From assembly GCA_024711125.1 (NCBI GenBank), contig JANJTM010000010.1, positions 1 to 64,000 on the forward strand: a DNA stretch of 64,000 bases, in the 5' to 3' direction. The stretch comes from Rhodothermales bacterium. Lineage in GTDB: Bacteria > Bacteroidota > Rhodothermia > Rhodothermales > UBA10348. How positions within the stretch are numbered: position 1 is the stretch's first letter; every line of letters starts with the position of its first letter. The notes beneath the pieces are model-generated. The model did not search any database and had not been told where the DNA came from. It worked only from the letters and a program-made list of their open reading frames with translations. Shown piece after piece: positions 1-64,000 of the stretch. Both the position numbers and the translations under genes were made by a program.

Positions 1-483
1 GCCGCCCGCGTGCTCGCCGCCGCCATCGCGCCCTCGGCGCCCGATGTCGTGCTGACGGGCGCCGTGTCCAGCGACCAGGGCTCGGGCGCGCTGGGCGGCC
101 TGCTCGCCGAGCTGCTCGGCCTTCCGCAGGTCGCGCTCGCGACTTCGCTGTCGGTCACCGGCCGCTCGGCGAGGGTCCGGCACGAGGTCGAAGGCGGCCT
201 CGAGCGCGTCGTGGACGTCGATCTTCCGATCGTCGTGTCCGTGCAGACCGGCATCAACGAGCCGCGCTACGTCTCGGTGCGCGGCATCCGCAAGGTCGCC
301 GACGTCGAGATCCCGGTACGCGGCGCGGCGGACCTCGGGCTTCCGGGCCCCGCCCCCCGCGTGACGACGCTGGAAGTCTTCCTGCCGCCGTCGGGCAAGA
401 CCGCCGAACTGCTCCAGGGGTCGACCGCGGCCGTGGTGGACCAGCTCGTGGACCGCATCAAGCAGCGAGGGCTCCTGTCATGA
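1..483 (+). CDS. etfB: Electron transfer flavoprotein beta subunit, 5' truncated by window edge
   Basis: This is the C-terminal 160 residues of the EtfB/FixA-type small subunit, which with EtfA carries electrons from acyl-CoA dehydrogenases to the quinone pool. The reading frame is open through base 1 and the family is usually about 250 residues, so roughly the first third lies outside the window; the GTG at 10 is internal. The family signature is clear: an EGGLERVVDVDLP segment followed by VQTGINEPRYVSVRGI. The stop overlaps the etfA start by four bases (ATGA), implying translational coupling. The EtfB-EtfA-acyl-CoA dehydrogenase order indicates a fatty-acid or branched-chain acyl-CoA oxidation operon. 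Confidence 0.95.
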   Translation, partial: AARVLAAAIAPSAPDVVLTGAVSSDQGSGALGGLLAELLGLPQVALATSLSVTGRSARVRHEVEGGLERVVDVDLPIVVSVQTGINEPRYVSVRGIRKVADVEIPVRGAADLGLPGPAPRVTTLEVFLPPSGKTAELLQGSTAAVVDQLVDRIKQRGLLS

Positions 484-1448
484 AGAAGATCGTGGTGCTC
501 GTCGACCGCGTCGGGCGGTCGATCGACGATTCGGCGTTCGAGCTGGCCACCGCCGCACGCTCCGCGGCCGGAGCCTCCGTCGTCGGCCTCGTGGCCGGCC
601 ACGACCTGGCGTCGTACGGGGCCGAACTCGCCCGCTGGTTCGACGAGGTCGTGCTCGTGGACGACGCGCGGCTGGCGGTCCCGGACGGCGACGCGTGGAC
701 CGCGGCGCTCGCTCCGCTGCTGCGGGCCGAGGCCGCCGACTGCGTACTCGCCGCCCACACGAACCACGGGCTGGATTACGCGCCCGCGCTGTCGGTCCGC
801 CTGGACCTTGCGCTGGTGAGCGACTGCCTGTCGGTCGACCTGTCCGGCCCGGCCGTGACGGCCGTGCGGCCGGTACACGGCGGCAAGGTCCATGCCCGCG
901 TGGCCGTCGATCCGGCCGCCGGCGGCTGCCTCGTCACGCTGCGACCCGGCGCGGTCCGGGCCGGCGCCTGTCCGGAGCGGGGCGGAACGGTGCGGAACGC
1001 CGCGCTTCCGGCCGGCTTTGCGCCCCGCCGGCGTTTCGTCGAGACCGTCGCCGGGGACGCCGGCGAGGTGGACATCACGCAGGCCGACCGCCTGGTCGGC
1101 GTCGGGCGCGGCATCGAGGACGCCGAGAGCCTCGACCTCGTGCGCGACCTCGCGGCCGCGCTGGGCGCCGAAGTGGCCTGCTCGCGGCCGGTCGTCGACA
1201 AGCAGTGGCTTCCGAAATCCCGGCAGGTCGGCACGTCGGGCAAGAGCGTGAAGCCGAAACTTTACGTGGCGTTGGGCATCTCGGGCTCGTTCCAGCACCT
1301 GGGCGGGCTCAAGGGCGATCCCTTCGTCGTGGCCGTCAACAAGGATCCGAAGGCGCCGATCTTCTCGGTCGCCGACGTCGGCATCGTGGGAGACCTGTAC
1401 GAGGTCGTGCCCGCGCTCACCGCGAAACTGCAATCCCTCAAGGGCTGA
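480..1448 (+). CDS. etfA: Electron transfer flavoprotein alpha subunit
   Basis: This 322-residue protein is the FAD-binding large subunit of the electron transfer flavoprotein. The N-terminal part (about 1-190) is the ETF fold shared with EtfB. The C-terminal part holds the FAD domain, recognisable from GRGIEDAES, the stretch SRQVGTSGKSVKPKLYVALG, and GISGSFQHLGG followed by AVNKDPKAPIF. Length and motif order are normal for the family. It starts at an ATG inside the etfB stop (ATGA overlap) and is followed after six bases by an acyl-CoA dehydrogenase, its expected electron donor. A FixB-type role in nitrogen fixation is unlikely because no fix genes are nearby. Confidence 0.95.
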   Translation: MKKIVVLVDRVGRSIDDSAFELATAARSAAGASVVGLVAGHDLASYGAELARWFDEVVLVDDARLAVPDGDAWTAALAPLLRAEAADCVLAAHTNHGLDYAPALSVRLDLALVSDCLSVDLSGPAVTAVRPVHGGKVHARVAVDPAAGGCLVTLRPGAVRAGACPERGGTVRNAALPAGFAPRRRFVETVAGDAGEVDITQADRLVGVGRGIEDAESLDLVRDLAAALGAEVACSRPVVDKQWLPKSRQVGTSGKSVKPKLYVALGISGSFQHLGGLKGDPFVVAVNKDPKAPIFSVADVGIVGDLYEVVPALTAKLQSLKG

Positions 1449-1454
1449 ACCGTC

Positions 1455-2603
1455 ATGGACTTCGAACTGACCAAGGCGCAGAAAGACATCCAGCAGGCCG
1501 CGCGCGAGTTCGCCAAGGGCGAGTTCGACAAGGACCTCGCGCTGGAACTGGATCGGAAGCACGAGTATCCGACGAAGATCTGGAAGCGGGCCGCCGAAGA
1601 AGGCTTCATCGGGCTCCATTTCCCGACCCGGTACGAGGGCTCGGGCTACGGATGCCTGGAGAACGTGCTCGTGGTCGAGGAATTCTGCCGCCGCGATTCG
1701 ACCATCGGGGCGGCCCTGATGCTCGCCGATTTCGCTTCCGAGAACATCCTGCGGTTCGGCAGCGAGGAGCAGAAGGCGGAATGGCTGCCCAAGATCGCCC
1801 TCGGCGAGGCCATTTCGGGCGGCTGCATCACCGAGCCCGACCACGGTTCGGACATCACGACGATGAACACCACGGCCGTGCGCGACGGCGACGAGTGGGT
1901 CATCAACGGCGTCAAGACGTTCATCACGAACGCCGGCATCGCCTCGGTCTACGTCGTGATCTGCCAGACCGACCCCGAGGCGGCCCACCGGGGCCAGTCG
2001 ATGATCCTCGTGCCGGCCGACGCGCCGGGCATCGGCATCGCCGACGTCGGCGAGAAGATGGGCATCCGGATGATTCCGACCGGGGAAGTCTCGTTCCGGA
2101 ACGTGCGCGTGCCGGCGGCGAACCTCGTCGGGCAGGAAGGCCGCGGGTTCTACCAGATCCTGGAGTTCTTCGACGAGAGCCGGGTCGAGACGGCGGCCCA
2201 GGGCCTTGGCACCGCGCAGGGCGCCTTCGACCGGGCGCTCGCCTACGTGAAGCAGCGCGAGCAGTTCGGCAAGAAGATCGCGCAGTTCCAGGCGACCCAG
2301 CACAAGCTGGCCGACATGGCGACCAAGATCGAACTGGCCCGGCTCGTCACGTACAAGGCCGCGTGGAACTTCGACCAGGGGCGCATCGACCCGACCCTGA
2401 CGTCGATGGCCAAGTGGTACGCGGGCCGGACGGCCGTCGAGGTCGCCGACGAGGCGATCCAGCTGCTCGGAGGCTACGGGTACATCGCCGAGTACGAGGT
2501 CGAGCGCTATTTCCGCGACGCCAAGATCTGCGAGATCTACGAGGGCACGAAGGAGATCCAGAAGAACACGATCGCGTCGGCGCTCATCGGCAAGCTGAAG
2601 TAG
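1455..2603 (+). CDS. Acyl-CoA dehydrogenase
   Basis: A 382-residue FAD-dependent acyl-CoA dehydrogenase that introduces the alpha,beta double bond into an acyl-CoA and passes electrons to the EtfAB encoded just upstream. It has the helical N-terminal domain, a middle beta domain with GGCITEPDHGSDI, and a C-terminal helical domain with YGYIAEYEVERYFRDAKI. The catalytic base is the Glu of IYEGTKEIQ, near residue 363, as in medium- and short-chain enzymes. Length is typical. Chain-length specificity (butyryl, branched-chain, glutaryl) cannot be decided from sequence alone. It is the last gene of the etf operon; a riboswitch-led methionine unit begins about 50 bases downstream. Confidence 0.93.
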   Translation: MDFELTKAQKDIQQAAREFAKGEFDKDLALELDRKHEYPTKIWKRAAEEGFIGLHFPTRYEGSGYGCLENVLVVEEFCRRDSTIGAALMLADFASENILRFGSEEQKAEWLPKIALGEAISGGCITEPDHGSDITTMNTTAVRDGDEWVINGVKTFITNAGIASVYVVICQTDPEAAHRGQSMILVPADAPGIGIADVGEKMGIRMIPTGEVSFRNVRVPAANLVGQEGRGFYQILEFFDESRVETAAQGLGTAQGAFDRALAYVKQREQFGKKIAQFQATQHKLADMATKIELARLVTYKAAWNFDQGRIDPTLTSMAKWYAGRTAVEVADEAIQLLGGYGYIAEYEVERYFRDAKICEIYEGTKEIQKNTIASALIGKLK

Positions 2604-2655
2604 GTCGGAGCTGCCCTCTTGCATTCGCTCCCAGCGAATGCGTATCATTGCGCCA

Positions 2656-5442
<2,787 letters not shown>

Positions 5443-5475
5443 CGGTTATACTGCGCAGATCGTCACACCGTACCG

Positions 5476-7167
5476 ATGCGCAGCACGCTTCCGCTCCTCC
5501 TCGTTCTCGCAGCCTGCACGAGGCCTCCCGCGCCGAGCCCGGATCCACGGTTCGAGTGGTTCGAACTCGCGGCGACCGACAGCGTCGCCCTGCCGGCGCC
5601 CGGCACCTTCCGCAACCCGATCCTGCCGGGATTCCACCCGGACCCGAGCGTCGTGCGCGTCGGGGAGGATTACTGGCTCGTCACGTCGTCGTTCGCGTGG
5701 TTTCCCGGTCTTCCGATCTTCCATTCGCGGGACCTCGTGCACTGGAAACCGGTCGGCCACGCGCTCGACCGGCCGGAGCAGGTATCGTTCGATTCGCTCC
5801 GGGTATCCGAGGGCGTGTTCGCCCCCACCCTTCGGTACCATGACGGCACGTTCTACCTCGTCGTCACGCTCGTAGGCGCGGGCGGGAACGTCGTGCTCAC
5901 CGCATCGGACCCTCGTGGTCCCTGGTCGCGCCCCGTTCCCCTTCCGTCGGTCGACGGCATCGACCCGGACCTCTTCTTCGACGACGACGGCAGGGCGTGG
6001 ATCGCGCACAACGGTCCCCCGCCGGCCGAGCCGGAGTGGGACGGGCACCGCGCGCTCTGGATCCAGGAGTTCGACGTCGACTCGCTGCGCATGATCGGCC
6101 CGAGAACCCTCATCGTCGACGGAGGTGTCGATCCCGCGACGAACCCCGTCTGGATCGAAGGCCCCCATCTCATCAAGCGCGACGGACGCTATTTCCTGAT
6201 AGCGGCCGAGGGCGGGACCGGCGAAAACCACTCGCAGGTCGTTTTCGCCGGCCCTTCGCCGACCGGGCCGTTCACGCCCGGTGAAGACAACCCCATCCTC
6301 ACGCAACGGGACCTAGCCCCGGGCAGGACCGATGCCGTAACGAGCACCGGCCACGCCGATTTCGTGCAGACCCCGTCGGGCGAATGGTGGGCGGTGTTCC
6401 TGGGATGCCGTCCGTACGATGCCGATCACCTGCTGTATGCGACGGGGCGGGAGACTTTCCTGCTGCCGGTCGACTGGTCCGGCGAGTGGCCGCGCATCCT
6501 GGCCCGCGGTACGCCCGTTCCGCTCGAAGTGCCCTCCCCCTTCGGCGCGACGGGCCCGGTCCGCGGTCCGGTCCTGGACACCTTCGATTCCTCCGAGCTG
6601 TCGCCGGAATGGGTGCGCCTGCGCTCGACGACCCGCTCCCACGCCCGGCTCGACGACGGGGACCTCGTATTGACCGCGCGACCCGATTCGCTCGGAGGTC
6701 TTGGCCGACCCGCGCTGCTGGCCCGTCGCCTCGAGCATGCAAATGCGTCGGCGAGCGTCTCGATGCGGTACCGGCCCGGACAATCGGGCGACCGCGCGGG
6801 TCTCGTCGCGATGCAGCAGGACGATTCCTGGTTCTTCCTTGCCGTCGGGAATGGCCCCGGAGGTACCGGTATCGCCCTCGAACGCCGGTCGAACGGGACG
6901 AGCGCCATCGTCGCGAGCCGCGCCCTGCCGCTCGACGCCGACCAGCCGATCGTCCTGCGGTTCGAGCTCTCGGGGGCTCGGGCCCGGTTCTCGTACCGGG
7001 TGAACGGGGACGAGTGGGCGACGCTCGCCGACGACGTCGACGCGACCCTGTTGACGACCCGCCGGTCCGGTGGATTCACCGGCACGATGGTCGGCGTATA
7101 CGCGCAGACGGGGAGCGGCGCACCGGCTATATTGCCGACCGGAACGGGTCCCGCACAGGGCGGGTGA
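5476..7167 (+). CDS. GH43 family beta-xylosidase / arabinofuranosidase lipoprotein
   Basis: A 563-residue glycoside hydrolase with a lipoprotein signal (VLAAC, Cys14), so probably membrane-anchored in the periplasm or on the surface. Residues about 45-340 form the GH43 five-bladed propeller. The general base is Asp56 in GFHPDPSVV, the pKa-modulating Asp lies in GIDPDLFFDDDG (163/165), and the general acid is Glu228 in WIEGPHLIK. Residues about 360-560 look like the GH43 C-terminal concanavalin-like domain. It opens the xylan locus and would release xylose or arabinose from oligosaccharides. Exact specificity is not decidable here. A TATACT element at 5447 gives a weak promoter candidate. Confidence 0.92.
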   Translation: MRSTLPLLLVLAACTRPPAPSPDPRFEWFELAATDSVALPAPGTFRNPILPGFHPDPSVVRVGEDYWLVTSSFAWFPGLPIFHSRDLVHWKPVGHALDRPEQVSFDSLRVSEGVFAPTLRYHDGTFYLVVTLVGAGGNVVLTASDPRGPWSRPVPLPSVDGIDPDLFFDDDGRAWIAHNGPPPAEPEWDGHRALWIQEFDVDSLRMIGPRTLIVDGGVDPATNPVWIEGPHLIKRDGRYFLIAAEGGTGENHSQVVFAGPSPTGPFTPGEDNPILTQRDLAPGRTDAVTSTGHADFVQTPSGEWWAVFLGCRPYDADHLLYATGRETFLLPVDWSGEWPRILARGTPVPLEVPSPFGATGPVRGPVLDTFDSSELSPEWVRLRSTTRSHARLDDGDLVLTARPDSLGGLGRPALLARRLEHANASASVSMRYRPGQSGDRAGLVAMQQDDSWFFLAVGNGPGGTGIALERRSNGTSAIVASRALPLDADQPIVLRFELSGARARFSYRVNGDEWATLADDVDATLLTTRRSGGFTGTMVGVYAQTGSGAPAILPTGTGPAQGG

Positions 7168-7210
7168 GCCGCTGTCGGCCTCGTCCCGCGCAAAGAACCA
7201 AGCGACGACC

Positions 7211-7870
7211 GTGCGCAGCGATTTACTCCCCCCGATTCTCGACGCCGGAGTAGTGGCCGTGGTCCGCCTCACCGACGCAACGCGGGGCGTCGCGGTTGCC
7301 GAGGCGCTGGCGGCCGGCGGCATCCGCGCGATCGAAATCACCATGACCGTGCCCGACGCGCTCTCACTCCTCGCCGCGCTCTCCGGGGCCCTGGGTCCCG
7401 AGATAGCCCTCGGAGTAGGCTCGGTGCTCGACCTGGACACCGCCCGCCGGGCTATCGACGCCGGCGCGCGGTACGTCGTTTCGCCGGTTTCGAACCCGGC
7501 GCTGCTCGAGGCGGCCGGCAGGCTCGAGGTTCCCGTCATGCCCGGCGCGTTCACGCCGACCGAGATCGAGCGAGCCCACGCGGCGGGCGCCGAAGTCGTC
7601 AAGCTGTTCCCCGCCGACGTCCTCGGTCCTTCGTTCCTGAAGTCGATCCTGGCCCCGATGCCCTTCCTCAAGGTCCTTCCGACGGGCGGAATCGACGCCT
7701 CGAACGCGGCCGCGTGGATTCGGGCCGGGGCCTGCGCGGTCGGGGTCGGAGGCGCCCTCGTGGATCGCACGGCGATCGCCGAGGGCCGGTTCGACCTCCT
7801 GACCGAGCGGGCTCGGGATTTGGTGCGCATCGTTCGCACCGCGCGCGAAGACCAATCCGGAACCTCCTGA
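7211..7870 (+). CDS. eda: 2-dehydro-3-deoxyphosphogluconate (KDPG) aldolase
   Basis: A 219-residue class I aldolase that splits KDPG into pyruvate and glyceraldehyde 3-phosphate. The Schiff-base lysine is Lys131 in VVKLFPAD and the partner Glu42 is in AIEITMTVP; GVGSVLD and the GGID phosphate-binding stretch are also present. The GTG start at 7211 gives the normal family length; an in-frame start at 7070 would overlap the GH43 gene by about 100 bases and is rejected. It is immediately followed by KDG kinase, the preceding step of the hexuronate pathway, ten bases downstream. Confidence 0.93.
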   Translation: MRSDLLPPILDAGVVAVVRLTDATRGVAVAEALAAGGIRAIEITMTVPDALSLLAALSGALGPEIALGVGSVLDLDTARRAIDAGARYVVSPVSNPALLEAAGRLEVPVMPGAFTPTEIERAHAAGAEVVKLFPADVLGPSFLKSILAPMPFLKVLPTGGIDASNAAAWIRAGACAVGVGGALVDRTAIAEGRFDLLTERARDLVRIVRTAREDQSGTS

Positions 7871-7880
7871 CGTCAGACCC

Positions 7881-8909
7881 ATGCGCGTCGTCACCTTCGG
7901 AGAAATCATGCTGCGGCTTTCGCCGCCCGGGTACGAGCGGTTCGTCCGGACCGACCGCTTCGACGTGGTGTACGGAGGCGGAGAGGCCAACGTGGCGGCC
8001 TCGCTCGCCGGGTTCGGCACCGAAGCGGCGTTCGTCACCCGCGTTCCGAAACACGAGATCGGCGAGGCGGCCGTCGGCTACCTGCGCCGCGCCGGCGTGG
8101 ACACGCGGTTCGTGGTGCGCGGAGGGGACCGGCTGGGCATCTATTTCCTCGAGACCGGCGCCAGCCAGCGGCCGTCGAAGGTGATCTACGACCGCGCCGG
8201 GTCGGCGTTCGCGGACCTGGCGTCCGGCGACGTGGACTGGGGCCGGGTCTTCGACGGGGCCTCCTGGTTCCACTTCACGGGCATCACGCCCGCGACCGGC
8301 CCCGGCCCCCGGTCGGTGCTCGGGGAGGCCCTGGCCGCCGCCCGTGCGGCGGGTCTGCGCGTTTCGTGCGACCTGAACTACCGGGCCAAGCTCTGGACCG
8401 TGGACGAAGCGCGCGCCACGATGGTGCCGCTCATGGAGCACGTCGACGTGTGCATCGCCAACGAGGAGGACGCCTTCAAGTGCCTCGGAATCCCGTGCGA
8501 GGCGTCGGATCCGGATTCGGGGCTGCTCGAAGAAGAAGCGTACCTCGACCTTGCCCGCCGGCTGCGCGAGCGCTTCGGGTTCGAAGTCGCCGCCGTCACG
8601 ATGAGGGAGAGCTTCTCGGCCACGCGCAACGGTTGGAGCGCCGTGCTGGCCGACGGCGACGCGCATGCGGGCGGAATCCGCTCGCGGATCTACGACGTGC
8701 ACGTCATCGACCGCGTGGGAGCGGGCGACGCGTTCGCGGGCGGGCTCATCCACGCCCTCCTGTCGGGTCGTCCGGCGCGGGAGGCGCTGGAGTTCGCCGT
8801 GGCGGCCGCGTGCCTCAAGCACACGATTCCCGGCGACTTCAACGCGGTGTCGGTCGCGGAGGTGGAAAACCTGGTCCGTTCCAGCGGATCCGGGCGGGTG
8901 GAACGGTGA
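7881..8909 (+). CDS. kdgK: 2-dehydro-3-deoxygluconate (KDG) kinase, PfkB family
   Basis: A 342-residue PfkB/ribokinase-type sugar kinase that phosphorylates KDG to KDPG, the substrate of the preceding gene's product. It shows the N-terminal VTFGEIMLRLSPPG start typical of KDG kinases, GGGEANVAASLAGFG near residues 33-47, and the second PfkB signature DRVGAGDAFAGG with catalytic Asp283. The stop overlaps the GTG start of dctP (GTGA), so kinase and transporter are translationally coupled. The substrate is assigned from this signature and from the UxaC and KDPG aldolase context. Confidence 0.9.
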   Translation: MRVVTFGEIMLRLSPPGYERFVRTDRFDVVYGGGEANVAASLAGFGTEAAFVTRVPKHEIGEAAVGYLRRAGVDTRFVVRGGDRLGIYFLETGASQRPSKVIYDRAGSAFADLASGDVDWGRVFDGASWFHFTGITPATGPGPRSVLGEALAAARAAGLRVSCDLNYRAKLWTVDEARATMVPLMEHVDVCIANEEDAFKCLGIPCEASDPDSGLLEEEAYLDLARRLRERFGFEVAAVTMRESFSATRNGWSAVLADGDAHAGGIRSRIYDVHVIDRVGAGDAFAGGLIHALLSGRPAREALEFAVAAACLKHTIPGDFNAVSVAEVENLVRSSGSGRVER

Positions 8910-9880
8910 GGGGGCGGATCGCGCTACTGGCGGCCGTGGTCGCGGCGCTCACCGGATGCGGTGCCCGAAGCGACGTCACGGTCGTGCGGCTCGCACACGG
9001 ACTCGACCCGTCACATCCCGTGCACCGGGCGATGGAGTTCATGGCCGAGCGCCTCGCCGAGAAATCGGCCGGCCGGATGCGTCTCGACCTCTACCCGAGC
9101 CAGCAACTGGGCTCGGAACGCGAACTGCTCGAACTCCTCCAGCTCGGCTCCATCGGCATGACCAAGGTCACGGCGGCCGTACTGGAGGGCTTCGTTCCGA
9201 AATACAAGGCCCTTTCGGCGCCGTATGTCTTTCGCGACGAGGGGCACCGTTTTCGCGTACTCGAGGGCGAGATCGGTCGCGAACTGCTCGAGGAGGGACG
9301 CCGATACTGGCTGCTCGGGCTCGCGTTCTACGACGCGGGCAGCCGCAGCTTCTACACCAAGGACCACCCGATACACACGCCGGACGATCTTCGGGGACTG
9401 CGCATCCGCACGCTCGAGAGCGCGACCCAGATCCGCATGGTGAACGAACTGGGCGGATCGGCGACCCCCATCTCGTGGGGCGAACTCTATACCGCCCTGC
9501 AACAGGGCGTTGTCGACGGGGCCGAGAACAACCCGCCGTCGTTCCAGACGTCGCGGCACTACGAGGTCTGTCGGTACTACTCGTTGGACGAGCATACCGG
9601 CATTCCCGACGTGCTGCTCGTATCGACCATCGTCTGGGACCGACTTTCGCCCGAAGAGCAGGGCTGGCTTGCCGAAGCGGCGGCCGAATCGGCCGAAGTG
9701 CAGAAACGACTGTGGCGGGAGGCGACCGAGGAGGCGCTGCGCATCGTCCAGGAGGCCGGCGTCACCGTCCTGCGTCCGGACAAGACACCCTTCCTGGAGA
9801 AGGCGGCCCCGCTGCTCGATGCCTACCGCGACGAGCCCGAGGTCCACGAGTTGATCGAACGCATCCGGGCGGTCGAATGA
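8906..9880 (+). CDS. dctP: TRAP transporter substrate-binding lipoprotein DctP
   Basis: A 324-residue DctP-family solute receptor for a tripartite ATP-independent transporter. The GTG start at 8906, overlapping the kdgK stop, gives a lipoprotein signal ending ALTGC (Cys18). GLDPSHPVHRAMEF, RMRLDLYPSQQLGSERELLE and the conserved Arg-containing GLRIRTLES segment fit the family. The neighbouring uronate genes make glucuronate or 4-O-methylglucuronate the likely ligand, which is an inference. Lipid-anchored receptors are less common than free periplasmic ones but known. It overlaps dctQ by four bases. Confidence 0.92.
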   Translation: MRGRIALLAAVVAALTGCGARSDVTVVRLAHGLDPSHPVHRAMEFMAERLAEKSAGRMRLDLYPSQQLGSERELLELLQLGSIGMTKVTAAVLEGFVPKYKALSAPYVFRDEGHRFRVLEGEIGRELLEEGRRYWLLGLAFYDAGSRSFYTKDHPIHTPDDLRGLRIRTLESATQIRMVNELGGSATPISWGELYTALQQGVVDGAENNPPSFQTSRHYEVCRYYSLDEHTGIPDVLLVSTIVWDRLSPEEQGWLAEAAAESAEVQKRLWREATEEALRIVQEAGVTVLRPDKTPFLEKAAPLLDAYRDEPEVHELIERIRAVE

Positions 9881-10410
9881 GCGCGCGTCCCACCTCGGCC
9901 ATGATTCATGTGCGGCGCGCCTTGGACCGCACGCTGGCGATCGCCCTGTCGACCATCATGGCGCTGCTCGTCCTGGCCGTGTTGTGGCAGGTTTTCACCC
10001 GATTCGCACTGCGGGACGCGGCCTCGTGGACCGAGGAACTGGCCCGCTACCTGCTGATCTGGCTGTCGCTCCTCGGAGCGGCGTATGCGACCGGATCGCG
10101 CCTGCACCTGGCCGTGGACCTGCTGCCGACGCGTCTGCGCGGGGCGGCCCGACGCCGTCTGGAGCGCGTCATCGACGCGTGCGTCCTGCTGGTCGCCGTG
10201 GCGATCCTCGGCATCGGCGGCTCGCGGCTGGTGTGGGTGACCCTCGTACTCGGACAGGATTCGCCCGCCCTCGGCATTCCGCTCGGGTGGGTTTACCTGG
10301 CGCTGCCGCTGTCGGGGGTCCTCATCGCGGTCTATGCGGGGTTCGACCTGGTCTTCGGGCCGGGCGCACCGGGACCGGATCGCGGTTCGGCGCCGCGGGA
10401 GGAACCCTGA
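9877..10410 (+). CDS. dctQ: TRAP transporter small permease DctQ
   Basis: A 177-residue membrane protein with four predicted transmembrane segments (about 24-45, 55-75, 97-118 and 138-158), the layout of the TRAP small subunit. The ASWTEELARYLLIWLSLLGA motif after the first helix is characteristic of DctQ. The ATG overlaps the dctP stop (ATGA) and dctM begins two bases after the stop. The three products form one sodium-coupled importer. Confidence 0.9.
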   Translation: MSARPTSAMIHVRRALDRTLAIALSTIMALLVLAVLWQVFTRFALRDAASWTEELARYLLIWLSLLGAAYATGSRLHLAVDLLPTRLRGAARRRLERVIDACVLLVAVAILGIGGSRLVWVTLVLGQDSPALGIPLGWVYLALPLSGVLIAVYAGFDLVFGPGAPGPDRGSAPREEP

Positions 10411-10412
10411 CC

Positions 10413-11708
10413 ATGGAGTGGCTCGACGTCGCCGTCCTGTGCCTGTCGTTCCTGGGCCTGCTCGCCCTGGGCGTACCGGTTTCGTTCGCGATCGCGCTCG
10501 CGACGCTCGCCACGATGCTGCTCGGGATTCCGCTCCTGCCGGCCCTGACCACCGAGGCCCAGCGTATCGCTACCGGGATGGACAGTTTCGTGCTGCTGGC
10601 CATCCCGTTCTTCGTACTCGCCGGACACCTGATGAACCGGGGCGGAATGGCCCGGCGGCTCATCGACTTCGCCCGGGCGATCGTCGGCAGCCTGCCGGGC
10701 GGACTGGCCCACATCAACGTGGTCGCGGCCATGCTCTTCGGCGCGATTTCGGGCTCGGCCGCGGCGGCCGCCTCGGCGGTGGGTTCCGTCATGGGGCCCC
10801 AGATGGACGAAGCGGGGTACGAGCCGGGTTTCGGCGTGGCGGTCAACGTGACCTCGGCCACGACGGGGCTGCTGATACCGCCCTCGAACATCCTGATCGT
10901 GTACTCGCTCGCCAGCGGCGGCACCTCGATCGCCGCGCTTTTCCTCGCGGGATACCTGCCCGGCATCCTGGTGGGACTGTCCCTGATGGGGGTAGCCGGT
11001 ATCCTGGCGTGGCGGCGCGGGTACCCCGTTTCGCCCCGTACTTCGACCCGCGAGGCTCTGCGCCGCTTCGTGGACGCCATTCCGAGCCTGTTCCTGCTGG
11101 TGGTCATCATGGGCGGCATCGTGGGCGGCCTGTTCACCGCGACCGAGGCCGCAGCGATCGCCGTGCTCTACGCGGGGGTCGTATCGCTCGCCTACCGCGA
11201 GATCTCGTGGCGTGACCTGCCCGGAATCCTGCTGGACGCGTCGGTGACGACCGCGGTCGTGATGCTGCTGGTCGGAACGTCGATGGGCATGTCGTGGATC
11301 ATGGCCTACGTGCACATCCCGCAGACCGTCGCCGACACCGTCGTGGGCGTATCGAACAATCCGGTGCTGGTCCTCCTGCTCATGAACCTCGTGCTGCTCG
11401 TCGTCGGCATGTTCATGGACATGACCCCGGCCGTACTCATCTTCACGCCGATCTTCCTTCCGATCGCGGTCTCGCTCGGGATCGACCCGGTACACTTCGG
11501 AATGATCATGGTGCTCAATCTCTGCATCGGGCTCTGCACCCCTCCCGTCGGCAGCGTGCTCTTCATCGGCGTGGGCATCGCGCGCACGTCGATCGCGCGC
11601 GTGGTGCGCCCGCTGCTGCCGATGTTCGTCGCGATGATCGGGGCCCTGCTCCTCGTCTCGTACGTGCCGGAGATCAGCCTGGTGCTCCCCCGACTCTTCG
11701 GGTATTGA
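10413..11708 (+). CDS. dctM: TRAP transporter large permease DctM
   Basis: A 431-residue polytopic membrane protein of the DctM family, the channel-forming subunit of TRAP transporters. Hallmarks are IPFFVLAGHLMNRGGMARRL, AAMLFGAISGSAAAAASAVG, a helical hairpin with LIPPSNILIVYSL, and the C-terminal CIGLCTPPVGSVLF. Length is normal. Uptake is expected to be sodium-driven, as known for the family. It is ten bases upstream of glucuronate isomerase, so the imported substrate is most simply an aldohexuronate. Confidence 0.93.
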   Translation: MEWLDVAVLCLSFLGLLALGVPVSFAIALATLATMLLGIPLLPALTTEAQRIATGMDSFVLLAIPFFVLAGHLMNRGGMARRLIDFARAIVGSLPGGLAHINVVAAMLFGAISGSAAAAASAVGSVMGPQMDEAGYEPGFGVAVNVTSATTGLLIPPSNILIVYSLASGGTSIAALFLAGYLPGILVGLSLMGVAGILAWRRGYPVSPRTSTREALRRFVDAIPSLFLLVVIMGGIVGGLFTATEAAAIAVLYAGVVSLAYREISWRDLPGILLDASVTTAVVMLLVGTSMGMSWIMAYVHIPQTVADTVVGVSNNPVLVLLLMNLVLLVVGMFMDMTPAVLIFTPIFLPIAVSLGIDPVHFGMIMVLNLCIGLCTPPVGSVLFIGVGIARTSIARVVRPLLPMFVAMIGALLLVSYVPEISLVLPRLFGY

Positions 11709-11717
11709 GATCCTGCG

Positions 11718-13130
11718 ATGCCGTCCTTCCTCCACCCCGATCGCTTCCTGGGAACGGATCCCGCGCTGGTGGCCATCGCGCGACCGCTCTACGAATCCGT
11801 CGCCCGCCTACCACTCGTCTGCCCGCACGGACACGTGGACCCGGCCCTCCTGGCGCTCGATGAGCGGTTTCCCGAGCCCACGGCGCTGATGATCGCGCCG
11901 GACCATTACGTGCTCCGGATGGTGTACTCGCTGGGCGTTCCGTTCGAACGGCTCGGCGTGCCGCGGCTCGATGGCACGCCGTCCCCGGCCGATCCCCGCG
12001 ACGTGTGGCGCACGCTGGCCGCGCACTGGCACGCCTTCGCGGCGACGCCGACGCGGGCCTGGTGGGAGTACCAGCTGCACGAGGTGTTGGAGATCCCCGA
12101 ACGTCTGTCGCCCGCGACGGCCGACGCGATCTACGATGCGATCGAGACCCGGCTTGCGGAACCGGCATTCCGCCCGCGCGCCCTGTTCGAACGGTTCGGC
12201 ATCGAAGTGCTCACCACCACCGACGGGGCGTCGGACTCCCTCGAACACCACGAAAAGATCCGCACATCGGGTTGGAAGGGTCGAGTGGTGCCGTGCTTTC
12301 GCCCGGACGCGGCGTGCAAGATCGCGTCTCCCGGGTGGTGGACCGAGATCGAGCGCCTGTCGCGCGTCTCCGGCCGCGCGATCGACTCGTACCGGGCCTT
12401 CCTCCAGGTCCTTGCCGAGCGCCGGCGTCGCTTCCGGGAACTGGGTGCGACGTCGACCGATCACGGCGTGGAGTCCCCTTTCACGCACCGACTTTCGGCC
12501 CAGGCGGCCGCGAACCTCTTCGAGAAGGCCCTGTCGGGAACGGCCGACGCCGCCGACCAGGCCGCCTTCGAAGCCCACATGCTCGTCGAAATGGCCCGCA
12601 TGAGCCTGGAGGACGGCCTCGTCATGCAGCTCCACGCGGGGTCGCTGCGCAACCACAATCCGTGGCTGGCGGCCACGTACGGACCCGACCGCGGCGCCGA
12701 CATTCCCGTGGCCGTCGACTGGACGCGCGGGTTGCGCCCCCTGCTTTCGGAATGCGGAAATGACGCCCGCTTCCGCCTGGTGCTCTTCACGCTGGACGAA
12801 GCGACGTATTCGAGGGAACTGGCGCCGATCGCGGGGCACTACCCGGCCGTTCGCCTGGGGCCGCCGTGGTGGTTCCACGACTCGATCGAGGGCATGCTGC
12901 GCTACCGGTCGCTCGTCACCGAGACCGCGGGGTTCTGGAACACCGCCGGTTTCAACGACGACACCCGGGCCTTTCTCTCGATCCCCGCCCGGCACGACCT
13001 GGCCCGGCGCATCGATGCGCGCTACGTGGCTTCGCTCGTCGCCGACCGGCGCATCGCCGAGGACGAGGCCCCACGCATCATGGAGGCGCTCGCCGTGGGC
13101 CTGGCCCGGGACACGTACCGGCTCGGCTGA
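11718..13130 (+). CDS. uxaC: Glucuronate isomerase
   Basis: A 470-residue uronate isomerase that converts D-glucuronate to D-fructuronate (and galacturonate to tagaturonate), the first cytoplasmic step of hexuronate catabolism. The N-terminal CPHGHVDPALL carries the metal-binding HxH (His37, His39). LTTTDGASDSLEHH, MQLHAGSLRNHN and PWWFHDSIEGMLRYR are typical segments. No signal peptide. The next enzymes, UxuB and UxuA, are not in the window, while the following two (KDG kinase, KDPG aldolase) are encoded upstream. It converges on the minus-strand xylanase with six bases between the stops. Confidence 0.94.
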   Translation: MPSFLHPDRFLGTDPALVAIARPLYESVARLPLVCPHGHVDPALLALDERFPEPTALMIAPDHYVLRMVYSLGVPFERLGVPRLDGTPSPADPRDVWRTLAAHWHAFAATPTRAWWEYQLHEVLEIPERLSPATADAIYDAIETRLAEPAFRPRALFERFGIEVLTTTDGASDSLEHHEKIRTSGWKGRVVPCFRPDAACKIASPGWWTEIERLSRVSGRAIDSYRAFLQVLAERRRRFRELGATSTDHGVESPFTHRLSAQAAANLFEKALSGTADAADQAAFEAHMLVEMARMSLEDGLVMQLHAGSLRNHNPWLAATYGPDRGADIPVAVDWTRGLRPLLSECGNDARFRLVLFTLDEATYSRELAPIAGHYPAVRLGPPWWFHDSIEGMLRYRSLVTETAGFWNTAGFNDDTRAFLSIPARHDLARRIDARYVASLVADRRIAEDEAPRIMEALAVGLARDTYRLG

Positions 13131-13136
13131 TCCTCG

Positions 13137-14204
13137 CTACCGTCCCCGGGACGCCTGCGACAACCCGTCCCGCATCACGGTGTACGCGATCTTGGGCTCG
13201 TATTCCGCATCGAAGATCAGGGCATCCCCCATCCCGTCGAAGAAGCCCGGCACCCAGGAATAGCGGTCGGTGAAGCCCCACAGCACGAACGCGGTGCACG
13301 CCGGCTGTTCGACGCAGGCATCGAGGGCATTCCGGTAGACGGTCGCCTGCTGGAGCAGTGCGGCCCCGGTGGCCGGGACCGGGATGCGCACGTCCATCTC
13401 CGTTATGTGCACCTCGAGGCCGAGCGCGGCGAACCTGGCCATGTTCCACGCCAGGTCGGCCTTGGGCACCGGGCTCGACGCCGACACGTGCATCTGCAGG
13501 CCCACCCCGTGGATGGGTACCCCCTTCTGCACGAGGTCACGGACGAGCGCGAAGACGGCGTCGCTCTTGGCTCCGCGACCCTCGGCCCCGTAATCGTTGT
13601 AGAAGAGCTTCGCGCCCGGATCGGCCTCGTGGGCCCAGCGGAAGGCCTTCTCGAGGTACTCGGGTCCCAGCTTCGTGTACCAGAACGTCCGGCGCATGGT
13701 GGCGTCGTTCTCGACCGCCTCGTTGACCACGTCCCAGGCGACGAGCTTGCCCTTGAAGTGCCCGGCAACGGTCATGATGTGCTCCCGGAGCATGGCTTCC
13801 ACCTGCTCGTTCGACCAGTTGGCCGTCTGCATCCAGGACGGAATCGACTCGTGCCACACGAGCGTATGCCCCCGGACCGCCTGCCCGTTGGCTACCGCGA
13901 ACTCGACGAGCTGGTCGGCGTCGGACCACGCGTAGGTCTGTGCGTTGGGGCGAAGCGGCCCCGGCTTCATGGCGTTTTCCGGCGCCACCATCGAGAACTC
14001 GCGGGCCAGGACGCGGGCATACCGGGGATCGGTCAGCTGGAGGTCGGTTCCGACCGCGGCCCCGATGTACAGGTTCATGCCCTCGGAGACGCCCCGCAGC
14101 GTCGTGTCGGGAGGCGCGAGGTCGTCCGGGCTTTCGTTCGTACTGGAGCAGCCCGCAGTTGCGACGAGAGCGATCAGGACGACGAGTATCTGGCTTCGGA
14201 TCAT
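13137..14204 (-). CDS. GH10 endo-1,4-beta-xylanase lipoprotein
   Basis: A 355-residue GH10 xylanase with a lipoprotein signal (ATAGC, Cys19). The acid/base is Glu162 in WDVVNEAVEN and the nucleophile is Glu269 in VHITEMDVRI; ENAMKPG, GHTLVWH and FYNDYG complete the GH10 fold. It is essentially a single catalytic domain with no attached CBM. It is last in the minus-strand unit gntR - GH115 - GH10, with ATGA overlaps at both junctions. It would cut glucuronoxylan at or under the outer membrane, supplying branched oligosaccharides for the GH115 enzyme. Confidence 0.95.
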   Translation of the reverse strand: MIRSQILVVLIALVATAGCSSTNESPDDLAPPDTTLRGVSEGMNLYIGAAVGTDLQLTDPRYARVLAREFSMVAPENAMKPGPLRPNAQTYAWSDADQLVEFAVANGQAVRGHTLVWHESIPSWMQTANWSNEQVEAMLREHIMTVAGHFKGKLVAWDVVNEAVENDATMRRTFWYTKLGPEYLEKAFRWAHEADPGAKLFYNDYGAEGRGAKSDAVFALVRDLVQKGVPIHGVGLQMHVSASSPVPKADLAWNMARFAALGLEVHITEMDVRIPVPATGAALLQQATVYRNALDACVEQPACTAFVLWGFTDRYSWVPGFFDGMGDALIFDAEYEPKIAYTVMRDGLSQASRGR

Positions 14205-17155
14205 CGGTGTTCAGGAGGGAGATAACGACGGCTCTCGGGTGGACCGAAAGCTCCCAGGTCGAGAGCACGCTCTTCCGGCGCACCCGTGACGACGACGACG
14301 CGCTGCAGCACGACCCCCGGATCGACCACCCAGATGCGCACCACGTGCTCGCCGGGCCGGTCCAGCCGGTGCGTGGTCACCGACGGATGCAGGTTGTCGG
14401 CGACGCGGCGGCGCCACGTCATTTCGTCGGATGTCTCGTGCAGGTTCACGAGGCGCGGCGCCGCGTCGTCGATCGAGATCGCGTACCGCAGCCCGCCGTG
14501 TCCCACGACGTCGAGCGAGGGGGAAAACAGCGCGTGCACGTCCACGTCACCGGCCTCGTGCACGTAGACCGAGTACTCGAGCCGGGGGCTCTTTCCGTCC
14601 AGCCCCGGTACTCCCGTCGTATCGTCCGGGGCGCTCGGCGGCACCGAGGGATCCACCAGCGGCGCCGCGTCCGGCGGGTACGGCGTCACGCCCGACACGG
14701 TGCGACCGAGGCCGGGCAGCGTAACCCAGCGGATGCCCTGCGCCTCGACCGCCCGGCTGTACCGCTCGGCCTCCACGACCACGACGCCTTCCGACTCGAC
14801 GAACCCGCGGTACCGTGGACTGACCCGAGGCTCACGGCGATCCACGACCGCGACCACGGTCACCGACTGCCCGCCCGGACCGGACACCCGGATCGGGACC
14901 CGACTGCGGCCCTCAGGGGCGCGCTCGAAGTCTACCGACACCGTGAAGCGCGCGGTGGCTTCTACCGTGGCCGACGCGGGCCGGACCGTGAGCCAGTCCG
15001 AGCCGGTCTCGACCGTGACCGGGAACGGCTCCGAGCCGCGCCGGAACACCTCGAACCACCGGTCCTCGACGCCGAACGGCTCGAGCGGCGGCAACGCCGC
15101 CTCTGCCGGGTTCGAAGCGTGCGGCCAGGCCGCCTCACTGCCCTCGACCGATACCCCCATCGACGCCCCGGCGGGTACCGCGGGCCGCACGACCGTCGGC
15201 GGCACGTCGACGTCGGGCTGCTGCCAGGTCGTGTAGCCGATGCGGGTCTGCGACATCATGTGCTTCCACTTTCCGCCCGCGATGTCCTCGTGGTACTGCC
15301 GGGCCAGTTCCCGATCCCGCGCGAACAGCGAATCCACGCGGTCGGCCATGGTGGCGGCCTCGGCACGCCCCTGGGCTGCGTAGAGGCGGTTCAGCGCCGC
15401 GGCGTGGTAGAGCTCGTGCAGGTTTTCGAGCGCGAGCACCGGGTAGAGCACGAGCTGGAAGTACGCGTCACGGTACGCGGGTCCCAGCGAATCGCCTGCC
15501 CGACGCGCGTCCACCGAGAGCGTTCGCCAGTCCTCGAGGATGCGTTCGAACTCGCGGAAGCGCGTAAGCGAGTACGTGTCGGGATCGACGAGTTCGGGCT
15601 TGCGCCGGGCCGCGAAGCGCGAATAACGGTCGATCAGATCGGCGATTTCGACGGCGTGCTCCGATCCGAACTGCCGCGCGGCCCACTGCCGCCCGTACTC
15701 GCCCACCCGGTCGGCCGGCCAGGCCTCCGGATCCCAGGCGAAATCGAGGAAGAACTCGGTCGGAAACTCCATGGGCTTCAGGTCCCCGACGTTCACGATC
15801 CAGAGCTTTCGGGCGCCCCGCACGTAGGCGAGGTGCATCTGCTCCTGCACGCGCTGCAGCTGGTTCGTGTTGAGCCACTTGTAGTTGCGGGGATCGCCCA
15901 CGTAGTCGAAGTGGTAGTAGACGCCGTATCCGCCCTTGCGCGGCGGCGCGCCCGGAGGCGGCAGCCGCCGGATGTTGCCCCAGTTGTCGTCGGCGAAAAG
16001 CAGGGTCACGTCGTCCGGCACCCGCATTCCCCTGTCGTAGTAGTCCTGGACCTCCTTGTAGAGCGCCCAGACCTGGGGCACGGTCGCCGGGTCGCGCCCG
16101 GTGACCTCCCCGATGATCTCCCGCTGCCGGGCCACGATGCGCTCGAGCAGCGCGATGGCCGTACCCTCGGTCATCGGCTCGTCGCCGTCCCCGCGCATTC
16201 CGACCGTCACGAGGCTCTCGTTGCCGCCCATGCGGCGGATGCCCTCGGCCCAGAAGGCCTCGAGGACGTCCGGGTTCTCCTCGTAATTCCACGGGCCTTC
16301 CCCGTAGCGCGCCCATTCGACGTGGGCCCGCATCATGGGCTCGTGGTGCGAGGTCCCCAGCACGATGCCCATCTCGTGCGCCAGGTCCGGCGACAGCGAA
16401 TCGTCGTCGGCTATGGACTTGCCCCACATCGCCGGCCAGAGGTAGTTGCCCTTCAGGCGCAGCAGCAGTTCGAATACGCGCTCGTAGAACCGGTGGTTGA
16501 ACCCGCCGAAGGTCTCGTTGACGAATCCGAGGAGCGCGGGATTCTCGTCGTTGAGGAAGATGCCGCGGTACTCGACCGCGGGTTCGCCCAGCGTGTGCAC
16601 CGTCGGCGTCACCCACAACGCGTCGCGGCGCGGTACCGGGACGTCGGCCCACCACTCCCAGGCAGAGACGCCCGCCTGCTTCGACAGTTCGTACAGGCCG
16701 TAGATCGTGCCCCTTCGGTCGCTTCCGGCGATCACCACGGCCAAGCCGACCCCCGGAGCCGGATCGCGGACGACCGTCCAGGTAAACGTCTCGCGGCGAC
16801 CCCGGAGGCGGGCGCCGTCGATGTGCCCGTCTGCCGCGAGGGCATCGACCGGCCGGCTGTGCCCGATGGTGCCGGCCACGATCACCACGGGGGCGCCGCC
16901 AGGCCAGGTGCCGCCCTCCGCGGCGAGCACTTCGGGCCGGACCCCCGTGACCCGTTCCAGGTCGGCCTGGACCCGGCGCACGGCTCGGTCGATTCCGGGC
17001 CCGTCACCCGCGTCGACCAGCAGCGGTGCCGCCGCTCCGTCCGCGAAGACCGCCGCGCACCCCTCGCACGGCGCGAACACGACGGGATCGAGCGGGACGG
17101 GGACCCGAGAACACGACAGTCCGAGAAGCGCGAGCGCAAGAACCAGGGTTCTCAT
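14201..17155 (-). CDS. GH115 xylan alpha-1,2-glucuronidase
   Basis: A 984-residue GH115 enzyme, which removes (4-O-methyl)glucuronic acid side chains from xylan. Recognised by EWWADVPVPRRDALW, YRGIFLNDENP, GNYLWPAMWGKS, MGIVLGTSHHEPM and the long C-terminal beta region typical of the family. Full length. A signal peptide is present (first 15 residues), with a weak lipobox (GLSC), so anchorage is uncertain. Its start overlaps the gntR stop and its stop overlaps the GH10 start, both by four bases. The released glucuronate fits the neighbouring TRAP transporter and UxaC. Confidence 0.94.
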   Translation of the reverse strand: MRTLVLALALLGLSCSRVPVPLDPVVFAPCEGCAAVFADGAAAPLLVDAGDGPGIDRAVRRVQADLERVTGVRPEVLAAEGGTWPGGAPVVIVAGTIGHSRPVDALAADGHIDGARLRGRRETFTWTVVRDPAPGVGLAVVIAGSDRRGTIYGLYELSKQAGVSAWEWWADVPVPRRDALWVTPTVHTLGEPAVEYRGIFLNDENPALLGFVNETFGGFNHRFYERVFELLLRLKGNYLWPAMWGKSIADDDSLSPDLAHEMGIVLGTSHHEPMMRAHVEWARYGEGPWNYEENPDVLEAFWAEGIRRMGGNESLVTVGMRGDGDEPMTEGTAIALLERIVARQREIIGEVTGRDPATVPQVWALYKEVQDYYDRGMRVPDDVTLLFADDNWGNIRRLPPPGAPPRKGGYGVYYHFDYVGDPRNYKWLNTNQLQRVQEQMHLAYVRGARKLWIVNVGDLKPMEFPTEFFLDFAWDPEAWPADRVGEYGRQWAARQFGSEHAVEIADLIDRYSRFAARRKPELVDPDTYSLTRFREFERILEDWRTLSVDARRAGDSLGPAYRDAYFQLVLYPVLALENLHELYHAAALNRLYAAQGRAEAATMADRVDSLFARDRELARQYHEDIAGGKWKHMMSQTRIGYTTWQQPDVDVPPTVVRPAVPAGASMGVSVEGSEAAWPHASNPAEAALPPLEPFGVEDRWFEVFRRGSEPFPVTVETGSDWLTVRPASATVEATARFTVSVDFERAPEGRSRVPIRVSGPGGQSVTVVAVVDRREPRVSPRYRGFVESEGVVVVEAERYSRAVEAQGIRWVTLPGLGRTVSGVTPYPPDAAPLVDPSVPPSAPDDTTGVPGLDGKSPRLEYSVYVHEAGDVDVHALFSPSLDVVGHGGLRYAISIDDAAPRLVNLHETSDEMTWRRRVADNLHPSVTTHRLDRPGEHVVRIWVVDPGVVLQRVVVVTGAPEERALDLGAFGPPESRRYLPPEHR

Positions 17156-17871
17156 GACGTCGCCGCGGCTTCCGGGTCCCAGCGGAACAGGCGTTCCCGA
17201 ACCCCGGCCAGGTGATCCCGCATCCGCTGACGCGCCAGGCCCTCGTCCGAGGCCGAAATGGCCTCGAGGATAGCCTCGTGTTCGGCGAGGTCCTGCGCGC
17301 GCGAGCCGTAGATATCGAGGATCAGTCGCTGTTCGGCCTGGAACAGGGTGGTCAGCACGTCCAGGAGCTGGGCCATGACCGCATTGCCCGAGGCCGCGGA
17401 AATCTCCCGGTGGAACGCGAGATTGGTCCGGTTCAGTACCTCGTCGTCGTCGAGAGACCCGGCCGCCTCCTCGAGCAGCGTGCGCATCCTCGCGACGTGC
17501 TCGGGCCGCGCGTTCCGTGCCGCAAGACCGGCCGTCTCGACCTCGATCGACGCACGCGCATCGATCAGGTCGAGCAGGTGCTTGCGCGTGGCCGGCGCCG
17601 CGTACAGCGGATTGGGTACCACGACGACATCGGGGTGGCCCGTCACGTACACGCCCGATCCGTGGCGGATTTCGACGAGCCCGATCGATTCCAGTCGTTT
17701 CAGTGCCTCCCGCAGCGTCGGCGCGCCTACCCCGAAGCGACGCGCGAGGTCGGTAATCGAGGGCAGCCGAGAACCTCGGACAAACCGCCCGTCCCGGATG
17801 GCGTCCACGATCCGGCTCGACAGCTCGTCGGCCAGGCGGGGACGGCTCACGCGCGCGTGCGGAATCGGCAT
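17152..17871 (-). CDS. GntR-family transcriptional regulator, FadR/FCD subfamily
   Basis: A 239-residue regulator. Residues about 10-75 form a winged helix with GSRLPSITDLARRFGV, TLREALKRLESIGLVEI and RHGSGVYV. Residues about 95-225 form an all-helical FCD ligand domain with the Asp/His metal-ligand pattern (FHREI, AEHEAI, RMRDHL). Uronate-responsive members (UxuR, ExuR, KdgR types) belong here, and it is first in an operon with GH115 and GH10, so a uronate or aldobiouronate effector is likely. A 17-bp palindrome lies 24 bases upstream of its start, suggesting autoregulation and control of the divergent GH3 gene. Confidence 0.92.
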   Translation of the reverse strand: MPIPHARVSRPRLADELSSRIVDAIRDGRFVRGSRLPSITDLARRFGVGAPTLREALKRLESIGLVEIRHGSGVYVTGHPDVVVVPNPLYAAPATRKHLLDLIDARASIEVETAGLAARNARPEHVARMRTLLEEAAGSLDDDEVLNRTNLAFHREISAASGNAVMAQLLDVLTTLFQAEQRLILDIYGSRAQDLAEHEAILEAISASDEGLARQRMRDHLAGVRERLFRWDPEAAATS

Positions 17872-17877
17872 GAACGA

Positions 17878-17911
17878 TTGTCGGTCGAGTGATAAAGTGA
17901 TATTATGACTT
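17878..17911 (+). promoter_or_regulatory. GH3 promoter with overlapping candidate GntR operator
   Basis: On the plus strand TTGTCG (17878-17883) is followed after exactly 17 bases by TATTAT (17901-17906), a good sigma-70-like promoter facing the GH3 gene. Centred on the -10 is AAGTGATATTATGACTT (17895-17911), palindromic except for one symmetric G/G pair and the centre. This is the size and symmetry expected for a dimeric GntR/FadR operator. It is AT-rich in GC-rich DNA and lies between the regulator gene and the divergent GH3 gene. Repression by blocking the -10 is the natural reading; binding is inferred. Confidence 0.6.
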
Positions 17912-18033
17912 CAAGCTAGGCGGAGCCTGCTCCCGAGTCAAGTTCGCCGCATTCCGCGCCCCAGGCTGGCGCATTGCGGCGCGCCCGGCGCCGCCGAAGT
18001 CCTGGCCATCGCCCACGATTCCGCTCTGCCCCG

Positions 18034-20298
18034 ATGTCGTTCCGTGATCGTTCACTGAAGCCCCGTGACCGCGCTCTCGACCTGCTCGCCCGCATGACGC
18101 TGGAGGAAAAGGCGGCGCAGATGGTCGGCGTATGGCAGTTGAAGGCGCAGACGCTCGTGGATTCGGAGGGACGCTTCGATGCCGCGAAGGCCGAGACCGC
18201 GTTCGGTCACGGTCACGGTCTCGGGCAGGTCGGACGGCCGAGCGACGCGGGGCCCGGGCTCGGCCCCCGCGAACAGGCCGAGATGACCAACGCCGTACAG
18301 CGCTTCTTCCTCGAGCGCAGCCGATTGGGCATCCCGGTCGTCTTCCACGAGGAGTGCCTGCACGGGCAGGCGGCCCCGGGCGGAACGAGTTTCCCGCAGC
18401 CGATCGGTCTCGCGTCGTCGTTCGACCGCGACCTGGTCGAGCGGCTCTACGCGATGACGGCCCTCGAGGCCCGCGTGCGGGGCACCCACCAGGCGCTGAC
18501 ACCCGTGGTCGATGTCGCGCGCGATCCCCGATGGGGCCGCGTCGAGGAGACGTTCGGCGAAGACCCGTGGCTCGTGTCGGAGCTGGGCCTCGCCGCCGTG
18601 CGCGGATTCCAGGGCGACGGCACCTTCCGCACGAAGGACCGCCTGATGGCCACGCTGAAGCACTTCGCGGCCCACGGGCAGCCCGAGGGCGGCATGAACT
18701 GCGGCCCGGCCAACGTGTCGGAGCGCGAACTGCGCGACACGTTCCTGCTGCCCTTCCGCAAGGCCGTCGCGGCCGGAGTCGCCAGCCTGATGGCCTCCTA
18801 CAACGAGATCGACGGCGTGCCTTCGCACGCCTCGACGTGGCTGCTGCGGGACGTGCTGCGGGGCGAATGGGGTTTCGACGGCTTCATCGTGTCGGACTAC
18901 TACGCGATCTGGGAGCTGCACGACCGGCCGGCCACGCACGGTCACCGGGTGGCGTCCGACAAGCGCGAAGCGGCCGTGTTGGCCGTACGCGCCGGCGTGA
19001 ACGTCGAATTGCCCGAACCCGACGCCTACGTACACCTCGTCGAGCTGGTGCGCGAAGGCACGCTCTCCGAAGCCGATCTCGACGACCTGGTGCTGCCGAC
19101 CCTCGAGTGGAAGTTCCGCTTCGGGCTCTTCGACGACCCGTACGTCGATCCCGACCTGGCCGAGCGCACGGTCGGAAGCGACGCGCACCGCCGGCTCGCC
19201 CGCGAGGCGGCAGACCGGTCGATGGTCCTGCTCAGGAACGAGGGCGTGCTGCCGCTGCGACCGGTCGGAACGATCGCGGTCATCGGCCCCAACAGCGATC
19301 GCAGCCTGCTCGGCGGGTATTCCGGACGGCCTCCGGTGGATGTGACCGTGCTCCAGGGCATCCGTGAACGGGTCGGCGACTCGGCCCGGGTCGTTCATGC
19401 CCAGGGCTGCCGGATTACCGTCGGCGGTTCGTGGAACGAGGATGCCGTCGTGCTGCCCGATCCGGAGGAAGAGCGGCGGCTCATCGCCGAGGCCGTGGCC
19501 ATCGCCCGGCAGGCCGACGTCATCGTGCTGGCCGTGGGCGGCAACGAGCAGACCTCCCGCGAGGCGTGGGCGCGTAACCACATGGGCGACCGGACCGATC
19601 TCGACCTCGTGGGCGCCCAGAACGACCTCGTCTCGGCACTCGCCGCGCTCGGCAAGCCGATCGTGGCCCTGCTCTTCAATGGCCGCCCGCTGGCGGCGAA
19701 CCACCTCGTCGCGCACGCCGGCGCTCTCGTCGAGTGCTGGTACCTGGGCCAGGAGACCGGCCACGCGGTCGCCGGTCTGCTTTTCGGCGACGTGAATCCG
19801 TCCGGCAAGCTTCCGATTTCGTTTCCCCGTTCGGCCGGTCACCTGCCGGTCTTCTACAACCACAAGCCGTCGGCGCGGCGCGGATACCTCTTCGCTGACG
19901 CCACACCGCTGTTCGCGTTCGGGTTCGGCCTCAGCTATACGACGTTCGCCGTGGGTGCGCCGCGCCTTGCCGAGGCCACGATTCCGGTCGGCGGTTCGAC
20001 GACGGTGAGCGTGGAGGTCACCAATACGGGCGTGCGCGAGGGCATCGAGGTCGTGCAATGCTACGTGCGCGACCAGGTCTCCAGCGTGACCCGGCCGGTG
20101 AAGGAACTGAAGGGCTTCGCGCCCGTGCGTCTCGCCCCCGGGGAGAAACGCACGGTGACCTTCACGATCGGTACCGAGGAACTGGCCTTCCACGCGGTCG
20201 ACAAGCGATGGAAGGTCGAACCCGGCGCCTTCGACCTGATGATCGGAACGTCCTCTCGCGACGAGGACCTCCAGACCGTGGTACTGCTGGTCGCCTGA
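18034..20298 (+). CDS. GH3 beta-xylosidase / beta-glucosidase, cytoplasmic
   Basis: A 754-residue GH3 enzyme with the (beta/alpha)8 domain, the alpha/beta sandwich domain and a C-terminal fibronectin III-like domain (about 650-750). The nucleophile is Asp288 in FIVSDYYAI; the substrate-binding Lys209-His210 of TLKHFAAHG is present. ATG 18034 is preferred over the TTG at 17974, which only adds basic low-complexity residues. No signal peptide is visible, unlike the other hydrolases here, so it probably acts inside the cell on imported xylo-oligosaccharides. The symporter gene follows after 35 bases, fitting an import-then-hydrolyse pair. Confidence 0.93.
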   Translation: MSFRDRSLKPRDRALDLLARMTLEEKAAQMVGVWQLKAQTLVDSEGRFDAAKAETAFGHGHGLGQVGRPSDAGPGLGPREQAEMTNAVQRFFLERSRLGIPVVFHEECLHGQAAPGGTSFPQPIGLASSFDRDLVERLYAMTALEARVRGTHQALTPVVDVARDPRWGRVEETFGEDPWLVSELGLAAVRGFQGDGTFRTKDRLMATLKHFAAHGQPEGGMNCGPANVSERELRDTFLLPFRKAVAAGVASLMASYNEIDGVPSHASTWLLRDVLRGEWGFDGFIVSDYYAIWELHDRPATHGHRVASDKREAAVLAVRAGVNVELPEPDAYVHLVELVREGTLSEADLDDLVLPTLEWKFRFGLFDDPYVDPDLAERTVGSDAHRRLAREAADRSMVLLRNEGVLPLRPVGTIAVIGPNSDRSLLGGYSGRPPVDVTVLQGIRERVGDSARVVHAQGCRITVGGSWNEDAVVLPDPEEERRLIAEAVAIARQADVIVLAVGGNEQTSREAWARNHMGDRTDLDLVGAQNDLVSALAALGKPIVALLFNGRPLAANHLVAHAGALVECWYLGQETGHAVAGLLFGDVNPSGKLPISFPRSAGHLPVFYNHKPSARRGYLFADATPLFAFGFGLSYTTFAVGAPRLAEATIPVGGSTTVSVEVTNTGVREGIEVVQCYVRDQVSSVTRPVKELKGFAPVRLAPGEKRTVTFTIGTEELAFHAVDKRWKVEPGAFDLMIGTSSRDEDLQTVVLLVA

Positions 20299-20333
20299 CG
20301 TCCCGGCTCCCGCTGCCTCCACCCCAAGCCCCC

Positions 20334-21785
20334 ATGCCCATGACCTCGGATGCCGTGAAGCTCTCCGTTCGCGAGAAGATCGGGTACGGCCTCGGCGACA
20401 CCGCCGCCAACTTCATCTTCCAGACCATCCTGGTCTTCCAGCTCGCGTTCTATACCGACACGTTCGGCATCAGCGCGGCGGCGGCGGGCACGCTGTTCCT
20501 CGTGGTGCGCTTCTCGGACGCGATCACCGACCCGATCATGGGGCTCATCGCCGACCGGACGAACACCCGCTGGGGCAAATTCCGCCCCTACGTGCTTTTT
20601 TCGGCCATTCCGTTCGGCATCATGGGCTTCGTGACCTTCATGACGCCCGATTTCGGGCCGACGGGGAAGCTCATCTGGGCGTACGTGACCTACACGGTCC
20701 TGATGGCCGTCTACACGGTCAACAACCTTCCGTATTCGGCCCTGAGCGGGGTCATGACGAGCGACCCGGCCGAGCGCACGAGCCTGTCGTCGTACCGCTT
20801 CGTGTTCGCGATGCTGGCGGCGTTCATGATCCAGGTCTTCGCCCTCCCGATGGTGAACTATTTCGGGGGCGGAAACGATGCCACGGGCTACCAGGTCACG
20901 ATGGGCATCTTCTCGGTCCTCGCGGTGCTTTTCTTCGTGATCACGTTCGTCTCCACGAAAGAGCGCGTGCTGCCCGATCCCGCGCAGAAGACCTCGATCC
21001 GGACCGACCTGGGCGACCTCACGAAGAACGGACCTTGGCTGGCCATGTTCTTCCTGACGCTCTTCACGTTCATCACGCTCGCGCTGCGCGGCGGCGTGAT
21101 GTACTACTACTTCAGCTACTACCTCGACGCCACGCAGCTCGCCGCGTTCATGGCCGGGTTGCCGTCGGTGCTCGACGTCTTCGTCCGGCTGGCCGGCGGC
21201 GAACCGGTCGCGGTGCTGTTCTCGCTGTTCAACGGCTTCGGACTGACCTGCACGATCGTCGGCATCCTCTTCAGCAAGGCGCTCGCCGTACGGTTCGGCA
21301 AGCGGAACGTGTTCATCGGCGGCCTCGGTGGCACGATCGTCATCACGGCGCTTTTTGCCCTTATCCCGGCCACGGCGGTCGGCGCGGCGTTCCTGCTCGA
21401 AGGCGTGCGCCAGCTGGCGTACGGATTCACGATTCCGCTCCTCTGGGCGATGATGGCCGACGTGGCCGACTGGTCCGAGTGGAAAAACGACCGGCGAGCC
21501 ACCGGCATCGTGTTCTCGGGCATCGTCTTCGCGCTCAAGGCGGGCCTCGGGTTCGGCGGCGCCATCGGCGGATGGATCCTTGCAGCGTACGGCTACGTGC
21601 CCAACGCCGTGCAGACCGCCGCGGCCCTCGACGGCATCCGCCTGTCGGCCAGCGTGTACCCGGCGATCACGTTCGCGATCGGCCTCCTGTTCCTCTTCTT
21701 CTACCGGATCGACCGGGACCTCGAGTACCGCATCGCCGACGAACTGTCGCGTCGCCGCCTGTCGCGTGCGACAGCGCCGGTCTGA
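20334..21785 (+). CDS. GPH-family sugar:cation symporter (MFS), likely xyloside transporter
   Basis: A 483-residue membrane protein of the glycoside-pentoside-hexuronide:cation symporter family, with about 12 transmembrane segments. The N-terminal SVREKIGYGLGDTAANFIFQ and the loop TDPIMGLIADRTNTRWGKFRPY are the GPH signature, and the C-terminal MMADVADWSEWKNDRRATG is also typical. Two Met codons (20334, 20340) are possible starts. A central stretch (about 270-310, TQLAAFMAGLPSVLDVFVRL) looks like a family-specific insertion. Placed between GH3 and GH10, it probably imports xylo-oligosaccharides with a proton or sodium ion. Confidence 0.92.
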   Translation: MPMTSDAVKLSVREKIGYGLGDTAANFIFQTILVFQLAFYTDTFGISAAAAGTLFLVVRFSDAITDPIMGLIADRTNTRWGKFRPYVLFSAIPFGIMGFVTFMTPDFGPTGKLIWAYVTYTVLMAVYTVNNLPYSALSGVMTSDPAERTSLSSYRFVFAMLAAFMIQVFALPMVNYFGGGNDATGYQVTMGIFSVLAVLFFVITFVSTKERVLPDPAQKTSIRTDLGDLTKNGPWLAMFFLTLFTFITLALRGGVMYYYFSYYLDATQLAAFMAGLPSVLDVFVRLAGGEPVAVLFSLFNGFGLTCTIVGILFSKALAVRFGKRNVFIGGLGGTIVITALFALIPATAVGAAFLLEGVRQLAYGFTIPLLWAMMADVADWSEWKNDRRATGIVFSGIVFALKAGLGFGGAIGGWILAAYGYVPNAVQTAAALDGIRLSASVYPAITFAIGLLFLFFYRIDRDLEYRIADELSRRRLSRATAPV

Positions 21786-21833
21786 CCACCTCGCCGCCCT
21801 GCCCGGGGCCGCCCATCTCCAGCCTCCACGATC

Positions 21834-22979
21834 ATGAACCACTCGTCCGTGCGCGCGGCCCTGGCCGCCCTCGCCCTGGCTCTCGGCGCCTGTTCGGCTC
21901 CCGAATCTCCCGTGGCCCCCGACGGCCTCAAGGAGGCCTTCGCCGGCCGATTTCTCGTCGGCGCCGCCATCAACGACTTCCAGGCGGCCGGCCGCGACTC
22001 GATGAGCGTGGCGATCGTGACCGCCGAATTCAACACGATCACCCCCGAGAACGTCCTGAAGTGGGAGGTCGTGCACCCGAAGCCCGATTCCTTCGCGTTC
22101 GATGCCGCCGACCGCTTCGTGGCCTTCGGCGAGGCTCACGGCATGTTCCTCGTCGGTCACACGCTCGTGTGGCACAGCCAGACGCCGCGCTGGGTATTCG
22201 AGCACGCCGACGGGTCGTCGCTGACGCGCGACGAGCTGCTCGCCCGGTTGGAAAACCACATATCGACCGTCGTGGGGCGATACAAGGGACGCATCAAGGG
22301 GTGGGACGTCGTCAACGAGGCCCTCAACGAGGACGGCACCCTGCGGGACACCCCGTACCGCCGCATCATCGGCGACGACTACCTGGTCAAGGCCTTCGAA
22401 TTCGCGCGGGCGGCCGATCCGGACGCGCAGCTGTACTACAACGACTACTCGCTGGCCAACCCGGCCAAGCGCCGCGGCGCCATCGCGCTGGTCCAGGGCT
22501 TGCAGGCGGCCGGCGTGCGGGTGGACGGCATCGGCGAACAGGGGCACTACAACCTCGACTGGCCGTCGGTCGCGCAGTTCGATTCGACGGTGGTCGAACT
22601 CGCTTCACTCGGCATGCCCGTGCACGTGACCGAACTCGACATCACCGTGCTTCCGAACCCGAACCGGACGCAGGGTGCCGACATCGCCGAGACCGCCGAG
22701 GCTCGCGCAGCGCTCGATCCCTACGCCGCGGGACTGCCCGACTCGGTCCAGTCGCTGCTGGCTGCGCGTTACGAAGGTCTTTTCCGCGTCCTGGCGGCGC
22801 GAGCCGACCTCGTCGAGCGCGTCACGTTCTGGGGAGTGCACGACGGGGCGTCCTGGCTCAACGGCTGGCCGGTGCGCGGGCGTACGAACTACCCGCTGCT
22901 CTTCGACCGGACCGGGCTGCGCAAGCCCGCCTACGACGCCGTGCGGGTCGTAGCCTCCGAGACGGCACCCAAACCCTGA
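21834..22979 (+). CDS. GH10 endo-1,4-beta-xylanase lipoprotein
   Basis: A 381-residue GH10 xylanase with a lipoprotein signal (LGAC, Cys20). Acid/base Glu162 in WDVVNEALNE, nucleophile Glu267 in VHVTELDITV; ENVLKWEVV, GHTLVWH and LYYNDYS are conserved. Residues about 272-305 form an extra loop before the last strands. It is the second GH10 of the locus and is about as different from the minus-strand one as paralogues with divided roles usually are. Its last 49 bases overlap the end of the convergent SGNH/TPR gene. It is last in the GH3-symporter-GH10 run. Confidence 0.95.
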   Translation: MNHSSVRAALAALALALGACSAPESPVAPDGLKEAFAGRFLVGAAINDFQAAGRDSMSVAIVTAEFNTITPENVLKWEVVHPKPDSFAFDAADRFVAFGEAHGMFLVGHTLVWHSQTPRWVFEHADGSSLTRDELLARLENHISTVVGRYKGRIKGWDVVNEALNEDGTLRDTPYRRIIGDDYLVKAFEFARAADPDAQLYYNDYSLANPAKRRGAIALVQGLQAAGVRVDGIGEQGHYNLDWPSVAQFDSTVVELASLGMPVHVTELDITVLPNPNRTQGADIAETAEARAALDPYAAGLPDSVQSLLAARYEGLFRVLAARADLVERVTFWGVHDGASWLNGWPVRGRTNYPLLFDRTGLRKPAYDAVRVVASETAPKP

Positions 22980-24901
22980 GCCGTCGAGTCGGCCGAAGCC
23001 GCCTCGTAGAGTCGGAGCGCGCCGGGATGGGCGGGCCTCGCCTGCAGGATCTGCTGAGCGGCGCGCATGGCGTCGCTCCGCCGACCCAGGCGGATGTAGG
23101 CTACGCCCAGGTCGTACAGCACGTCCGGATCGTCAGGCGCCAGCGTGCGGGCTTCTTCCAGCGGCTGCAGCGCTTCCTGGGCGCGGTTCATCCTCGTCAG
23201 GGTCTGGCCGGTCAGCCGCAGGGCGTCGACCGACGGCTCGCGCGCGCCGGCGGCCAGGAAGAACCGCAGGGCCTCGGGCAGTCGCCCCTGCCGGGACAGG
23301 ACATGTCCCGCCATGAGCATCGGTGCACCCCGGTAAGGGTATTCCTGGACGAGTGCCAATGCGACCTGGAGGGCACGTGACAGGTCGCCCCGTTCTTCGT
23401 ACAGCTGTCCGAGGCGTCCCATCGCCACATCCCAACCGAGCCGCCCGGCCATCACTTCCACGGCCAACGCATCCACCGCACCGGCCACGCGGAACGTGTC
23501 CTCCACGGTCGTCGGTCGGAACGGCCACGAATTCAGGATGCGTCGAACATGGAGCGACGCGGTCGTCGAGTCGAGCTCGGTGAGCAGCACCTCGCGACGC
23601 GCGGCAATCAGCGGAATCCGGCGCTCGGGTGTGCCCAGGAGACCGGTTTCGGCGAGCGCGCGGAAGAACGCGTCGGCCATGATGAACTGGCCGTCGACGT
23701 TCGGATGAACATGCTCGAGCAGCAACTCCGAGCCCAGCGTTCCGCCCGGGGCGATCGACCGGAGTGCGGATTCCGTTTCGACGACATGGGCGCCGCAGCG
23801 GGCCGCCACGTCACGGATCGCAGCGTTCATGGAGGCCGGAGCGCGGAACGGAAGCGCATCCAGTTCGATCGCGGCGCGGTATTCGGCCCGGGCCTCATCC
23901 GCCCGGCCCAGCCGGTGCAGCAACGTCGCCCGCTCGAACCGCGCGATAGCCGACGAAGTATCCACGGCTACCCAGCGATTCACGACGGGGAGTGCCGCGG
24001 CAAGGTCTCCGGATTGTGCCACCGCAGCCACTTCGGCCCGTGCGGCCGCCCAGGCCGTGGAATCCGTTCCTTCGGCGAGGACCGAGGCCAGGGGCGCCAC
24101 GTCGCGTTCGTTGGAGAACAGCGTCCCGACGAATACGGGTATGCCCGCCTCCTGGTAGGCGCAGAGCACGGCGGACAGGTGCTCCCGGAATCGGTCCGCG
24201 GCCTGGGTCCGGACCCGAGAGCCGGGCGGCACGAGTCGATCCCGGGCCAGCTCTTCCATCAGCGTCGGGTCCTGGGAGCCGTTCCGGGCGTCGACGGGGC
24301 CGGCGAGCCGGGCCCATGCGGCCCGAACCAACTGCACGGTGCGCAGTCCGTCGAGCGCGAAGTACACTCTTCGCAGGACATCCAGGCCTCCGAACGACAC
24401 GGACGAAGCCACCCCGAAGATTCCGTAGAACTCGTTGTGCCCCGCGTAGACCAGGACGGCATCGGGCTTCTGGGCCACGATCTCGGCCACCTGGTCGACC
24501 AGGACGGCCGAACTGACCGCGTCTACCGCCGTGTTCACGACTTCCACGTCCCGGGACGGGAAGGCCTGGCCGATGCGCTGGAGCAGGATCCGCGAGAACG
24601 TCGCTCCATGACGATACGGGAATCCGGCGGCGGTCGATTCGCCCTGCACGAAGATGCGAAGCGTCTCGTCCCGCTTTTCGGCACGGAACGCGTCGTGGGG
24701 CGGGCCGGGAACCGACCGGGTGCGCGCGAACCAGCGCTCGGCCACGTCCGGATTGGGAAGGAGAAAATCCTCGGCTCGGGGCGCCGGAACGAACAGCGGA
24801 TATGCGTTCCCGAACCCCGCGACTCGAAGCCCGATCTCGAGGAGAACGAAAAAGACCACCGGGATGGCCGCCATGGCCATCACCATCCAACGCTTCTTCA
24901 T
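22931..24901 (-). CDS. Membrane-anchored SGNH hydrolase-like protein with TPR repeats
   Basis: A 656-residue protein. A transmembrane segment (about 5-25) is followed by an SGNH/GDSL-like domain: RIFVQGESTAAGFPY with Ser89 (GES instead of GDS), VYAGHNEFYG with Asn156, and LLEHVHPNVDGQF with His399. The candidate catalytic Ser, Asn and His are thus kept. A TPR-like stretch (about 295-350) interrupts the domain and further TPRs fill about 540-640. The ATG at 24901 is chosen because it starts the membrane helix; 69 upstream residues in frame look non-coding. It overlaps the upstream isomerase gene by four bases. A carbohydrate or lipid esterase acting at the membrane is possible; substrate unknown. 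Confidence 0.75.
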   Translation of the reverse strand: MKKRWMVMAMAAIPVVFFVLLEIGLRVAGFGNAYPLFVPAPRAEDFLLPNPDVAERWFARTRSVPGPPHDAFRAEKRDETLRIFVQGESTAAGFPYRHGATFSRILLQRIGQAFPSRDVEVVNTAVDAVSSAVLVDQVAEIVAQKPDAVLVYAGHNEFYGIFGVASSVSFGGLDVLRRVYFALDGLRTVQLVRAAWARLAGPVDARNGSQDPTLMEELARDRLVPPGSRVRTQAADRFREHLSAVLCAYQEAGIPVFVGTLFSNERDVAPLASVLAEGTDSTAWAAARAEVAAVAQSGDLAAALPVVNRWVAVDTSSAIARFERATLLHRLGRADEARAEYRAAIELDALPFRAPASMNAAIRDVAARCGAHVVETESALRSIAPGGTLGSELLLEHVHPNVDGQFIMADAFFRALAETGLLGTPERRIPLIAARREVLLTELDSTTASLHVRRILNSWPFRPTTVEDTFRVAGAVDALAVEVMAGRLGWDVAMGRLGQLYEERGDLSRALQVALALVQEYPYRGAPMLMAGHVLSRQGRLPEALRFFLAAGAREPSVDALRLTGQTLTRMNRAQEALQPLEEARTLAPDDPDVLYDLGVAYIRLGRRSDAMRAAQQILQARPAHPGALRLYEAASADSTAQGLGAVSEATTRTAS

Positions 24902-26613
24902 GGCGTGCGAACCGATTCCATGAGCGATCGGAAGAGCGTCGTATCCACACTCACGGGGACGATCGACAACAGGCTGTCGGTCATGCGCTCCTCCGGGAGC
25001 AGTTGTTCGAGCACCGACCGGATATCCTCTCTCCTGTCCTCCAGCCTTGTGTACTCCAGGTCGCGCCGGAGCACCCGCAACACGTAGCAGCTTCCGTCCA
25101 CCGAGCAACCGACGACCGTCCGGTCGAGGGGGGCCCTGCGCACGTAACCCAGCGCATCGGATCGCACGTCGGCGCCCGCGACCTCTTCGAATCCACGGAT
25201 CGTCGCCGGATCCGCGCCCTGCTCGAGGATTGCCTTGACCGAGTCAGCGGCCCCGACCGAGGCGGTACGCACGATCCAGTAATCGGCGAGGGCGCGCTCG
25301 AGCTTGCGGTAGCCAAGTCGCTCGAATGCTTCGGCGACCTCGTCGTCCGTGGGCTGCACCCGCCGCGATGCACGCAGCGCGGCGCGCAGGCTCGAAGCAA
25401 GCCATGAGTCGGCGGCAAACCGCACGGATTCACGCACCAGTTCGGCGTCGTCGTACCCCGCTTTGACGCCCCGGCTCGCCAGGACCTCGTTTCGCAGCGC
25501 ACGACCGACCGCCGCCATCGTTCGATCGCGGACCTCGTCGTACGGCAATTCGGGCAGCCATCGCAGGAAGTCGCCGGCGGTGAACTCGGCCCGGGTACCG
25601 TCGAGGTCGAGCGTCGCCAGCACGGTTTCCGGCTCCAGCCGATCGCGCAGCTCGTCGATTTCGCCTTCCGAGATCCGAACCCTCGCGCGTTGGGACGCCT
25701 CCGCCCCTGGATCCGTGCCCGACGGCCGCACGACCGCTGCGTTCATGGCCTCCACGAGCGCGCGCGCCCCCGCCTCGTCCACGCGGACGTCCAGGCTTTC
25801 CATCAACTCCCTCACGAAGCGGTCGCCCTCGAGCCGATTGCGACGGACTTTCTCGCGCCCCTCGATGCCCGCGCGGTGCATCATGAAATCGTACTCCGTC
25901 AGGAGCGGATTCGTGAGGCGATCCTCCACGCGAAGCACGTGCCAACCGTATCGGGATCGGACGGGTTCGGAATACGATCCCACCGGGAGCGCATAGGCCG
26001 CCTCGGCGACCGCGTCATCGAGGTCCCAGTAGGTCGCGTAGCCCAGGTACCCGGCCAGCGAATCGTCCGGCGCGGTGCCGTACAGGTCCCTCGCCAGGTC
26101 CATGAAATCGAAACCGGCGCGCAGCGCGTCGTATGCCGCGCGCGCCGCATCGCCGTCCCGGAAGAACAGGTGTCTCAGGGCCACCCGCTGTCGACTTCGC
26201 TCGTAGGCCTGCCGCACCTCGGCCTCGGTCAGCGGACCCATGGACCGTGCGAAGGCCTCCTCGAAGTACTTGGCCCCTACGGCCAACCGCCGGTTGCGGT
26301 CGACCAGCGACTCGAACTCGGCCGATCGATCGAGCCCGAGCTTCCGGGCCTCCGTCGCCAGGATCATGTCGCGGACCAGCCGATCCAGGTGGCGGTAGCG
26401 CTCTTCCGGAGTGTCGTTCCGGCCGGTCGCCATGATGTACTCCAGGAACGACTGGTTGAACCGCCCGACGGTCAAGTCACGACCGTCGACCGTGGCCAGC
26501 GCCCGCATCGTGAGCGCCTCTTCATCGGGACGGGATCGGTGCCAGACGATCACGGCGATCGTCGTCACGGCGAGGCCGAGAGCGATCCAGGCAGGGGTAG
26601 CGCGCGAAGACAT
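24898..26613 (-). CDS. Membrane-anchored PpiC/SurA-type peptidyl-prolyl isomerase
   Basis: A 571-residue protein with an N-terminal membrane anchor (about 8-25) and a periplasmic region. A SurA/PpiD-like helical segment (about 40-130) precedes a parvulin domain (about 140-245) with VALRHLFFRDGDAA, GYLGYATYWDLDDAVAEAAY and VRSRYGWHVLRVEDR. The C-terminal 300 residues are helical with a weaker repeat of the pattern, possibly a second, degenerate chaperone module. ATG 26613 is chosen; 12 upstream in-frame residues lack support. Such proteins assist folding of exported and outer-membrane proteins. Its operon partner is the SGNH/TPR protein. Confidence 0.8.
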   Translation of the reverse strand: MSSRATPAWIALGLAVTTIAVIVWHRSRPDEEALTMRALATVDGRDLTVGRFNQSFLEYIMATGRNDTPEERYRHLDRLVRDMILATEARKLGLDRSAEFESLVDRNRRLAVGAKYFEEAFARSMGPLTEAEVRQAYERSRQRVALRHLFFRDGDAARAAYDALRAGFDFMDLARDLYGTAPDDSLAGYLGYATYWDLDDAVAEAAYALPVGSYSEPVRSRYGWHVLRVEDRLTNPLLTEYDFMMHRAGIEGREKVRRNRLEGDRFVRELMESLDVRVDEAGARALVEAMNAAVVRPSGTDPGAEASQRARVRISEGEIDELRDRLEPETVLATLDLDGTRAEFTAGDFLRWLPELPYDEVRDRTMAAVGRALRNEVLASRGVKAGYDDAELVRESVRFAADSWLASSLRAALRASRRVQPTDDEVAEAFERLGYRKLERALADYWIVRTASVGAADSVKAILEQGADPATIRGFEEVAGADVRSDALGYVRRAPLDRTVVGCSVDGSCYVLRVLRRDLEYTRLEDRREDIRSVLEQLLPEERMTDSLLSIVPVSVDTTLFRSLMESVRTP

Positions 26614-26679
26614 CCGGTTCGGTGCGGTCGGGTCAGCGGTCCAACGCACGGGACGGCGATCGGTGTCCGGATCGGGCCG

Positions 26680-28788
26680 TCAACGAACGACCACGATCGG
26701 CACCGTCCGCGTTCCCATGGCCGAGACGAATCGGGCGAAATACACGCCGGGCGCCAGGTTGGCGGTATCCAGGGCCACGTCGTGGCTTCCGGGGCCGAAA
26801 AACGCCTCCGAACCGCCCGTCGGCGTCCTGCGCCCCAGCATGTCGTACAGTGCCAGTTCGCCCTGCATCCCCTGTTCCATGCGTACCCGAACGTTCACGG
26901 AACTGCCGGCCGGATTCGGCCACACTTCCAGCCCGGGTGACGAAACGCCCTCCGGCCCCGTCTCTCGTCCCGTGGACAGCGGCAACCCGCCCGGCGTCAG
27001 GTGCGCGGCGACCGCCCCGGCGAGGTAGGCGAGCGAACTCTGCCAGTTGATGGCGATTTCGTTCGAAGCGTAGCTGCAGACGCTGTCCACGTACGACTTG
27101 GCCGGCGCGTTCGGGGGATACGGATAGGAGCACCCGTCCTCCCGACCCGCGTTGGGCCCTCCGACCAGGAGCCCGGGAACCGGGCGGGCGATGCCGTCGC
27201 TTTCCGACGGGCGATGGTGGGGAAAGAGCGGAACCTTGTCCCCGTGATCGGTGACGAACGAGTACCCGGTCGCGTTGCGGCCGAGCAGGTAGTCCAGGTT
27301 GGCCACCGCGAAATCGAGGTAGCGGGCGTCCCGGGTCCAGCGATAGGCCGCGAGCGTCATGTAGGCCTGGTTGGCCACGTAGGAATTGCTGCCCCAGTAG
27401 AAGTCGTTCGTCGCGTTTCCGATGCCCACGCCGTACGGGTTGTTGCGGCGGCCCTCGACGAGTTGGTTGACGAGGCCGAGAAGGTGGCGGCGCAGTTCCG
27501 TGGTGTCGAGCACCGCTGCCGCCGCGTGACGGTGATGGGCGAAACTGACCGTGGCCACCGAGGCCACGTTCGGCCAACCGGGCACCGAGGCGTTGCCCGA
27601 GACCGACGGCGGATACATGTAGAGGAAGCTGTCGGCACGCGTCGTCAGGTACAACTCGGTGGCCGCCCAGCGGAATTCGTCCAGGAAACTCCCGTCTCCG
27701 TATTCGCCCGTGTTGATGTCCGGGTCGAAGGCTGCGTTCATGGCCGATTGCGAGTACCGGTCCCCGGGGTTCGCCTGCGCCCAGTTCCAGGCCCGGAACG
27801 ACGCGTCCAGCAGCGAGTCGGCCAGCCCCGGAACGGTCGCCTCGAAGGGTCGGAATACGCGCGCGCCCAACGCGGCCACGGCCGCGAAGTCCAGCGCGGC
27901 CGGCGTCGACTTCTGCACGACCCACCGCTGGTCCGTCGCCGCGCTCGGCCGGACCATGGGCTCGAAATTGGCGGTCGTGAGCTTGTGGTACAGCCCCCCG
28001 TCCGCCGGATCCTGCATGGTCATCATCCAGCGAAGGTTCCAGAGCACCTCGTCGAGCAGGTCGGGAAGCGTATTGGAGCTCTCGGGAATGTTCGTCGCAA
28101 AGACGTCGAAATACGCGGGATAGTGCTCGTAGAGCTGCAGCAGTTGCCCGGTCGTGATCCCGGAGTTCACGACGTACTTGTTGTAGTCGCCCGCGTCGTA
28201 CCACCCGCGGGGCGACGCAATGACCGTGCCCTCGGGCCGGGAGGCGGACGCCGCCGAAGCGTGCACCTTGACCGAGGTATCCGGGTGTCCGGCTGCGCGT
28301 GTCCACTGGCCGGCGTACTGCGCGGCAAGGCGGGTCGACGCCCGCTGGAAGTAGAATCCCTTGACCGCGGCGACGGCGACGCGCTGCAGCGGTTCGACCG
28401 CAATCTCGAACGCGTAGGAGGTTCCCAGCCCGTCGACCTCCATCACGTAACTGCCCGGCTCCTGGAGAGCCGAGAAGTCGGCCAGGCGCACGTTCTCCTG
28501 TGCCGACACCCACGTGCGCGCGACTGCCATAGTGCCCTCGTACACCGTGCGTACCCCGTCGGGGGTACGGATGCGGAAGGCATTCGTGGGCGCGTCGACG
28601 ACGACCGCCTGCTTCACCGCCGTCGGGAAGAACCCGACCTGGTTCAACCGGATTGCCGTGGTCGTACCCTGCGCAGACGCGGCCGCGGGAATCGAACACA
28701 GCAGGATCAGGCACGCCAGCGTCCGCCGCACGGATGCTGCACCGATCGCCTCGGACTTCCGGAACATGGGTCGGTCTTCGTGTCGCAT
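26680..28788 (-). CDS. GH9 endoglucanase with T9SS sorting domain
   Basis: A 702-residue secreted cellulase: signal peptide to about residue 39, an Ig-like CelD N-terminal domain (about 43-130), and the GH9 (alpha/alpha)6 barrel (about 135-600). Catalytic Asp198/Asp201 lie in RGWYDAGDYNKYV and the general acid Glu577 in YASNEIAINWQ. Residues about 620-702 form a T9SS type A sorting domain (EVWPNPAGSSVNVRV ... LYDMLGRR ... GVYFARFV). ATG 28788 follows a GGGGG stretch; an in-frame upstream Met would lie within the terminator hairpin, and ATG 28767 is the alternative. It is last in the surface-glycan block, just after an intergenic terminator. Confidence 0.92.
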   Translation of the reverse strand: MRHEDRPMFRKSEAIGAASVRRTLACLILLCSIPAAASAQGTTTAIRLNQVGFFPTAVKQAVVVDAPTNAFRIRTPDGVRTVYEGTMAVARTWVSAQENVRLADFSALQEPGSYVMEVDGLGTSYAFEIAVEPLQRVAVAAVKGFYFQRASTRLAAQYAGQWTRAAGHPDTSVKVHASAASASRPEGTVIASPRGWYDAGDYNKYVVNSGITTGQLLQLYEHYPAYFDVFATNIPESSNTLPDLLDEVLWNLRWMMTMQDPADGGLYHKLTTANFEPMVRPSAATDQRWVVQKSTPAALDFAAVAALGARVFRPFEATVPGLADSLLDASFRAWNWAQANPGDRYSQSAMNAAFDPDINTGEYGDGSFLDEFRWAATELYLTTRADSFLYMYPPSVSGNASVPGWPNVASVATVSFAHHRHAAAAVLDTTELRRHLLGLVNQLVEGRRNNPYGVGIGNATNDFYWGSNSYVANQAYMTLAAYRWTRDARYLDFAVANLDYLLGRNATGYSFVTDHGDKVPLFPHHRPSESDGIARPVPGLLVGGPNAGREDGCSYPYPPNAPAKSYVDSVCSYASNEIAINWQSSLAYLAGAVAAHLTPGGLPLSTGRETGPEGVSSPGLEVWPNPAGSSVNVRVRMEQGMQGELALYDMLGRRTPTGGSEAFFGPGSHDVALDTANLAPGVYFARFVSAMGTRTVPIVVVR

Positions 28789-28796
28789 GGAACCCC

Positions 28797-28839
28797 CAGA
28801 AAAGGAAAAGGGGGTGGGAGCCGAGGCCCCCACCCCCTT
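28797..28839 (-). terminator. Rho-independent terminator between CBM protein and GH9 genes
   Basis: On the minus strand an 11-bp perfect stem (arms at 28829-28839 and 28808-28818, AAGGGGGTGGG and its complement) with a ten-base loop is followed by TTTTCCTTTT. It lies 14 bases after the stop of the CBM protein gene and only nine bases before the GH9 start codon. GH9 therefore appears to depend on read-through. Confidence 0.85.
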
Positions 28840-28852
28840 CATCCATCCACCA

Positions 28853-31459
28853 TCAACGCACCAACAACATCTTGCGCGACTGGACGAAGTTGCCCGACCG
28901 CAGCTGGTAGACGTACACGCCGCTCGTCAGCTTCGATGCGTCGAAACGCACCTCGTACGAGCCGGCCGTCTGATCGCTGTCAACCAGGGTCTCGACTTCC
29001 TGTCCCAGGATGTTGAAGATCTTCAGCGATACCCGCCCGGTGGCCTTCACGTCATAGCGGAAGGTCGTGACCGGGTTGAACGGGTTCGGGTAGTTCTGGT
29101 GCAGCGCGTAGTCGCTGGGCACCTCGGCCGATACCGCCTCGACACCCGTCGCATACGCATCCCCGATCCAGGTGTAGAACCAGTTCCGGGGCGACTGCCA
29201 CGAATTGTCGTTGTTCTCCGGCGAGTAGGTAAGGATCGACTCGCGGTTGCGGCCGCCCGGAGCCGTGTCGTCGTCCATGAAGACGATGTCGAGCGGAACG
29301 CGGATGCCGCTCATCGGCACGAACTGGTCGAAATCGGCCTTCTTCATCGCCGACAGCAGGATCTTGCCCTCGGTGACCCAACCGCCGCCGCGCGGACCGA
29401 AGAAATACATGCCGTCGCCGTTCAGCGAGACCGGGCTCGTGAGCTGGTCGCTGCGCAGGTCCTGCTTGTACATGTAGAACTTGTAGTCCGGCTCGGCGCC
29501 GTTCTCGAAGCCCACGTGTTCGCCCATGCGACCGTCGTAGAGACCGATGTACAGCTCGGCACCGTCGTACATCCAGCGGTCGCTGGTTTCGTCGTCCGGA
29601 ACCGGGTCGTAGACGTCATCGCTCACGACGAACGCGAAGTACAGCGCTTCGCTGTCCATCGCGAGGTACGCGTCGGCCGACAGGTCGGCCGCGTTGTTCG
29701 GCGGAATCGATCCGGCCGAATGCCCGAAGAGCGTTCCGACCTCGAGACGGATCGGCGTGATGCCGGCCCAGTCCCCGATCGCACCGTCGGCGGCAAAGCC
29801 GGTCGGCGTACCGAGGTGGATTGTCGCGATACCCTTGGCATTGTTCGGAACCGCCGACGGATGAATCGTCGCCGGACCCACGTTGCCGACGCGGTCTACC
29901 GCCACGATAGCGTAGTAGTACGTCAGCGAGTTGTTGCGCACCGGGTAGAAGATCGGGTGCACGGCGGCTTCCACGCCGCCTTCCACCTCGGCGATCAACG
30001 CGACACCCGCGGCCGTCACGTCCGTGATCGGCGTTTCGCTCGCATAGATCCGGTAGGTCTCATCTTCCTCGCCCGGCACGTCGATCCAGCTGATGATGTT
30101 CTGGAAATCGCCCTGCGAAACGGAAAGCCCGGTAACCGCCTCCGGAGCCGTATTGTCGGTTTCCTGGAAGCCGTAGCCCGTCATGCGGTCGAACAGGATC
30201 GAGCCGGTCGTAGTGTTGCCCTGGCCCGTGTACAGCACGAACTGCACCTGCGCGATGGCCGACTGGTCGAGTACGCCGTCCTGGGCGCATCCGCACCAGC
30301 TCGGGATCGTCATGTCCTTGAACGTGGCCGTGTAGCGGCGCCAGTTGCCCGACACGTCGGTGAGTACGTCGGTCCGTTCCGACGCCCAGAGTTCGCCGCC
30401 CGTCTCGTGTACGCGCAGACCGAACGTCATGCCGGTGCTCGACGGCGTCAGGACCTTGTAGAACACCGTGATGCCGGTCCGGGCATTCATGTCGCCGAAG
30501 GTGGCCGCTCCGCCTTCCGGCTGGAAGTAGAGATCGAGTTCACCGCCCCAGCCCTGGTCGCCGACGATCGAGTAGTCGACCTTCAGGGAGTTGTTGCCGA
30601 GGATCGCGTCGGTCGAGTTGGTAAGCGTGTACGTGCCCGCGTTCGACTGCTTGCTGTGGCTGGTGGGCATGCCCTCGAAGTCGGCCATGAGGTTGTAGCG
30701 CACGCCCGACACGTGGAAGTTGTCCCACACGATCGTCGTCGTGCGAACCGGGTCGCCGGCCACGACCTCAGACACGAACTCGAGCTGGAAGCCCGCGATC
30801 TTGTCGAGGTCCAGGGCGTTGTTTCCGGTCTGACCGCTCCAACCGGGGCGGTTGAAACCGGTCGTGCTGCAGCAGCCGGGGATGGGATCGAGCGGGGTCG
30901 TCACCATCGTCCAACCCGGAAGTGCCTGGTACATGTCGCGCGACTCGGCGTACCAGTCCTCGAACTGGCCCGCGGCCGTATTGTCCGACGCCTCGTTGAT
31001 CTTGAACCGGAAACCGCTCGAGTGCGCGGCCGGGCTCAGGGTGTTGAACCACAGGTTGAGGTGGGTGAAGTCCGAGAAGTCGTAGTACGTCCCGGCATCC
31101 ATCAACTCCTGCGGCAGGAAGTGCTGCAGCGCCGCCGAGCCGCCCCACGAGTTCGGGGTGTCGAGCGCCCAGTCCATCCACATCGCGTCCTGTCCCTCCT
31201 GGGGAACGCCACCGAAGCCAACGAACGAGTCGATTCCGAGGTAGTTCGGGTCGGCGTCGTCTTCCGGCGTCGTTCCGTAGGTTCCCCAGAAGCTCGTATC
31301 GGCTTCCACCGATTCGAAGCCGTGGATGAGGGGATAGTTCGGCGCGCCGCCGTGGGTCGACGGGCCTGTCTTGAAGAGCAGGTGCTGCGCCGATGCGCTC
31401 GACATCCCCAGCACCGCCAGGGTGACGAGGAAGAGCGCCTTCTTGTACCAGCCGTTCAT
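28853..31459 (-). CDS. Secreted multi-domain glycan-binding protein with T9SS sorting domain
   Basis: An 868-residue exported protein with a signal peptide (cleavage near residue 24, ASAQ). Two jelly-roll, CBM-like domains (about 45-270 and 270-445; each starts with an FE-type motif, LIHGFESVEAD and LMADFEGMP) are followed by a fibronectin III domain (about 455-545). Next is a CBM9-like domain (about 560-770, DAYLAMDSEALYFAFVVSDD), then a T9SS type A sorting domain with YALHQNYPNPFNP (about 786-868). There is no hydrolase motif, so it is probably a surface glycan-binding protein. The start is supported by GGAGG five bases upstream. It sits between the PorV-like barrel and GH9. Confidence 0.82.
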   Translation of the reverse strand: MNGWYKKALFLVTLAVLGMSSASAQHLLFKTGPSTHGGAPNYPLIHGFESVEADTSFWGTYGTTPEDDADPNYLGIDSFVGFGGVPQEGQDAMWMDWALDTPNSWGGSAALQHFLPQELMDAGTYYDFSDFTHLNLWFNTLSPAAHSSGFRFKINEASDNTAAGQFEDWYAESRDMYQALPGWTMVTTPLDPIPGCCSTTGFNRPGWSGQTGNNALDLDKIAGFQLEFVSEVVAGDPVRTTTIVWDNFHVSGVRYNLMADFEGMPTSHSKQSNAGTYTLTNSTDAILGNNSLKVDYSIVGDQGWGGELDLYFQPEGGAATFGDMNARTGITVFYKVLTPSSTGMTFGLRVHETGGELWASERTDVLTDVSGNWRRYTATFKDMTIPSWCGCAQDGVLDQSAIAQVQFVLYTGQGNTTTGSILFDRMTGYGFQETDNTAPEAVTGLSVSQGDFQNIISWIDVPGEEDETYRIYASETPITDVTAAGVALIAEVEGGVEAAVHPIFYPVRNNSLTYYYAIVAVDRVGNVGPATIHPSAVPNNAKGIATIHLGTPTGFAADGAIGDWAGITPIRLEVGTLFGHSAGSIPPNNAADLSADAYLAMDSEALYFAFVVSDDVYDPVPDDETSDRWMYDGAELYIGLYDGRMGEHVGFENGAEPDYKFYMYKQDLRSDQLTSPVSLNGDGMYFFGPRGGGWVTEGKILLSAMKKADFDQFVPMSGIRVPLDIVFMDDDTAPGGRNRESILTYSPENNDNSWQSPRNWFYTWIGDAYATGVEAVSAEVPSDYALHQNYPNPFNPVTTFRYDVKATGRVSLKIFNILGQEVETLVDSDQTAGSYEVRFDASKLTSGVYVYQLRSGNFVQSRKMLLVR

Positions 31460-31537
31460 GTGATCCTCCGATGGATGGTGGATTGGCTTTGGGGAGCGAG
31501 TCCCCGCGTTGATGGTATTCGCGCTTGAGCCCGAAGC

Positions 31538-32587
31538 TCAGAACGTGACGCGGAAGTCGAGCATCGATACGTTGCCGAGATCGACGAACGGGATGTACCC
31601 GTAGTCGGCCCCGACCCGCACTCCGCTCAGCGTCATGTCGACCCCCGCGCCGAAGGTCAGGTGGGAATACGTGTTGTCCAGCGGCATGTCCTTGTAACCG
31701 ACCCGGAGATTCAGGGCCGCCGGCGAGACCGTGAAGCGCACTTCCGATCCCATGTCCATGTTGAGTCCGTTGTCGTTGGTCTGGTGCGCGTCGGCCAACA
31801 GCTCCCAGGCCACGAGGTCCGTCGTGACGAGCGGAAGGGCTAGGCCGAACTTGAACGACAGGGGCAGGTCCCATCCGTTGGTCTCGAGCGTGGCCGGAAG
31901 CGCGTCGTTCGAACCCGAGCTGGTTTCGTCGATGTCGACGAAGACCCGGGAGTTGACTCCGGACATCTCCATCAGGCCCCCGAAGTTCATGATCGAGGCC
32001 GCGATGCGCATGCCGTTGAAATAGTCGGTCAGCAGCACGAACCCGATGTCGAATGCGAACGTCGACGCATTCATGTCGTAGATGCGCTGTCCGACGTACT
32101 TGCCCGTGCCTCCGATGAAGAACCGGTCGGTCAGCGGCTGTGCGTAGGAGAGACCGATCATCAGGTCGGCCGCACCGAAGGTCTCCCCGGTGCCCTCGGG
32201 CAGTTCCACGGTGCGCACCTTCATGCGCCCGTAGTCCATCTGCGCGAGGCTGATGCCGATGACTCCCGAGCGCGTGGCCGGGATGACCATGCCGAAGGCA
32301 TCGTAATTGATGCCGACCAGCCAGTCCGTATGGCTGAAGAACAGCGAACCTTTCTTCCCGTCGGTGCCCGCCCGGGCGGCGCCCGCCGGGTTCCACAGGA
32401 GCGCGTCGGCCCCCGTCGCGGTTGCGGTGTACGCATGGCCGAGGGCGCTGCCGCGCGCACCCGACCCGATCGTCAGGAACGTGGCGGCCGACGTCGCGAC
32501 GCGACTCTGGGCGATGGCCGGAGCCGTAACCCCGGCGGTGAGCGCGAGCGTCGCGACGAGGGCGAGGGTTCGCAGGGAGGTCGTCAT
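31538..32587 (-). CDS. PorV/PorQ-family outer-membrane barrel protein
   Basis: A 349-residue outer-membrane protein with a signal peptide (about 1-27, TAPAIAQS). The motif LTIGSGARGSALGHAYTA, then ALLWNPAG, then a run of amphipathic beta strands is the PorV/PorQ (UPF0164) pattern. PorV shuttles or anchors T9SS cargo at the outer membrane. ATG 32587 is preferred over ATG 32659 because it begins the signal peptide, though neither has a clear Shine-Dalgarno. It lies between two genes for T9SS-sorted proteins, suggesting it is a dedicated partner of them rather than the housekeeping PorV. Confidence 0.82.
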   Translation of the reverse strand: MTTSLRTLALVATLALTAGVTAPAIAQSRVATSAATFLTIGSGARGSALGHAYTATATGADALLWNPAGAARAGTDGKKGSLFFSHTDWLVGINYDAFGMVIPATRSGVIGISLAQMDYGRMKVRTVELPEGTGETFGAADLMIGLSYAQPLTDRFFIGGTGKYVGQRIYDMNASTFAFDIGFVLLTDYFNGMRIAASIMNFGGLMEMSGVNSRVFVDIDETSSGSNDALPATLETNGWDLPLSFKFGLALPLVTTDLVAWELLADAHQTNDNGLNMDMGSEVRFTVSPAALNLRVGYKDMPLDNTYSHLTFGAGVDMTLSGVRVGADYGYIPFVDLGNVSMLDFRVTF

Positions 32588-32676
32588 GGTTCGCTGCGGA
32601 ACACGGCCCGTGGCCGCTACCGAAAAAGTGGCTGTCGTCTGGAGCGAGGGAGCATTCATCGTCGTGCGCCGGTCGA

Positions 32677-35600
32677 TCACTTGATGATGGCGAACTTGTC
32701 GACGAATTCCCCGACGCCGGGGGCTTCGACGTGGTACAGGTAGATGCCGTAGGCGACATCCTGCCCATTCTCGGTCTTCAGATCCCACCACGCCGCGCCG
32801 TTCGACCCGGCCCCGTCATGGAGCAGGGTGCGCACGAGTTCGCCGCGCACCGTGAAGATCTTGATGGTGCACTGCTCGGGCAGGTTGATGAACTGCAACT
32901 GCCGCGGGCCGCGGCCCTGGATCTGCGTACGTGGCTCCCACGAGGCCGCCACGACGTACGGGTTCGGAACCACCGCGATGTTCTTCATCTCCTCCTTCGC
33001 CAGTTCCGTGTCCACGTAGCCCGAGCGCATCGTGAACTGGAAGTAGTCGTTGCGGGAGAACGGACGCGTCGGCATGATCCGGATCTTGTTGCCCGCGACC
33101 GGCATCACGCTCTCGCCGAATGCCGTGAACCGAACGATGTAGCGGAATCGGAACACGCCCAGTGCCGGATCGGCCACCACCAACCCGTCCTCGTGCCATT
33201 CGAAGGTTCCGTTCTGGTTGAGGTCGGCCGGGAAGATGGCGCAGGCCTTGTTCTGCGTCACGTTCCGACACCAGACCGGAAGCTGCTGGCTGCGGAGGTA
33301 CCCCTGGTACCGGTTCGGCGGACTGGTGTAGATCGAGTCGGCGAACGTCAGCGTGTATTCGAACGGCGACGGCAGCGCGCGCTGCGACTCGTCGACTTCG
33401 ATCGCGGCAAACCAGTTCGTAGTGTACCCGGGCACGTTGGCCGGAAGCGGCGAATAGACCTTCTGGCCCTCGGTGTTCGTCCCCTCCCAGCCGGTAAGCG
33501 CCCGGTTCACGCCGATCTCGTCAGGGTGGAGCGACACGATGAAGCCGTCGATCGCGGCGGTTTCGCTCACCAGGGGCTGCCTCTTGATGAGCACCTTGTT
33601 CTCGGTGACGTTGCGCAGCTCGAAACCGGTCGTCTCGTACAGGTCGCGGAGCGCCCTGGTCGTGTCGAAGAAAGAGACCCGGTACACGACGTCGGGGTTG
33701 ATCTGCCCTTCGTTGACCACGTCCACTTCGATCGAGCCCGTCCCGATGCCCTCGGTCACCTGCGAGAGGTCCTCGTTCGTGTCGGCGTAGCGGAAACCGG
33801 CCGTGCGGGCGCGCGGCGTCACGATGGCGACGTTGGGCGTGAAACCACGCACGTTACCGGCGGCATCGACCGACACGTTGAACGAGTTTTCCTGCGGATC
33901 GACCGGCGCGGCGTCGGGATTGTTCGACGTCGGACCGGGGACGAAGCCGCGGTCGTACGCGACGAGCGCGTAGTAATACGTCTTGCCGTTGATGACGTCG
34001 CGATCCACGTAGCTGAACTCGAGGCCCGTATCGGTGCCGAGGTCGAACCACGCCGTGTTCTCGAGCACCGGCACGGTGCCCTTGATCCCGTTCCGGAGGT
34101 CCCACTGCGCGATCGGCTTGTTGTAGGTCGGCACGCCGTACGCGTTGGTCACGAGGCGCGCATCCGAGAGCAGCGGGTCGGTACCCTTGTACAGGCGATA
34201 CCCTTCGAAGTCGAATTCCTGCGTGAAACGGTCGTACGAGGCCGTCGACAGCGTATCCCAGGACAGGATCACGAATCCGTCGCCCACGTCGGCCTTGAGG
34301 ATCGGCGCGATCGGCGGCTGCGCGAAACGGTAGTCGGCGTTGTAGATGCGCTGGACGGTCTGGCGATTCTTGAAGAAGTCCTGCGAATCCTGACCGAAAA
34401 GCCAGGCCGTGGAGAAGAAGTCGGTCTTGTTGTTGCCGAGTTCGACCGGACCCGACGAGAAGTTCAGGAACGGCTCGACGTCGGCGACGAACTGGTTCGG
34501 CTCCTGCCCGAGCGCGAACTGCGAATCCCGGATTCGCGCCCACATCCACGTGTCGTCACGCAGGTTGTCGCCCGATTCGTAGTACGGACGCGAGCTGAGG
34601 TGGAATCCCGTCAGACCGATCTGGTCGCTCTCGTCGACGTCCAGTTCGTCGAAGTTGGGCTCACGGATGGTCGGAATACCGTCGGCCTCTCCGTTGTCCG
34701 GGCCCGGATACCCGAGATCGTACGGCCCGAGCCCGTCGCGTCCGAAGTCGTCGTTGACGAGTTCGCCCGGGTCGTACTGGCCGTTCCCGTTGGCATCGGC
34801 GAAGCCCACCCAGTCGAGATTCTCGTCGCCGGTCCACCATACGCCGCGCCGGAAGGCCGGCCGTTCTTCCAGCGGACCGTGGAACTCGAGGAATCGTACC
34901 ATGTCGTAATTCGCCTGCACGTACGCCCGGATGGCGTCCTGACCCTCGATCCGGATGCCCGGCCCACCGAAACGCTGTTCGTCGGTGATGCCGTCCTCGT
35001 CGTTGTCGAGACCGTCCACGGCGTTGGCCGGCGATTCGAGGAACGCGAAACCGGTGTAACCGAGCGTATAGGTGCCACCCGACTGCCGCTGCCCGATGCC
35101 ATCCTGGTCCCAGCCGTACGCGATGTCGAGCTGCGGGTTGAATGCCGCGTTTTCGTCGCCCTCCTCGTTACCGAGTCCGTAGTCGACGAACTGGGCGAAA
35201 TAGAGACCGGTCTTCTCGGGTCCGCGCGGAAGGTTGACGATCTCGCCGTAGTTGCGGGCGCCCTTGTTCGTGATCCGGTAGATCAGGAACATGGTATCCT
35301 CGGCGAGGATGTTGGCCCACTGCAGGATGCGCACGTTCATCTGCAGGCCCATGCCGCCCATGGTCGAGTCGGCCGGGTCCGGGTAGAAGATGCCGAACTG
35401 GCTGAACGGGCGACCGGTACGCTCGTCGATGAGATAATTGTAGTCGAGGAAGTCGTCCATCACGTAGAACGACTCGAGGTCGGCCGAAAACACCCCCTTT
35501 CCGCCCATGCCGTTCCATGCACGGGGCCATCCGGAATCCTCCTCGTACAGCTTGTCCGGCCAGAATTCGGGCCACGAAGACGGGTCGTCGGACAGCGCCG

Positions 35601-36105
35601 GCGTCGGTTCACGCAGGTTGGTGATGGGATTGCGACGCAGTGGATTGTGGAATCCGGGCAGCGGCAGCCAGCCCCAGACCGTTCCGTACGGCCCGACGTA
35701 CGTGCCCGCGTCCCGGTACTTCACGCTGACCGGGTTGATTATGGTGTCCGGCGTACCCGGTCTCCAGTAATCGTAGGGCGCCTGGGCCCACTTGGCGCGT
35801 TCGCCGTGTACGCGCCCCGAAACCAGGACCGCGATGCCGTCGATGTGGCGGCCGCCGATCGAGCGGGGCCAGATTCCGAACGGGTTGTCGTTCCAACGCG
35901 ATACTTCGCCGTGGTTGCGGAAGTTCGTCTCGATCAGGTTTCCGTCGAGGACGCCTCGCGCGATACTTGTTTCTGCGCCGCGGTAGGTATCCGGGATCGT
36001 CGACCCCTCCTGCGCCCGGACCGCGCCGGCAGGAACGAGGAGAACGAAGAGCAGGATCGCCGCCCAGGGTGCGGACGCGGAGCGGGAGAGGCTCAGGGAC
36101 TGCAT
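32677..36105 (-). CDS. Large secreted T9SS-type surface protein paired with TonB receptor
   Basis: A 1142-residue protein with a signal peptide (cleavage near residue 32, AVRAQ). No catalytic motif was recognised. Seen: an N-terminal region rich in Trp/Tyr/Pro (about 35-330); EF-hand-like Asp-rich loops (NDEDGITDEQ near 365, DANGNGQYDPGE near 435, NQNGTFEWHEDG near 965); fibronectin III-like pieces around 590-740; and a C-terminal FlgD/T9SS-like sorting domain from about 1043 (VVPNPYVVAASW ... IFTVRGELVRTL ... GIYLYHVE). It is 63 bases downstream of the TonB receptor, the position SusD has in other loci, but has no SusD/RagB features and no lipobox. Confidence 0.75.
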   Translation of the reverse strand: MQSLSLSRSASAPWAAILLFVLLVPAGAVRAQEGSTIPDTYRGAETSIARGVLDGNLIETNFRNHGEVSRWNDNPFGIWPRSIGGRHIDGIAVLVSGRVHGERAKWAQAPYDYWRPGTPDTIINPVSVKYRDAGTYVGPYGTVWGWLPLPGFHNPLRRNPITNLREPTPALSDDPSSWPEFWPDKLYEEDSGWPRAWNGMGGKGVFSADLESFYVMDDFLDYNYLIDERTGRPFSQFGIFYPDPADSTMGGMGLQMNVRILQWANILAEDTMFLIYRITNKGARNYGEIVNLPRGPEKTGLYFAQFVDYGLGNEEGDENAAFNPQLDIAYGWDQDGIGQRQSGGTYTLGYTGFAFLESPANAVDGLDNDEDGITDEQRFGGPGIRIEGQDAIRAYVQANYDMVRFLEFHGPLEERPAFRRGVWWTGDENLDWVGFADANGNGQYDPGELVNDDFGRDGLGPYDLGYPGPDNGEADGIPTIREPNFDELDVDESDQIGLTGFHLSSRPYYESGDNLRDDTWMWARIRDSQFALGQEPNQFVADVEPFLNFSSGPVELGNNKTDFFSTAWLFGQDSQDFFKNRQTVQRIYNADYRFAQPPIAPILKADVGDGFVILSWDTLSTASYDRFTQEFDFEGYRLYKGTDPLLSDARLVTNAYGVPTYNKPIAQWDLRNGIKGTVPVLENTAWFDLGTDTGLEFSYVDRDVINGKTYYYALVAYDRGFVPGPTSNNPDAAPVDPQENSFNVSVDAAGNVRGFTPNVAIVTPRARTAGFRYADTNEDLSQVTEGIGTGSIEVDVVNEGQINPDVVYRVSFFDTTRALRDLYETTGFELRNVTENKVLIKRQPLVSETAAIDGFIVSLHPDEIGVNRALTGWEGTNTEGQKVYSPLPANVPGYTTNWFAAIEVDESQRALPSPFEYTLTFADSIYTSPPNRYQGYLRSQQLPVWCRNVTQNKACAIFPADLNQNGTFEWHEDGLVVADPALGVFRFRYIVRFTAFGESVMPVAGNKIRIMPTRPFSRNDYFQFTMRSGYVDTELAKEEMKNIAVVPNPYVVAASWEPRTQIQGRGPRQLQFINLPEQCTIKIFTVRGELVRTLLHDGAGSNGAAWWDLKTENGQDVAYGIYLYHVEAPGVGEFVDKFAIIK

Positions 36106-36168
36106 GGAGAATCGCTCGATGTGGAGCGCCGCGGGTGCGGCGGGACGTGCGGTTACGCCCGAGGGCTG

Positions 36169-38943
36169 CTAGAAATCGTAGCGGACGCCGAGCGTCACGC
36201 GACGCGGGGCCGAAAACCAGCCCTGGTTGAAGAAGTACTCGTCGAGCGTGTTCACGCCGCCGACCTGCGTGCCGGCACGGCGGAACTGCTCCTCGGTGAC
36301 CGACTCGTCGCCGCGACCGGTATCCGAGTAGACGCCGTAGTGAATCATCGCGTCGAACAGGTTGTCCACCTGGAGCAGCGCCGAAAGGCCCTTCAGGAAC
36401 TGCGGACGATAGAAGAAGCGCAGGTCCGAGGTGAACGAGGCCGGCCGGTTGCCGTTGTTCTTGATATAGGACGTGATGAAGTTGCGGATCGTCGTGTACG
36501 GCGCGCCGGTCTGGTAGCGGTTGATCAGCGTCAGCGAAAGCGCCGCGCTGGGCGCATACGTGATCGAGTTGGTCAGCACGTGGCGGCGGTCCCAGTCGAG
36601 CCGGACGAGCGTAAGGATGTCTTCCTGGCCGCTCTGGAAGCGATCGAAGGCTTCGGTCGGATTCGATGCCGTTCCGTTGGCGAACTGGAGCGTGTAGTCG
36701 AGATCCCAGCTGACGCCGCCGACCGGGCGCTGGAAGAGCGACAGCGTGATGCCGCGCGAGGTGCCGACGTCCCGGTTTATGTAGCGCACGAAGAAGTTGG
36801 TCGTGAGCACGTCACGCCGGATCTCGACGCCCGTGAGGTTCCGGATGTCCTTCGAGAACAGGGTCAGTTCGAGGCCCATGGACTTCGTCAGTCCCTGCTG
36901 CAGGCCGATTTCGAAGTGCAGCGTACGCTCCGGATCGAGCGCCGGGTTGCCGAACTGGGTCTGCGACGAAGCCGGGTTGACCTCGTAGTGCGGATTCGTG
37001 AAGAGGATCGACAGCTGCGGCGTCTGGAAGAAGAGCCCGGCAGAGAACCGGATCACGCCTTCGGCCGAAATCGGGAACGCGATGCCCACGCGCGGGCTGA
37101 GCTGCCAGCGGATCGGGCCCTTCTCGCGGTTGTACAGCGAGTCGCCCGGCACATCGGGGTTGGGCACGTACAGCAGGTTCGCCTGCGTCCAGTCGAAGGG
37201 AATCTCGTAGTCCGGGTTGAAGAGGTCGAACCGCAGCCCCGCGTTCACGATCAGGTTGCGGAATTCCATCTTGTCCTGGAGATAGGCCGCGATCTCGTAG
37301 GGCCGGGTCTCGAGCGTGTCACGCCCGAAGATGTCGACCGACGGCATCGGCTGCCACTGCGTACGCGGACCGATCTCGATGCCGAACCCCCCGTTGTACA
37401 GGTGGTGGAGCCGTGCCAGCACGCCCGCCTTGACCTGGTGCACGCGATCGAGCTGGTTCGTGTAGTCGGCCAGGAACGTGTGGGTCTCGGTCATCTCGTT
37501 CCCGTACCACAGGTCGTTGCCCCCGACGTCGAAGGCGTTGGGACCCTCGAGATTGCGCAGCTGGGAGGAAACGAGACGGGTGTCCAGGATCCCGGTCGTC
37601 GAAAAATCCGACGGCAGGTCGAAGAGACGTGATCCGCCCTTGTCCCGGAGATACGAGTAGTTGATGTTCGAGAACGACGTCGCTCCGTGCGTCCACTTGA
37701 GGCCGAGAAGGTGGAACTGGCTGTTGAAGAAGTACTTGTTGACGCCGTCCGGCACGTACTTCGACTGCTGGCTGAACCCGCGCCCGTCGCCGTCCTGGAG
37801 GATCAGGTTGTACTCCAGCTTCACCATCGGGGTTAGCTTGTAGACCAGCGTGCCGTTGAAGGAAAGCCGCTCGTTGCGGCTCGGCGCGAAGGACTGGTCG
37901 CCGGTCGATGCGATGAACCAGGTGCTCGGATTGCCGGAGTTCAGGTTCATCGAGGAGTCCGTCGGCGCGAAGAGGCGGCGTCCGATCGTGTGCCCCTCCT
38001 CGTACCAGTACCGGCCCGTGAAGCGGAAGCCCAGCTTTTCCTTGAGGATGGGTCCGCCGAGCGAAAGCTGCGCGTCCTGTCGCCCAGGGAATCCGGCGGC
38101 CTCGGTGTACGAAACCATTTCCGACGTGAAGTCGGACGCGCGAAGGCCGATGCCCGGATCGGCGAGGCGCTTGACGAATTCGAGTTCCCGACCGCTGGCG
38201 ATGGCGCCCAGCTCGGTCGACAGCGAGCCGGTCCACGCGTTGGGCACGTCCTTCGTGACGATGTTCACGACGCCCGACATCGCCTGGCCGTACTCGGCGT
38301 TGAAGACTCCCGAGATCACCTCGAGACCCGAGATCATGTTTTTCTCGACCTCGAACGCCGCCGAGTTCGAATACGGGTTGTTGATCGGAACGCCGTTGAC
38401 GAGGTAGGAAACCTCTCCCTGGCGCCCGCCGCGGAAGTGCCCGTCGACGACGCCCGCCTGCAGGTTGATGATCTGCCCGATCGAGACGACCGGGAGGGTG
38501 GCGATCTCGGCTTCGTCCACGAACGAGGTCGTCGTCGTGCGGTCCATCTGGACGATCGGCCGCTCGGCCACCACCACGACCTCTTCGCCCTCGTACACCT
38601 CTTCGCGCATCGAGGCGTTCACCGTCGTGGTCTTGTCGACGATGACCTGGACATTCTCGGTCCGGACCTCGGCGAATCCCACGAACCGGAAGACGACGGT
38701 GTACGTCCCCGGCTTGATGTCGATGATCTGGTAGTGCCCGTCGATGTCGGTCACCGTGCCCTGGGAGGTGCCCTGGATGAACACCTGGACGCCCGGCAGC
38801 CCGTCGCGGGTGCCTTCGATGGTGACCTCGCCGGCGATCTTGCCCGTGGTTCCGGGCACCTCGGCGAGGGCCGGGGCGGAGATCAGACAGAGGAGGAGCG
38901 CGGCGATCGCGCGCGTGGACGGAACGAGCGGCCGGTACAGCAT
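36169..38943 (-). CDS. TonB-dependent receptor with carboxypeptidase-regulatory-like N-terminal domain
   Basis: A 924-residue outer-membrane receptor: signal peptide (about 1-27), CarboxypepD_reg-like beta-sandwich (about 33-112, GLPGVQVFIQGTSQGTVTDI), a TonB-box-like stretch (EEVVVVAERP), plug (about 135-235, SYLVNGVPINNPYS ... VFNAEYGQAMSGVVNIVTK), then a 22-strand-type barrel ending in an aromatic residue (RRVTLGVRYDF). It imports an oligosaccharide or other large ligand using TonB energy. ATG 38943 is chosen because it begins the signal peptide. It heads the minus-strand block; a TAnnTTTG-type promoter and a LacI-type palindrome lie upstream. SusC-like, but no susD follows. Confidence 0.92.
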   Translation of the reverse strand: MLYRPLVPSTRAIAALLLCLISAPALAEVPGTTGKIAGEVTIEGTRDGLPGVQVFIQGTSQGTVTDIDGHYQIIDIKPGTYTVVFRFVGFAEVRTENVQVIVDKTTTVNASMREEVYEGEEVVVVAERPIVQMDRTTTTSFVDEAEIATLPVVSIGQIINLQAGVVDGHFRGGRQGEVSYLVNGVPINNPYSNSAAFEVEKNMISGLEVISGVFNAEYGQAMSGVVNIVTKDVPNAWTGSLSTELGAIASGRELEFVKRLADPGIGLRASDFTSEMVSYTEAAGFPGRQDAQLSLGGPILKEKLGFRFTGRYWYEEGHTIGRRLFAPTDSSMNLNSGNPSTWFIASTGDQSFAPSRNERLSFNGTLVYKLTPMVKLEYNLILQDGDGRGFSQQSKYVPDGVNKYFFNSQFHLLGLKWTHGATSFSNINYSYLRDKGGSRLFDLPSDFSTTGILDTRLVSSQLRNLEGPNAFDVGGNDLWYGNEMTETHTFLADYTNQLDRVHQVKAGVLARLHHLYNGGFGIEIGPRTQWQPMPSVDIFGRDTLETRPYEIAAYLQDKMEFRNLIVNAGLRFDLFNPDYEIPFDWTQANLLYVPNPDVPGDSLYNREKGPIRWQLSPRVGIAFPISAEGVIRFSAGLFFQTPQLSILFTNPHYEVNPASSQTQFGNPALDPERTLHFEIGLQQGLTKSMGLELTLFSKDIRNLTGVEIRRDVLTTNFFVRYINRDVGTSRGITLSLFQRPVGGVSWDLDYTLQFANGTASNPTEAFDRFQSGQEDILTLVRLDWDRRHVLTNSITYAPSAALSLTLINRYQTGAPYTTIRNFITSYIKNNGNRPASFTSDLRFFYRPQFLKGLSALLQVDNLFDAMIHYGVYSDTGRGDESVTEEQFRRAGTQVGGVNTLDEYFFNQGWFSAPRRVTLGVRYDF

Positions 38944-39031
38944 GGGCCCAGGGCTGAAGGTATGGTCCGAGGGACGGACGGAAGCCCTGTCATCCACCGC
39001 GATCCGGGTGCGAAGCGCTTCCGCCCGAACC

Positions 39032-39062
39032 CAAACATAAGGCGTCGACTCAATAATCGAAA
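39032..39062 (-). promoter_or_regulatory. Bacteroidota-type promoter for the TonB receptor block
   Basis: Read on the minus strand, TTTC (39059-39062) is followed after 19 bases by TATGTTTG (39032-39039), matching the TAnnTTTG -7 element and near-matching the TTTG -33 element known from Bacteroidota primary sigma factors. The surrounding 60 bases are unusually AT-rich. This gives a leader of about 85 bases before the receptor start codon. Confidence 0.55.
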
Positions 39063-39101
39063 CATTTCAATTCTTTTATCGACTGTAGGGGATTTCCCGA
39101 C

Positions 39102-39113
39102 GAAAACGTTTTC
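39102..39113. promoter_or_regulatory. Candidate LacI-family operator
   Basis: GAAAACGTTTTC is a perfect 12-bp palindrome with the central CG step that LacI/GalR-family regulators recognise. It lies about 40 bases upstream of the candidate -33 element of the TonB receptor promoter and overlaps the last codons of nth. No LacI gene is in the window, so the regulator would act in trans. Confidence 0.45.
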
Positions 39114-39777
39114 ACAATCCGACCCCGTTTCGCGGGCAAACGGCCTCCAGGGCGCATTCCGGGCACTTTGGGCGTTTCGCGTCGCAGACCCGGCGGCCGT
39201 GCAGGATGATCGCGTGTCCGGCGAAGACCCACTCGTGTCGGGGAAACACCCCGACGAGGTCTCTCTCGATCTTCTCCGGGTCTTCCTCCCCGGTCAGGCC
39301 GAGCCGGTTGGAGAGCCTCCGGACGTGGGTGTCCACGACTACGCCCTCGGCTTTTCCGAACCACGTCCCGAGCACCACGTTGGCGGTCTTGCGGGCCACG
39401 CCGGGCAGCCGGACAAGGTCCTCCATCGTATCGGGCACCTTGCCGTCGTACTCCTCGAGCAGCATCCGCGCCGCCCCCAGCACGCTCTTCGTCTTGTTGC
39501 GGAAGAACCCGGTCGACTTGATTTCCTGCTCGAATTCGGCGTCGTCGGCGTCGGCGAAATCCCGGACGGTCCGGTACTTCCTGAACAGCGTCGTGGTGAC
39601 GCGGTTGACGTTCACGTCGGTCGTCTGCGCCGACATGATCGTCGCGAACAGCAGTTCGTGGGCCGTCGCGTGCTCGAGTTCGCACGTGGCGTCCGGATAC
39701 AGGTCATGGAGGATTTCCAGGATGCGTCCGGCGCGCCGGCGGCGCTCTTCCGGGGACTCGGCCTGCGTGCGGGGCAT
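39112..39777 (-). CDS. nth: Endonuclease III
   Basis: A 221-residue base-excision repair glycosylase/AP lyase. The helix-hairpin-helix LPGVARKTANVVLG carries catalytic Lys130, and VDTHVRRLSNRLG carries Asp149. The 4Fe-4S ligands follow the family spacing C-x6-C-x2-C-x5-C (Cys198, 205, 208, 214). ATG 39777 gives standard length; longer in-frame versions would run into uvrC. It is divergent from uvrC with only 18 bases between start codons, and its stop overlaps the LacI-type palindrome. Confidence 0.95.
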   Translation of the reverse strand: MPRTQAESPEERRRRAGRILEILHDLYPDATCELEHATAHELLFATIMSAQTTDVNVNRVTTTLFRKYRTVRDFADADDAEFEQEIKSTGFFRNKTKSVLGAARMLLEEYDGKVPDTMEDLVRLPGVARKTANVVLGTWFGKAEGVVVDTHVRRLSNRLGLTGEEDPEKIERDLVGVFPRHEWVFAGHAIILHGRRVCDAKRPKCPECALEAVCPRNGVGL

Positions 39778-39795
39778 GGGCGTATTTTCCTTGCG

Positions 39796-41682
39796 ATGGA
39801 ACTGCAGCGCAAGATAGCCTCCCTTCCGACCGGCCCCGGCGTCTACCAGCACAAGGACGCGGAGGGCAAGGTGCTCTACGTCGGCAAGGCGAAGAACCTC
39901 AAGGCGCGGGTCTCGACCTATTTCCACGAGAACCGCCAGCGCGAGGGTCGACTGCGGGCCCTCATGGCGAAGGTCGTCGACGTCGAGGTCATCGTGACCG
40001 ACACCGAGGCCGAGGCGCTGATCCTCGAGAACAACCTCATCAAGCAGCTGCGCCCGCGCTACAACGTCAACCTCAAGGACGACAAGAGCTACCCGTACAT
40101 CGTCGTGCGCAACGAGCGATTCCCCCGGGTTTTCCCGACCCGGCGCGTGCGCAAGGACGGTTCCACGTATTTCGGGCCGTACGCCGACGTCAAGAGCATG
40201 CGGCTGATGCTCGACACGATCCGGTCGATCTTCCGCCTTCGCACGTGCTCACTCAACCTGGCGCCGGAGCCGATCGCGGCGGGGAAGTACCAGGTCTGCC
40301 TGCAGTACCATATCAAGAAGTGCGAGGGCCCGTGCGTCGGCCTCCAGGCCGAGGCCGACTACGCGGCGACGGTGAGGCAGGTCGAGCAGCTCCTCAACGG
40401 CAAGACGGGTACGCTCCTCCGGATGCTCAAGGACGAGATGCAGCGACTGGCCGGCGAGATGCGGTTCGAGGACGCCGCGCAGGTGCGGGACCGCGTGCTG
40501 GCGCTCGAGAAGTACGCGGAACGTCAGAAGGTCGTCAGCCTCGACGCCGTGGACCGCGACCTGTTCGCGCTCGCGGTCGACCGGCACGAGGGCATCGCAG
40601 CGGCCGCCCAGTTCCAGGTTCGCGACGGCCTCATCGTCGGACGGCGACAGCAGGTGCTCAACCGGATCGAGGACCTCGCCGACGAGGAACTCATGCAGCT
40701 CGTCGTCGAGCGGCACTACTCCGAGGCGACCTTCATCCCGGACGAGGTCTTCGTGGCCACCTCCCTCTCCGACCCGGAGACCGTGGCCGATTTCCTCCGC
40801 GCACAGAAGGGCCGCTCCGTGCCGGTACACCAACCGCAGCGGGGCGAGAAGGCCGCCCTCGTGCGCATGGTCGCCTCGAACGCCGAGCTGCTGCTCGAGG
40901 AATTCCGTCAGCAGCGCCAGAAGCAGGGCGAAAGCCGGATTCCGCACGCGGTGCGCACCCTCGAGAAGGAACTGCGGCTCCCCCGCCCGCCCCGCCGCAT
41001 CGAGTGCTTCGATATCTCCCACCTGGGCGGAACGGGCGTCGTCGCGTCCTGCGTCGTTTTCGAGGACGGACGGGCGAGGCCTTCGGAGTACCGGTCGTTC
41101 AAGGTGCGAACGGTGGGCGGCGGCCGCTCGGACGACTTCGCGTCGATGCGCGAGGTCGTCGCACGGCGATACGCGCGGCTCGCCCCGGGCGCCGCCGGCG
41201 CAGGGGACGGCGACTCCTCTCTCGCGATGCCCGACCTCGTCGTCATCGACGGCGGCAAGGGCCAGCTGTCGTCGGCCGTCGAGGCATTGCAGGACATCGG
41301 CCTGTACGGAGCGTTTCCGGTGGTGGGCCTGGCCAAGCGGCTCGAGGAGGTCTACGTACCCGGCGACTCGGATCCGGTGCGCATTGCCAGGGCCTCCACC
41401 GCGCTACAGCTCCTGCAGCGCGCGCGCAACGAGGCCCACCGGTTTGCCGTCAAGCTGCAGCGCAAGCAACGCGGCAAGAAGGACCTCCGCACCGAACTCA
41501 CCGACATCGAAGGGATCGGCGAGAAGACGGCGCAGAAGCTGATCGCCGCGTTCGGATCGGTCAAGGGCGTTCGCGGGGCCTCCGAGCACGAAGTTGCCGG
41601 GGTGGCCGGACCGAAAGCCGCGGCCCGCGTGGCGGCTCATTTCGCCTCGGCCGCGCAGGCGTCGTCACCCGGGGAGCCCTGA
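39796..41682 (+). CDS. uvrC: Excinuclease ABC subunit C
   Basis: A 628-residue nucleotide-excision repair nuclease. The GIY-YIG domain is at about 10-90 (PTGPGVYQHKDAEGKVLYVG), followed by a Cys-rich region (YQVCLQYHIKKCEGPC), the UVR motif (about 205-240), the RNase H-like second nuclease domain (CFDISHLGGTGVVAS ... DLVVIDGGKGQLSSA) and C-terminal helix-hairpin-helix motifs (DIEGIGEKTAQKLI). Complete and of normal length. It incises on both sides of bulky lesions with UvrA/UvrB. The C-terminus converges on a radical SAM gene with nine bases between. Confidence 0.96.
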   Translation: MELQRKIASLPTGPGVYQHKDAEGKVLYVGKAKNLKARVSTYFHENRQREGRLRALMAKVVDVEVIVTDTEAEALILENNLIKQLRPRYNVNLKDDKSYPYIVVRNERFPRVFPTRRVRKDGSTYFGPYADVKSMRLMLDTIRSIFRLRTCSLNLAPEPIAAGKYQVCLQYHIKKCEGPCVGLQAEADYAATVRQVEQLLNGKTGTLLRMLKDEMQRLAGEMRFEDAAQVRDRVLALEKYAERQKVVSLDAVDRDLFALAVDRHEGIAAAAQFQVRDGLIVGRRQQVLNRIEDLADEELMQLVVERHYSEATFIPDEVFVATSLSDPETVADFLRAQKGRSVPVHQPQRGEKAALVRMVASNAELLLEEFRQQRQKQGESRIPHAVRTLEKELRLPRPPRRIECFDISHLGGTGVVASCVVFEDGRARPSEYRSFKVRTVGGGRSDDFASMREVVARRYARLAPGAAGAGDGDSSLAMPDLVVIDGGKGQLSSAVEALQDIGLYGAFPVVGLAKRLEEVYVPGDSDPVRIARASTALQLLQRARNEAHRFAVKLQRKQRGKKDLRTELTDIEGIGEKTAQKLIAAFGSVKGVRGASEHEVAGVAGPKAAARVAAHFASAAQASSPGEP

Positions 41683-41691
41683 GCGCCCGGT

Positions 41692-42744
41692 TCAGAACAG
41701 CTCGCCCTGCCCGCCCGGACGCCGGAAGTGCCGCGTCTCGAGCGGCTCGAACGGCCGGTTGAGCCCCAGGCGCCGGATCTGCGTTCGGAAGAGCCGGCTG
41801 AAAACGGCAGCCCACGGGCCCTCGCCGCGCATCCGCGTTCCGAACCGCGGGTCGTTCAGTGCCCCGCCCCGCAGCGAGCGGAGCCGCCCGGTGACCCGCT
41901 CCACCCGGTCCGGGTAGTGCCGCTCGAGCCAGTCCAGGAAAATCGGTTCGACGGCTCCCGGGAGGCGCATCACGAGATACGAGGCGTGCAGCGCCCCGCG
42001 TTCGGCGGCCGCCCTCAGGATCGCCGGCATCTCCTCGTCGGTCAGCCCGGGCACCACCGGCGCCACGTTGACCCCCACCGGGACCCCGGCCGCGGCCAGT
42101 TCGGCCACCGCGTCGAGACGCCGCACGGGACGCGACGCCCGCGGCTCCATGCGTCCTGCCAGGTCCGCGTCGAGCGAGGTCACGCTCAGGGTCACGTGCA
42201 CCAGCCGCAGCCGTGCCAATTCGGCGAGCAGATCGAGGTCCCGCGTCACCAGGTGGTTCTTGGTGATGATCGAGACGGGATTGCGGTACCGGAGGAAGAC
42301 CTCCAGGCACCGGCGCGTCAGCCCCAGCCGGCGCTCGACCGGCTGATAGGGATCGGTGTTGCCCGACAGCGCCACGACCTGCGGCTGCCACGATTTCCGC
42401 TCGAAATGGTCCGCGAGCAGGTCCGGGGCGTTCTCCTTGACCAGGATGCGGGTCTCGAAGTCCAGCCCGGCCGAGAAACCCAGGAATTCATGGCTGGGGC
42501 GGGCGTAGCAGTAGGGGCAGCCATGCTCGCATCCCCTGTACGGGTTCAGCGAGAAGGTGAAGGGAACGTCCGGGCTGTCGTTCTTCGCAAGGATCGTGCG
42601 CGAGGCGTCCCGCAGGAACTGTGTCGGCACCGCACGGCGCTCGTCGTCGTCGTAGTCCTCGGCCCCCCGCTCGAGGTGGAGCCGTTCGAAACGGTTCGGC
42701 GGATTGATGGCGGCCGCGCGGCCGCGACGGGGTACGGAGTCCAT
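41692..42744 (-). CDS. PA0069-type radical SAM protein
   Basis: A 350-residue radical SAM enzyme with the cluster motif CEHGCPYCY (Cys72, Cys76, Cys79) in the context SLNPYRGCEHGCPYC, typical of the PA0069/SplB-like group. VALSGNTDPYQPVERRLGLT, SIITKNHLVTRDLDLL and VTLSVTSLDADLAGRMEPR are conserved stretches. Reaction unknown; this family resembles spore photoproduct lyase but lacks a defined substrate. ATG 42744 is chosen because the 70 in-frame upstream residues are low complexity and would overlap the VOC promoter region. Divergent from the VOC gene across a 169-bp gap with an inverted repeat. Confidence 0.85.
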   Translation of the reverse strand: MDSVPRRGRAAAINPPNRFERLHLERGAEDYDDDERRAVPTQFLRDASRTILAKNDSPDVPFTFSLNPYRGCEHGCPYCYARPSHEFLGFSAGLDFETRILVKENAPDLLADHFERKSWQPQVVALSGNTDPYQPVERRLGLTRRCLEVFLRYRNPVSIITKNHLVTRDLDLLAELARLRLVHVTLSVTSLDADLAGRMEPRASRPVRRLDAVAELAAAGVPVGVNVAPVVPGLTDEEMPAILRAAAERGALHASYLVMRLPGAVEPIFLDWLERHYPDRVERVTGRLRSLRGGALNDPRFGTRMRGEGPWAAVFSRLFRTQIRRLGLNRPFEPLETRHFRRPGGQGELF

Positions 42745-42810
42745 GGGTCGGCGCTGCGCTGGTGCCGGTCCCGGCACGTGGGACCGGCTTCCGCCGGATG
42801 AACGTTCGAG

Positions 42811-42841
42811 CGCGCACATAGTGCCCACACATATGTGCGCG
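42811..42841. repeat. Inverted repeat in the divergent radical SAM / VOC promoter region
   Basis: CGCGCACATA (42811-42820) and TATGTGCGCG (42832-42841) are perfect 10-bp complements around an 11-base spacer, lying between divergently transcribed genes. It may be a dimer operator or a hairpin. No T-run follows on either strand, so a terminator is unlikely. Confidence 0.55.
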
Positions 42842-42913
42842 GACGTGCCGACCTGCAGCACGTCGCGCGCGACGCCTTCGTGCCCTACCTTCCGCCGTCC
42901 ACCACCCGATCCG

Positions 42914-43288
42914 ATGGAAGGGATCATTCCGAGCATTCCGGTCGCCGACATCAACCGCGCGGTCGAGTTCTACCAGCAGGTGCTCGGATTCGAGCTCGTG
43001 CGCATCACCGGCAAGGACGAGGTCACCCGCGCGTTTCTCCGGGCGGGCAACGTGCGCCTCATCCTGCGCTCGGTATCCCCCGAGGCTCCGGTCGACTACC
43101 GGCAGACCGGCCTGTCCGATCGCCTCATGCTGCACGTCCCCGTGCGCGACGCCGAGGCGTTCCACGAGCGGATTCGCGAGCGCGTCCACGTGGTGCGCGA
43201 GCCCGTTCCCAGGCTTTTCGGGCTGTTCGAGTTCACGATCGAGGATACCGAGGGCATCCTCCTGACGTTCAGCGAGCTGCCGACCTGA
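42914..43288 (+). CDS. VOC (glyoxalase/bleomycin-resistance superfamily) protein
   Basis: A 124-residue single-module vicinal-oxygen-chelate protein: IIPSIPVADINRAVEFYQQV at the start and DTEGILLTFSE at the end are the usual framing motifs. The usual first metal His is not apparent (IPSIPV), while the terminal Glu is present, so it may not be a metal-dependent enzyme. Function unknown; small stand-alone VOC proteins include isomerases, dioxygenases and resistance proteins. ATG 42914 gives standard length. A peroxiredoxin follows after 70 bases. Confidence 0.82.
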   Translation: MEGIIPSIPVADINRAVEFYQQVLGFELVRITGKDEVTRAFLRAGNVRLILRSVSPEAPVDYRQTGLSDRLMLHVPVRDAEAFHERIRERVHVVREPVPRLFGLFEFTIEDTEGILLTFSELPT

Positions 43289-43358
43289 CCGGCCGCGTAA
43301 CGCGGTGGTCGGGTCGGGCACCGATCGACAGGCAATCGATCCATCCGAATCCTCGACC

Positions 43359-43829
43359 ATGGCTCTCCCGACCGTCGGCGCTCCCGCGCCTCCCTTTTCC
43401 GGACCGATCCAGGACGGCAGCACCATTTCCCTCGATTCGCTGCGCGGAAAGCGTGTGGCGCTGTATTTCTACCCGCGGGACAACACGAGCGTCTGCACGA
43501 AGCAGGCGTGCGCGCTTCGGGACGGGTGGGACGCACTGACGGCGCAGAACATCACGGTGGTCGGCGTCTCCGACGACCCGGTCAAGAGCCATGCGCAGTT
43601 CGCCGGGAAGTTCGCGCTGCCTTTCCCGCTGCTCGCAGACACCGGGCATGCCGTACTCGAGGCGTACGGCATGTGGGTGGAGAAGTCGATGTACGGGAAG
43701 AAGTACATGGGCACGCAGCGTTCGACGTTCCTGATCGACGAAAACGGCACGCTGCGCGCGATCATCGAGAAGCCGGATACGGGAGACCACGCCGCCGAGA
43801 TACTCCGCGTGTTCCGCTCGCTGGCCTGA
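43359..43829 (+). CDS. bcp: Thioredoxin-dependent peroxiredoxin, BCP/PrxQ type
   Basis: A 156-residue peroxiredoxin that reduces hydroperoxides. The peroxidatic Cys46 and the resolving Cys51 are in DNTSVCTKQACALRD; the C-x4-C spacing is the atypical two-cysteine BCP form. The segment before Cys46 reads DNTSV where most members have TPG, a small departure. ALYFYPRDN, VGVSDDPVKSHAQF and STFLIDENGTLR are conserved. Cytoplasmic, no signal peptide. dnaA begins 227 bases downstream, with DnaA boxes between. Confidence 0.92.
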   Translation: MALPTVGAPAPPFSGPIQDGSTISLDSLRGKRVALYFYPRDNTSVCTKQACALRDGWDALTAQNITVVGVSDDPVKSHAQFAGKFALPFPLLADTGHAVLEAYGMWVEKSMYGKKYMGTQRSTFLIDENGTLRAIIEKPDTGDHAAEILRVFRSLA

Positions 43830-43894
43830 GCGTCGGTTCGCGGGTTCCTCCGCGCGCCGGGCCTCGCCCCGGTGCGGCCGGAGTGCTCGTCGGG

Positions 43895-43940
43895 TTATCC
43901 CCCGTCTTATCCACATATACCCCGGAATGGGTGTGGACAA
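43895..43940 (+). promoter_or_regulatory. DnaA-box cluster upstream of dnaA
   Basis: TTATCCACA at 43907-43915 is a perfect DnaA box. TTATCCCCC at 43895 is a weaker match. TGTGGACAA at 43932-43940 is a reverse-strand box (TTGTCCACA, one mismatch). They lie 115-160 bases upstream of the dnaA start in the only local AT-richer stretch, fitting autoregulation of dnaA and possibly part of an origin. Confidence 0.7.
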
Positions 43941-44056
43941 GGCGTGGATGCGCGTGGGTAAATATCGGTGCCGTCGTCCTTGCCCGACGGCCCCGCGCCG
44001 GGGTAGCATTTGGACCGGGCACCCGCTCCAGATCGCTTCATTCGGCTCGTTTTTCC

Positions 44057-45487
44057 ATGTCGTCGGTAACGGCTTCGTTATGGGATCGATGCAAGGTCTC
44101 CCTTGCGGCCAGCATCCCTACCCAGCCCTATAACACCTGGCTGCGCCCCGTGGTGTGGATATCCTCGTCCGTCGAGGAGGATGTCCCGGTCGTGATCCTG
44201 GGAGTGCCCGACGAATTCCACAGGGCCTGGATCGAGAAGCACTATACCCATCGGGTCGAGACCGCCCTCGCAGACTGGACCGGCGTTCGCCCGGTGGTGC
44301 GGTTTGCGGTGTGCGATCCCGTGCCGAGCGGAGACGGCCAGTCGGTCGACCTGCCGATTCCGGTCCCGGTCGCGTCCGGCCACGACACCAGGCCGACGGG
44401 CTCGCGGGATGCCGCAGCTGCGCCCGTCCCGCAGCGCCCGGCCGGCCGCCGACGTCCCGACACCCTGAACCCGTCGTACACCTTCCAGGACTTCATCGAA
44501 GCCGACTGCAACCGGCTCGCGCGCAGCGCCGCGCTGGCGGTCGCCCAGCGCCCCGGTGCCACGAGCTTCAATCCCTTCCTGATCTACGGCAAGGTAGGGC
44601 TCGGCAAGACCCATCTCGCGCATGCCATCGGCAACCGGATCGCGGACGAACACCCGGACCTCCGCATCCTGTACCTGACGAGCGAGGCTTTCACGAATGC
44701 CTTCGTGCATGCCGTCCAGCAGAACATGCTCGCCGACTTCGCTCGCTCGTTCCGCGAGATCGACGTGCTGATCGTCGACGACATCCAGTTCCTCTCGGGC
44801 AAGGAAAAGACGCAGGAACAGTTCTTCCACCTGTTCAACGACCTGCACCAGGAAGGCGCCCAGATCGTGCTGTGCGCCGACCGGCCGCCGTCCGAGATCG
44901 CGGGCATCGAGGAGCGCCTGCTGAGCCGCTTCCGCTGGGGCCTCATCGCCGACGTGCAGCCGCCGGACTTCGAGACGCGAATCGCGATCCTGCAGCGTCG
45001 CGCGTCGCGGGTCGGAATGGACCTCCCGTACGACGTGGTCGAGTACCTGGCCGCGAACGTCACGGCGAACATCCGCAGCCTGGAGGGGGCGCTGAACAAG
45101 ATCCTCGCTGCCTGGCGCATCGGGCTCGTCGAACTCTCGGTCGAGAAGATCCGCCCGCTCGTCGTCGACCTCGTCGAGGGCGACCAGCGCCGGTCGCTGT
45201 CGGCCGGGGAAATCCGGGACGCGGTCGCCGAGGCCTACGGCCTGTCGCCCGACGATCTTTCCTCCAAGAGCCGTAAGCGCCCGATCGTAGACGCGCGGCA
45301 CGTGGCGATGCATTTCTGCAAGGTCCTCACGCCGCTGTCCCTGGAAGCCATAGGCAAGCGGTTCGGGAATCGGGATCACTCGACCGTGATCCATGCCTGC
45401 CGGGCCGTGCAGGCGCGCATCGATACGGACCCGCTTTTCGTCGACGAACTCGAGCGCATCGCGCGCCGACTCGCTCCCGGGACCTGA
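44057..45487 (+). CDS. dnaA: Chromosomal replication initiator DnaA
   Basis: A 476-residue initiator ATPase. Domain I is at about 1-85 (LWDRCKVSLAASIPTQPYNTWL), a Pro/Arg-rich linker covers about 100-138, and the AAA+ core starts with LNPSYTFQDFI. Walker A is YGKVGLGKTH (about 177-187), Walker B LIVDDIQFLSGKEKTQEQ, and the C-terminal DNA-binding domain ends with the signature DHSTVIHACRAV (near 440). ATG 44057 begins domain I; upstream in-frame codons are non-coding. DnaA boxes precede it and a terminator follows. No dnaN, recF or gyrB neighbours are present. Confidence 0.96.
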   Translation: MSSVTASLWDRCKVSLAASIPTQPYNTWLRPVVWISSSVEEDVPVVILGVPDEFHRAWIEKHYTHRVETALADWTGVRPVVRFAVCDPVPSGDGQSVDLPIPVPVASGHDTRPTGSRDAAAAPVPQRPAGRRRPDTLNPSYTFQDFIEADCNRLARSAALAVAQRPGATSFNPFLIYGKVGLGKTHLAHAIGNRIADEHPDLRILYLTSEAFTNAFVHAVQQNMLADFARSFREIDVLIVDDIQFLSGKEKTQEQFFHLFNDLHQEGAQIVLCADRPPSEIAGIEERLLSRFRWGLIADVQPPDFETRIAILQRRASRVGMDLPYDVVEYLAANVTANIRSLEGALNKILAAWRIGLVELSVEKIRPLVVDLVEGDQRRSLSAGEIRDAVAEAYGLSPDDLSSKSRKRPIVDARHVAMHFCKVLTPLSLEAIGKRFGNRDHSTVIHACRAVQARIDTDPLFVDELERIARRLAPGT

Positions 45488-45677
45488 CGCCCGCCAGGCC
45501 CGGCGTGGTCGATTCTTCCCGTCGACGGGTCGGATTTTCCGCTTCGGACCCCGCCGCAGACCGTCCGGAGTGATTTTTCGAGGGTTTGCGACGTGGGCAC
45601 CGATCTTGATGCTGGATCGATCGCCAGAACATCGCGTCCCGCCACGCCGGTCCCGTAAGACCGCGACGCAGACGTTT

Positions 45678-45712
45678 CCGCCCGGCCCCGTAAGGCCGGG
45701 CGGTTGCTTTTT
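45678..45712 (+). terminator. Rho-independent terminator after dnaA
   Basis: CCGCCCGGCC (45678-45687) and GGCCGGGCGG (45694-45703) form a perfect 10-bp stem around a six-base loop, followed by TTGCTTTTT. It ends the dnaA transcript ahead of the convergent PdeM gene. A smaller stem-loop with the same CCGTAA loop (GGTC/GACC) lies about 25 bases upstream. Confidence 0.88.
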
Positions 45713-45734
45713 CGGGCACCCCGCTGCTTCAGGC

Positions 45735-46415
45735 TCACGGAACGCGAACCACGCTCCCGTCGGCCACGACGTGGATCTCGTCCCGCCGACGCGGGCGAAC
45801 CACGTGGAGCCCGGTGAACGATCCGAACGCCGGAAGCACCGCGCCACCGGTGCCGGCGTGAAAGCACGGCAACACCACGCTCGCGCCGGCGCCCCGCAGA
45901 CGCACCCCGGGATGCACGTGACCCGAGAGGACGAACGCGACCTCCCCGTCGGCATCCGCGGCATCGTGCACGAGCGCGAACGACCCGTCGCGAACCGGAC
46001 CGTCCAGCACGGTCGCGCCCCAGCCGGGCGGCACGTCCCCGGCCCACGCATCGTGGTTTCCCCGGATCACGACCAGGTCGAGCCTCGCGTTGCGGTCGCG
46101 CCATGCATCGAGCCGTCGAGACAACGCGTCTGAGCGCCCCGCGGCGTCGTGAAAGAAATCGCCCAGCACGACGAGTCGGGTCGCCGCTGTCGTCGCGAGC
46201 ACCCCGTCGAGTCGATCCAGGTCGTGTTCCGCCGTACCCACCGGGATCGGAATGGCGCGGGCGCGAAAGGAAGAGTCCTTCCCCAGGTGCAGGTCTGCCG
46301 CGAACACCGTGGAACGCTTCGGCCACCAGACCGCACGCTCCGGAAGCAGTACCAGGGACTCCCCGGCCCAGGACACGCGGGCGGCGCCCGCCGGAAGAGC
46401 GTCGCGTTCGGTCAT
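45735..46415 (-). CDS. pdeM: Ligase-associated DNA damage response endonuclease (PdeM-type metallophosphoesterase)
   Basis: A 226-residue calcineurin-like phosphoesterase with all metal motifs: ADLHLGK, GDFFHDAAGR, RGNHD and SGHVHPG. This is the PdeM form found next to DEXH helicases in 'ligase-associated DNA damage response' loci. The ATG at 46415 overlaps the stop of the upstream helicase gene by four bases, the usual arrangement. The ATP-dependent ligase and exonuclease commonly associated with the pair are not in the window. The gene converges on dnaA. Confidence 0.87.
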   Translation of the reverse strand: MTERDALPAGAARVSWAGESLVLLPERAVWWPKRSTVFAADLHLGKDSSFRARAIPIPVGTAEHDLDRLDGVLATTAATRLVVLGDFFHDAAGRSDALSRRLDAWRDRNARLDLVVIRGNHDAWAGDVPPGWGATVLDGPVRDGSFALVHDAADADGEVAFVLSGHVHPGVRLRGAGASVVLPCFHAGTGGAVLPAFGSFTGLHVVRPRRRDEIHVVADGSVVRVP

Positions 46416-48910
46416 GACCTCTGGAGGGCGATCGTGCGGTCTGCTTCCCGCTCGAGCAGTACCTGCATCTTCCGTATGCGGGCCGACAGCCTTTCGGAAC
46501 TCACCCGGTTCTGGCTCAGCCGGTCCACGAGGATGGGAAAAGCGAGCGGGCTGAAACGCGGTGTGTCGACGATGACCAGGCGGGACGCCCGGATGCGGGC
46601 AAGCGTTTCTTCGAGCCGGCCGATTTCCAGCTGCCGCTCCCGGACTTCCCTGCGGGCCTGGACGAGCAGGAGATTCTGCGGATCGTGCCTTTCGAACACG
46701 TCGAACAGCAATCCGCTCGATGCCTGCACCTGGGACAGACCGCGCGGCCGACCCGGCCAGCCGGGGAACACGAGCCCCGATACGCGGGCGATCTCCCGGA
46801 ACTGCCGGCGTGCGAGTTCGGTCCCGTTGACGCCCTCCTCGACGTCGGCCGCCAACCCCTCGGCATCGAAGAGACCCGCCGCCAGGCCCCCTTCGAGCGG
46901 GGCCGGTTCCGACGAGAGGAATTCGATGCCGTAGTCGTTGTACGACAGCGTGAACGAGATCGGCGTCAGGCGGGCGAGGCGCAGCGCCACCACCGAAGCC
47001 AGGCCCTCGTGCACGAGACGCCCCTCGAACGGGTAGAGGAACAGGTGGTATCCGTCTCGCGACACCGCCCGCTCGATGAGCAGTTCGTCCACGGTCGGAA
47101 TCGTGCTCCATGCGGCCTGGATCTCGAACACCGGGGAGAGCGCCTCGACCTCCGCGGTGTCGGTCGGACCGCGACCAGCCGCATCCACCAATCTCCGCAT
47201 GGCAGCCGAAAGCTCCGACGAGAGCGGAATCCGCCCGCCGCCCCATCGCGGAACGGTCGCCTTCGATGATCGGGACGGCCGCACGAACGCCTTCATTCCG
47301 TCGCTTCGCACATATTCGACGACCCGCCCTCCGAATTGGAACACGTCCCCACGGTCGAGCCGCGCGACGAAAGACTCCTCGACTGAACCCAGCCGGTGCC
47401 CGTTGAGGAAGTGCACCGTCATGGAGGCGTCCGACGCGATCGTTCCGATCGACATGCGGTGGCGACGGGCGATGTCGTTGGATGCGCAGACATAACGACC
47501 TTCGAACGGCGCGATCCTGCGGAACTGCTCGTACCCCTGCAGGGTCTCCCCTCCGGACCGGCAGAAGTCCAGGGCCCATCGCCACTCGTCGTCCGACAGG
47601 TCCCGGTAGGCCCACGCGTCCCGTATCTCGGCGAGCAGTGCCTCGGGCTCGAAGCCCGCGCCGATGGACACCGTGACGAGGTGCTGGACCAGGACGTCCA
47701 GGGGTTTCGGGAGGGGCCTCCTCGGCTCCACCCGGCGATCCGATGCCGCCTCCCGCGCCGCAGCGAATTCCACCAGTTCGAAGGCGTGGGTCGGAACGCA
47801 GGTCACCCGGCTCACGGCGCCGGGGCGATGCCCGCTCCGGCCGGCGCGCTGCAGGAGCCGGGCGATGCCCTTGGGGCTTCCGACCTGGAATACCCGGTCG
47901 ACGGGACCGAAATCGACGCCGAGGTCGAGACTGCTCGTGCAGACGACGCAGCGGAGGCGCCCTTCCGCGAGCGCCGCTTCGACCCAGCGCCGGGTCGATC
48001 GGTCGAGCGATCCGTGGTGCACCGCGATGCGACCGGCCCATTCCGGACGCTCGTCGAGCAGGGCGCGGTACCAGATCTCCGCGTTCGACCGCGTATTCGT
48101 GAAAACGAGCGCCGTGCCGACGCCGTCGAGTTCCGCCGCGACGGCGCCGGCCATGCCCACGCCCACGTGTCCGGACCAGGGAAACCGCTCCACCGCGTCG
48201 GGCAGCAGGGCGTCGATGACCACCTCCTTGCGTTCGTCGCCGCTCACCAGCACACCCGCGGTCGACGCTGCCACACCGAGCAGGACCGAGAGCGCCTCGT
48301 CCTGGTTCGACAGCGTGGCCGAAAGGCCCCAGGTGCGCATTCGGGGTGACGAACCGCGAAGGCGGGCAAGCGCCAGTTCGGTCTGCGTGCCGCGTTTCGT
48401 GCCGAGCAACTCGTGCCACTCATCCACGACGACGAGACGCAGGGCGGCGAACTGGTCGCCGAGGTTCGCGAACGTGAGCAGCACCGACAGGCTCTCGGGG
48501 GTTGTCACGAGCACGTCCGGAAGCCGGTCCCGCTGCCGCGATCGCACGTCCGCGGCCGTGTCGGCGGTGCGCGTCTCGACCTTCCAATCGAGGCCTAGCG
48601 CGGCGACAGGCTCGCGCAGCGCCTCCACGGTATCGTTGACGAGGGCCCGCAGGGGCGTGACCCACAGCACGCGCACCCCCCGGCCGCCCGGATTACCCTC
48701 GTTCAGGGCTTCGGCGACGGCACCGACGAACGCCGCGTGCGTCTTTCCGTACCCGGTCGCCGCGTGCACCAGCCCGCTGCGTCCGGCCAGGTAGGCCACC
48801 CAGGCGTCCCGTTGGAAGCGGAACGGGGTCCACCCCTTCGCCCGGAACCAGCCCTCGACCGGCTCGAGCGCCCCGGACGCTATGTCGGCCGACGGCTGCA
48901 CCCGGTCCAA
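46412..48910 (-). CDS. Ligase-associated DNA damage response DEXH-box helicase (Lhr-like)
   Basis: An 832-residue superfamily 2 helicase. Walker A is ATGYGKTHAA (about 51-60), motif Ia WVTPLRALVNDT, motif II VVVDEWHELLGTKRG (DEWH), motif III LSATLSN, and motif VI QRAGRSGHRPG. The C-terminal Lhr-type WH and DUF domains follow. Length and the coupled pdeM gene match the ligase-associated subgroup. The start used is TTG at 48910, preceded by an AAGGGGG stretch; no ATG offers a complete N-terminus. Role: a 3'-5' helicase in DNA repair, by family. Confidence 0.88.
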   Translation of the reverse strand: MDRVQPSADIASGALEPVEGWFRAKGWTPFRFQRDAWVAYLAGRSGLVHAATGYGKTHAAFVGAVAEALNEGNPGGRGVRVLWVTPLRALVNDTVEALREPVAALGLDWKVETRTADTAADVRSRQRDRLPDVLVTTPESLSVLLTFANLGDQFAALRLVVVDEWHELLGTKRGTQTELALARLRGSSPRMRTWGLSATLSNQDEALSVLLGVAASTAGVLVSGDERKEVVIDALLPDAVERFPWSGHVGVGMAGAVAAELDGVGTALVFTNTRSNAEIWYRALLDERPEWAGRIAVHHGSLDRSTRRWVEAALAEGRLRCVVCTSSLDLGVDFGPVDRVFQVGSPKGIARLLQRAGRSGHRPGAVSRVTCVPTHAFELVEFAAAREAASDRRVEPRRPLPKPLDVLVQHLVTVSIGAGFEPEALLAEIRDAWAYRDLSDDEWRWALDFCRSGGETLQGYEQFRRIAPFEGRYVCASNDIARRHRMSIGTIASDASMTVHFLNGHRLGSVEESFVARLDRGDVFQFGGRVVEYVRSDGMKAFVRPSRSSKATVPRWGGGRIPLSSELSAAMRRLVDAAGRGPTDTAEVEALSPVFEIQAAWSTIPTVDELLIERAVSRDGYHLFLYPFEGRLVHEGLASVVALRLARLTPISFTLSYNDYGIEFLSSEPAPLEGGLAAGLFDAEGLAADVEEGVNGTELARRQFREIARVSGLVFPGWPGRPRGLSQVQASSGLLFDVFERHDPQNLLLVQARREVRERQLEIGRLEETLARIRASRLVIVDTPRFSPLAFPILVDRLSQNRVSSERLSARIRKMQVLLEREADRTIALQRS

Positions 48911-49003
48911 ACCCCCTTGGTCCCGGTATGGGTTCCGCCCTTCCCGGGGGCCACTTTCCGGGCGTTGTGCGGCAAGGGAATCCGTCCGCCCAAGATGCCG
49001 TGA

Positions 49004-50158
<1,155 letters not shown>

Positions 50159-50247
50159 GGAAACGTCCTACGTCTGCCTGCAGGGCCGCCCCCCCGGGTC
50201 GGCATATCCCGTACGCTACCTTGCTCCATCGTCATCGGAGTCAGGTC

Positions 50248-50688
50248 ATGCGTACCCTTGCGACCCCCGCGGCTTTCCTGTTCGTCGTACTTCTTGCCGT
50301 CATCCAGGCCTGCGCTCCCGCCCAGGCTCCGATCCGCGGCAACCGCATCCGCTCGATCCCCGAGATGCAGGCCACGCACCATCACCGGCCCGTCACGCTC
50401 CGGGTAGGATGGGTTCCGTACACCGAGTGGACGGAATCGAATGCCGACGGCACCGCCAGCGTGGCCGACTCCGTGCGGTTCTCGGAAATGCCGGTCATCT
50501 TCGTTGCGTACCCCGATTCGGCCGACGGACTGTGGCTGGACCCGAGCATCGACGACGCGCTGCTCGGCCGGCTCGTCAAGCACAGCCTGATGACGCAACA
50601 ACCGATCTCGCGGCCCTTCGACGAGTTCCTCGGCCGGGCCACGTGCAGCCCGTGTCATCCGGAGCGGGTTCCCCTGTCGACGAGGTAA
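50248..50688 (+). CDS. Small lipoprotein with one CxxCH motif, function unknown
   Basis: A 146-residue protein with a lipoprotein signal (VIQAC, Cys22). I do not recognise the family. The middle contains VTLRVGWVPYTEWTES and MPVIFVAYPDSADGLWLD. Near the C-terminus TCSPCHPERV places Cys133, Cys136 and His137 as a c-type haem attachment motif, but no distal Met-bearing segment follows. So it could be a minimal cytochrome-like protein or a metal-binding protein. It lies alone between mreB and the gene-free AT-richer stretch. Confidence 0.6.
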   Translation: MRTLATPAAFLFVVLLAVIQACAPAQAPIRGNRIRSIPEMQATHHHRPVTLRVGWVPYTEWTESNADGTASVADSVRFSEMPVIFVAYPDSADGLWLDPSIDDALLGRLVKHSLMTQQPISRPFDEFLGRATCSPCHPERVPLSTR

Positions 50689-51026
50689 CAACCCCCGTTT
50701 CGAGCCTGATTCGGCGGCCTGTGGAAATTCACTTTCCACAGCTTATCAACAATCCCGTTTTTCGCGCAGAATCGCGGACCGACGGCTCGGATTGCGGATG
50801 TTCTCGGCTTGACTTCCCGCAAAGCGTTGTTTCTCAACGCTTTGCGAATGTTGCGAAATCGTCACGCCATCATTTCCTGCGAGCGGGCCGCTTTGGGGGC
50901 AGGTTTTCCACACTCCATCAACAAATGCGACCCGCGAAAATTCGCCGCGTTCGGAACCCTTCGTCGCACCCGTGAAATCAGCCCCGGATTGCCGGTTCAG
51001 CCGTCTCCGGAGGGCCCTGCCGACGG
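50689..51026. other. Gene-free AT-richer region with DnaA-box-like sites; candidate replication origin
   Basis: This 338-base stretch has no supported gene and is visibly richer in A and T than its surroundings. CTGTGGAAA (50719-50727) and TTTCCACAG (50733-50741) form a perfect inverted repeat. TTATCAACA (50743-50751) and TTTTCCACA (50904-50912) are one-mismatch DnaA boxes. A perfect 12-bp stem-loop, CGCAAAGCGTTG with its complement (50818-50829 and 50835-50846), lies in the middle. oriC is one reading; a regulatory region is the alternative. There is no T-run after the stem, so it is not a terminator. Confidence 0.45.
50818..50846. repeat. Perfect 12-bp inverted repeat with five-base loop
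   Basis: CGCAAAGCGTTG at 50818-50829 and CAACGCTTTGCG at 50835-50846 are exact complements around TTTCT. It is strong, isolated and not followed by T residues on either strand, so a protein-binding or replication-related structure is more likely than a terminator. Confidence 0.7.
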
Positions 51027-51983
51027 TCACGGCCCCTCAACGAAGCCCGTCTCTGCAGACCACCGCCAGTGATGGTCGGTGGTCAGGTGCACGCCCCCCC
51101 TCCAGGTATCGATGCCCGACAGCTCGATGCGGTCGGCCTCTCCGGCGAGGACCGATCGACCGGCTGTCGTGAGCCGAAGCCGCATCCGGTCGGCGGCATG
51201 CGGATCGAAGTCCTCCCCGCCGGTGGTTTCGATGAGCGGAGTGCGCTCCCCGCACATGCCGGCCAGCAACAGCCAGAACGACCAATCTCCCCGGAACACG
51301 GCCTCCTCCTCGTCGCTGGTTGCCCGGTACAGGTCGACCGCGGACGAAAGCCCGGCGGCGATGCGACGCAGCACGCTGCGCTCGGTCCGTCCGAGCCCGT
51401 CCCGCGCGCCGGGAAACATCTGGAACCACCGGTGCAGCGTCGCCGCGAGGTGGGGGTGCACGTTCTGGAAGCGCGCCTCGGCGATGGCCTGCGCGGCGAG
51501 AGGCTTCGGCGAGGTGAATGCCGCCCACGCGAGGGTCGCCCAGTGGATCTGCTCGCCCGTGACCGGGCGTCGCATGCCGAATGAAAGCTTCAGCGAGGTT
51601 GCCGCCGAGGACGTGATGAACGTATCGGCCTGGATCAGGCTGAGGTTTGCCCGGACGCCGGACAGGCGGTCCAGGATCTGCATGAGCTGCAACTGGTCGT
51701 ACAGGTCATGCTCGAACCACAGCACCACCTCCCGGAAATTCGGCGCGGCGTCGAGCCGGGCGTCCCGTTCCTCGAACCAGCGGGTAACCTCGGCGAGATC
51801 GGCCCATCCCAGGCCGGCGATGTACTTCGCTCGCAGTCGGGCGAGCGCCGCCGCCCCGAGTCCCGACGGGACGGGCCCGTCATGCAGAACGTCGTTCCAC
51901 GGCAGGAAGTGAGCCTCCACACCGGCGTCCTTGATGGCCTCGACGGCCGATGCGCCGTTGGTGATGATCAGCAGGTCGTCCAC
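51027..51983 (-). CDS. DUF1835 / DUF3658 domain protein
   Basis: A 318-residue cytoplasmic protein. The N-terminal segment LLIITNGASAVEAIKDAG followed by PWNDVLHDGPVPSGL is the DUF1835 signature, and REVVLWFEHDLYDQLQLMQI belongs to the same fold. A helical C-terminal half carries the paired DUF. The biochemical role of the family is not established. The GTG at 51983, preceded by GGAG eight bases upstream, is preferred to the ATG at 52076, which adds 31 unlike residues. It stands alone, divergent from a small lipoprotein gene. Confidence 0.8.
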   Translation of the reverse strand: MDDLLIITNGASAVEAIKDAGVEAHFLPWNDVLHDGPVPSGLGAAALARLRAKYIAGLGWADLAEVTRWFEERDARLDAAPNFREVVLWFEHDLYDQLQLMQILDRLSGVRANLSLIQADTFITSSAATSLKLSFGMRRPVTGEQIHWATLAWAAFTSPKPLAAQAIAEARFQNVHPHLAATLHRWFQMFPGARDGLGRTERSVLRRIAAGLSSAVDLYRATSDEEEAVFRGDWSFWLLLAGMCGERTPLIETTGGEDFDPHAADRMRLRLTTAGRSVLAGEADRIELSGIDTWRGGVHLTTDHHWRWSAETGFVEGP

Positions 51984-52078
51984 AGGGGGGCTCCAAGTGC
52001 GGTAGGGGGACCGGGATTTCCCGTCGTTTTCGTTCGTTCGTCCGTCGTATCCTGTTTCCGGCCGAACGTTCCGCACCC

Positions 52079-52702
52079 ATGCGTATCCTGGCCGGCAGTA
52101 CGCTACTCGTCGTCTCGTGGGCCCTCCTGGCGGCCTGCTCCGGGCCCCGCCCCTCGGCGGGAGGCCTCTTTCCGTTCGAATTGGAAGGCGTCGCCTACCA
52201 GATCCTCAGTACCGTGGGGCCGGACGGCGCCGGGGCCAATTACCTCGTCTGCCGAAGCGAGGGTCGCACCGTACTCCGGGCCCTGGACGGCGATCAGGAC
52301 GGCGTGCTGGAGGCCGTGCTCACGGGCACGTTGACCCTCGAGGAAGCCAACCGCATCTACGCGTTCGGCATCTCGACCGCGCAGTCGGGCGGCCGAGTCA
52401 ACCGGCTCGAGGCTCCGCGGCTCTTCACGCTCGAGGATCGCGGGCAGCGTCGGGAGATCCGGTCGGTCGTGGACGGTCCCGGCGCGCCGTACAACACCTT
52501 CTCGATCATCGACTCGGACGGTTCCCACCGCGCGGTCGCCACGGACGAGGGGGCCGACGGCACGATCGACCGACTGGTCGAGGGGGATCTGTCGCTGCCG
52601 TCCGTCCAGGCGGCCTATCGATCGATGCTCGACCAGGGGTTGCTGCTGGGCCGGATCGTGCGGGAGGGGAATGCGCTGGTCGTGCAGCCGCACGCGCCCT
52701 GA
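52079..52702 (+). CDS. Hypothetical lipoprotein
   Basis: A 207-residue protein with a clear lipoprotein signal (LLAAC, Cys20). No known domain was recognised. Asp-rich motifs ALDGDQDGVLEAV, DSDGSHRAVATDEGADGTID resemble calcium-binding DxDxDG-type loops and occur twice, suggesting a tandem repeated unit (about 75-110 and 150-185). It is flanked by the divergent DUF1835 gene and the convergent dnaE2 gene, so it is a single-gene unit. Confidence 0.65.
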   Translation: MRILAGSTLLVVSWALLAACSGPRPSAGGLFPFELEGVAYQILSTVGPDGAGANYLVCRSEGRTVLRALDGDQDGVLEAVLTGTLTLEEANRIYAFGISTAQSGGRVNRLEAPRLFTLEDRGQRREIRSVVDGPGAPYNTFSIIDSDGSHRAVATDEGADGTIDRLVEGDLSLPSVQAAYRSMLDQGLLLGRIVREGNALVVQPHAP

Positions 52703-52849
52703 ACCGGGCGAGTTCACGGTTCCGGCCCACGGAGGATGGCGGGCCCCCGCGCGGCATGCGGCACCGGATCGATACCACGGGACGCCTCCGAACCCGTGGG
52801 CGCCGGATCCGGGAACGCGGAGAGTCGGACCGTGGAGTCTCGAGAGACC

Positions 52850-55800
52850 CTACCCGGCCTGTCCGGTCGGAAGGCTTCGCTCCGCCACCGTTCCGGCCGG
52901 CGCGGCCGTGTCGTTCACCCCGCCTTCCACCGCTTTCACCATCCGGTCCCTTCCGCCCGCCATCGACGGGTGCCCCTCGTAGCCGCCGAGGATGCCGTTC
53001 AGCGGCCAGGCGTGGTGCAGCACCAGGCCGCGCCAGTTGCCCATGACCTGCAGCTTGCCGCGCACGATGAGCGAGGCCTGCGACAGCACGTGGTCGAGCG
53101 CCTCGAGCACCTTCGGGTAGACGAAACACTGGATGAAGCCGGTTTCGTCCTCCAGCGTCAGGAACAGCACCCCGTTCGCCGTGCCGGGCCGCTGGCGCAT
53201 CATCGCGATGCCGGCGATCGTGACGACCGGGCCGTCGCGGCTCGGCGGGTCGGGCACGCCCGCGAACGCGCCGCGCCCGACGTGCGGTCCGGTGCCGCGT
53301 CCCCCCGAAACCGCCCTCCCGAGCCCCCAACACGTCGAAATCGGGCGGATCTCGTAGTCGTTCAGCGTGCGCCGCACCAGCGTCATCGGATGGACGCGCG
53401 CCGCGCCGTGGGTCTGGTAGTCCCACGCGAGCCGGTCCTCCTCGGTCAGCTTCGGCAGGTCGGGCACGTCGTCGGCGGTGAAGGCGGGAATCTCGAAGAG
53501 AATCGACGGCTTCGAACCGGGTCTCACGCGCCGCGCGAGCAGCCCGACCTCCCACAGCGCGCGGCGCGAGTCACCGGCCAGCGCGTCCAGCGCACCCGAG
53601 CGCGCGACGTTCTCGAAGAGGTCCACGTCGAGCGCCACCCGCTCCCAGAAATCCTGCACCGTGCGGAACGGCCCGTTCAGGCGCTCCCACGCGATCGCCT
53701 TCGCGTGCTCCTCCGACATCCCCTGGATCGCCGTGAGCGGTTTGCGGATGGCGAGCCTCGTGGCGATGCCCCGCCGACCTGCCGCTCCCGCGCCGCCCAC
53801 CCGCTCCAGGTCGTACCGCACGCCCGAGCGGTTCACGTCGGGCAGCAGCACCGGGACGCCGAACCGGCGGCACTCCTCCTCGAGCGTCATCAGGTTGTAC
53901 ATGCCCGGTCGGTGCTGCAGGAACGCCGCGAGGAACGGCGCCGGGTGGTGCGTCTTCAGGTACGCCGACTGGTAGACCGTCTTGGCGAACGCCGCGGCGT
54001 GGCTGCGGCAGAACCCGTAGCCGACGAACTTGGCCACGTTCTCGAAGACGGCCGTCGCCGTGGCGTGGTCGATCCCGTGCGCGACCGCGCCCGAGACGAA
54101 GCGCGCCCGCATGCCCTCCATCTCCCCCGGATCGCGGAATTTCGACATGAGACGGCGGAATTCGTCGGCTTCCTCCAGCGACATGTGCGCGAAGTGGTGG
54201 GCCACCTCGAGCACCTGTTCCTGGAACACGATCACCCCGTACGTATCGCGCAGCACCGGCTCGAGCGAAGGGTGCGGATACTCCACCGGCTTCAGCCCCC
54301 GCCGTCGCTGCACGAACGGGTGCACCATGCCCGACTGCAGCGGCCCCGGGCGGAAGAGCGCGATCTCGTTGATGATGTCCACGAAATCCTCGGGCTGGTG
54401 CTGCGCGAGCAGGTGGAGTTGGCCCTGGGACTCGATCTGGAACACCCCGAGCGTCTTCGACGAGCGCATCAGGTTGTAGGTGGCCGGGTCGTCGAGGGGC
54501 AGCTCGTCGACGTCGGGCAATCCGCACGCGTGCCGCTCCCCGATCTCGACCGCCTCGGACAGGCACGCCAGCATCCGCAGCCCCAGCACGTCGAACTTGA
54601 CGAGCCCGAGCGCCTCCACGTCGTCCTTGTCGAACTGCACCACGTTCACCCCGTTGGCCGACACCTGGACCGGGCTGAAATGCCAGAGCGGCTTGCGGGA
54701 AAGGATCATTCCGCCCGAATGGAGGCCGAGGTGGCGCGGCGCGCCCTGCAGGTCGGTCGCGCGCTCGAGCAGCACGCCGAGGAGCGGCGAGGGCCCGACG
54801 ATACGCTCGAGCCGCACCCGGTATTCGGACAGGTCCTTGTTCGGGCTCCAGTGCGGCGGCGTCGCCTTGGACATCCGGTTCACGACCTCGGGGGGCCAGC
54901 CGAGGGCCTTGGCCGTGTCGCGCAGCGCCGAACGCGAGCGGTACGTGATGAGCGTCGCCGTCATCGCGGTCTGCTCGATGCCGAAACGCTCTTCCATCCA
55001 CGCGATGATCTCCTCGCGCCGCTCCGAGTCGAAGTCCACGTCGATGTCGGGCGTACCGCGCCGGCCCGCGTGCAGGAAGCGCTCGAAGAGCAGCCGGTTC
55101 TCGATCGGGTCCACCCCGGTGATGCCGAGCAGGTACGCGACGATCGAGTTGGCCGCCGATCCGCGGCCGGCGCAGCGGATGCCCCGCCGCCGCGCCTCCT
55201 CCACGATCTCGTGCACGACGAGAAAGAACTCGTCGAGATCGAGCTGCGCGATCACCGCCAGTTCCTTCTTCAGCTGTTCCTGGGCGCGGCGGCGCAGTTC
55301 GTCGCGCGAGCGCGGCGCGTCGGGCCGCACCACGACGACCGCCCCGGCCGGGTCGGGCGCCCGCGTGCCGCGGCGGGCGGAAGGCGCGACCGCCCCGTAC
55401 CTGCGCGCAAACCCCTCCCAGCACCGGCGGTGCAGGTACGTGCGCGGCGAATACGGGGGCGGAACCGATGCCGCCGGGGGCGTGATGTAGCCCGGAATCA
55501 GGTCGAGCGTGCATTCCTCGGCGACCTGGGCCGCCCGGTCGAACGCGGCCGGGCAGGGTACCAGGCGCCGCAGTTCCTCCTCGGTGCGCACGTGGGCTTC
55601 GGCGTTGCGCGGCCTGTCGGCGTGATCGTCGAATACCGTGATGCCGAGCCGGATGCACGTCATCAGGTCGTATCGTCGATAATCGACAGCTTGTGCGTAC
55701 CTGATATCACCTGTAACGATAACCGGAACGTAGCAGCGCTCGGCTAGGCGCAGCAGGCGATCGATGCGCAGCCGGTCCCCGGGATGCGCGTGGTGCGCCA

Positions 55801-56269
55801 GCTCGATCGAGAGCCGGGGCCCGAACACCGCGTGCAACTGGTGCAGCCACCGCATCGCGGCGTCGGTCCGGCGCTCGTCCACCAGCCGCCAGAGACGGCC
55901 TTCCCGCGTCGCGGTGAGGCAGTGGAGGCCTTCCGCATGATCCATCAGCTCGGTGAAGGTCGCCGCCGGCGCCTCCCGGCTGCGCTGGTGCGCCTCGGTC
56001 AGCAGCCGGTTCAGGTTCGAGAAGCCTTCCTCCCCGGTCGCCAGGAGCACGAGCCGGTGTTCCTCGACCGTGACCTCCGCGCCGAAAACGGGCCGGATGC
56101 CGTGCGCGCGGCAGGCCCTCTGGAAGCGCACGACCCCGTACACCCCGTTCACGTCGGTCAGCGCGAGCGCTCCGACCCCGCGCGCGGCGGCCGCCTCGGC
56201 GAGCGCCTCGGGCGACGACGCGCCCGCCAGGAACGAGAACCACGAACGACAGTGGAGCTGGGCGAACAT
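52850..56269 (-). CDS. dnaE2: Error-prone DNA polymerase III alpha subunit DnaE2
   Basis: A 1139-residue C-family polymerase. It starts with the PHP domain (FAQLHCRSWFSFLAGASSPEAL), typical of DnaE2, then the palm with PDIDVDFDSERREEI (near 406), fingers, and a C-terminal OB-fold (TIAGIAMMRQRPGTANGVLF, then DETGFIQCFVYP). The replicative DnaE1 tail domains are absent. ATG 56269 begins the PHP strand; the in-frame upstream extension is unlike the family. DnaE2 performs mutagenic translesion synthesis after damage. The imuA/imuB partners that usually sit beside it are not in the window. Confidence 0.93.
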   Translation of the reverse strand: MFAQLHCRSWFSFLAGASSPEALAEAAAARGVGALALTDVNGVYGVVRFQRACRAHGIRPVFGAEVTVEEHRLVLLATGEEGFSNLNRLLTEAHQRSREAPAATFTELMDHAEGLHCLTATREGRLWRLVDERRTDAAMRWLHQLHAVFGPRLSIELAHHAHPGDRLRIDRLLRLAERCYVPVIVTGDIRYAQAVDYRRYDLMTCIRLGITVFDDHADRPRNAEAHVRTEEELRRLVPCPAAFDRAAQVAEECTLDLIPGYITPPAASVPPPYSPRTYLHRRCWEGFARRYGAVAPSARRGTRAPDPAGAVVVVRPDAPRSRDELRRRAQEQLKKELAVIAQLDLDEFFLVVHEIVEEARRRGIRCAGRGSAANSIVAYLLGITGVDPIENRLLFERFLHAGRRGTPDIDVDFDSERREEIIAWMEERFGIEQTAMTATLITYRSRSALRDTAKALGWPPEVVNRMSKATPPHWSPNKDLSEYRVRLERIVGPSPLLGVLLERATDLQGAPRHLGLHSGGMILSRKPLWHFSPVQVSANGVNVVQFDKDDVEALGLVKFDVLGLRMLACLSEAVEIGERHACGLPDVDELPLDDPATYNLMRSSKTLGVFQIESQGQLHLLAQHQPEDFVDIINEIALFRPGPLQSGMVHPFVQRRRGLKPVEYPHPSLEPVLRDTYGVIVFQEQVLEVAHHFAHMSLEEADEFRRLMSKFRDPGEMEGMRARFVSGAVAHGIDHATATAVFENVAKFVGYGFCRSHAAAFAKTVYQSAYLKTHHPAPFLAAFLQHRPGMYNLMTLEEECRRFGVPVLLPDVNRSGVRYDLERVGGAGAAGRRGIATRLAIRKPLTAIQGMSEEHAKAIAWERLNGPFRTVQDFWERVALDVDLFENVARSGALDALAGDSRRALWEVGLLARRVRPGSKPSILFEIPAFTADDVPDLPKLTEEDRLAWDYQTHGAARVHPMTLVRRTLNDYEIRPISTCWGLGRAVSGGRGTGPHVGRGAFAGVPDPPSRDGPVVTIAGIAMMRQRPGTANGVLFLTLEDETGFIQCFVYPKVLEALDHVLSQASLIVRGKLQVMGNWRGLVLHHAWPLNGILGGYEGHPSMAGGRDRMVKAVEGGVNDTAAPAGTVAERSLPTGQAG

Positions 56270-56479
56270 GGCCCGACGACGACGAAAATGCCCCGCTCGG
56301 CGTTTCCGGCAGGGCATGTGCGAAGTATATGCGGCCACCGGCTCCGGCGGCAATATGTGCGTTTGTGAATCCGTCGGGGCAGGGGGTGTGGGGCGTCGCG
56401 TCCGACGCCGGTGCCGCACCGGGTGTAACTTTTTGCCCGCGGGAAGGGTATTGCACCCACGAACCGATCACCCGCCCCG

Positions 56480-56920
56480 ATGACCCGCACCCTGCTCGCC
56501 CTCTGCCTCGCCGCGCTGCTGCCCGCGGCCGTTTCGGCCCAGTCGCGCGTCCACGAAAAGGACCTCACCGGCACCTGGAAACTCGTCGTCGACCTCCAGG
56601 GCGAAGCGCAGAACGCCGACAACCCGATCGCGCGCATCGCGCTCAAGGCCGCGAACGGCCTCATGGAAGAGATCGACGTCCGCTTCGAATTCCAGCCGCA
56701 GCACCGGCTCAAGGTCGTGGCCAGGGCCTTCGGCGAAGACGCCGACGTCGAGTACACCGAGTGGAGCGTCAACGATCGCGGACAGCTGACCTTCGGCGAC
56801 ACGAAGAACGTCCAGGCGGAAGACTCGATCTGGATGTTCCACGACGGCCATCTCGTGCCCTACGAGATGCAGGACGGCCGCCTCGTGCGTTCCGACAACG
56901 TGCGCATCGAGCGGCTGTAG
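56480..56920 (+). CDS. Small secreted lipocalin-like protein, function unknown
   Basis: A 146-residue protein with a signal peptide cleaved near residue 20 (AVSAQ). The rest is a beta-rich sequence beginning LTGTWKLVVDLQG, resembling the strand pattern of lipocalin-like and DUF-type secreted beta-barrels. No cysteine or catalytic motif is visible in the mature part. It is divergent from dnaE2 and convergent with the GH16 gene, separated by 41 bases. Confidence 0.65.
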   Translation: MTRTLLALCLAALLPAAVSAQSRVHEKDLTGTWKLVVDLQGEAQNADNPIARIALKAANGLMEEIDVRFEFQPQHRLKVVARAFGEDADVEYTEWSVNDRGQLTFGDTKNVQAEDSIWMFHDGHLVPYEMQDGRLVRSDNVRIERL

Positions 56921-56961
56921 TCCCGACAGCGCCCGCCGAACCCCCGCGACGAGCGGCCCGA

Positions 56962-57840
56962 TCAGCGCCCATCCGGACGCGGCGCCAGCACCCGCACCCA
57001 GTCGACGGCCATCTCCACCTGCCCGGCCTTGATCGCGTCGACGGTCGAGGCCGGCAGCCCGTTGTAGGGTGAGCGCACGCCGTTGGTCTTGAACGGGTAG
57101 GCCCCGCCCAGCGCGAAGTTCAGGATCAGGTACTTGGGTTCGTCGAAGCGCCACGGGCCGTAGTGCTCGACCATCTCCCGCGTAGCGCGGTACGCGAGCC
57201 GGTCGTCGACGAAGAACTCGAGGCCGTCCGCGGCCCACTCGACCGCGTACACGTGCCAGCCCGTCACGTCCTCGCCGGGAGGGAAATACTGCCGGTTCAC
57301 GAGCGGTGTATCGCCCGAGTATCCCGGGCCGTGCAAGGCGACGGCCGTCCAGTCGCGCTCACCGACGTACTCCATGATGTCGATCTCCCCGGTGTCGGGC
57401 CATCGACCCGCGCCGAGCAGCCACCAGGCGGGCCAGACCCCTGCGTGGTCGGTCATGCGGATGCGCGCCTCGTAGCGGCCGTGCCCCCGCTCCACCTTTC
57501 CGCGCGAATCGATGCGACCCGACAGGAAGTCGGCGACCCGCCCGGTCGGCGTTTCGAATCCGGGGCGGAAGACCGGCCGCAGGATCAGCGCGCCATCCTC
57601 GGCGCCCGGACGCGGCTCGAACCCGATCGTCGCGGCCGAATCGACGTACGCCTGCTGCTCGTTGTTGACCCAGAAGCGCGGGCCTTCCACGTTCCACGAA
57701 CCGCGGTCGAGCGCGGGACCGGAGAACTCGTCGCGGAAGAGGACCTCGCGGCCGCCCACGGTGTCGCGCACCGGACGGGAAGAGGCGCAGCCGGCGAGCA
57801 GGAGAACGACGACGAGCAATCGGGTGGTAGAGGCGGGCAT
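56962..57840 (-). CDS. GH16 endo-beta-1,3(4)-glucanase lipoprotein
   Basis: A 292-residue GH16 enzyme with a lipoprotein signal (LLAGC, Cys18). The active site GEIDIMEYVG gives Glu152 (nucleophile), Asp154 and Glu157 (acid/base), with the bulged ExDxxE spacing of laminarinase-like members. NNEQQAYVD, GRYEARIRM and WHVYAVEWAADGLEFFVD are typical. It probably cuts laminarin or mixed-linkage beta-glucan. Transcribed away from the neighbouring GH10 gene across a 170-bp gap. Confidence 0.94.
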   Translation of the reverse strand: MPASTTRLLVVVLLLAGCASSRPVRDTVGGREVLFRDEFSGPALDRGSWNVEGPRFWVNNEQQAYVDSAATIGFEPRPGAEDGALILRPVFRPGFETPTGRVADFLSGRIDSRGKVERGHGRYEARIRMTDHAGVWPAWWLLGAGRWPDTGEIDIMEYVGERDWTAVALHGPGYSGDTPLVNRQYFPPGEDVTGWHVYAVEWAADGLEFFVDDRLAYRATREMVEHYGPWRFDEPKYLILNFALGGAYPFKTNGVRSPYNGLPASTVDAIKAGQVEMAVDWVRVLAPRPDGR

Positions 57841-58010
57841 GGCGGGAAGGAGGAGTTCCTCGTCCAATATCGAACCGGGGGAGGACCGGCACACGCAGGC
57901 GCACGCCCCGAACCCGTCGCGCACGCCTGTTGTCCGATAAATTCATAAGATGACCTGATCACCTCGCGCGCTGCGGCGTAGGTTTCCGACCGATCCAGCC
58001 ACGTTGTGCC

Positions 58011-59261
58011 ATGCTTCGACTCGTCCTTCTCGTCGCGATCCTCACCCTCGCCCGGCCCGCGGACGCCCAGCTCGCCCGCGGACACGCCAAATTCCTCGGC
58101 AACGTCTACTCGACCTCCCAGCTGCCGTCCTTCCAGACCTACTGGAACCAGGTGACGCCCGAGAACGCCGGAAAGTGGGGCAGCGTCGAGGCCCAGCGGG
58201 ACGTCATGAACTGGACGACGCTCGACGCCGCCGTGCAGTTCGCGCAGCAGAACGGCTACCCGGTGCGCTTCCACGTGCTCGTCTGGGGCAACCAGCAACC
58301 GGGATGGATCGAATCGCTCGCGCCCGCCGAACAGCTCGCCGAGATCGAGGAGTGGTTCGCGGCGGTGGCAGCGCGCTACCCCAACCTCGACTTCGTGGAG
58401 GTCGTGAACGAGCCCCTGCACGACCCGCCCGACGGCCCCGGCGACGGCAACTACCTCGCGGCCCTGGGCGGAACCGGGACCACGGGGTGGGACTGGGTGC
58501 TGAGCGCCTTCCGACTGGCCCGCACGCATTTTCCGAATGCGAAGCTCATGATCAACGAGTACGGGATCCTGTCGAATCCGACCAAGGCGTCGCAGTATCT
58601 CGCCCTCGTCAACCTCCTCAGGACCGAGAACCTCATCGACGGCATCGGGGTGCAGGGCCACGCGTTCACGACGTTCGGCACGTCGGCCGCGACGATGACG
58701 ACCGTGCTCAACCTGCTCGCGACGTCAGGTCTCCCGATCCAGGTCACCGAGCTCGAGGTGGACGGCGCGAATGGTCCGACGGCCCAGAAGAACGAGTACG
58801 AGCGCTTCTTCCCCACGCTCTGGGAGCATCCCGCCGTGCAGGGCATCACGCTCTGGGGCTGGCGCGACGGCATGTGGCGCAGCACGCAACAGGCGATGCT
58901 GGTCACGACGAGCGGAACCGAGAAGATCGCCCTGATCTGGCTGCGTTCGTACCTCAACGGCGTGCTGGCCGACGCCGAGGACCCGGGAGAACTGCCGTCC
59001 GCGCTGCGGATCGAGCCGGGTTATCCCAATCCGTTCAATCCCTCGATCACCCTGCCCTTCGAACTTCCGGCCGCGGCCCGGGCGGTCGTGCGCGTCTTCG
59101 ACGGCTTGGGCCGAGGGGTCGACACGATCGACCACGGAATGCTCCCGGCGGGACGGCACGAGTTCCGCTGGGACGCCGGCGACCTTCCGACCGGCTCGTA
59201 CCTCGTGGTTCTGGAAGCGGGAGGCGCCCGCGCGACCCGAACGGTGGCCCTGGTGCGGTAG
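58011..59261 (+). CDS. GH10 endo-xylanase with T9SS sorting domain
   Basis: A 416-residue GH10 enzyme with a signal peptide (to about 19, ADAQ). Acid/base Glu134 in EVVNEPLHD; nucleophile Glu247 in QVTELEVDG. Residues about 335-416 form a T9SS type A sorting domain with PGYPNPFNPSITLPF. It differs from the two lipoprotein GH10s of the xylan locus in lacking a lipobox and in its secretion route, so it would be at the outer surface. The first catalytic-domain strands are shorter than in typical GH10, giving a compact enzyme. Confidence 0.93.
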   Translation: MLRLVLLVAILTLARPADAQLARGHAKFLGNVYSTSQLPSFQTYWNQVTPENAGKWGSVEAQRDVMNWTTLDAAVQFAQQNGYPVRFHVLVWGNQQPGWIESLAPAEQLAEIEEWFAAVAARYPNLDFVEVVNEPLHDPPDGPGDGNYLAALGGTGTTGWDWVLSAFRLARTHFPNAKLMINEYGILSNPTKASQYLALVNLLRTENLIDGIGVQGHAFTTFGTSAATMTTVLNLLATSGLPIQVTELEVDGANGPTAQKNEYERFFPTLWEHPAVQGITLWGWRDGMWRSTQQAMLVTTSGTEKIALIWLRSYLNGVLADAEDPGELPSALRIEPGYPNPFNPSITLPFELPAAARAVVRVFDGLGRGVDTIDHGMLPAGRHEFRWDAGDLPTGSYLVVLEAGGARATRTVALVR

Positions 59262-59291
59262 CGGACCTTTGTGCGATGCGCGGCGTATTCC

Positions 59292-59320
59292 TTGGCTGAA
59301 TCCATTGGCGCTCCTATCGT
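59292..59320 (+). promoter_or_regulatory. Candidate promoter of infA
   Basis: TTGGCT (59292-59297) and TATCGT (59315-59320) are separated by exactly 17 bases, 46 bases upstream of the infA start. A near-repeat GCGCTCCTA occurs on both sides of the -10. The match is moderate. Confidence 0.4.
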
Positions 59321-59365
59321 TGTGAGCGCTCCTAGAACGAAAGAGCGCCCTGCGGCGCCCATGGA

Positions 59366-59587
59366 ATGGCCAAACAGGAACCGATCAAGCAGGAAGGGGT
59401 CGTCATCGAGGCGCTCGCCAACGCGCAATTCCGCGTCGAACTGACCAACGGCCACGTCGTGCTCGGCCTGCTCTCGGGCAAGATGCGCAAGTTCTTCATC
59501 CGCATCCTGCCCGGCGACCGAGTGGACGTCGAGATGTCGCCGTACGACCTCACCAAGGGGCGCATCGTTTACCGCTACAAGAACTGA
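59366..59587 (+). CDS. infA: Translation initiation factor IF-1
   Basis: A 73-residue S1/OB-fold protein that binds the ribosomal A site during initiation. The N-terminal [20 protein letters not shown], the [15 protein letters not shown] segment and the end GRIVYRYKN are standard; length is normal. It lies outside a ribosomal-protein cluster, with its own candidate promoter, so a second infA copy elsewhere is possible. Confidence 0.95.
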
Positions 59588-59603
59588 CCCCGGCCCCGTA
59601 GTG

Positions 59604-60386
59604 ATGCCCCGGAAGCTGGCCCTCGTGACCGGAGCCTCCAGCGGCATCGGGGCCGCGACGGCCGAACGGCTCGCGCGGGAGGATTGGAGCGTGGTGCTGG
59701 TCGCCCGTTCTCGCGAGAAGCTGGACACTGTGGCCCGCCGCATCGGTGCGGCCGCCCACGTCGAATGCCTCGACGCCTCCGACGGAAACGCGGTGATCGC
59801 GATGGCCGCCCGGGTCCGCTCGACGCTCGGAATACCCGACCTGATCGTGAACGCCGCCGGCGCCGGCGCCTGGAAGCGCATCGAGGAAACCTCGCCCACC
59901 GAGGCGCGCGCCATGATGGGCGCGCCCTACTTCGCCGCCTTCCACGTTGTGCACGCCTTCATGCGCGACCTGCTCGCCCGCAATTCCGGTGTCATCGTGC
60001 ACGTCGGCTCTCCCGGCGCCTGGGCTCCCTGGCCCTCCAGCGTGGGATACGCCGGCGCCCGCTGGGCCCTTCGCGGCCTGCACGAGGCCCTCTGCGCCGA
60101 CCTCGCCGGAACCGGAGTGCACAGCTGCCACGTGCTCTTCGGCAAGGTCGAGAGCGCGTACTTCGACACCAACGAGAACACTTCCGCCCGTATGCCCGGC
60201 ATCGTGCGGCTCGCCCGGACGATTACACCCGACGAGTGCGCCGAGGTCATCGTGCGCACGGCCCGGCGCCCCCGCCGCACGGTGGCGTATCCGCCGATGG
60301 CCCGCGTGTTGCTCGCCGCGCATACGGTCGCGCCGTGGTTCACGCGCTGGATGATGCGCACGAGCGGCTATCGACCCGTATCCTGA
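59604..60386 (+). CDS. Short-chain dehydrogenase/reductase with altered active site
   Basis: A 260-residue Rossmann-fold SDR with the cofactor loop [13 protein letters not shown] (about 9-20), NAAGAG (about 87) and the Ser segment VHVGSPGAW. The YxxxK motif reads [10 protein letters not shown], so the catalytic Lys is replaced by Arg while Tyr is kept. Substrate unknown; DltE-like and acyl-reductase SDRs share the overall pattern. GTG 59601 is an alternative start one codon earlier. It follows infA by 16 bases and may be co-transcribed. Confidence 0.82.
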
Positions 60387-60414
60387 CATTTCAAGCACAA
60401 CAACCGATCACGAC

Positions 60415-60948
60415 ATGGCTCTCCAGGCCCCCGAAACCATCGACGTCGCCGGCGAAGGCACCCTTCGCGTTCATTTCCACACCAGCATGGGCGTCATCAG
60501 CGCGAAGCTCTACGAGAAGGAGGCTCCCCGCACGGTTGCCAACTTCGTCGGACTCGCGATGGGCACGGCCGCGTGGCAGGATCCGAAGACGCGGGCCGAA
60601 GTCACGAAGCCCTTCTACGACGGGCTCGTCTTCCACCGCGTGATCCCCGAGTTCATGATCCAGTTCGGCTGCCCGCTCGGAACCGGGACCGGCGGCCCGG
60701 GCTACCGCTTCCGCGACGAATTTGCCCCGGGCCTGCGCCACGACCGTCCGGGCCTGTTGTCGATGGCCAACGCCGGTCCGCACACGAACGGCTCGCAGTT
60801 CTTCATCACCGAGGTCCCGACGCCGTGGCTCGACGGCAAGCACGCGATCTTCGGCGAGGTCTACGAGGGCGTCGACCTGATCGCGAAGATCGCCCGCGCC
60901 GGCAATGGGCGGGTGTCGATGGAGAAAGTCGTCGTCGAGCGGGCCTGA
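60415..60948 (+). CDS. Cyclophilin-type peptidyl-prolyl cis-trans isomerase
   Basis: A 177-residue single-domain cyclophilin without signal peptide, so cytoplasmic. [13 protein letters not shown] gives the catalytic Arg and [24 protein letters not shown] is the family signature. An extra loop around residues 50-60 ([13 protein letters not shown]) precedes the active site, as in several bacterial forms. It lies in a run of plus-strand genes with short gaps. Confidence 0.93.
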
Positions 60949-61006
60949 CCCGTCCGCGCCGTTTTCGCACACCTCACGCGCCGCGCTCGAGCGCGGCCGC
61001 TCCGCC

Positions 61007-61873
61007 ATGATCGCCTTCTACGGAATGGGGCTCCTCGGGGCCAACTTCGTGCGCGCCCTGCGCTCGCGCGGGGAAGAACTCCACGTCTGGAACCGCACGC
61101 ACGCCAAGGCGGCCGCCCTCGAGGAGGTCGGCGCGAAGGTCTTCACCGACCCGGCCGAAGCGGCGCGCGGCGCGACCCGGGTGCACGTGGTCCTGTCCGA
61201 CGACGACGCGGTGGACGGCCTGCTCGAGCGAATCGCACCCGGCCTCACGCCGGGCGTCGTGATCGTCGACCACACCACGACCTCCGCCACGGGCGCGGTG
61301 CGACGCGCAGCTGCCTGGCGGGAGCGCGGATTCCGCTTCCTGCACGCCCCGGTCTTCATGGGCCCGGGCAACGCGCTGCGCGGAACCGGCGTCATGCTGG
61401 CCTCCGGCGACCGCGCCACCTTCGACGAGGTGGCCCCGGAGCTCGCGAAGATGACCGGACGCCTCGAATTCGTGGGTGACGACCCGGGCCGCGCGGCCGG
61501 GCTCAAGCTCATCGGCAACCTCGTGCTCCAGGCGCTGACGGGCGGAATGGCCGACGGATTCGCCCTCGCGAAGGCCCTCGGCATTCCGGCCGAGGACGCG
61601 GCCGGCCTGTTCTCGATCTTCAACCCGGCCAACACCGTCCCGTACCGCCTCGAGCGCATGCTCAGCCGCGACTTCTCGAACCCGTCGTGGGCGCTCTCCA
61701 TGGCGCGCAAGGACTCGCGGCTGATGCTCGAGGAAGCTTCCCGGGGAGGCGAGCGCCTGCCCGTCATCGAGGCCCTCGCGGGCACGATGGACGAATGGAT
61801 CGCGAAGGGCCATTCCGAAGACGACTGGACCGTGTTCGCGCGCGATGCGATGGGGCCGAAGCCGGGCGCCTGA
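61007..61873 (+). CDS. NAD(P)-dependent beta-hydroxyacid dehydrogenase (HIBADH-like)
   Basis: A 288-residue 6-phosphogluconate dehydrogenase-type enzyme. The N-terminal dinucleotide loop is FYGMGLLGANFVRAL, the substrate-binding stretch DHTTTSATGAVRRAA, and the catalytic Lys lies in AGLKLIGNLVLQA. Members oxidise 3-hydroxyisobutyrate, tartronate semialdehyde, succinic semialdehyde or related acids; which one is undecided. ATG 61007 starts directly at the Rossmann strand. The stop overlaps the GNAT start (TGATG). Confidence 0.88.
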   Translation: MIAFYGMGLLGANFVRALRSRGEELHVWNRTHAKAAALEEVGAKVFTDPAEAARGATRVHVVLSDDDAVDGLLERIAPGLTPGVVIVDHTTTSATGAVRRAAAWRERGFRFLHAPVFMGPGNALRGTGVMLASGDRATFDEVAPELAKMTGRLEFVGDDPGRAAGLKLIGNLVLQALTGGMADGFALAKALGIPAEDAAGLFSIFNPANTVPYRLERMLSRDFSNPSWALSMARKDSRLMLEEASRGGERLPVIEALAGTMDEWIAKGHSEDDWTVFARDAMGPKPGA

Positions 61874-62379
61874 TGATCGTCGCCACGACCCAGCGCCTCG
61901 TGCTTCGGCACGCCGAGGCCGAAGACGCCGCGTTCATGTTCCGCCTGATGAACGACCCCGGGTGGCTCGCCAACATCGGCGATCGGGGCATCCGGACGGA
62001 GGAAGACGCGCGCGCCTACCTCATGCGCTACCGCGCCGGCTACGAGGTGAACGGCTGGGGCATGTACGTCGTGGCCGAGCGCGTATCCGGGACCGCCGTC
62101 GGCGTCTGCGGCCTGCTCAAGCGGCCGTGGATGGAGGACGTCGAGATTGGATTCGCCCTGCTGCCCGAGTACCGGGGGGTGGGGTATGCCTCTGAGGCGG
62201 CTCGGGCGACGTGCGATTTTGGGATCGCGGAATATGGCCTGACGCGCATCGCGGCGACGGTTCTCCCGACGAATGCGATCTCCCTGCGCGTGCTGGACAA
62301 GCTGGGCCTGCGGACGGTCGGGAACGTGACGTCTCCCGATACGGGCGTCGAGCTCCTGCACTACGGATGGGGCGCGTGA
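61873..62379 (+). CDS. GNAT acetyltransferase (RimJ/RimL-like)
   Basis: A 168-residue GNAT of the RimJ/RimL type: TQRLVLRHAEAEDAAFMFRL at the start, the acetyl-CoA loop YRGVGYASEAARA, and LPTNAISLRVLDKLGL near the end. It is translationally coupled to the upstream dehydrogenase. From about 62170 onward the codon choice shifts away from the strongly C-ending pattern seen before. The 3' part therefore looks like a composition boundary. Confidence 0.88.
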   Translation: MIVATTQRLVLRHAEAEDAAFMFRLMNDPGWLANIGDRGIRTEEDARAYLMRYRAGYEVNGWGMYVVAERVSGTAVGVCGLLKRPWMEDVEIGFALLPEYRGVGYASEAARATCDFGIAEYGLTRIAATVLPTNAISLRVLDKLGLRTVGNVTSPDTGVELLHYGWGA

Positions 62380-62460
62380 CGACGCGTCGCTCTCGGCGAC
62401 AGGTCGACCGGACGTGTCGCCAGATGTGCGTTTCGACGACAGGTCGCCGCCAGACCCGCC

Positions 62461-62550
62461 TCAGGACAAGCCGTACCACACCCCCCGTCCCGCGCCGTGG
62501 CGAACCAGGTGGCCTCGCTCGACGAGCGCCCGGAGCCTCGTAGGGGAGAC
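62461..62550 (-). pseudogene. C-terminal relic of a winged-helix domain
   Basis: On the minus strand, 29 codons ending in TGA (62461-62463) read VSPTRLRALVERGHLVRHG followed by AGRGVWYGLS. This looks like the recognition helix and wing of a C-terminal winged-helix domain, as found at the ends of ATP-binding transcriptional regulator-like proteins. No credible upstream coding sequence exists; a run of ten G residues lies directly before it (62550-62559 on plus as C). The rest of the 291-base gap between GNAT and the beta-helix gene shows nothing else I recognise. Confidence 0.5.
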
Positions 62551-62670
62551 CCCCCCCCCAGAAAGAGGGATTCGCCCCTTCCGATTGACCCTCGGGAAGA
62601 CTACGCTCGAAGCCGGATCTTGGGTTATGCTTCTGCCTCACCAGTGAAAGTCAACGTAAGAGGCAGCCCG

Positions 62671-64000
62671 ATGGCACAGCGACTTCCGGTCTTTCTTTGG
62701 ACAACGATCCTGGTGCTTTGCACCGCGGTGCCTGCCTATGGCCAGCGCGTGATCTACGTGGACACCGACGCCGTCGGCGCGAACGACGGATCGTCCTGGG
62801 CGAATGCGTTCGTATTTCTGCGGGACGCGCTGGCGGTGGCGCATGACGGGGACGAGGTGTGGGTGGCCGAGGGGGTATACAGGCCGGACCAGGGAAGCGA
62901 CATAATTATCGGTGACCGCGATGCCTATTTCGAGGTTGAGCCGGGCGTGGCACTTATGGGAGGGTTCAGCGGCGACGAAGTGAGTCCGGGGGAGCGACGG
63001 CCAGCGGAACGCGAAACCGTCATTTCAGGTGACTTGATGGGAAACGACCCGCTGGGCTCGTTTCCCGAACCGGAATCGCCCGCATACCTGGACAATTCGT
63101 TCAGGCTGCTGAATGTCCGGTCGCGCGCCAACCAGCCTGTGACCACTTTTGACGGATTGACAGTCCGTGGGGCGAACGGCTCATCGGGACTGTCTCGTCA
63201 TGCGATTCGCGTCTGGTCTGGGCCGTGTGTACTGAGAGACGTTCGCATTATTGAGAATATGGGTACAGCCGGAAGTGGTGCATATCTCTCCGGAGGATGT
63301 CGGGTGGAGCACTCGGTGTTTGCCCGAAACAACACCGCGTATGACGCTGCCCTGACGGGCGGCGCCCTGGTCATGAGAGGGCCGGGGGTCATCTCAGGAA
63401 GTCATTTCGAGGACAACTATGGCAATGAAGGCGGAGGCCTCCGCGTGGGGCCCGACACCGTGATCGTTGCTCGATCGAGCTTTTTTCGAAACAGAGCCTG
63501 GGACGGCAGCGCGATTGCGATGACTCCGGGGGGATACACAGTCGCCATTTCATCACTTTTCATTTCGGGTTTTGCCAAATGCTCGGCGGGCGCGGTTCAG
63601 GTAGACGAGCATACATCGTTCGTGGCCATCAACAGCGTTTTTGCTTCAAATACGACCCCTGGAGATTGTAACGAGCTGGCGGGTGGAGGAGCTGTCCTTG
63701 TTTATAACGGGACTTTCGATGCCTTCAATTCCACGTTCGTCAATAATAGCGCACACACGGGCGACGTGCTGATCGCTCATGACGGAACCGGCGGGTTCTA
63801 CAACTCGATCGTCGCTGGCAATGGCGGTGTTTCGGCGCCTTCAGACATCGAGCTTCATGCATCAAAATTTGAAGCCTCGTATGTGATGCACGATGAGCCG
63901 CTCGCTGTGGACATGGTCCTCTCCGGTCAGAACATCCAGGCTCAACCGATCTTTCGTGACCCACGTGGGGCGGACGGAATCCTTGGAACCCTGGATGACA
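62671..64000 (+). CDS. Secreted right-handed beta-helix (polymorphic outer membrane protein-like) protein, 3' truncated by window edge
   Basis: The open frame from ATG 62671 runs to the window end (443 codons) without a stop. A signal peptide (about 1-24, PAYGQ) is followed by RVIYVDTDAVGANDGSSWAN and GDEVWVAEGVYRP, a start characteristic of secreted parallel beta-helix proteins. Then come many short repeats with glycine, Asn and hydrophobic strands (SVFARNNTA, SHFEDNYGNEGGG, SSFFRNRAWDGSA, STFVNNSAH). No catalytic residues recognised; pectate-lyase-like folds are often adhesins or binding proteins. Base composition is clearly lower in GC than the rest of the window. Confidence 0.88.
   Translation, partial: MAQRLPVFLWTTILVLCTAVPAYGQRVIYVDTDAVGANDGSSWANAFVFLRDALAVAHDGDEVWVAEGVYRPDQGSDIIIGDRDAYFEVEPGVALMGGFSGDEVSPGERRPAERETVISGDLMGNDPLGSFPEPESPAYLDNSFRLLNVRSRANQPVTTFDGLTVRGANGSSGLSRHAIRVWSGPCVLRDVRIIENMGTAGSGAYLSGGCRVEHSVFARNNTAYDAALTGGALVMRGPGVISGSHFEDNYGNEGGGLRVGPDTVIVARSSFFRNRAWDGSAIAMTPGGYTVAISSLFISGFAKCSAGAVQVDEHTSFVAINSVFASNTTPGDCNELAGGGAVLVYNGTFDAFNSTFVNNSAHTGDVLIAHDGTGGFYNSIVAGNGGVSAPSDIELHASKFEASYVMHDEPLAVDMVLSGQNIQAQPIFRDPRGADGILGTLDD

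Follow-up and report, generated by a model that had tools for sequence, protein, structure and literature searches.

In the classic SusC/SusD system, SusD captures the glycan for SusC, and glycan uptake in the phylum is usually annotated via this pair. PorU and PorZ are type IX secretion system (T9SS) proteins with a retained C-terminal domain (CTD), and they are bound to PorV and PorQ (PMC10202324; PMC5562754). In the case of adhesins with a type B CTD, the T9SS substrate is accompanied by a cognate PorP/SprF shuttle barrel that decides its destination (PMC12618676). For the xylan locus of Rhodothermus marinus (Rmar_1067-1081), the published account gives Rmar_1070 as a TonB receptor and Rmar_1071, Rmar_1072 and Rmar_1073 as hypothetical proteins, of which Rmar_1071 and Rmar_1073 have a sorting domain, with LacI, GH10, GH67 and GH3 genes around the locus (PMC6987092).

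The window, i.e. the whole stretch of 64,000 nucleotides analysed here, comes from a Rhodothermales genome of 3.79 Mb (99.3% complete, 81 contigs), in which gene counts were obtained by profile searches. On its minus strand, five genes run from a TonB-dependent receptor through a very large surface protein (hereafter the giant) and a PorV/PorQ-family barrel to a CBM9/T9SS protein and a GH9 enzyme, and all five are located as the original prediction had described. The transcription unit extends past the GH9 gene to a SurA-like prolyl isomerase (24898-26649):

36169..38943, minus strand: TonB-dependent receptor, core gene 1 (CarboxypepD_reg, plug and barrel by profile matches), ATG at 38943
32677..36105, minus strand: giant surface protein of 1142 aa, core gene 2, with a signal peptide recognised by eye and without lipobox
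31538..32587, minus strand: PorV/PorQ-family outer-membrane barrel, core gene 3 (NF033709; PDB 6h3i, PorV, 4.8e-4)
28853..31459, minus strand: CBM9-bearing T9SS type A cargo protein (CBM9_1, 1.4e-7, and Por_Secre_tail)
26680..28842, minus strand: GH9 endoglucanase-type enzyme with CelD_N and a T9SS tag (GH9, 5.6e-79)
24898..26649, minus strand: SurA-like prolyl isomerase (profile match), beside the module in 62 relatives

The barrel starts at the signal-peptide ATG at 32587, and the listed open reading frame begins too early. The receptor matches the plug domain PF07715 (2.2e-6), and its translation, read by eye, contains a TonB-box-like EEVVVVAE. The receptor had been called SusC-like; this does not hold, as it scores 65.8 bits with TIGR04056 against a cut-off of 368.25, over the N-terminal CarboxypepD_reg/plug part only. 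Judged by the NCBIfam model, it is a generic TonB-dependent receptor and not a SusC. In the window genome no SusC scores above the cut-off, and profile searches with the two Pfam models PF14322 and PF07980 found no SusD anywhere in the 3.79 Mb, in agreement with the description of the run as lacking susD. The T9SS-tagged GH9 enzyme is likewise confirmed, while the CBM9 protein, described as having four domains, has one recognised CBM9 domain only. Neither of these two genes is a core member as had been supposed: most orthologous modules pass directly from the barrel to the isomerase, and GH9 and CBM9 are locus-specific additions. The SurA-like isomerase beside the module could be a chaperone that serves the giant or the barrels specifically.

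The receptor, giant and barrel recur as a triple, which is complete three times in the window genome (contigs C13, C72 and C20) and partial or diverged on contigs C73 and C25. A giant relative is present in 93 of 100 genomes of the order, one family being mostly without it, and a profile built from 45 giants matches 162 of 394 genomes of the phylum, 138 of them at full-length strength. We sampled 100 loci from the order, class and phylum, picked by their giant match. The giant is flanked immediately upstream by the receptor and immediately downstream by the barrel in 39 of 40 order loci, 19 of 20 class loci and 38 of 40 phylum loci, counts that give the share of giants inside a triple and not the share of receptors or barrels. 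The four exceptions are L073 and L169, with the order receptor-barrel-giant, L120, where the receptor is 1.7 kb off, and L156, at a contig edge. A set of 15 named records covers Rhodothermales, Balneola, KSB1 and unclassified Bacteroidetes bins. All of them have the receptor next to the giant, and 10 also have the barrel there; of the other five, four stop at a contig edge, and in one (L116) the giant is broken. The latter giant (L116:2770-6143) lies in two frames in one draft genome, reflecting a disruption or an assembly error.

Since the window genome contains 12 PorV-family genes and 29 plug domains by profile searches, random adjacency would be expected at ~1%, and chance does not explain the arrangement. 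Mirror trees were constructed for the 100 loci from 82 genomes, with 500 within-genome paralogue shuffles as the null. The tree correlations are 0.86 for giant and receptor, 0.77 for giant and barrel and 0.87 for receptor and barrel, and the maxima over the 500 shuffles are 0.72, 0.65 and 0.72, respectively. The real correlations exceed all 500 shuffles, which indicates that each copy was inherited as a unit. Therefore, a recurring three-gene module of receptor, giant and barrel is strongly supported. The original prediction had suggested a recurring, poorly described module and proposed a profile search for the giant with scoring of its neighbours. That search placed the giant beside the receptor and barrel in nearly all loci, with the exact arrangement in 96 of 100; the trees co-vary, and no paper describing the triple was found in the literature on PorV, TonB receptors, SusD and PULs, most subscription papers lying outside the coverage. 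The module is also much broader than first proposed.

Several variants of the arrangement were observed. At L033:9950-13869 (G000 contig C7), a receptor and a PorV-family barrel are adjacent and the giant is absent, giving a two-gene version. At L028:5215-11955 (G000 contig C73), a receptor, a 712-aa diverged giant with a weak profile match and a barrel are found; the protein is possibly a short giant relative. In L080, L081, L085, L086 and L087, the barrel is followed downstream by the gene of another giant-like protein, which is ~970-1050 aa long and more distantly related.

The giants are mostly beta proteins of ~1050-1300 aa, and the window giant has no Pfam family match. A lipobox is present in only 2 of 100 giants; therefore, they are not surface lipoproteins. 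The structure models divide the window giant as follows:

34327..35943, minus strand: N-terminal domain, residues ~55-593, beta-supersandwich-like model of moderate confidence
33799..34326, minus strand: FN3-like domain, residues 594-769 (Z about 7)
33025..33774, minus strand: Ig-like domain(s), residues 778-1027, the best-predicted part of the model (Z 9.0 to FlgL)
32680..32976, minus strand: PorZ/PorU-like C-terminal domain, residues 1044-1142 (Z 9.3 to PorZ, 8.3 to PorU)

The AlphaFold models, from an alignment of 15 rows, are of low confidence, with a mean pLDDT of 52 for the whole giant; the model of the N-domain (residues 33-601) has a pTM of 0.58. At a mean pLDDT of 55.7, the N-domain model superposes on cyclic glucan synthase over its beta-supersandwich (VIA-align Z 14.7, rmsd 3.5 Å over 234 residues). 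Other structure matches of this domain include cellodextrin phosphorylase, dextran dextrinase and GH116, with Z of 12-14.7 for the GH94/GH116/glucodextranase-type range, and nearly all of the matches listed are carbohydrate-active proteins of the supersandwich fold. Foldseek with only the N-domain as query found nothing below 1e-3, no sequence family match was found for the domain, and a sequence comparison of the giants with the PDB gave nothing significant (best PorU, E 0.056). SusD folds are absent among the structure matches of the giant, an absence that proves nothing by itself. The giant is not a SusD. As a lead of moderate strength, the models suggest that its N-domain is a beta-supersandwich of carbohydrate-enzyme type; the fold alone is no demonstration of sugar binding.

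The C-terminus of the giant had been described as of sorting type, which is correct only in so far as it matches the C-terminus of PorZ, since an ordinary type A tag is not what it carries. The PorZ model NF052228 matches 44 of 62 giants (2.3e-9 for the window giant), while the type A models TIGR04183 and PF18962 match 6 and 0 of the 62, respectively, the window giant being among those without a match. The neighbouring T9SS cargo proteins show the reverse pattern, with TIGR04183 in all 47 sampled and the PorZ model in three of the 47. PorZ and PorU are the top structure matches of the C-terminal part of the giant, and PorZ itself aligns to the giant over this domain only. By analogy, the giant is most likely a T9SS substrate with a PorZ-like CTD, and its retention is predicted. 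The likeness to the PorQ-PorZ pair, in which an uncleaved CTD sits on a PorV/PorQ-family barrel, thus concerns the CTD; the giant differs in its N-terminal architecture and in its pairing with a receptor within glycan loci, and genomes encode several giants in addition to the housekeeping PorV and PorQ-like barrels.

The third gene had been identified as a PorV/PorQ barrel, and it does belong to that family (NF033709, 151.9 bits against a cut-off of 90). However, it falls below both equivalog cut-offs (NF033710, 51.4 of 250; NF033711, 69.5 of 220), and according to these models it is neither PorV nor PorQ. Other genes of the window genome code for a canonical PorV (292 bits), a PorQ-like barrel and the T9SS translocon SprA (1943 bits). 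In the barrel tree, the module barrels lie apart from the housekeeping barrels, with the separating node lacking support. Domain-level mirror trees did not single out a pairing of CTD and barrel: the CTD, which is short, gives an r of 0.50 with the barrel, less than the 0.67 of the N-domain. The context supports a barrel dedicated to the giant. A dedicated PorV-like partner attaching T9SS proteins had been proposed; the dedication to the giant can be kept, but not a role in attaching T9SS proteins in general, because the neighbouring cargo is of type A (47 of 47) and a separate canonical PorV is present. In having a T9SS substrate gene paired with its own dedicated barrel, the module is like the type B adhesin and PorP/SprF pairs; unlike them, with their type B CTD and their role in adhesion or gliding, it combines a PorZ-like CTD with a PorV/PorQ-family barrel in glycan loci.

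The genes that surround the run in the window are the following:

21834..22979, plus strand: GH10 xylanase (profile match)
20058..21785, plus strand: MFS_2 sugar transporter (open reading frame, true start probably internal)
17152..17871, minus strand: GntR/FCD regulator (profile match)
14201..17155, minus strand: GH115, xylan alpha-glucuronidase family (profile match)
13137..14204, minus strand: another copy of GH10 xylanase (profile match)
11718..13130, plus strand: UxaC glucuronate isomerase (profile match)
8665..11708, plus strand: TRAP transporter DctQ and DctM, two open reading frames (DctQ start probably internal)
7881..8909, plus strand: PfkB-family sugar kinase (profile match)
5476..7167, plus strand: GH43, beta-xylosidase type (profile match)

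With two GH10, GH115, GH43, UxaC, TRAP, GntR, PfkB and MFS_2 genes around the run, the window locus is a glucuronoxylan locus. An open reading frame of 411 aa in it (18132-19367) has no Pfam or NCBIfam match. A GDSL/TPR protein is encoded at 22931-24901 of the window, and GDSL/TPR proteins occur near modules in ~15 other loci. In the window and its relatives, the receptor is clustered with a regulator, glycoside hydrolases and a sugar transporter, as in a PUL in the broad sense. Neighbour clustering of 108 loci found T9SS-tagged proteins in 106 and the prolyl isomerase in 62. LacI regulators accompany the module in 56 loci, and of the sugar ABC importer, the binding protein is encoded in 24 and the two permeases in 20 and 18. 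Further neighbours across the relatives are alpha-amylases (GH13), GH94 and GH130 phosphorylases and GH3. Many of the T9SS neighbours carry CBM20, CBM9, CBM4_9 or CBM48, and in isolated cases GH26 or GH16 is present; the CBM proteins differ between loci both in family and in the side of the module on which they lie. The window genome has four LacI regulators only, one of which lies ~3 kb upstream of the C72 receptor. The LacI regulators, ABC sugar importers, glycoside hydrolases and CBM-bearing T9SS proteins mark the triple loci as glycan loci, and the differing neighbour sets indicate that separate copies accompany starch, beta-glucan, mannan or xylan genes. A glycan-uptake role for the triple is supported by this context.

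The module thus resembles SusC/SusD in its TonB receptor with an N-terminal CarboxypepD_reg domain, in the adjacent gene for a partner surface protein and in being set in a PUL with a regulator, enzymes and an inner-membrane transporter. In contrast to SusC/SusD, the receptor fails the SusC model and a PorV/PorQ-family barrel is a fixed third subunit; unlike SusD, a lipoprotein of ~500 aa, the giant is a much longer, mostly beta protein of T9SS type. Among the 394 genomes of the phylum, 69 have both the giant and SusD, 69 the giant only, 139 SusD only and 117 neither; mutual exclusion of the two across the phylum was not found (Fisher p 0.46). At least five SusD genes are present in seven of the 138 giant-bearing genomes, but in 112 of the 139 genomes that have SusD and no giant. 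The original prediction that the giant replaces SusD fits the window genome, which is SusD-free; since 69 of the 138 giant-bearing genomes have SusD, however, the giant is no simple SusD replacement. In 29 SusD-bearing genomes, SusD lies within 5 kb of none of 57 giants and within 20 kb of three. Family f13 of the order, with mostly large, complete genomes, is without a full-length giant and has 3-5 or more SusD genes, which makes it a natural contrast group.

One of the three giants within 20 kb of a SusD belongs to genome G028, in which the gene order is LacI, receptor, giant, barrel, a further large protein, GH10, isomerase, SusC, SusD, GH67 and GH3, with the SusC/SusD pair ~10-13 kb from the giant. 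From this order, it looks like the Rhodothermus xylan locus, and G028 may be a Rhodothermus. Rmar_1070-1073 match, in order, the receptor, giant, barrel and following T9SS protein of the window, by a comparison of gene order and not of sequence; there a SusC/SusD pair comes after the triple, while the window genome has none. The triple is not recognised as a unit in the accessible part of that account (PMC6987092). It looks as if both systems serve one xylan locus in G028 and the triple alone does so in the window genome.

We put the probability that the receptor, giant and barrel form one outer-membrane glycan-uptake unit at roughly 0.55. In such a unit, all three proteins would be taken to the periplasm by the Sec system, and the giant would then cross the outer membrane by the type IX system, be caught through its CTD by its own PorV/PorQ-family barrel and stay uncleaved, as PorZ does on PorQ. 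Beside the TonB receptor, its N-terminal supersandwich domain would capture oligosaccharides, in the window probably glucurono-xylo-oligosaccharides freed by extracellular xylanases, and would pass them to the receptor, which is the job of SusD for SusC. Separate copies within a genome may serve different glycans. Export by the T9SS and anchoring on the barrel are proposed from the analogy with PorZ, the capture of oligosaccharides from the fold model together with the locus context, and contact between giant and receptor is presumed; a conserved operon need not mean a complex.

Other functions of the triple can be imagined. The giant might be a T9SS surface glycan-binding protein or adhesin, SusE/F-like, that holds the cell on the polysaccharide and is co-regulated with the receptor but lies outside the transport complex. 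We infer the receptor contact only, which leaves room for this reading, and neighbouring T9SS CBM proteins already do such work; however, the CBM proteins follow the receptor far less strictly than the giant, with its fixed place and its tree agreement, and we regard an adhesin as unlikely. A more doubtful suggestion is that the triple serves assembly or attachment, as a cassette in which a PorZ/PorQ-like giant and barrel dock or process the T9SS enzymes of the locus without binding sugar. The PorZ-like CTD, the PorV/PorQ-family barrel and the T9SS cargo beside nearly every module would suit such a cassette, but PorZ matches the CTD only, the N-domain model resembles carbohydrate-enzyme supersandwiches, and a separate PorV and PorQ-like barrel are already in the genome.

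The remaining two readings concern the receptor, and both seem to us very improbable. Heme and siderophore receptors occur among its weak family matches, so that a metal, a cofactor or a peptide might be what the unit imports, with the sugar genes as mere cluster neighbours; yet genes for LacI, sugar ABC importers and phosphorylases are found at this place again and again across genera, with glycan specificities that differ by copy. Even less probably, the receptor exports the giant with help from the barrel, for which the export of the protease PopC by Oar in Myxococcus is a precedent (PMC6434023). Here, too, a TonB-dependent receptor adjoins a large secreted protein, whereas the T9SS-type C-terminus of the giant, the SprA in the genome and the sugar-uptake context of the locus argue against it.

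The glycan-uptake unit, if extended to all lineages in which it occurs, would represent a second class of TonB-powered glycan importer in Rhodothermales, Balneolales, KSB1 and further lineages of the phylum, with a T9SS-exported supersandwich protein on its own PorV/PorQ-family barrel doing the work of SusD, and with the several copies in a genome each suited to another glycan; we consider the odds for this broader proposal to be even. Should the triple prove to be a glycan importer, loci of this kind will have been overlooked in large numbers in Rhodothermales, Balneolales and related groups, and genomes free of susD can now be searched, with the triple as a clear locus marker. The T9SS would in that case also have a new use, namely the assembly of a lasting component of an import complex. 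The triple also allows a direct genetic test in Rhodothermus. It appears that, in a whole group of environmental bacteria, plant and storage sugars are imported by a three-gene kit, instead of or beside SusC/SusD.
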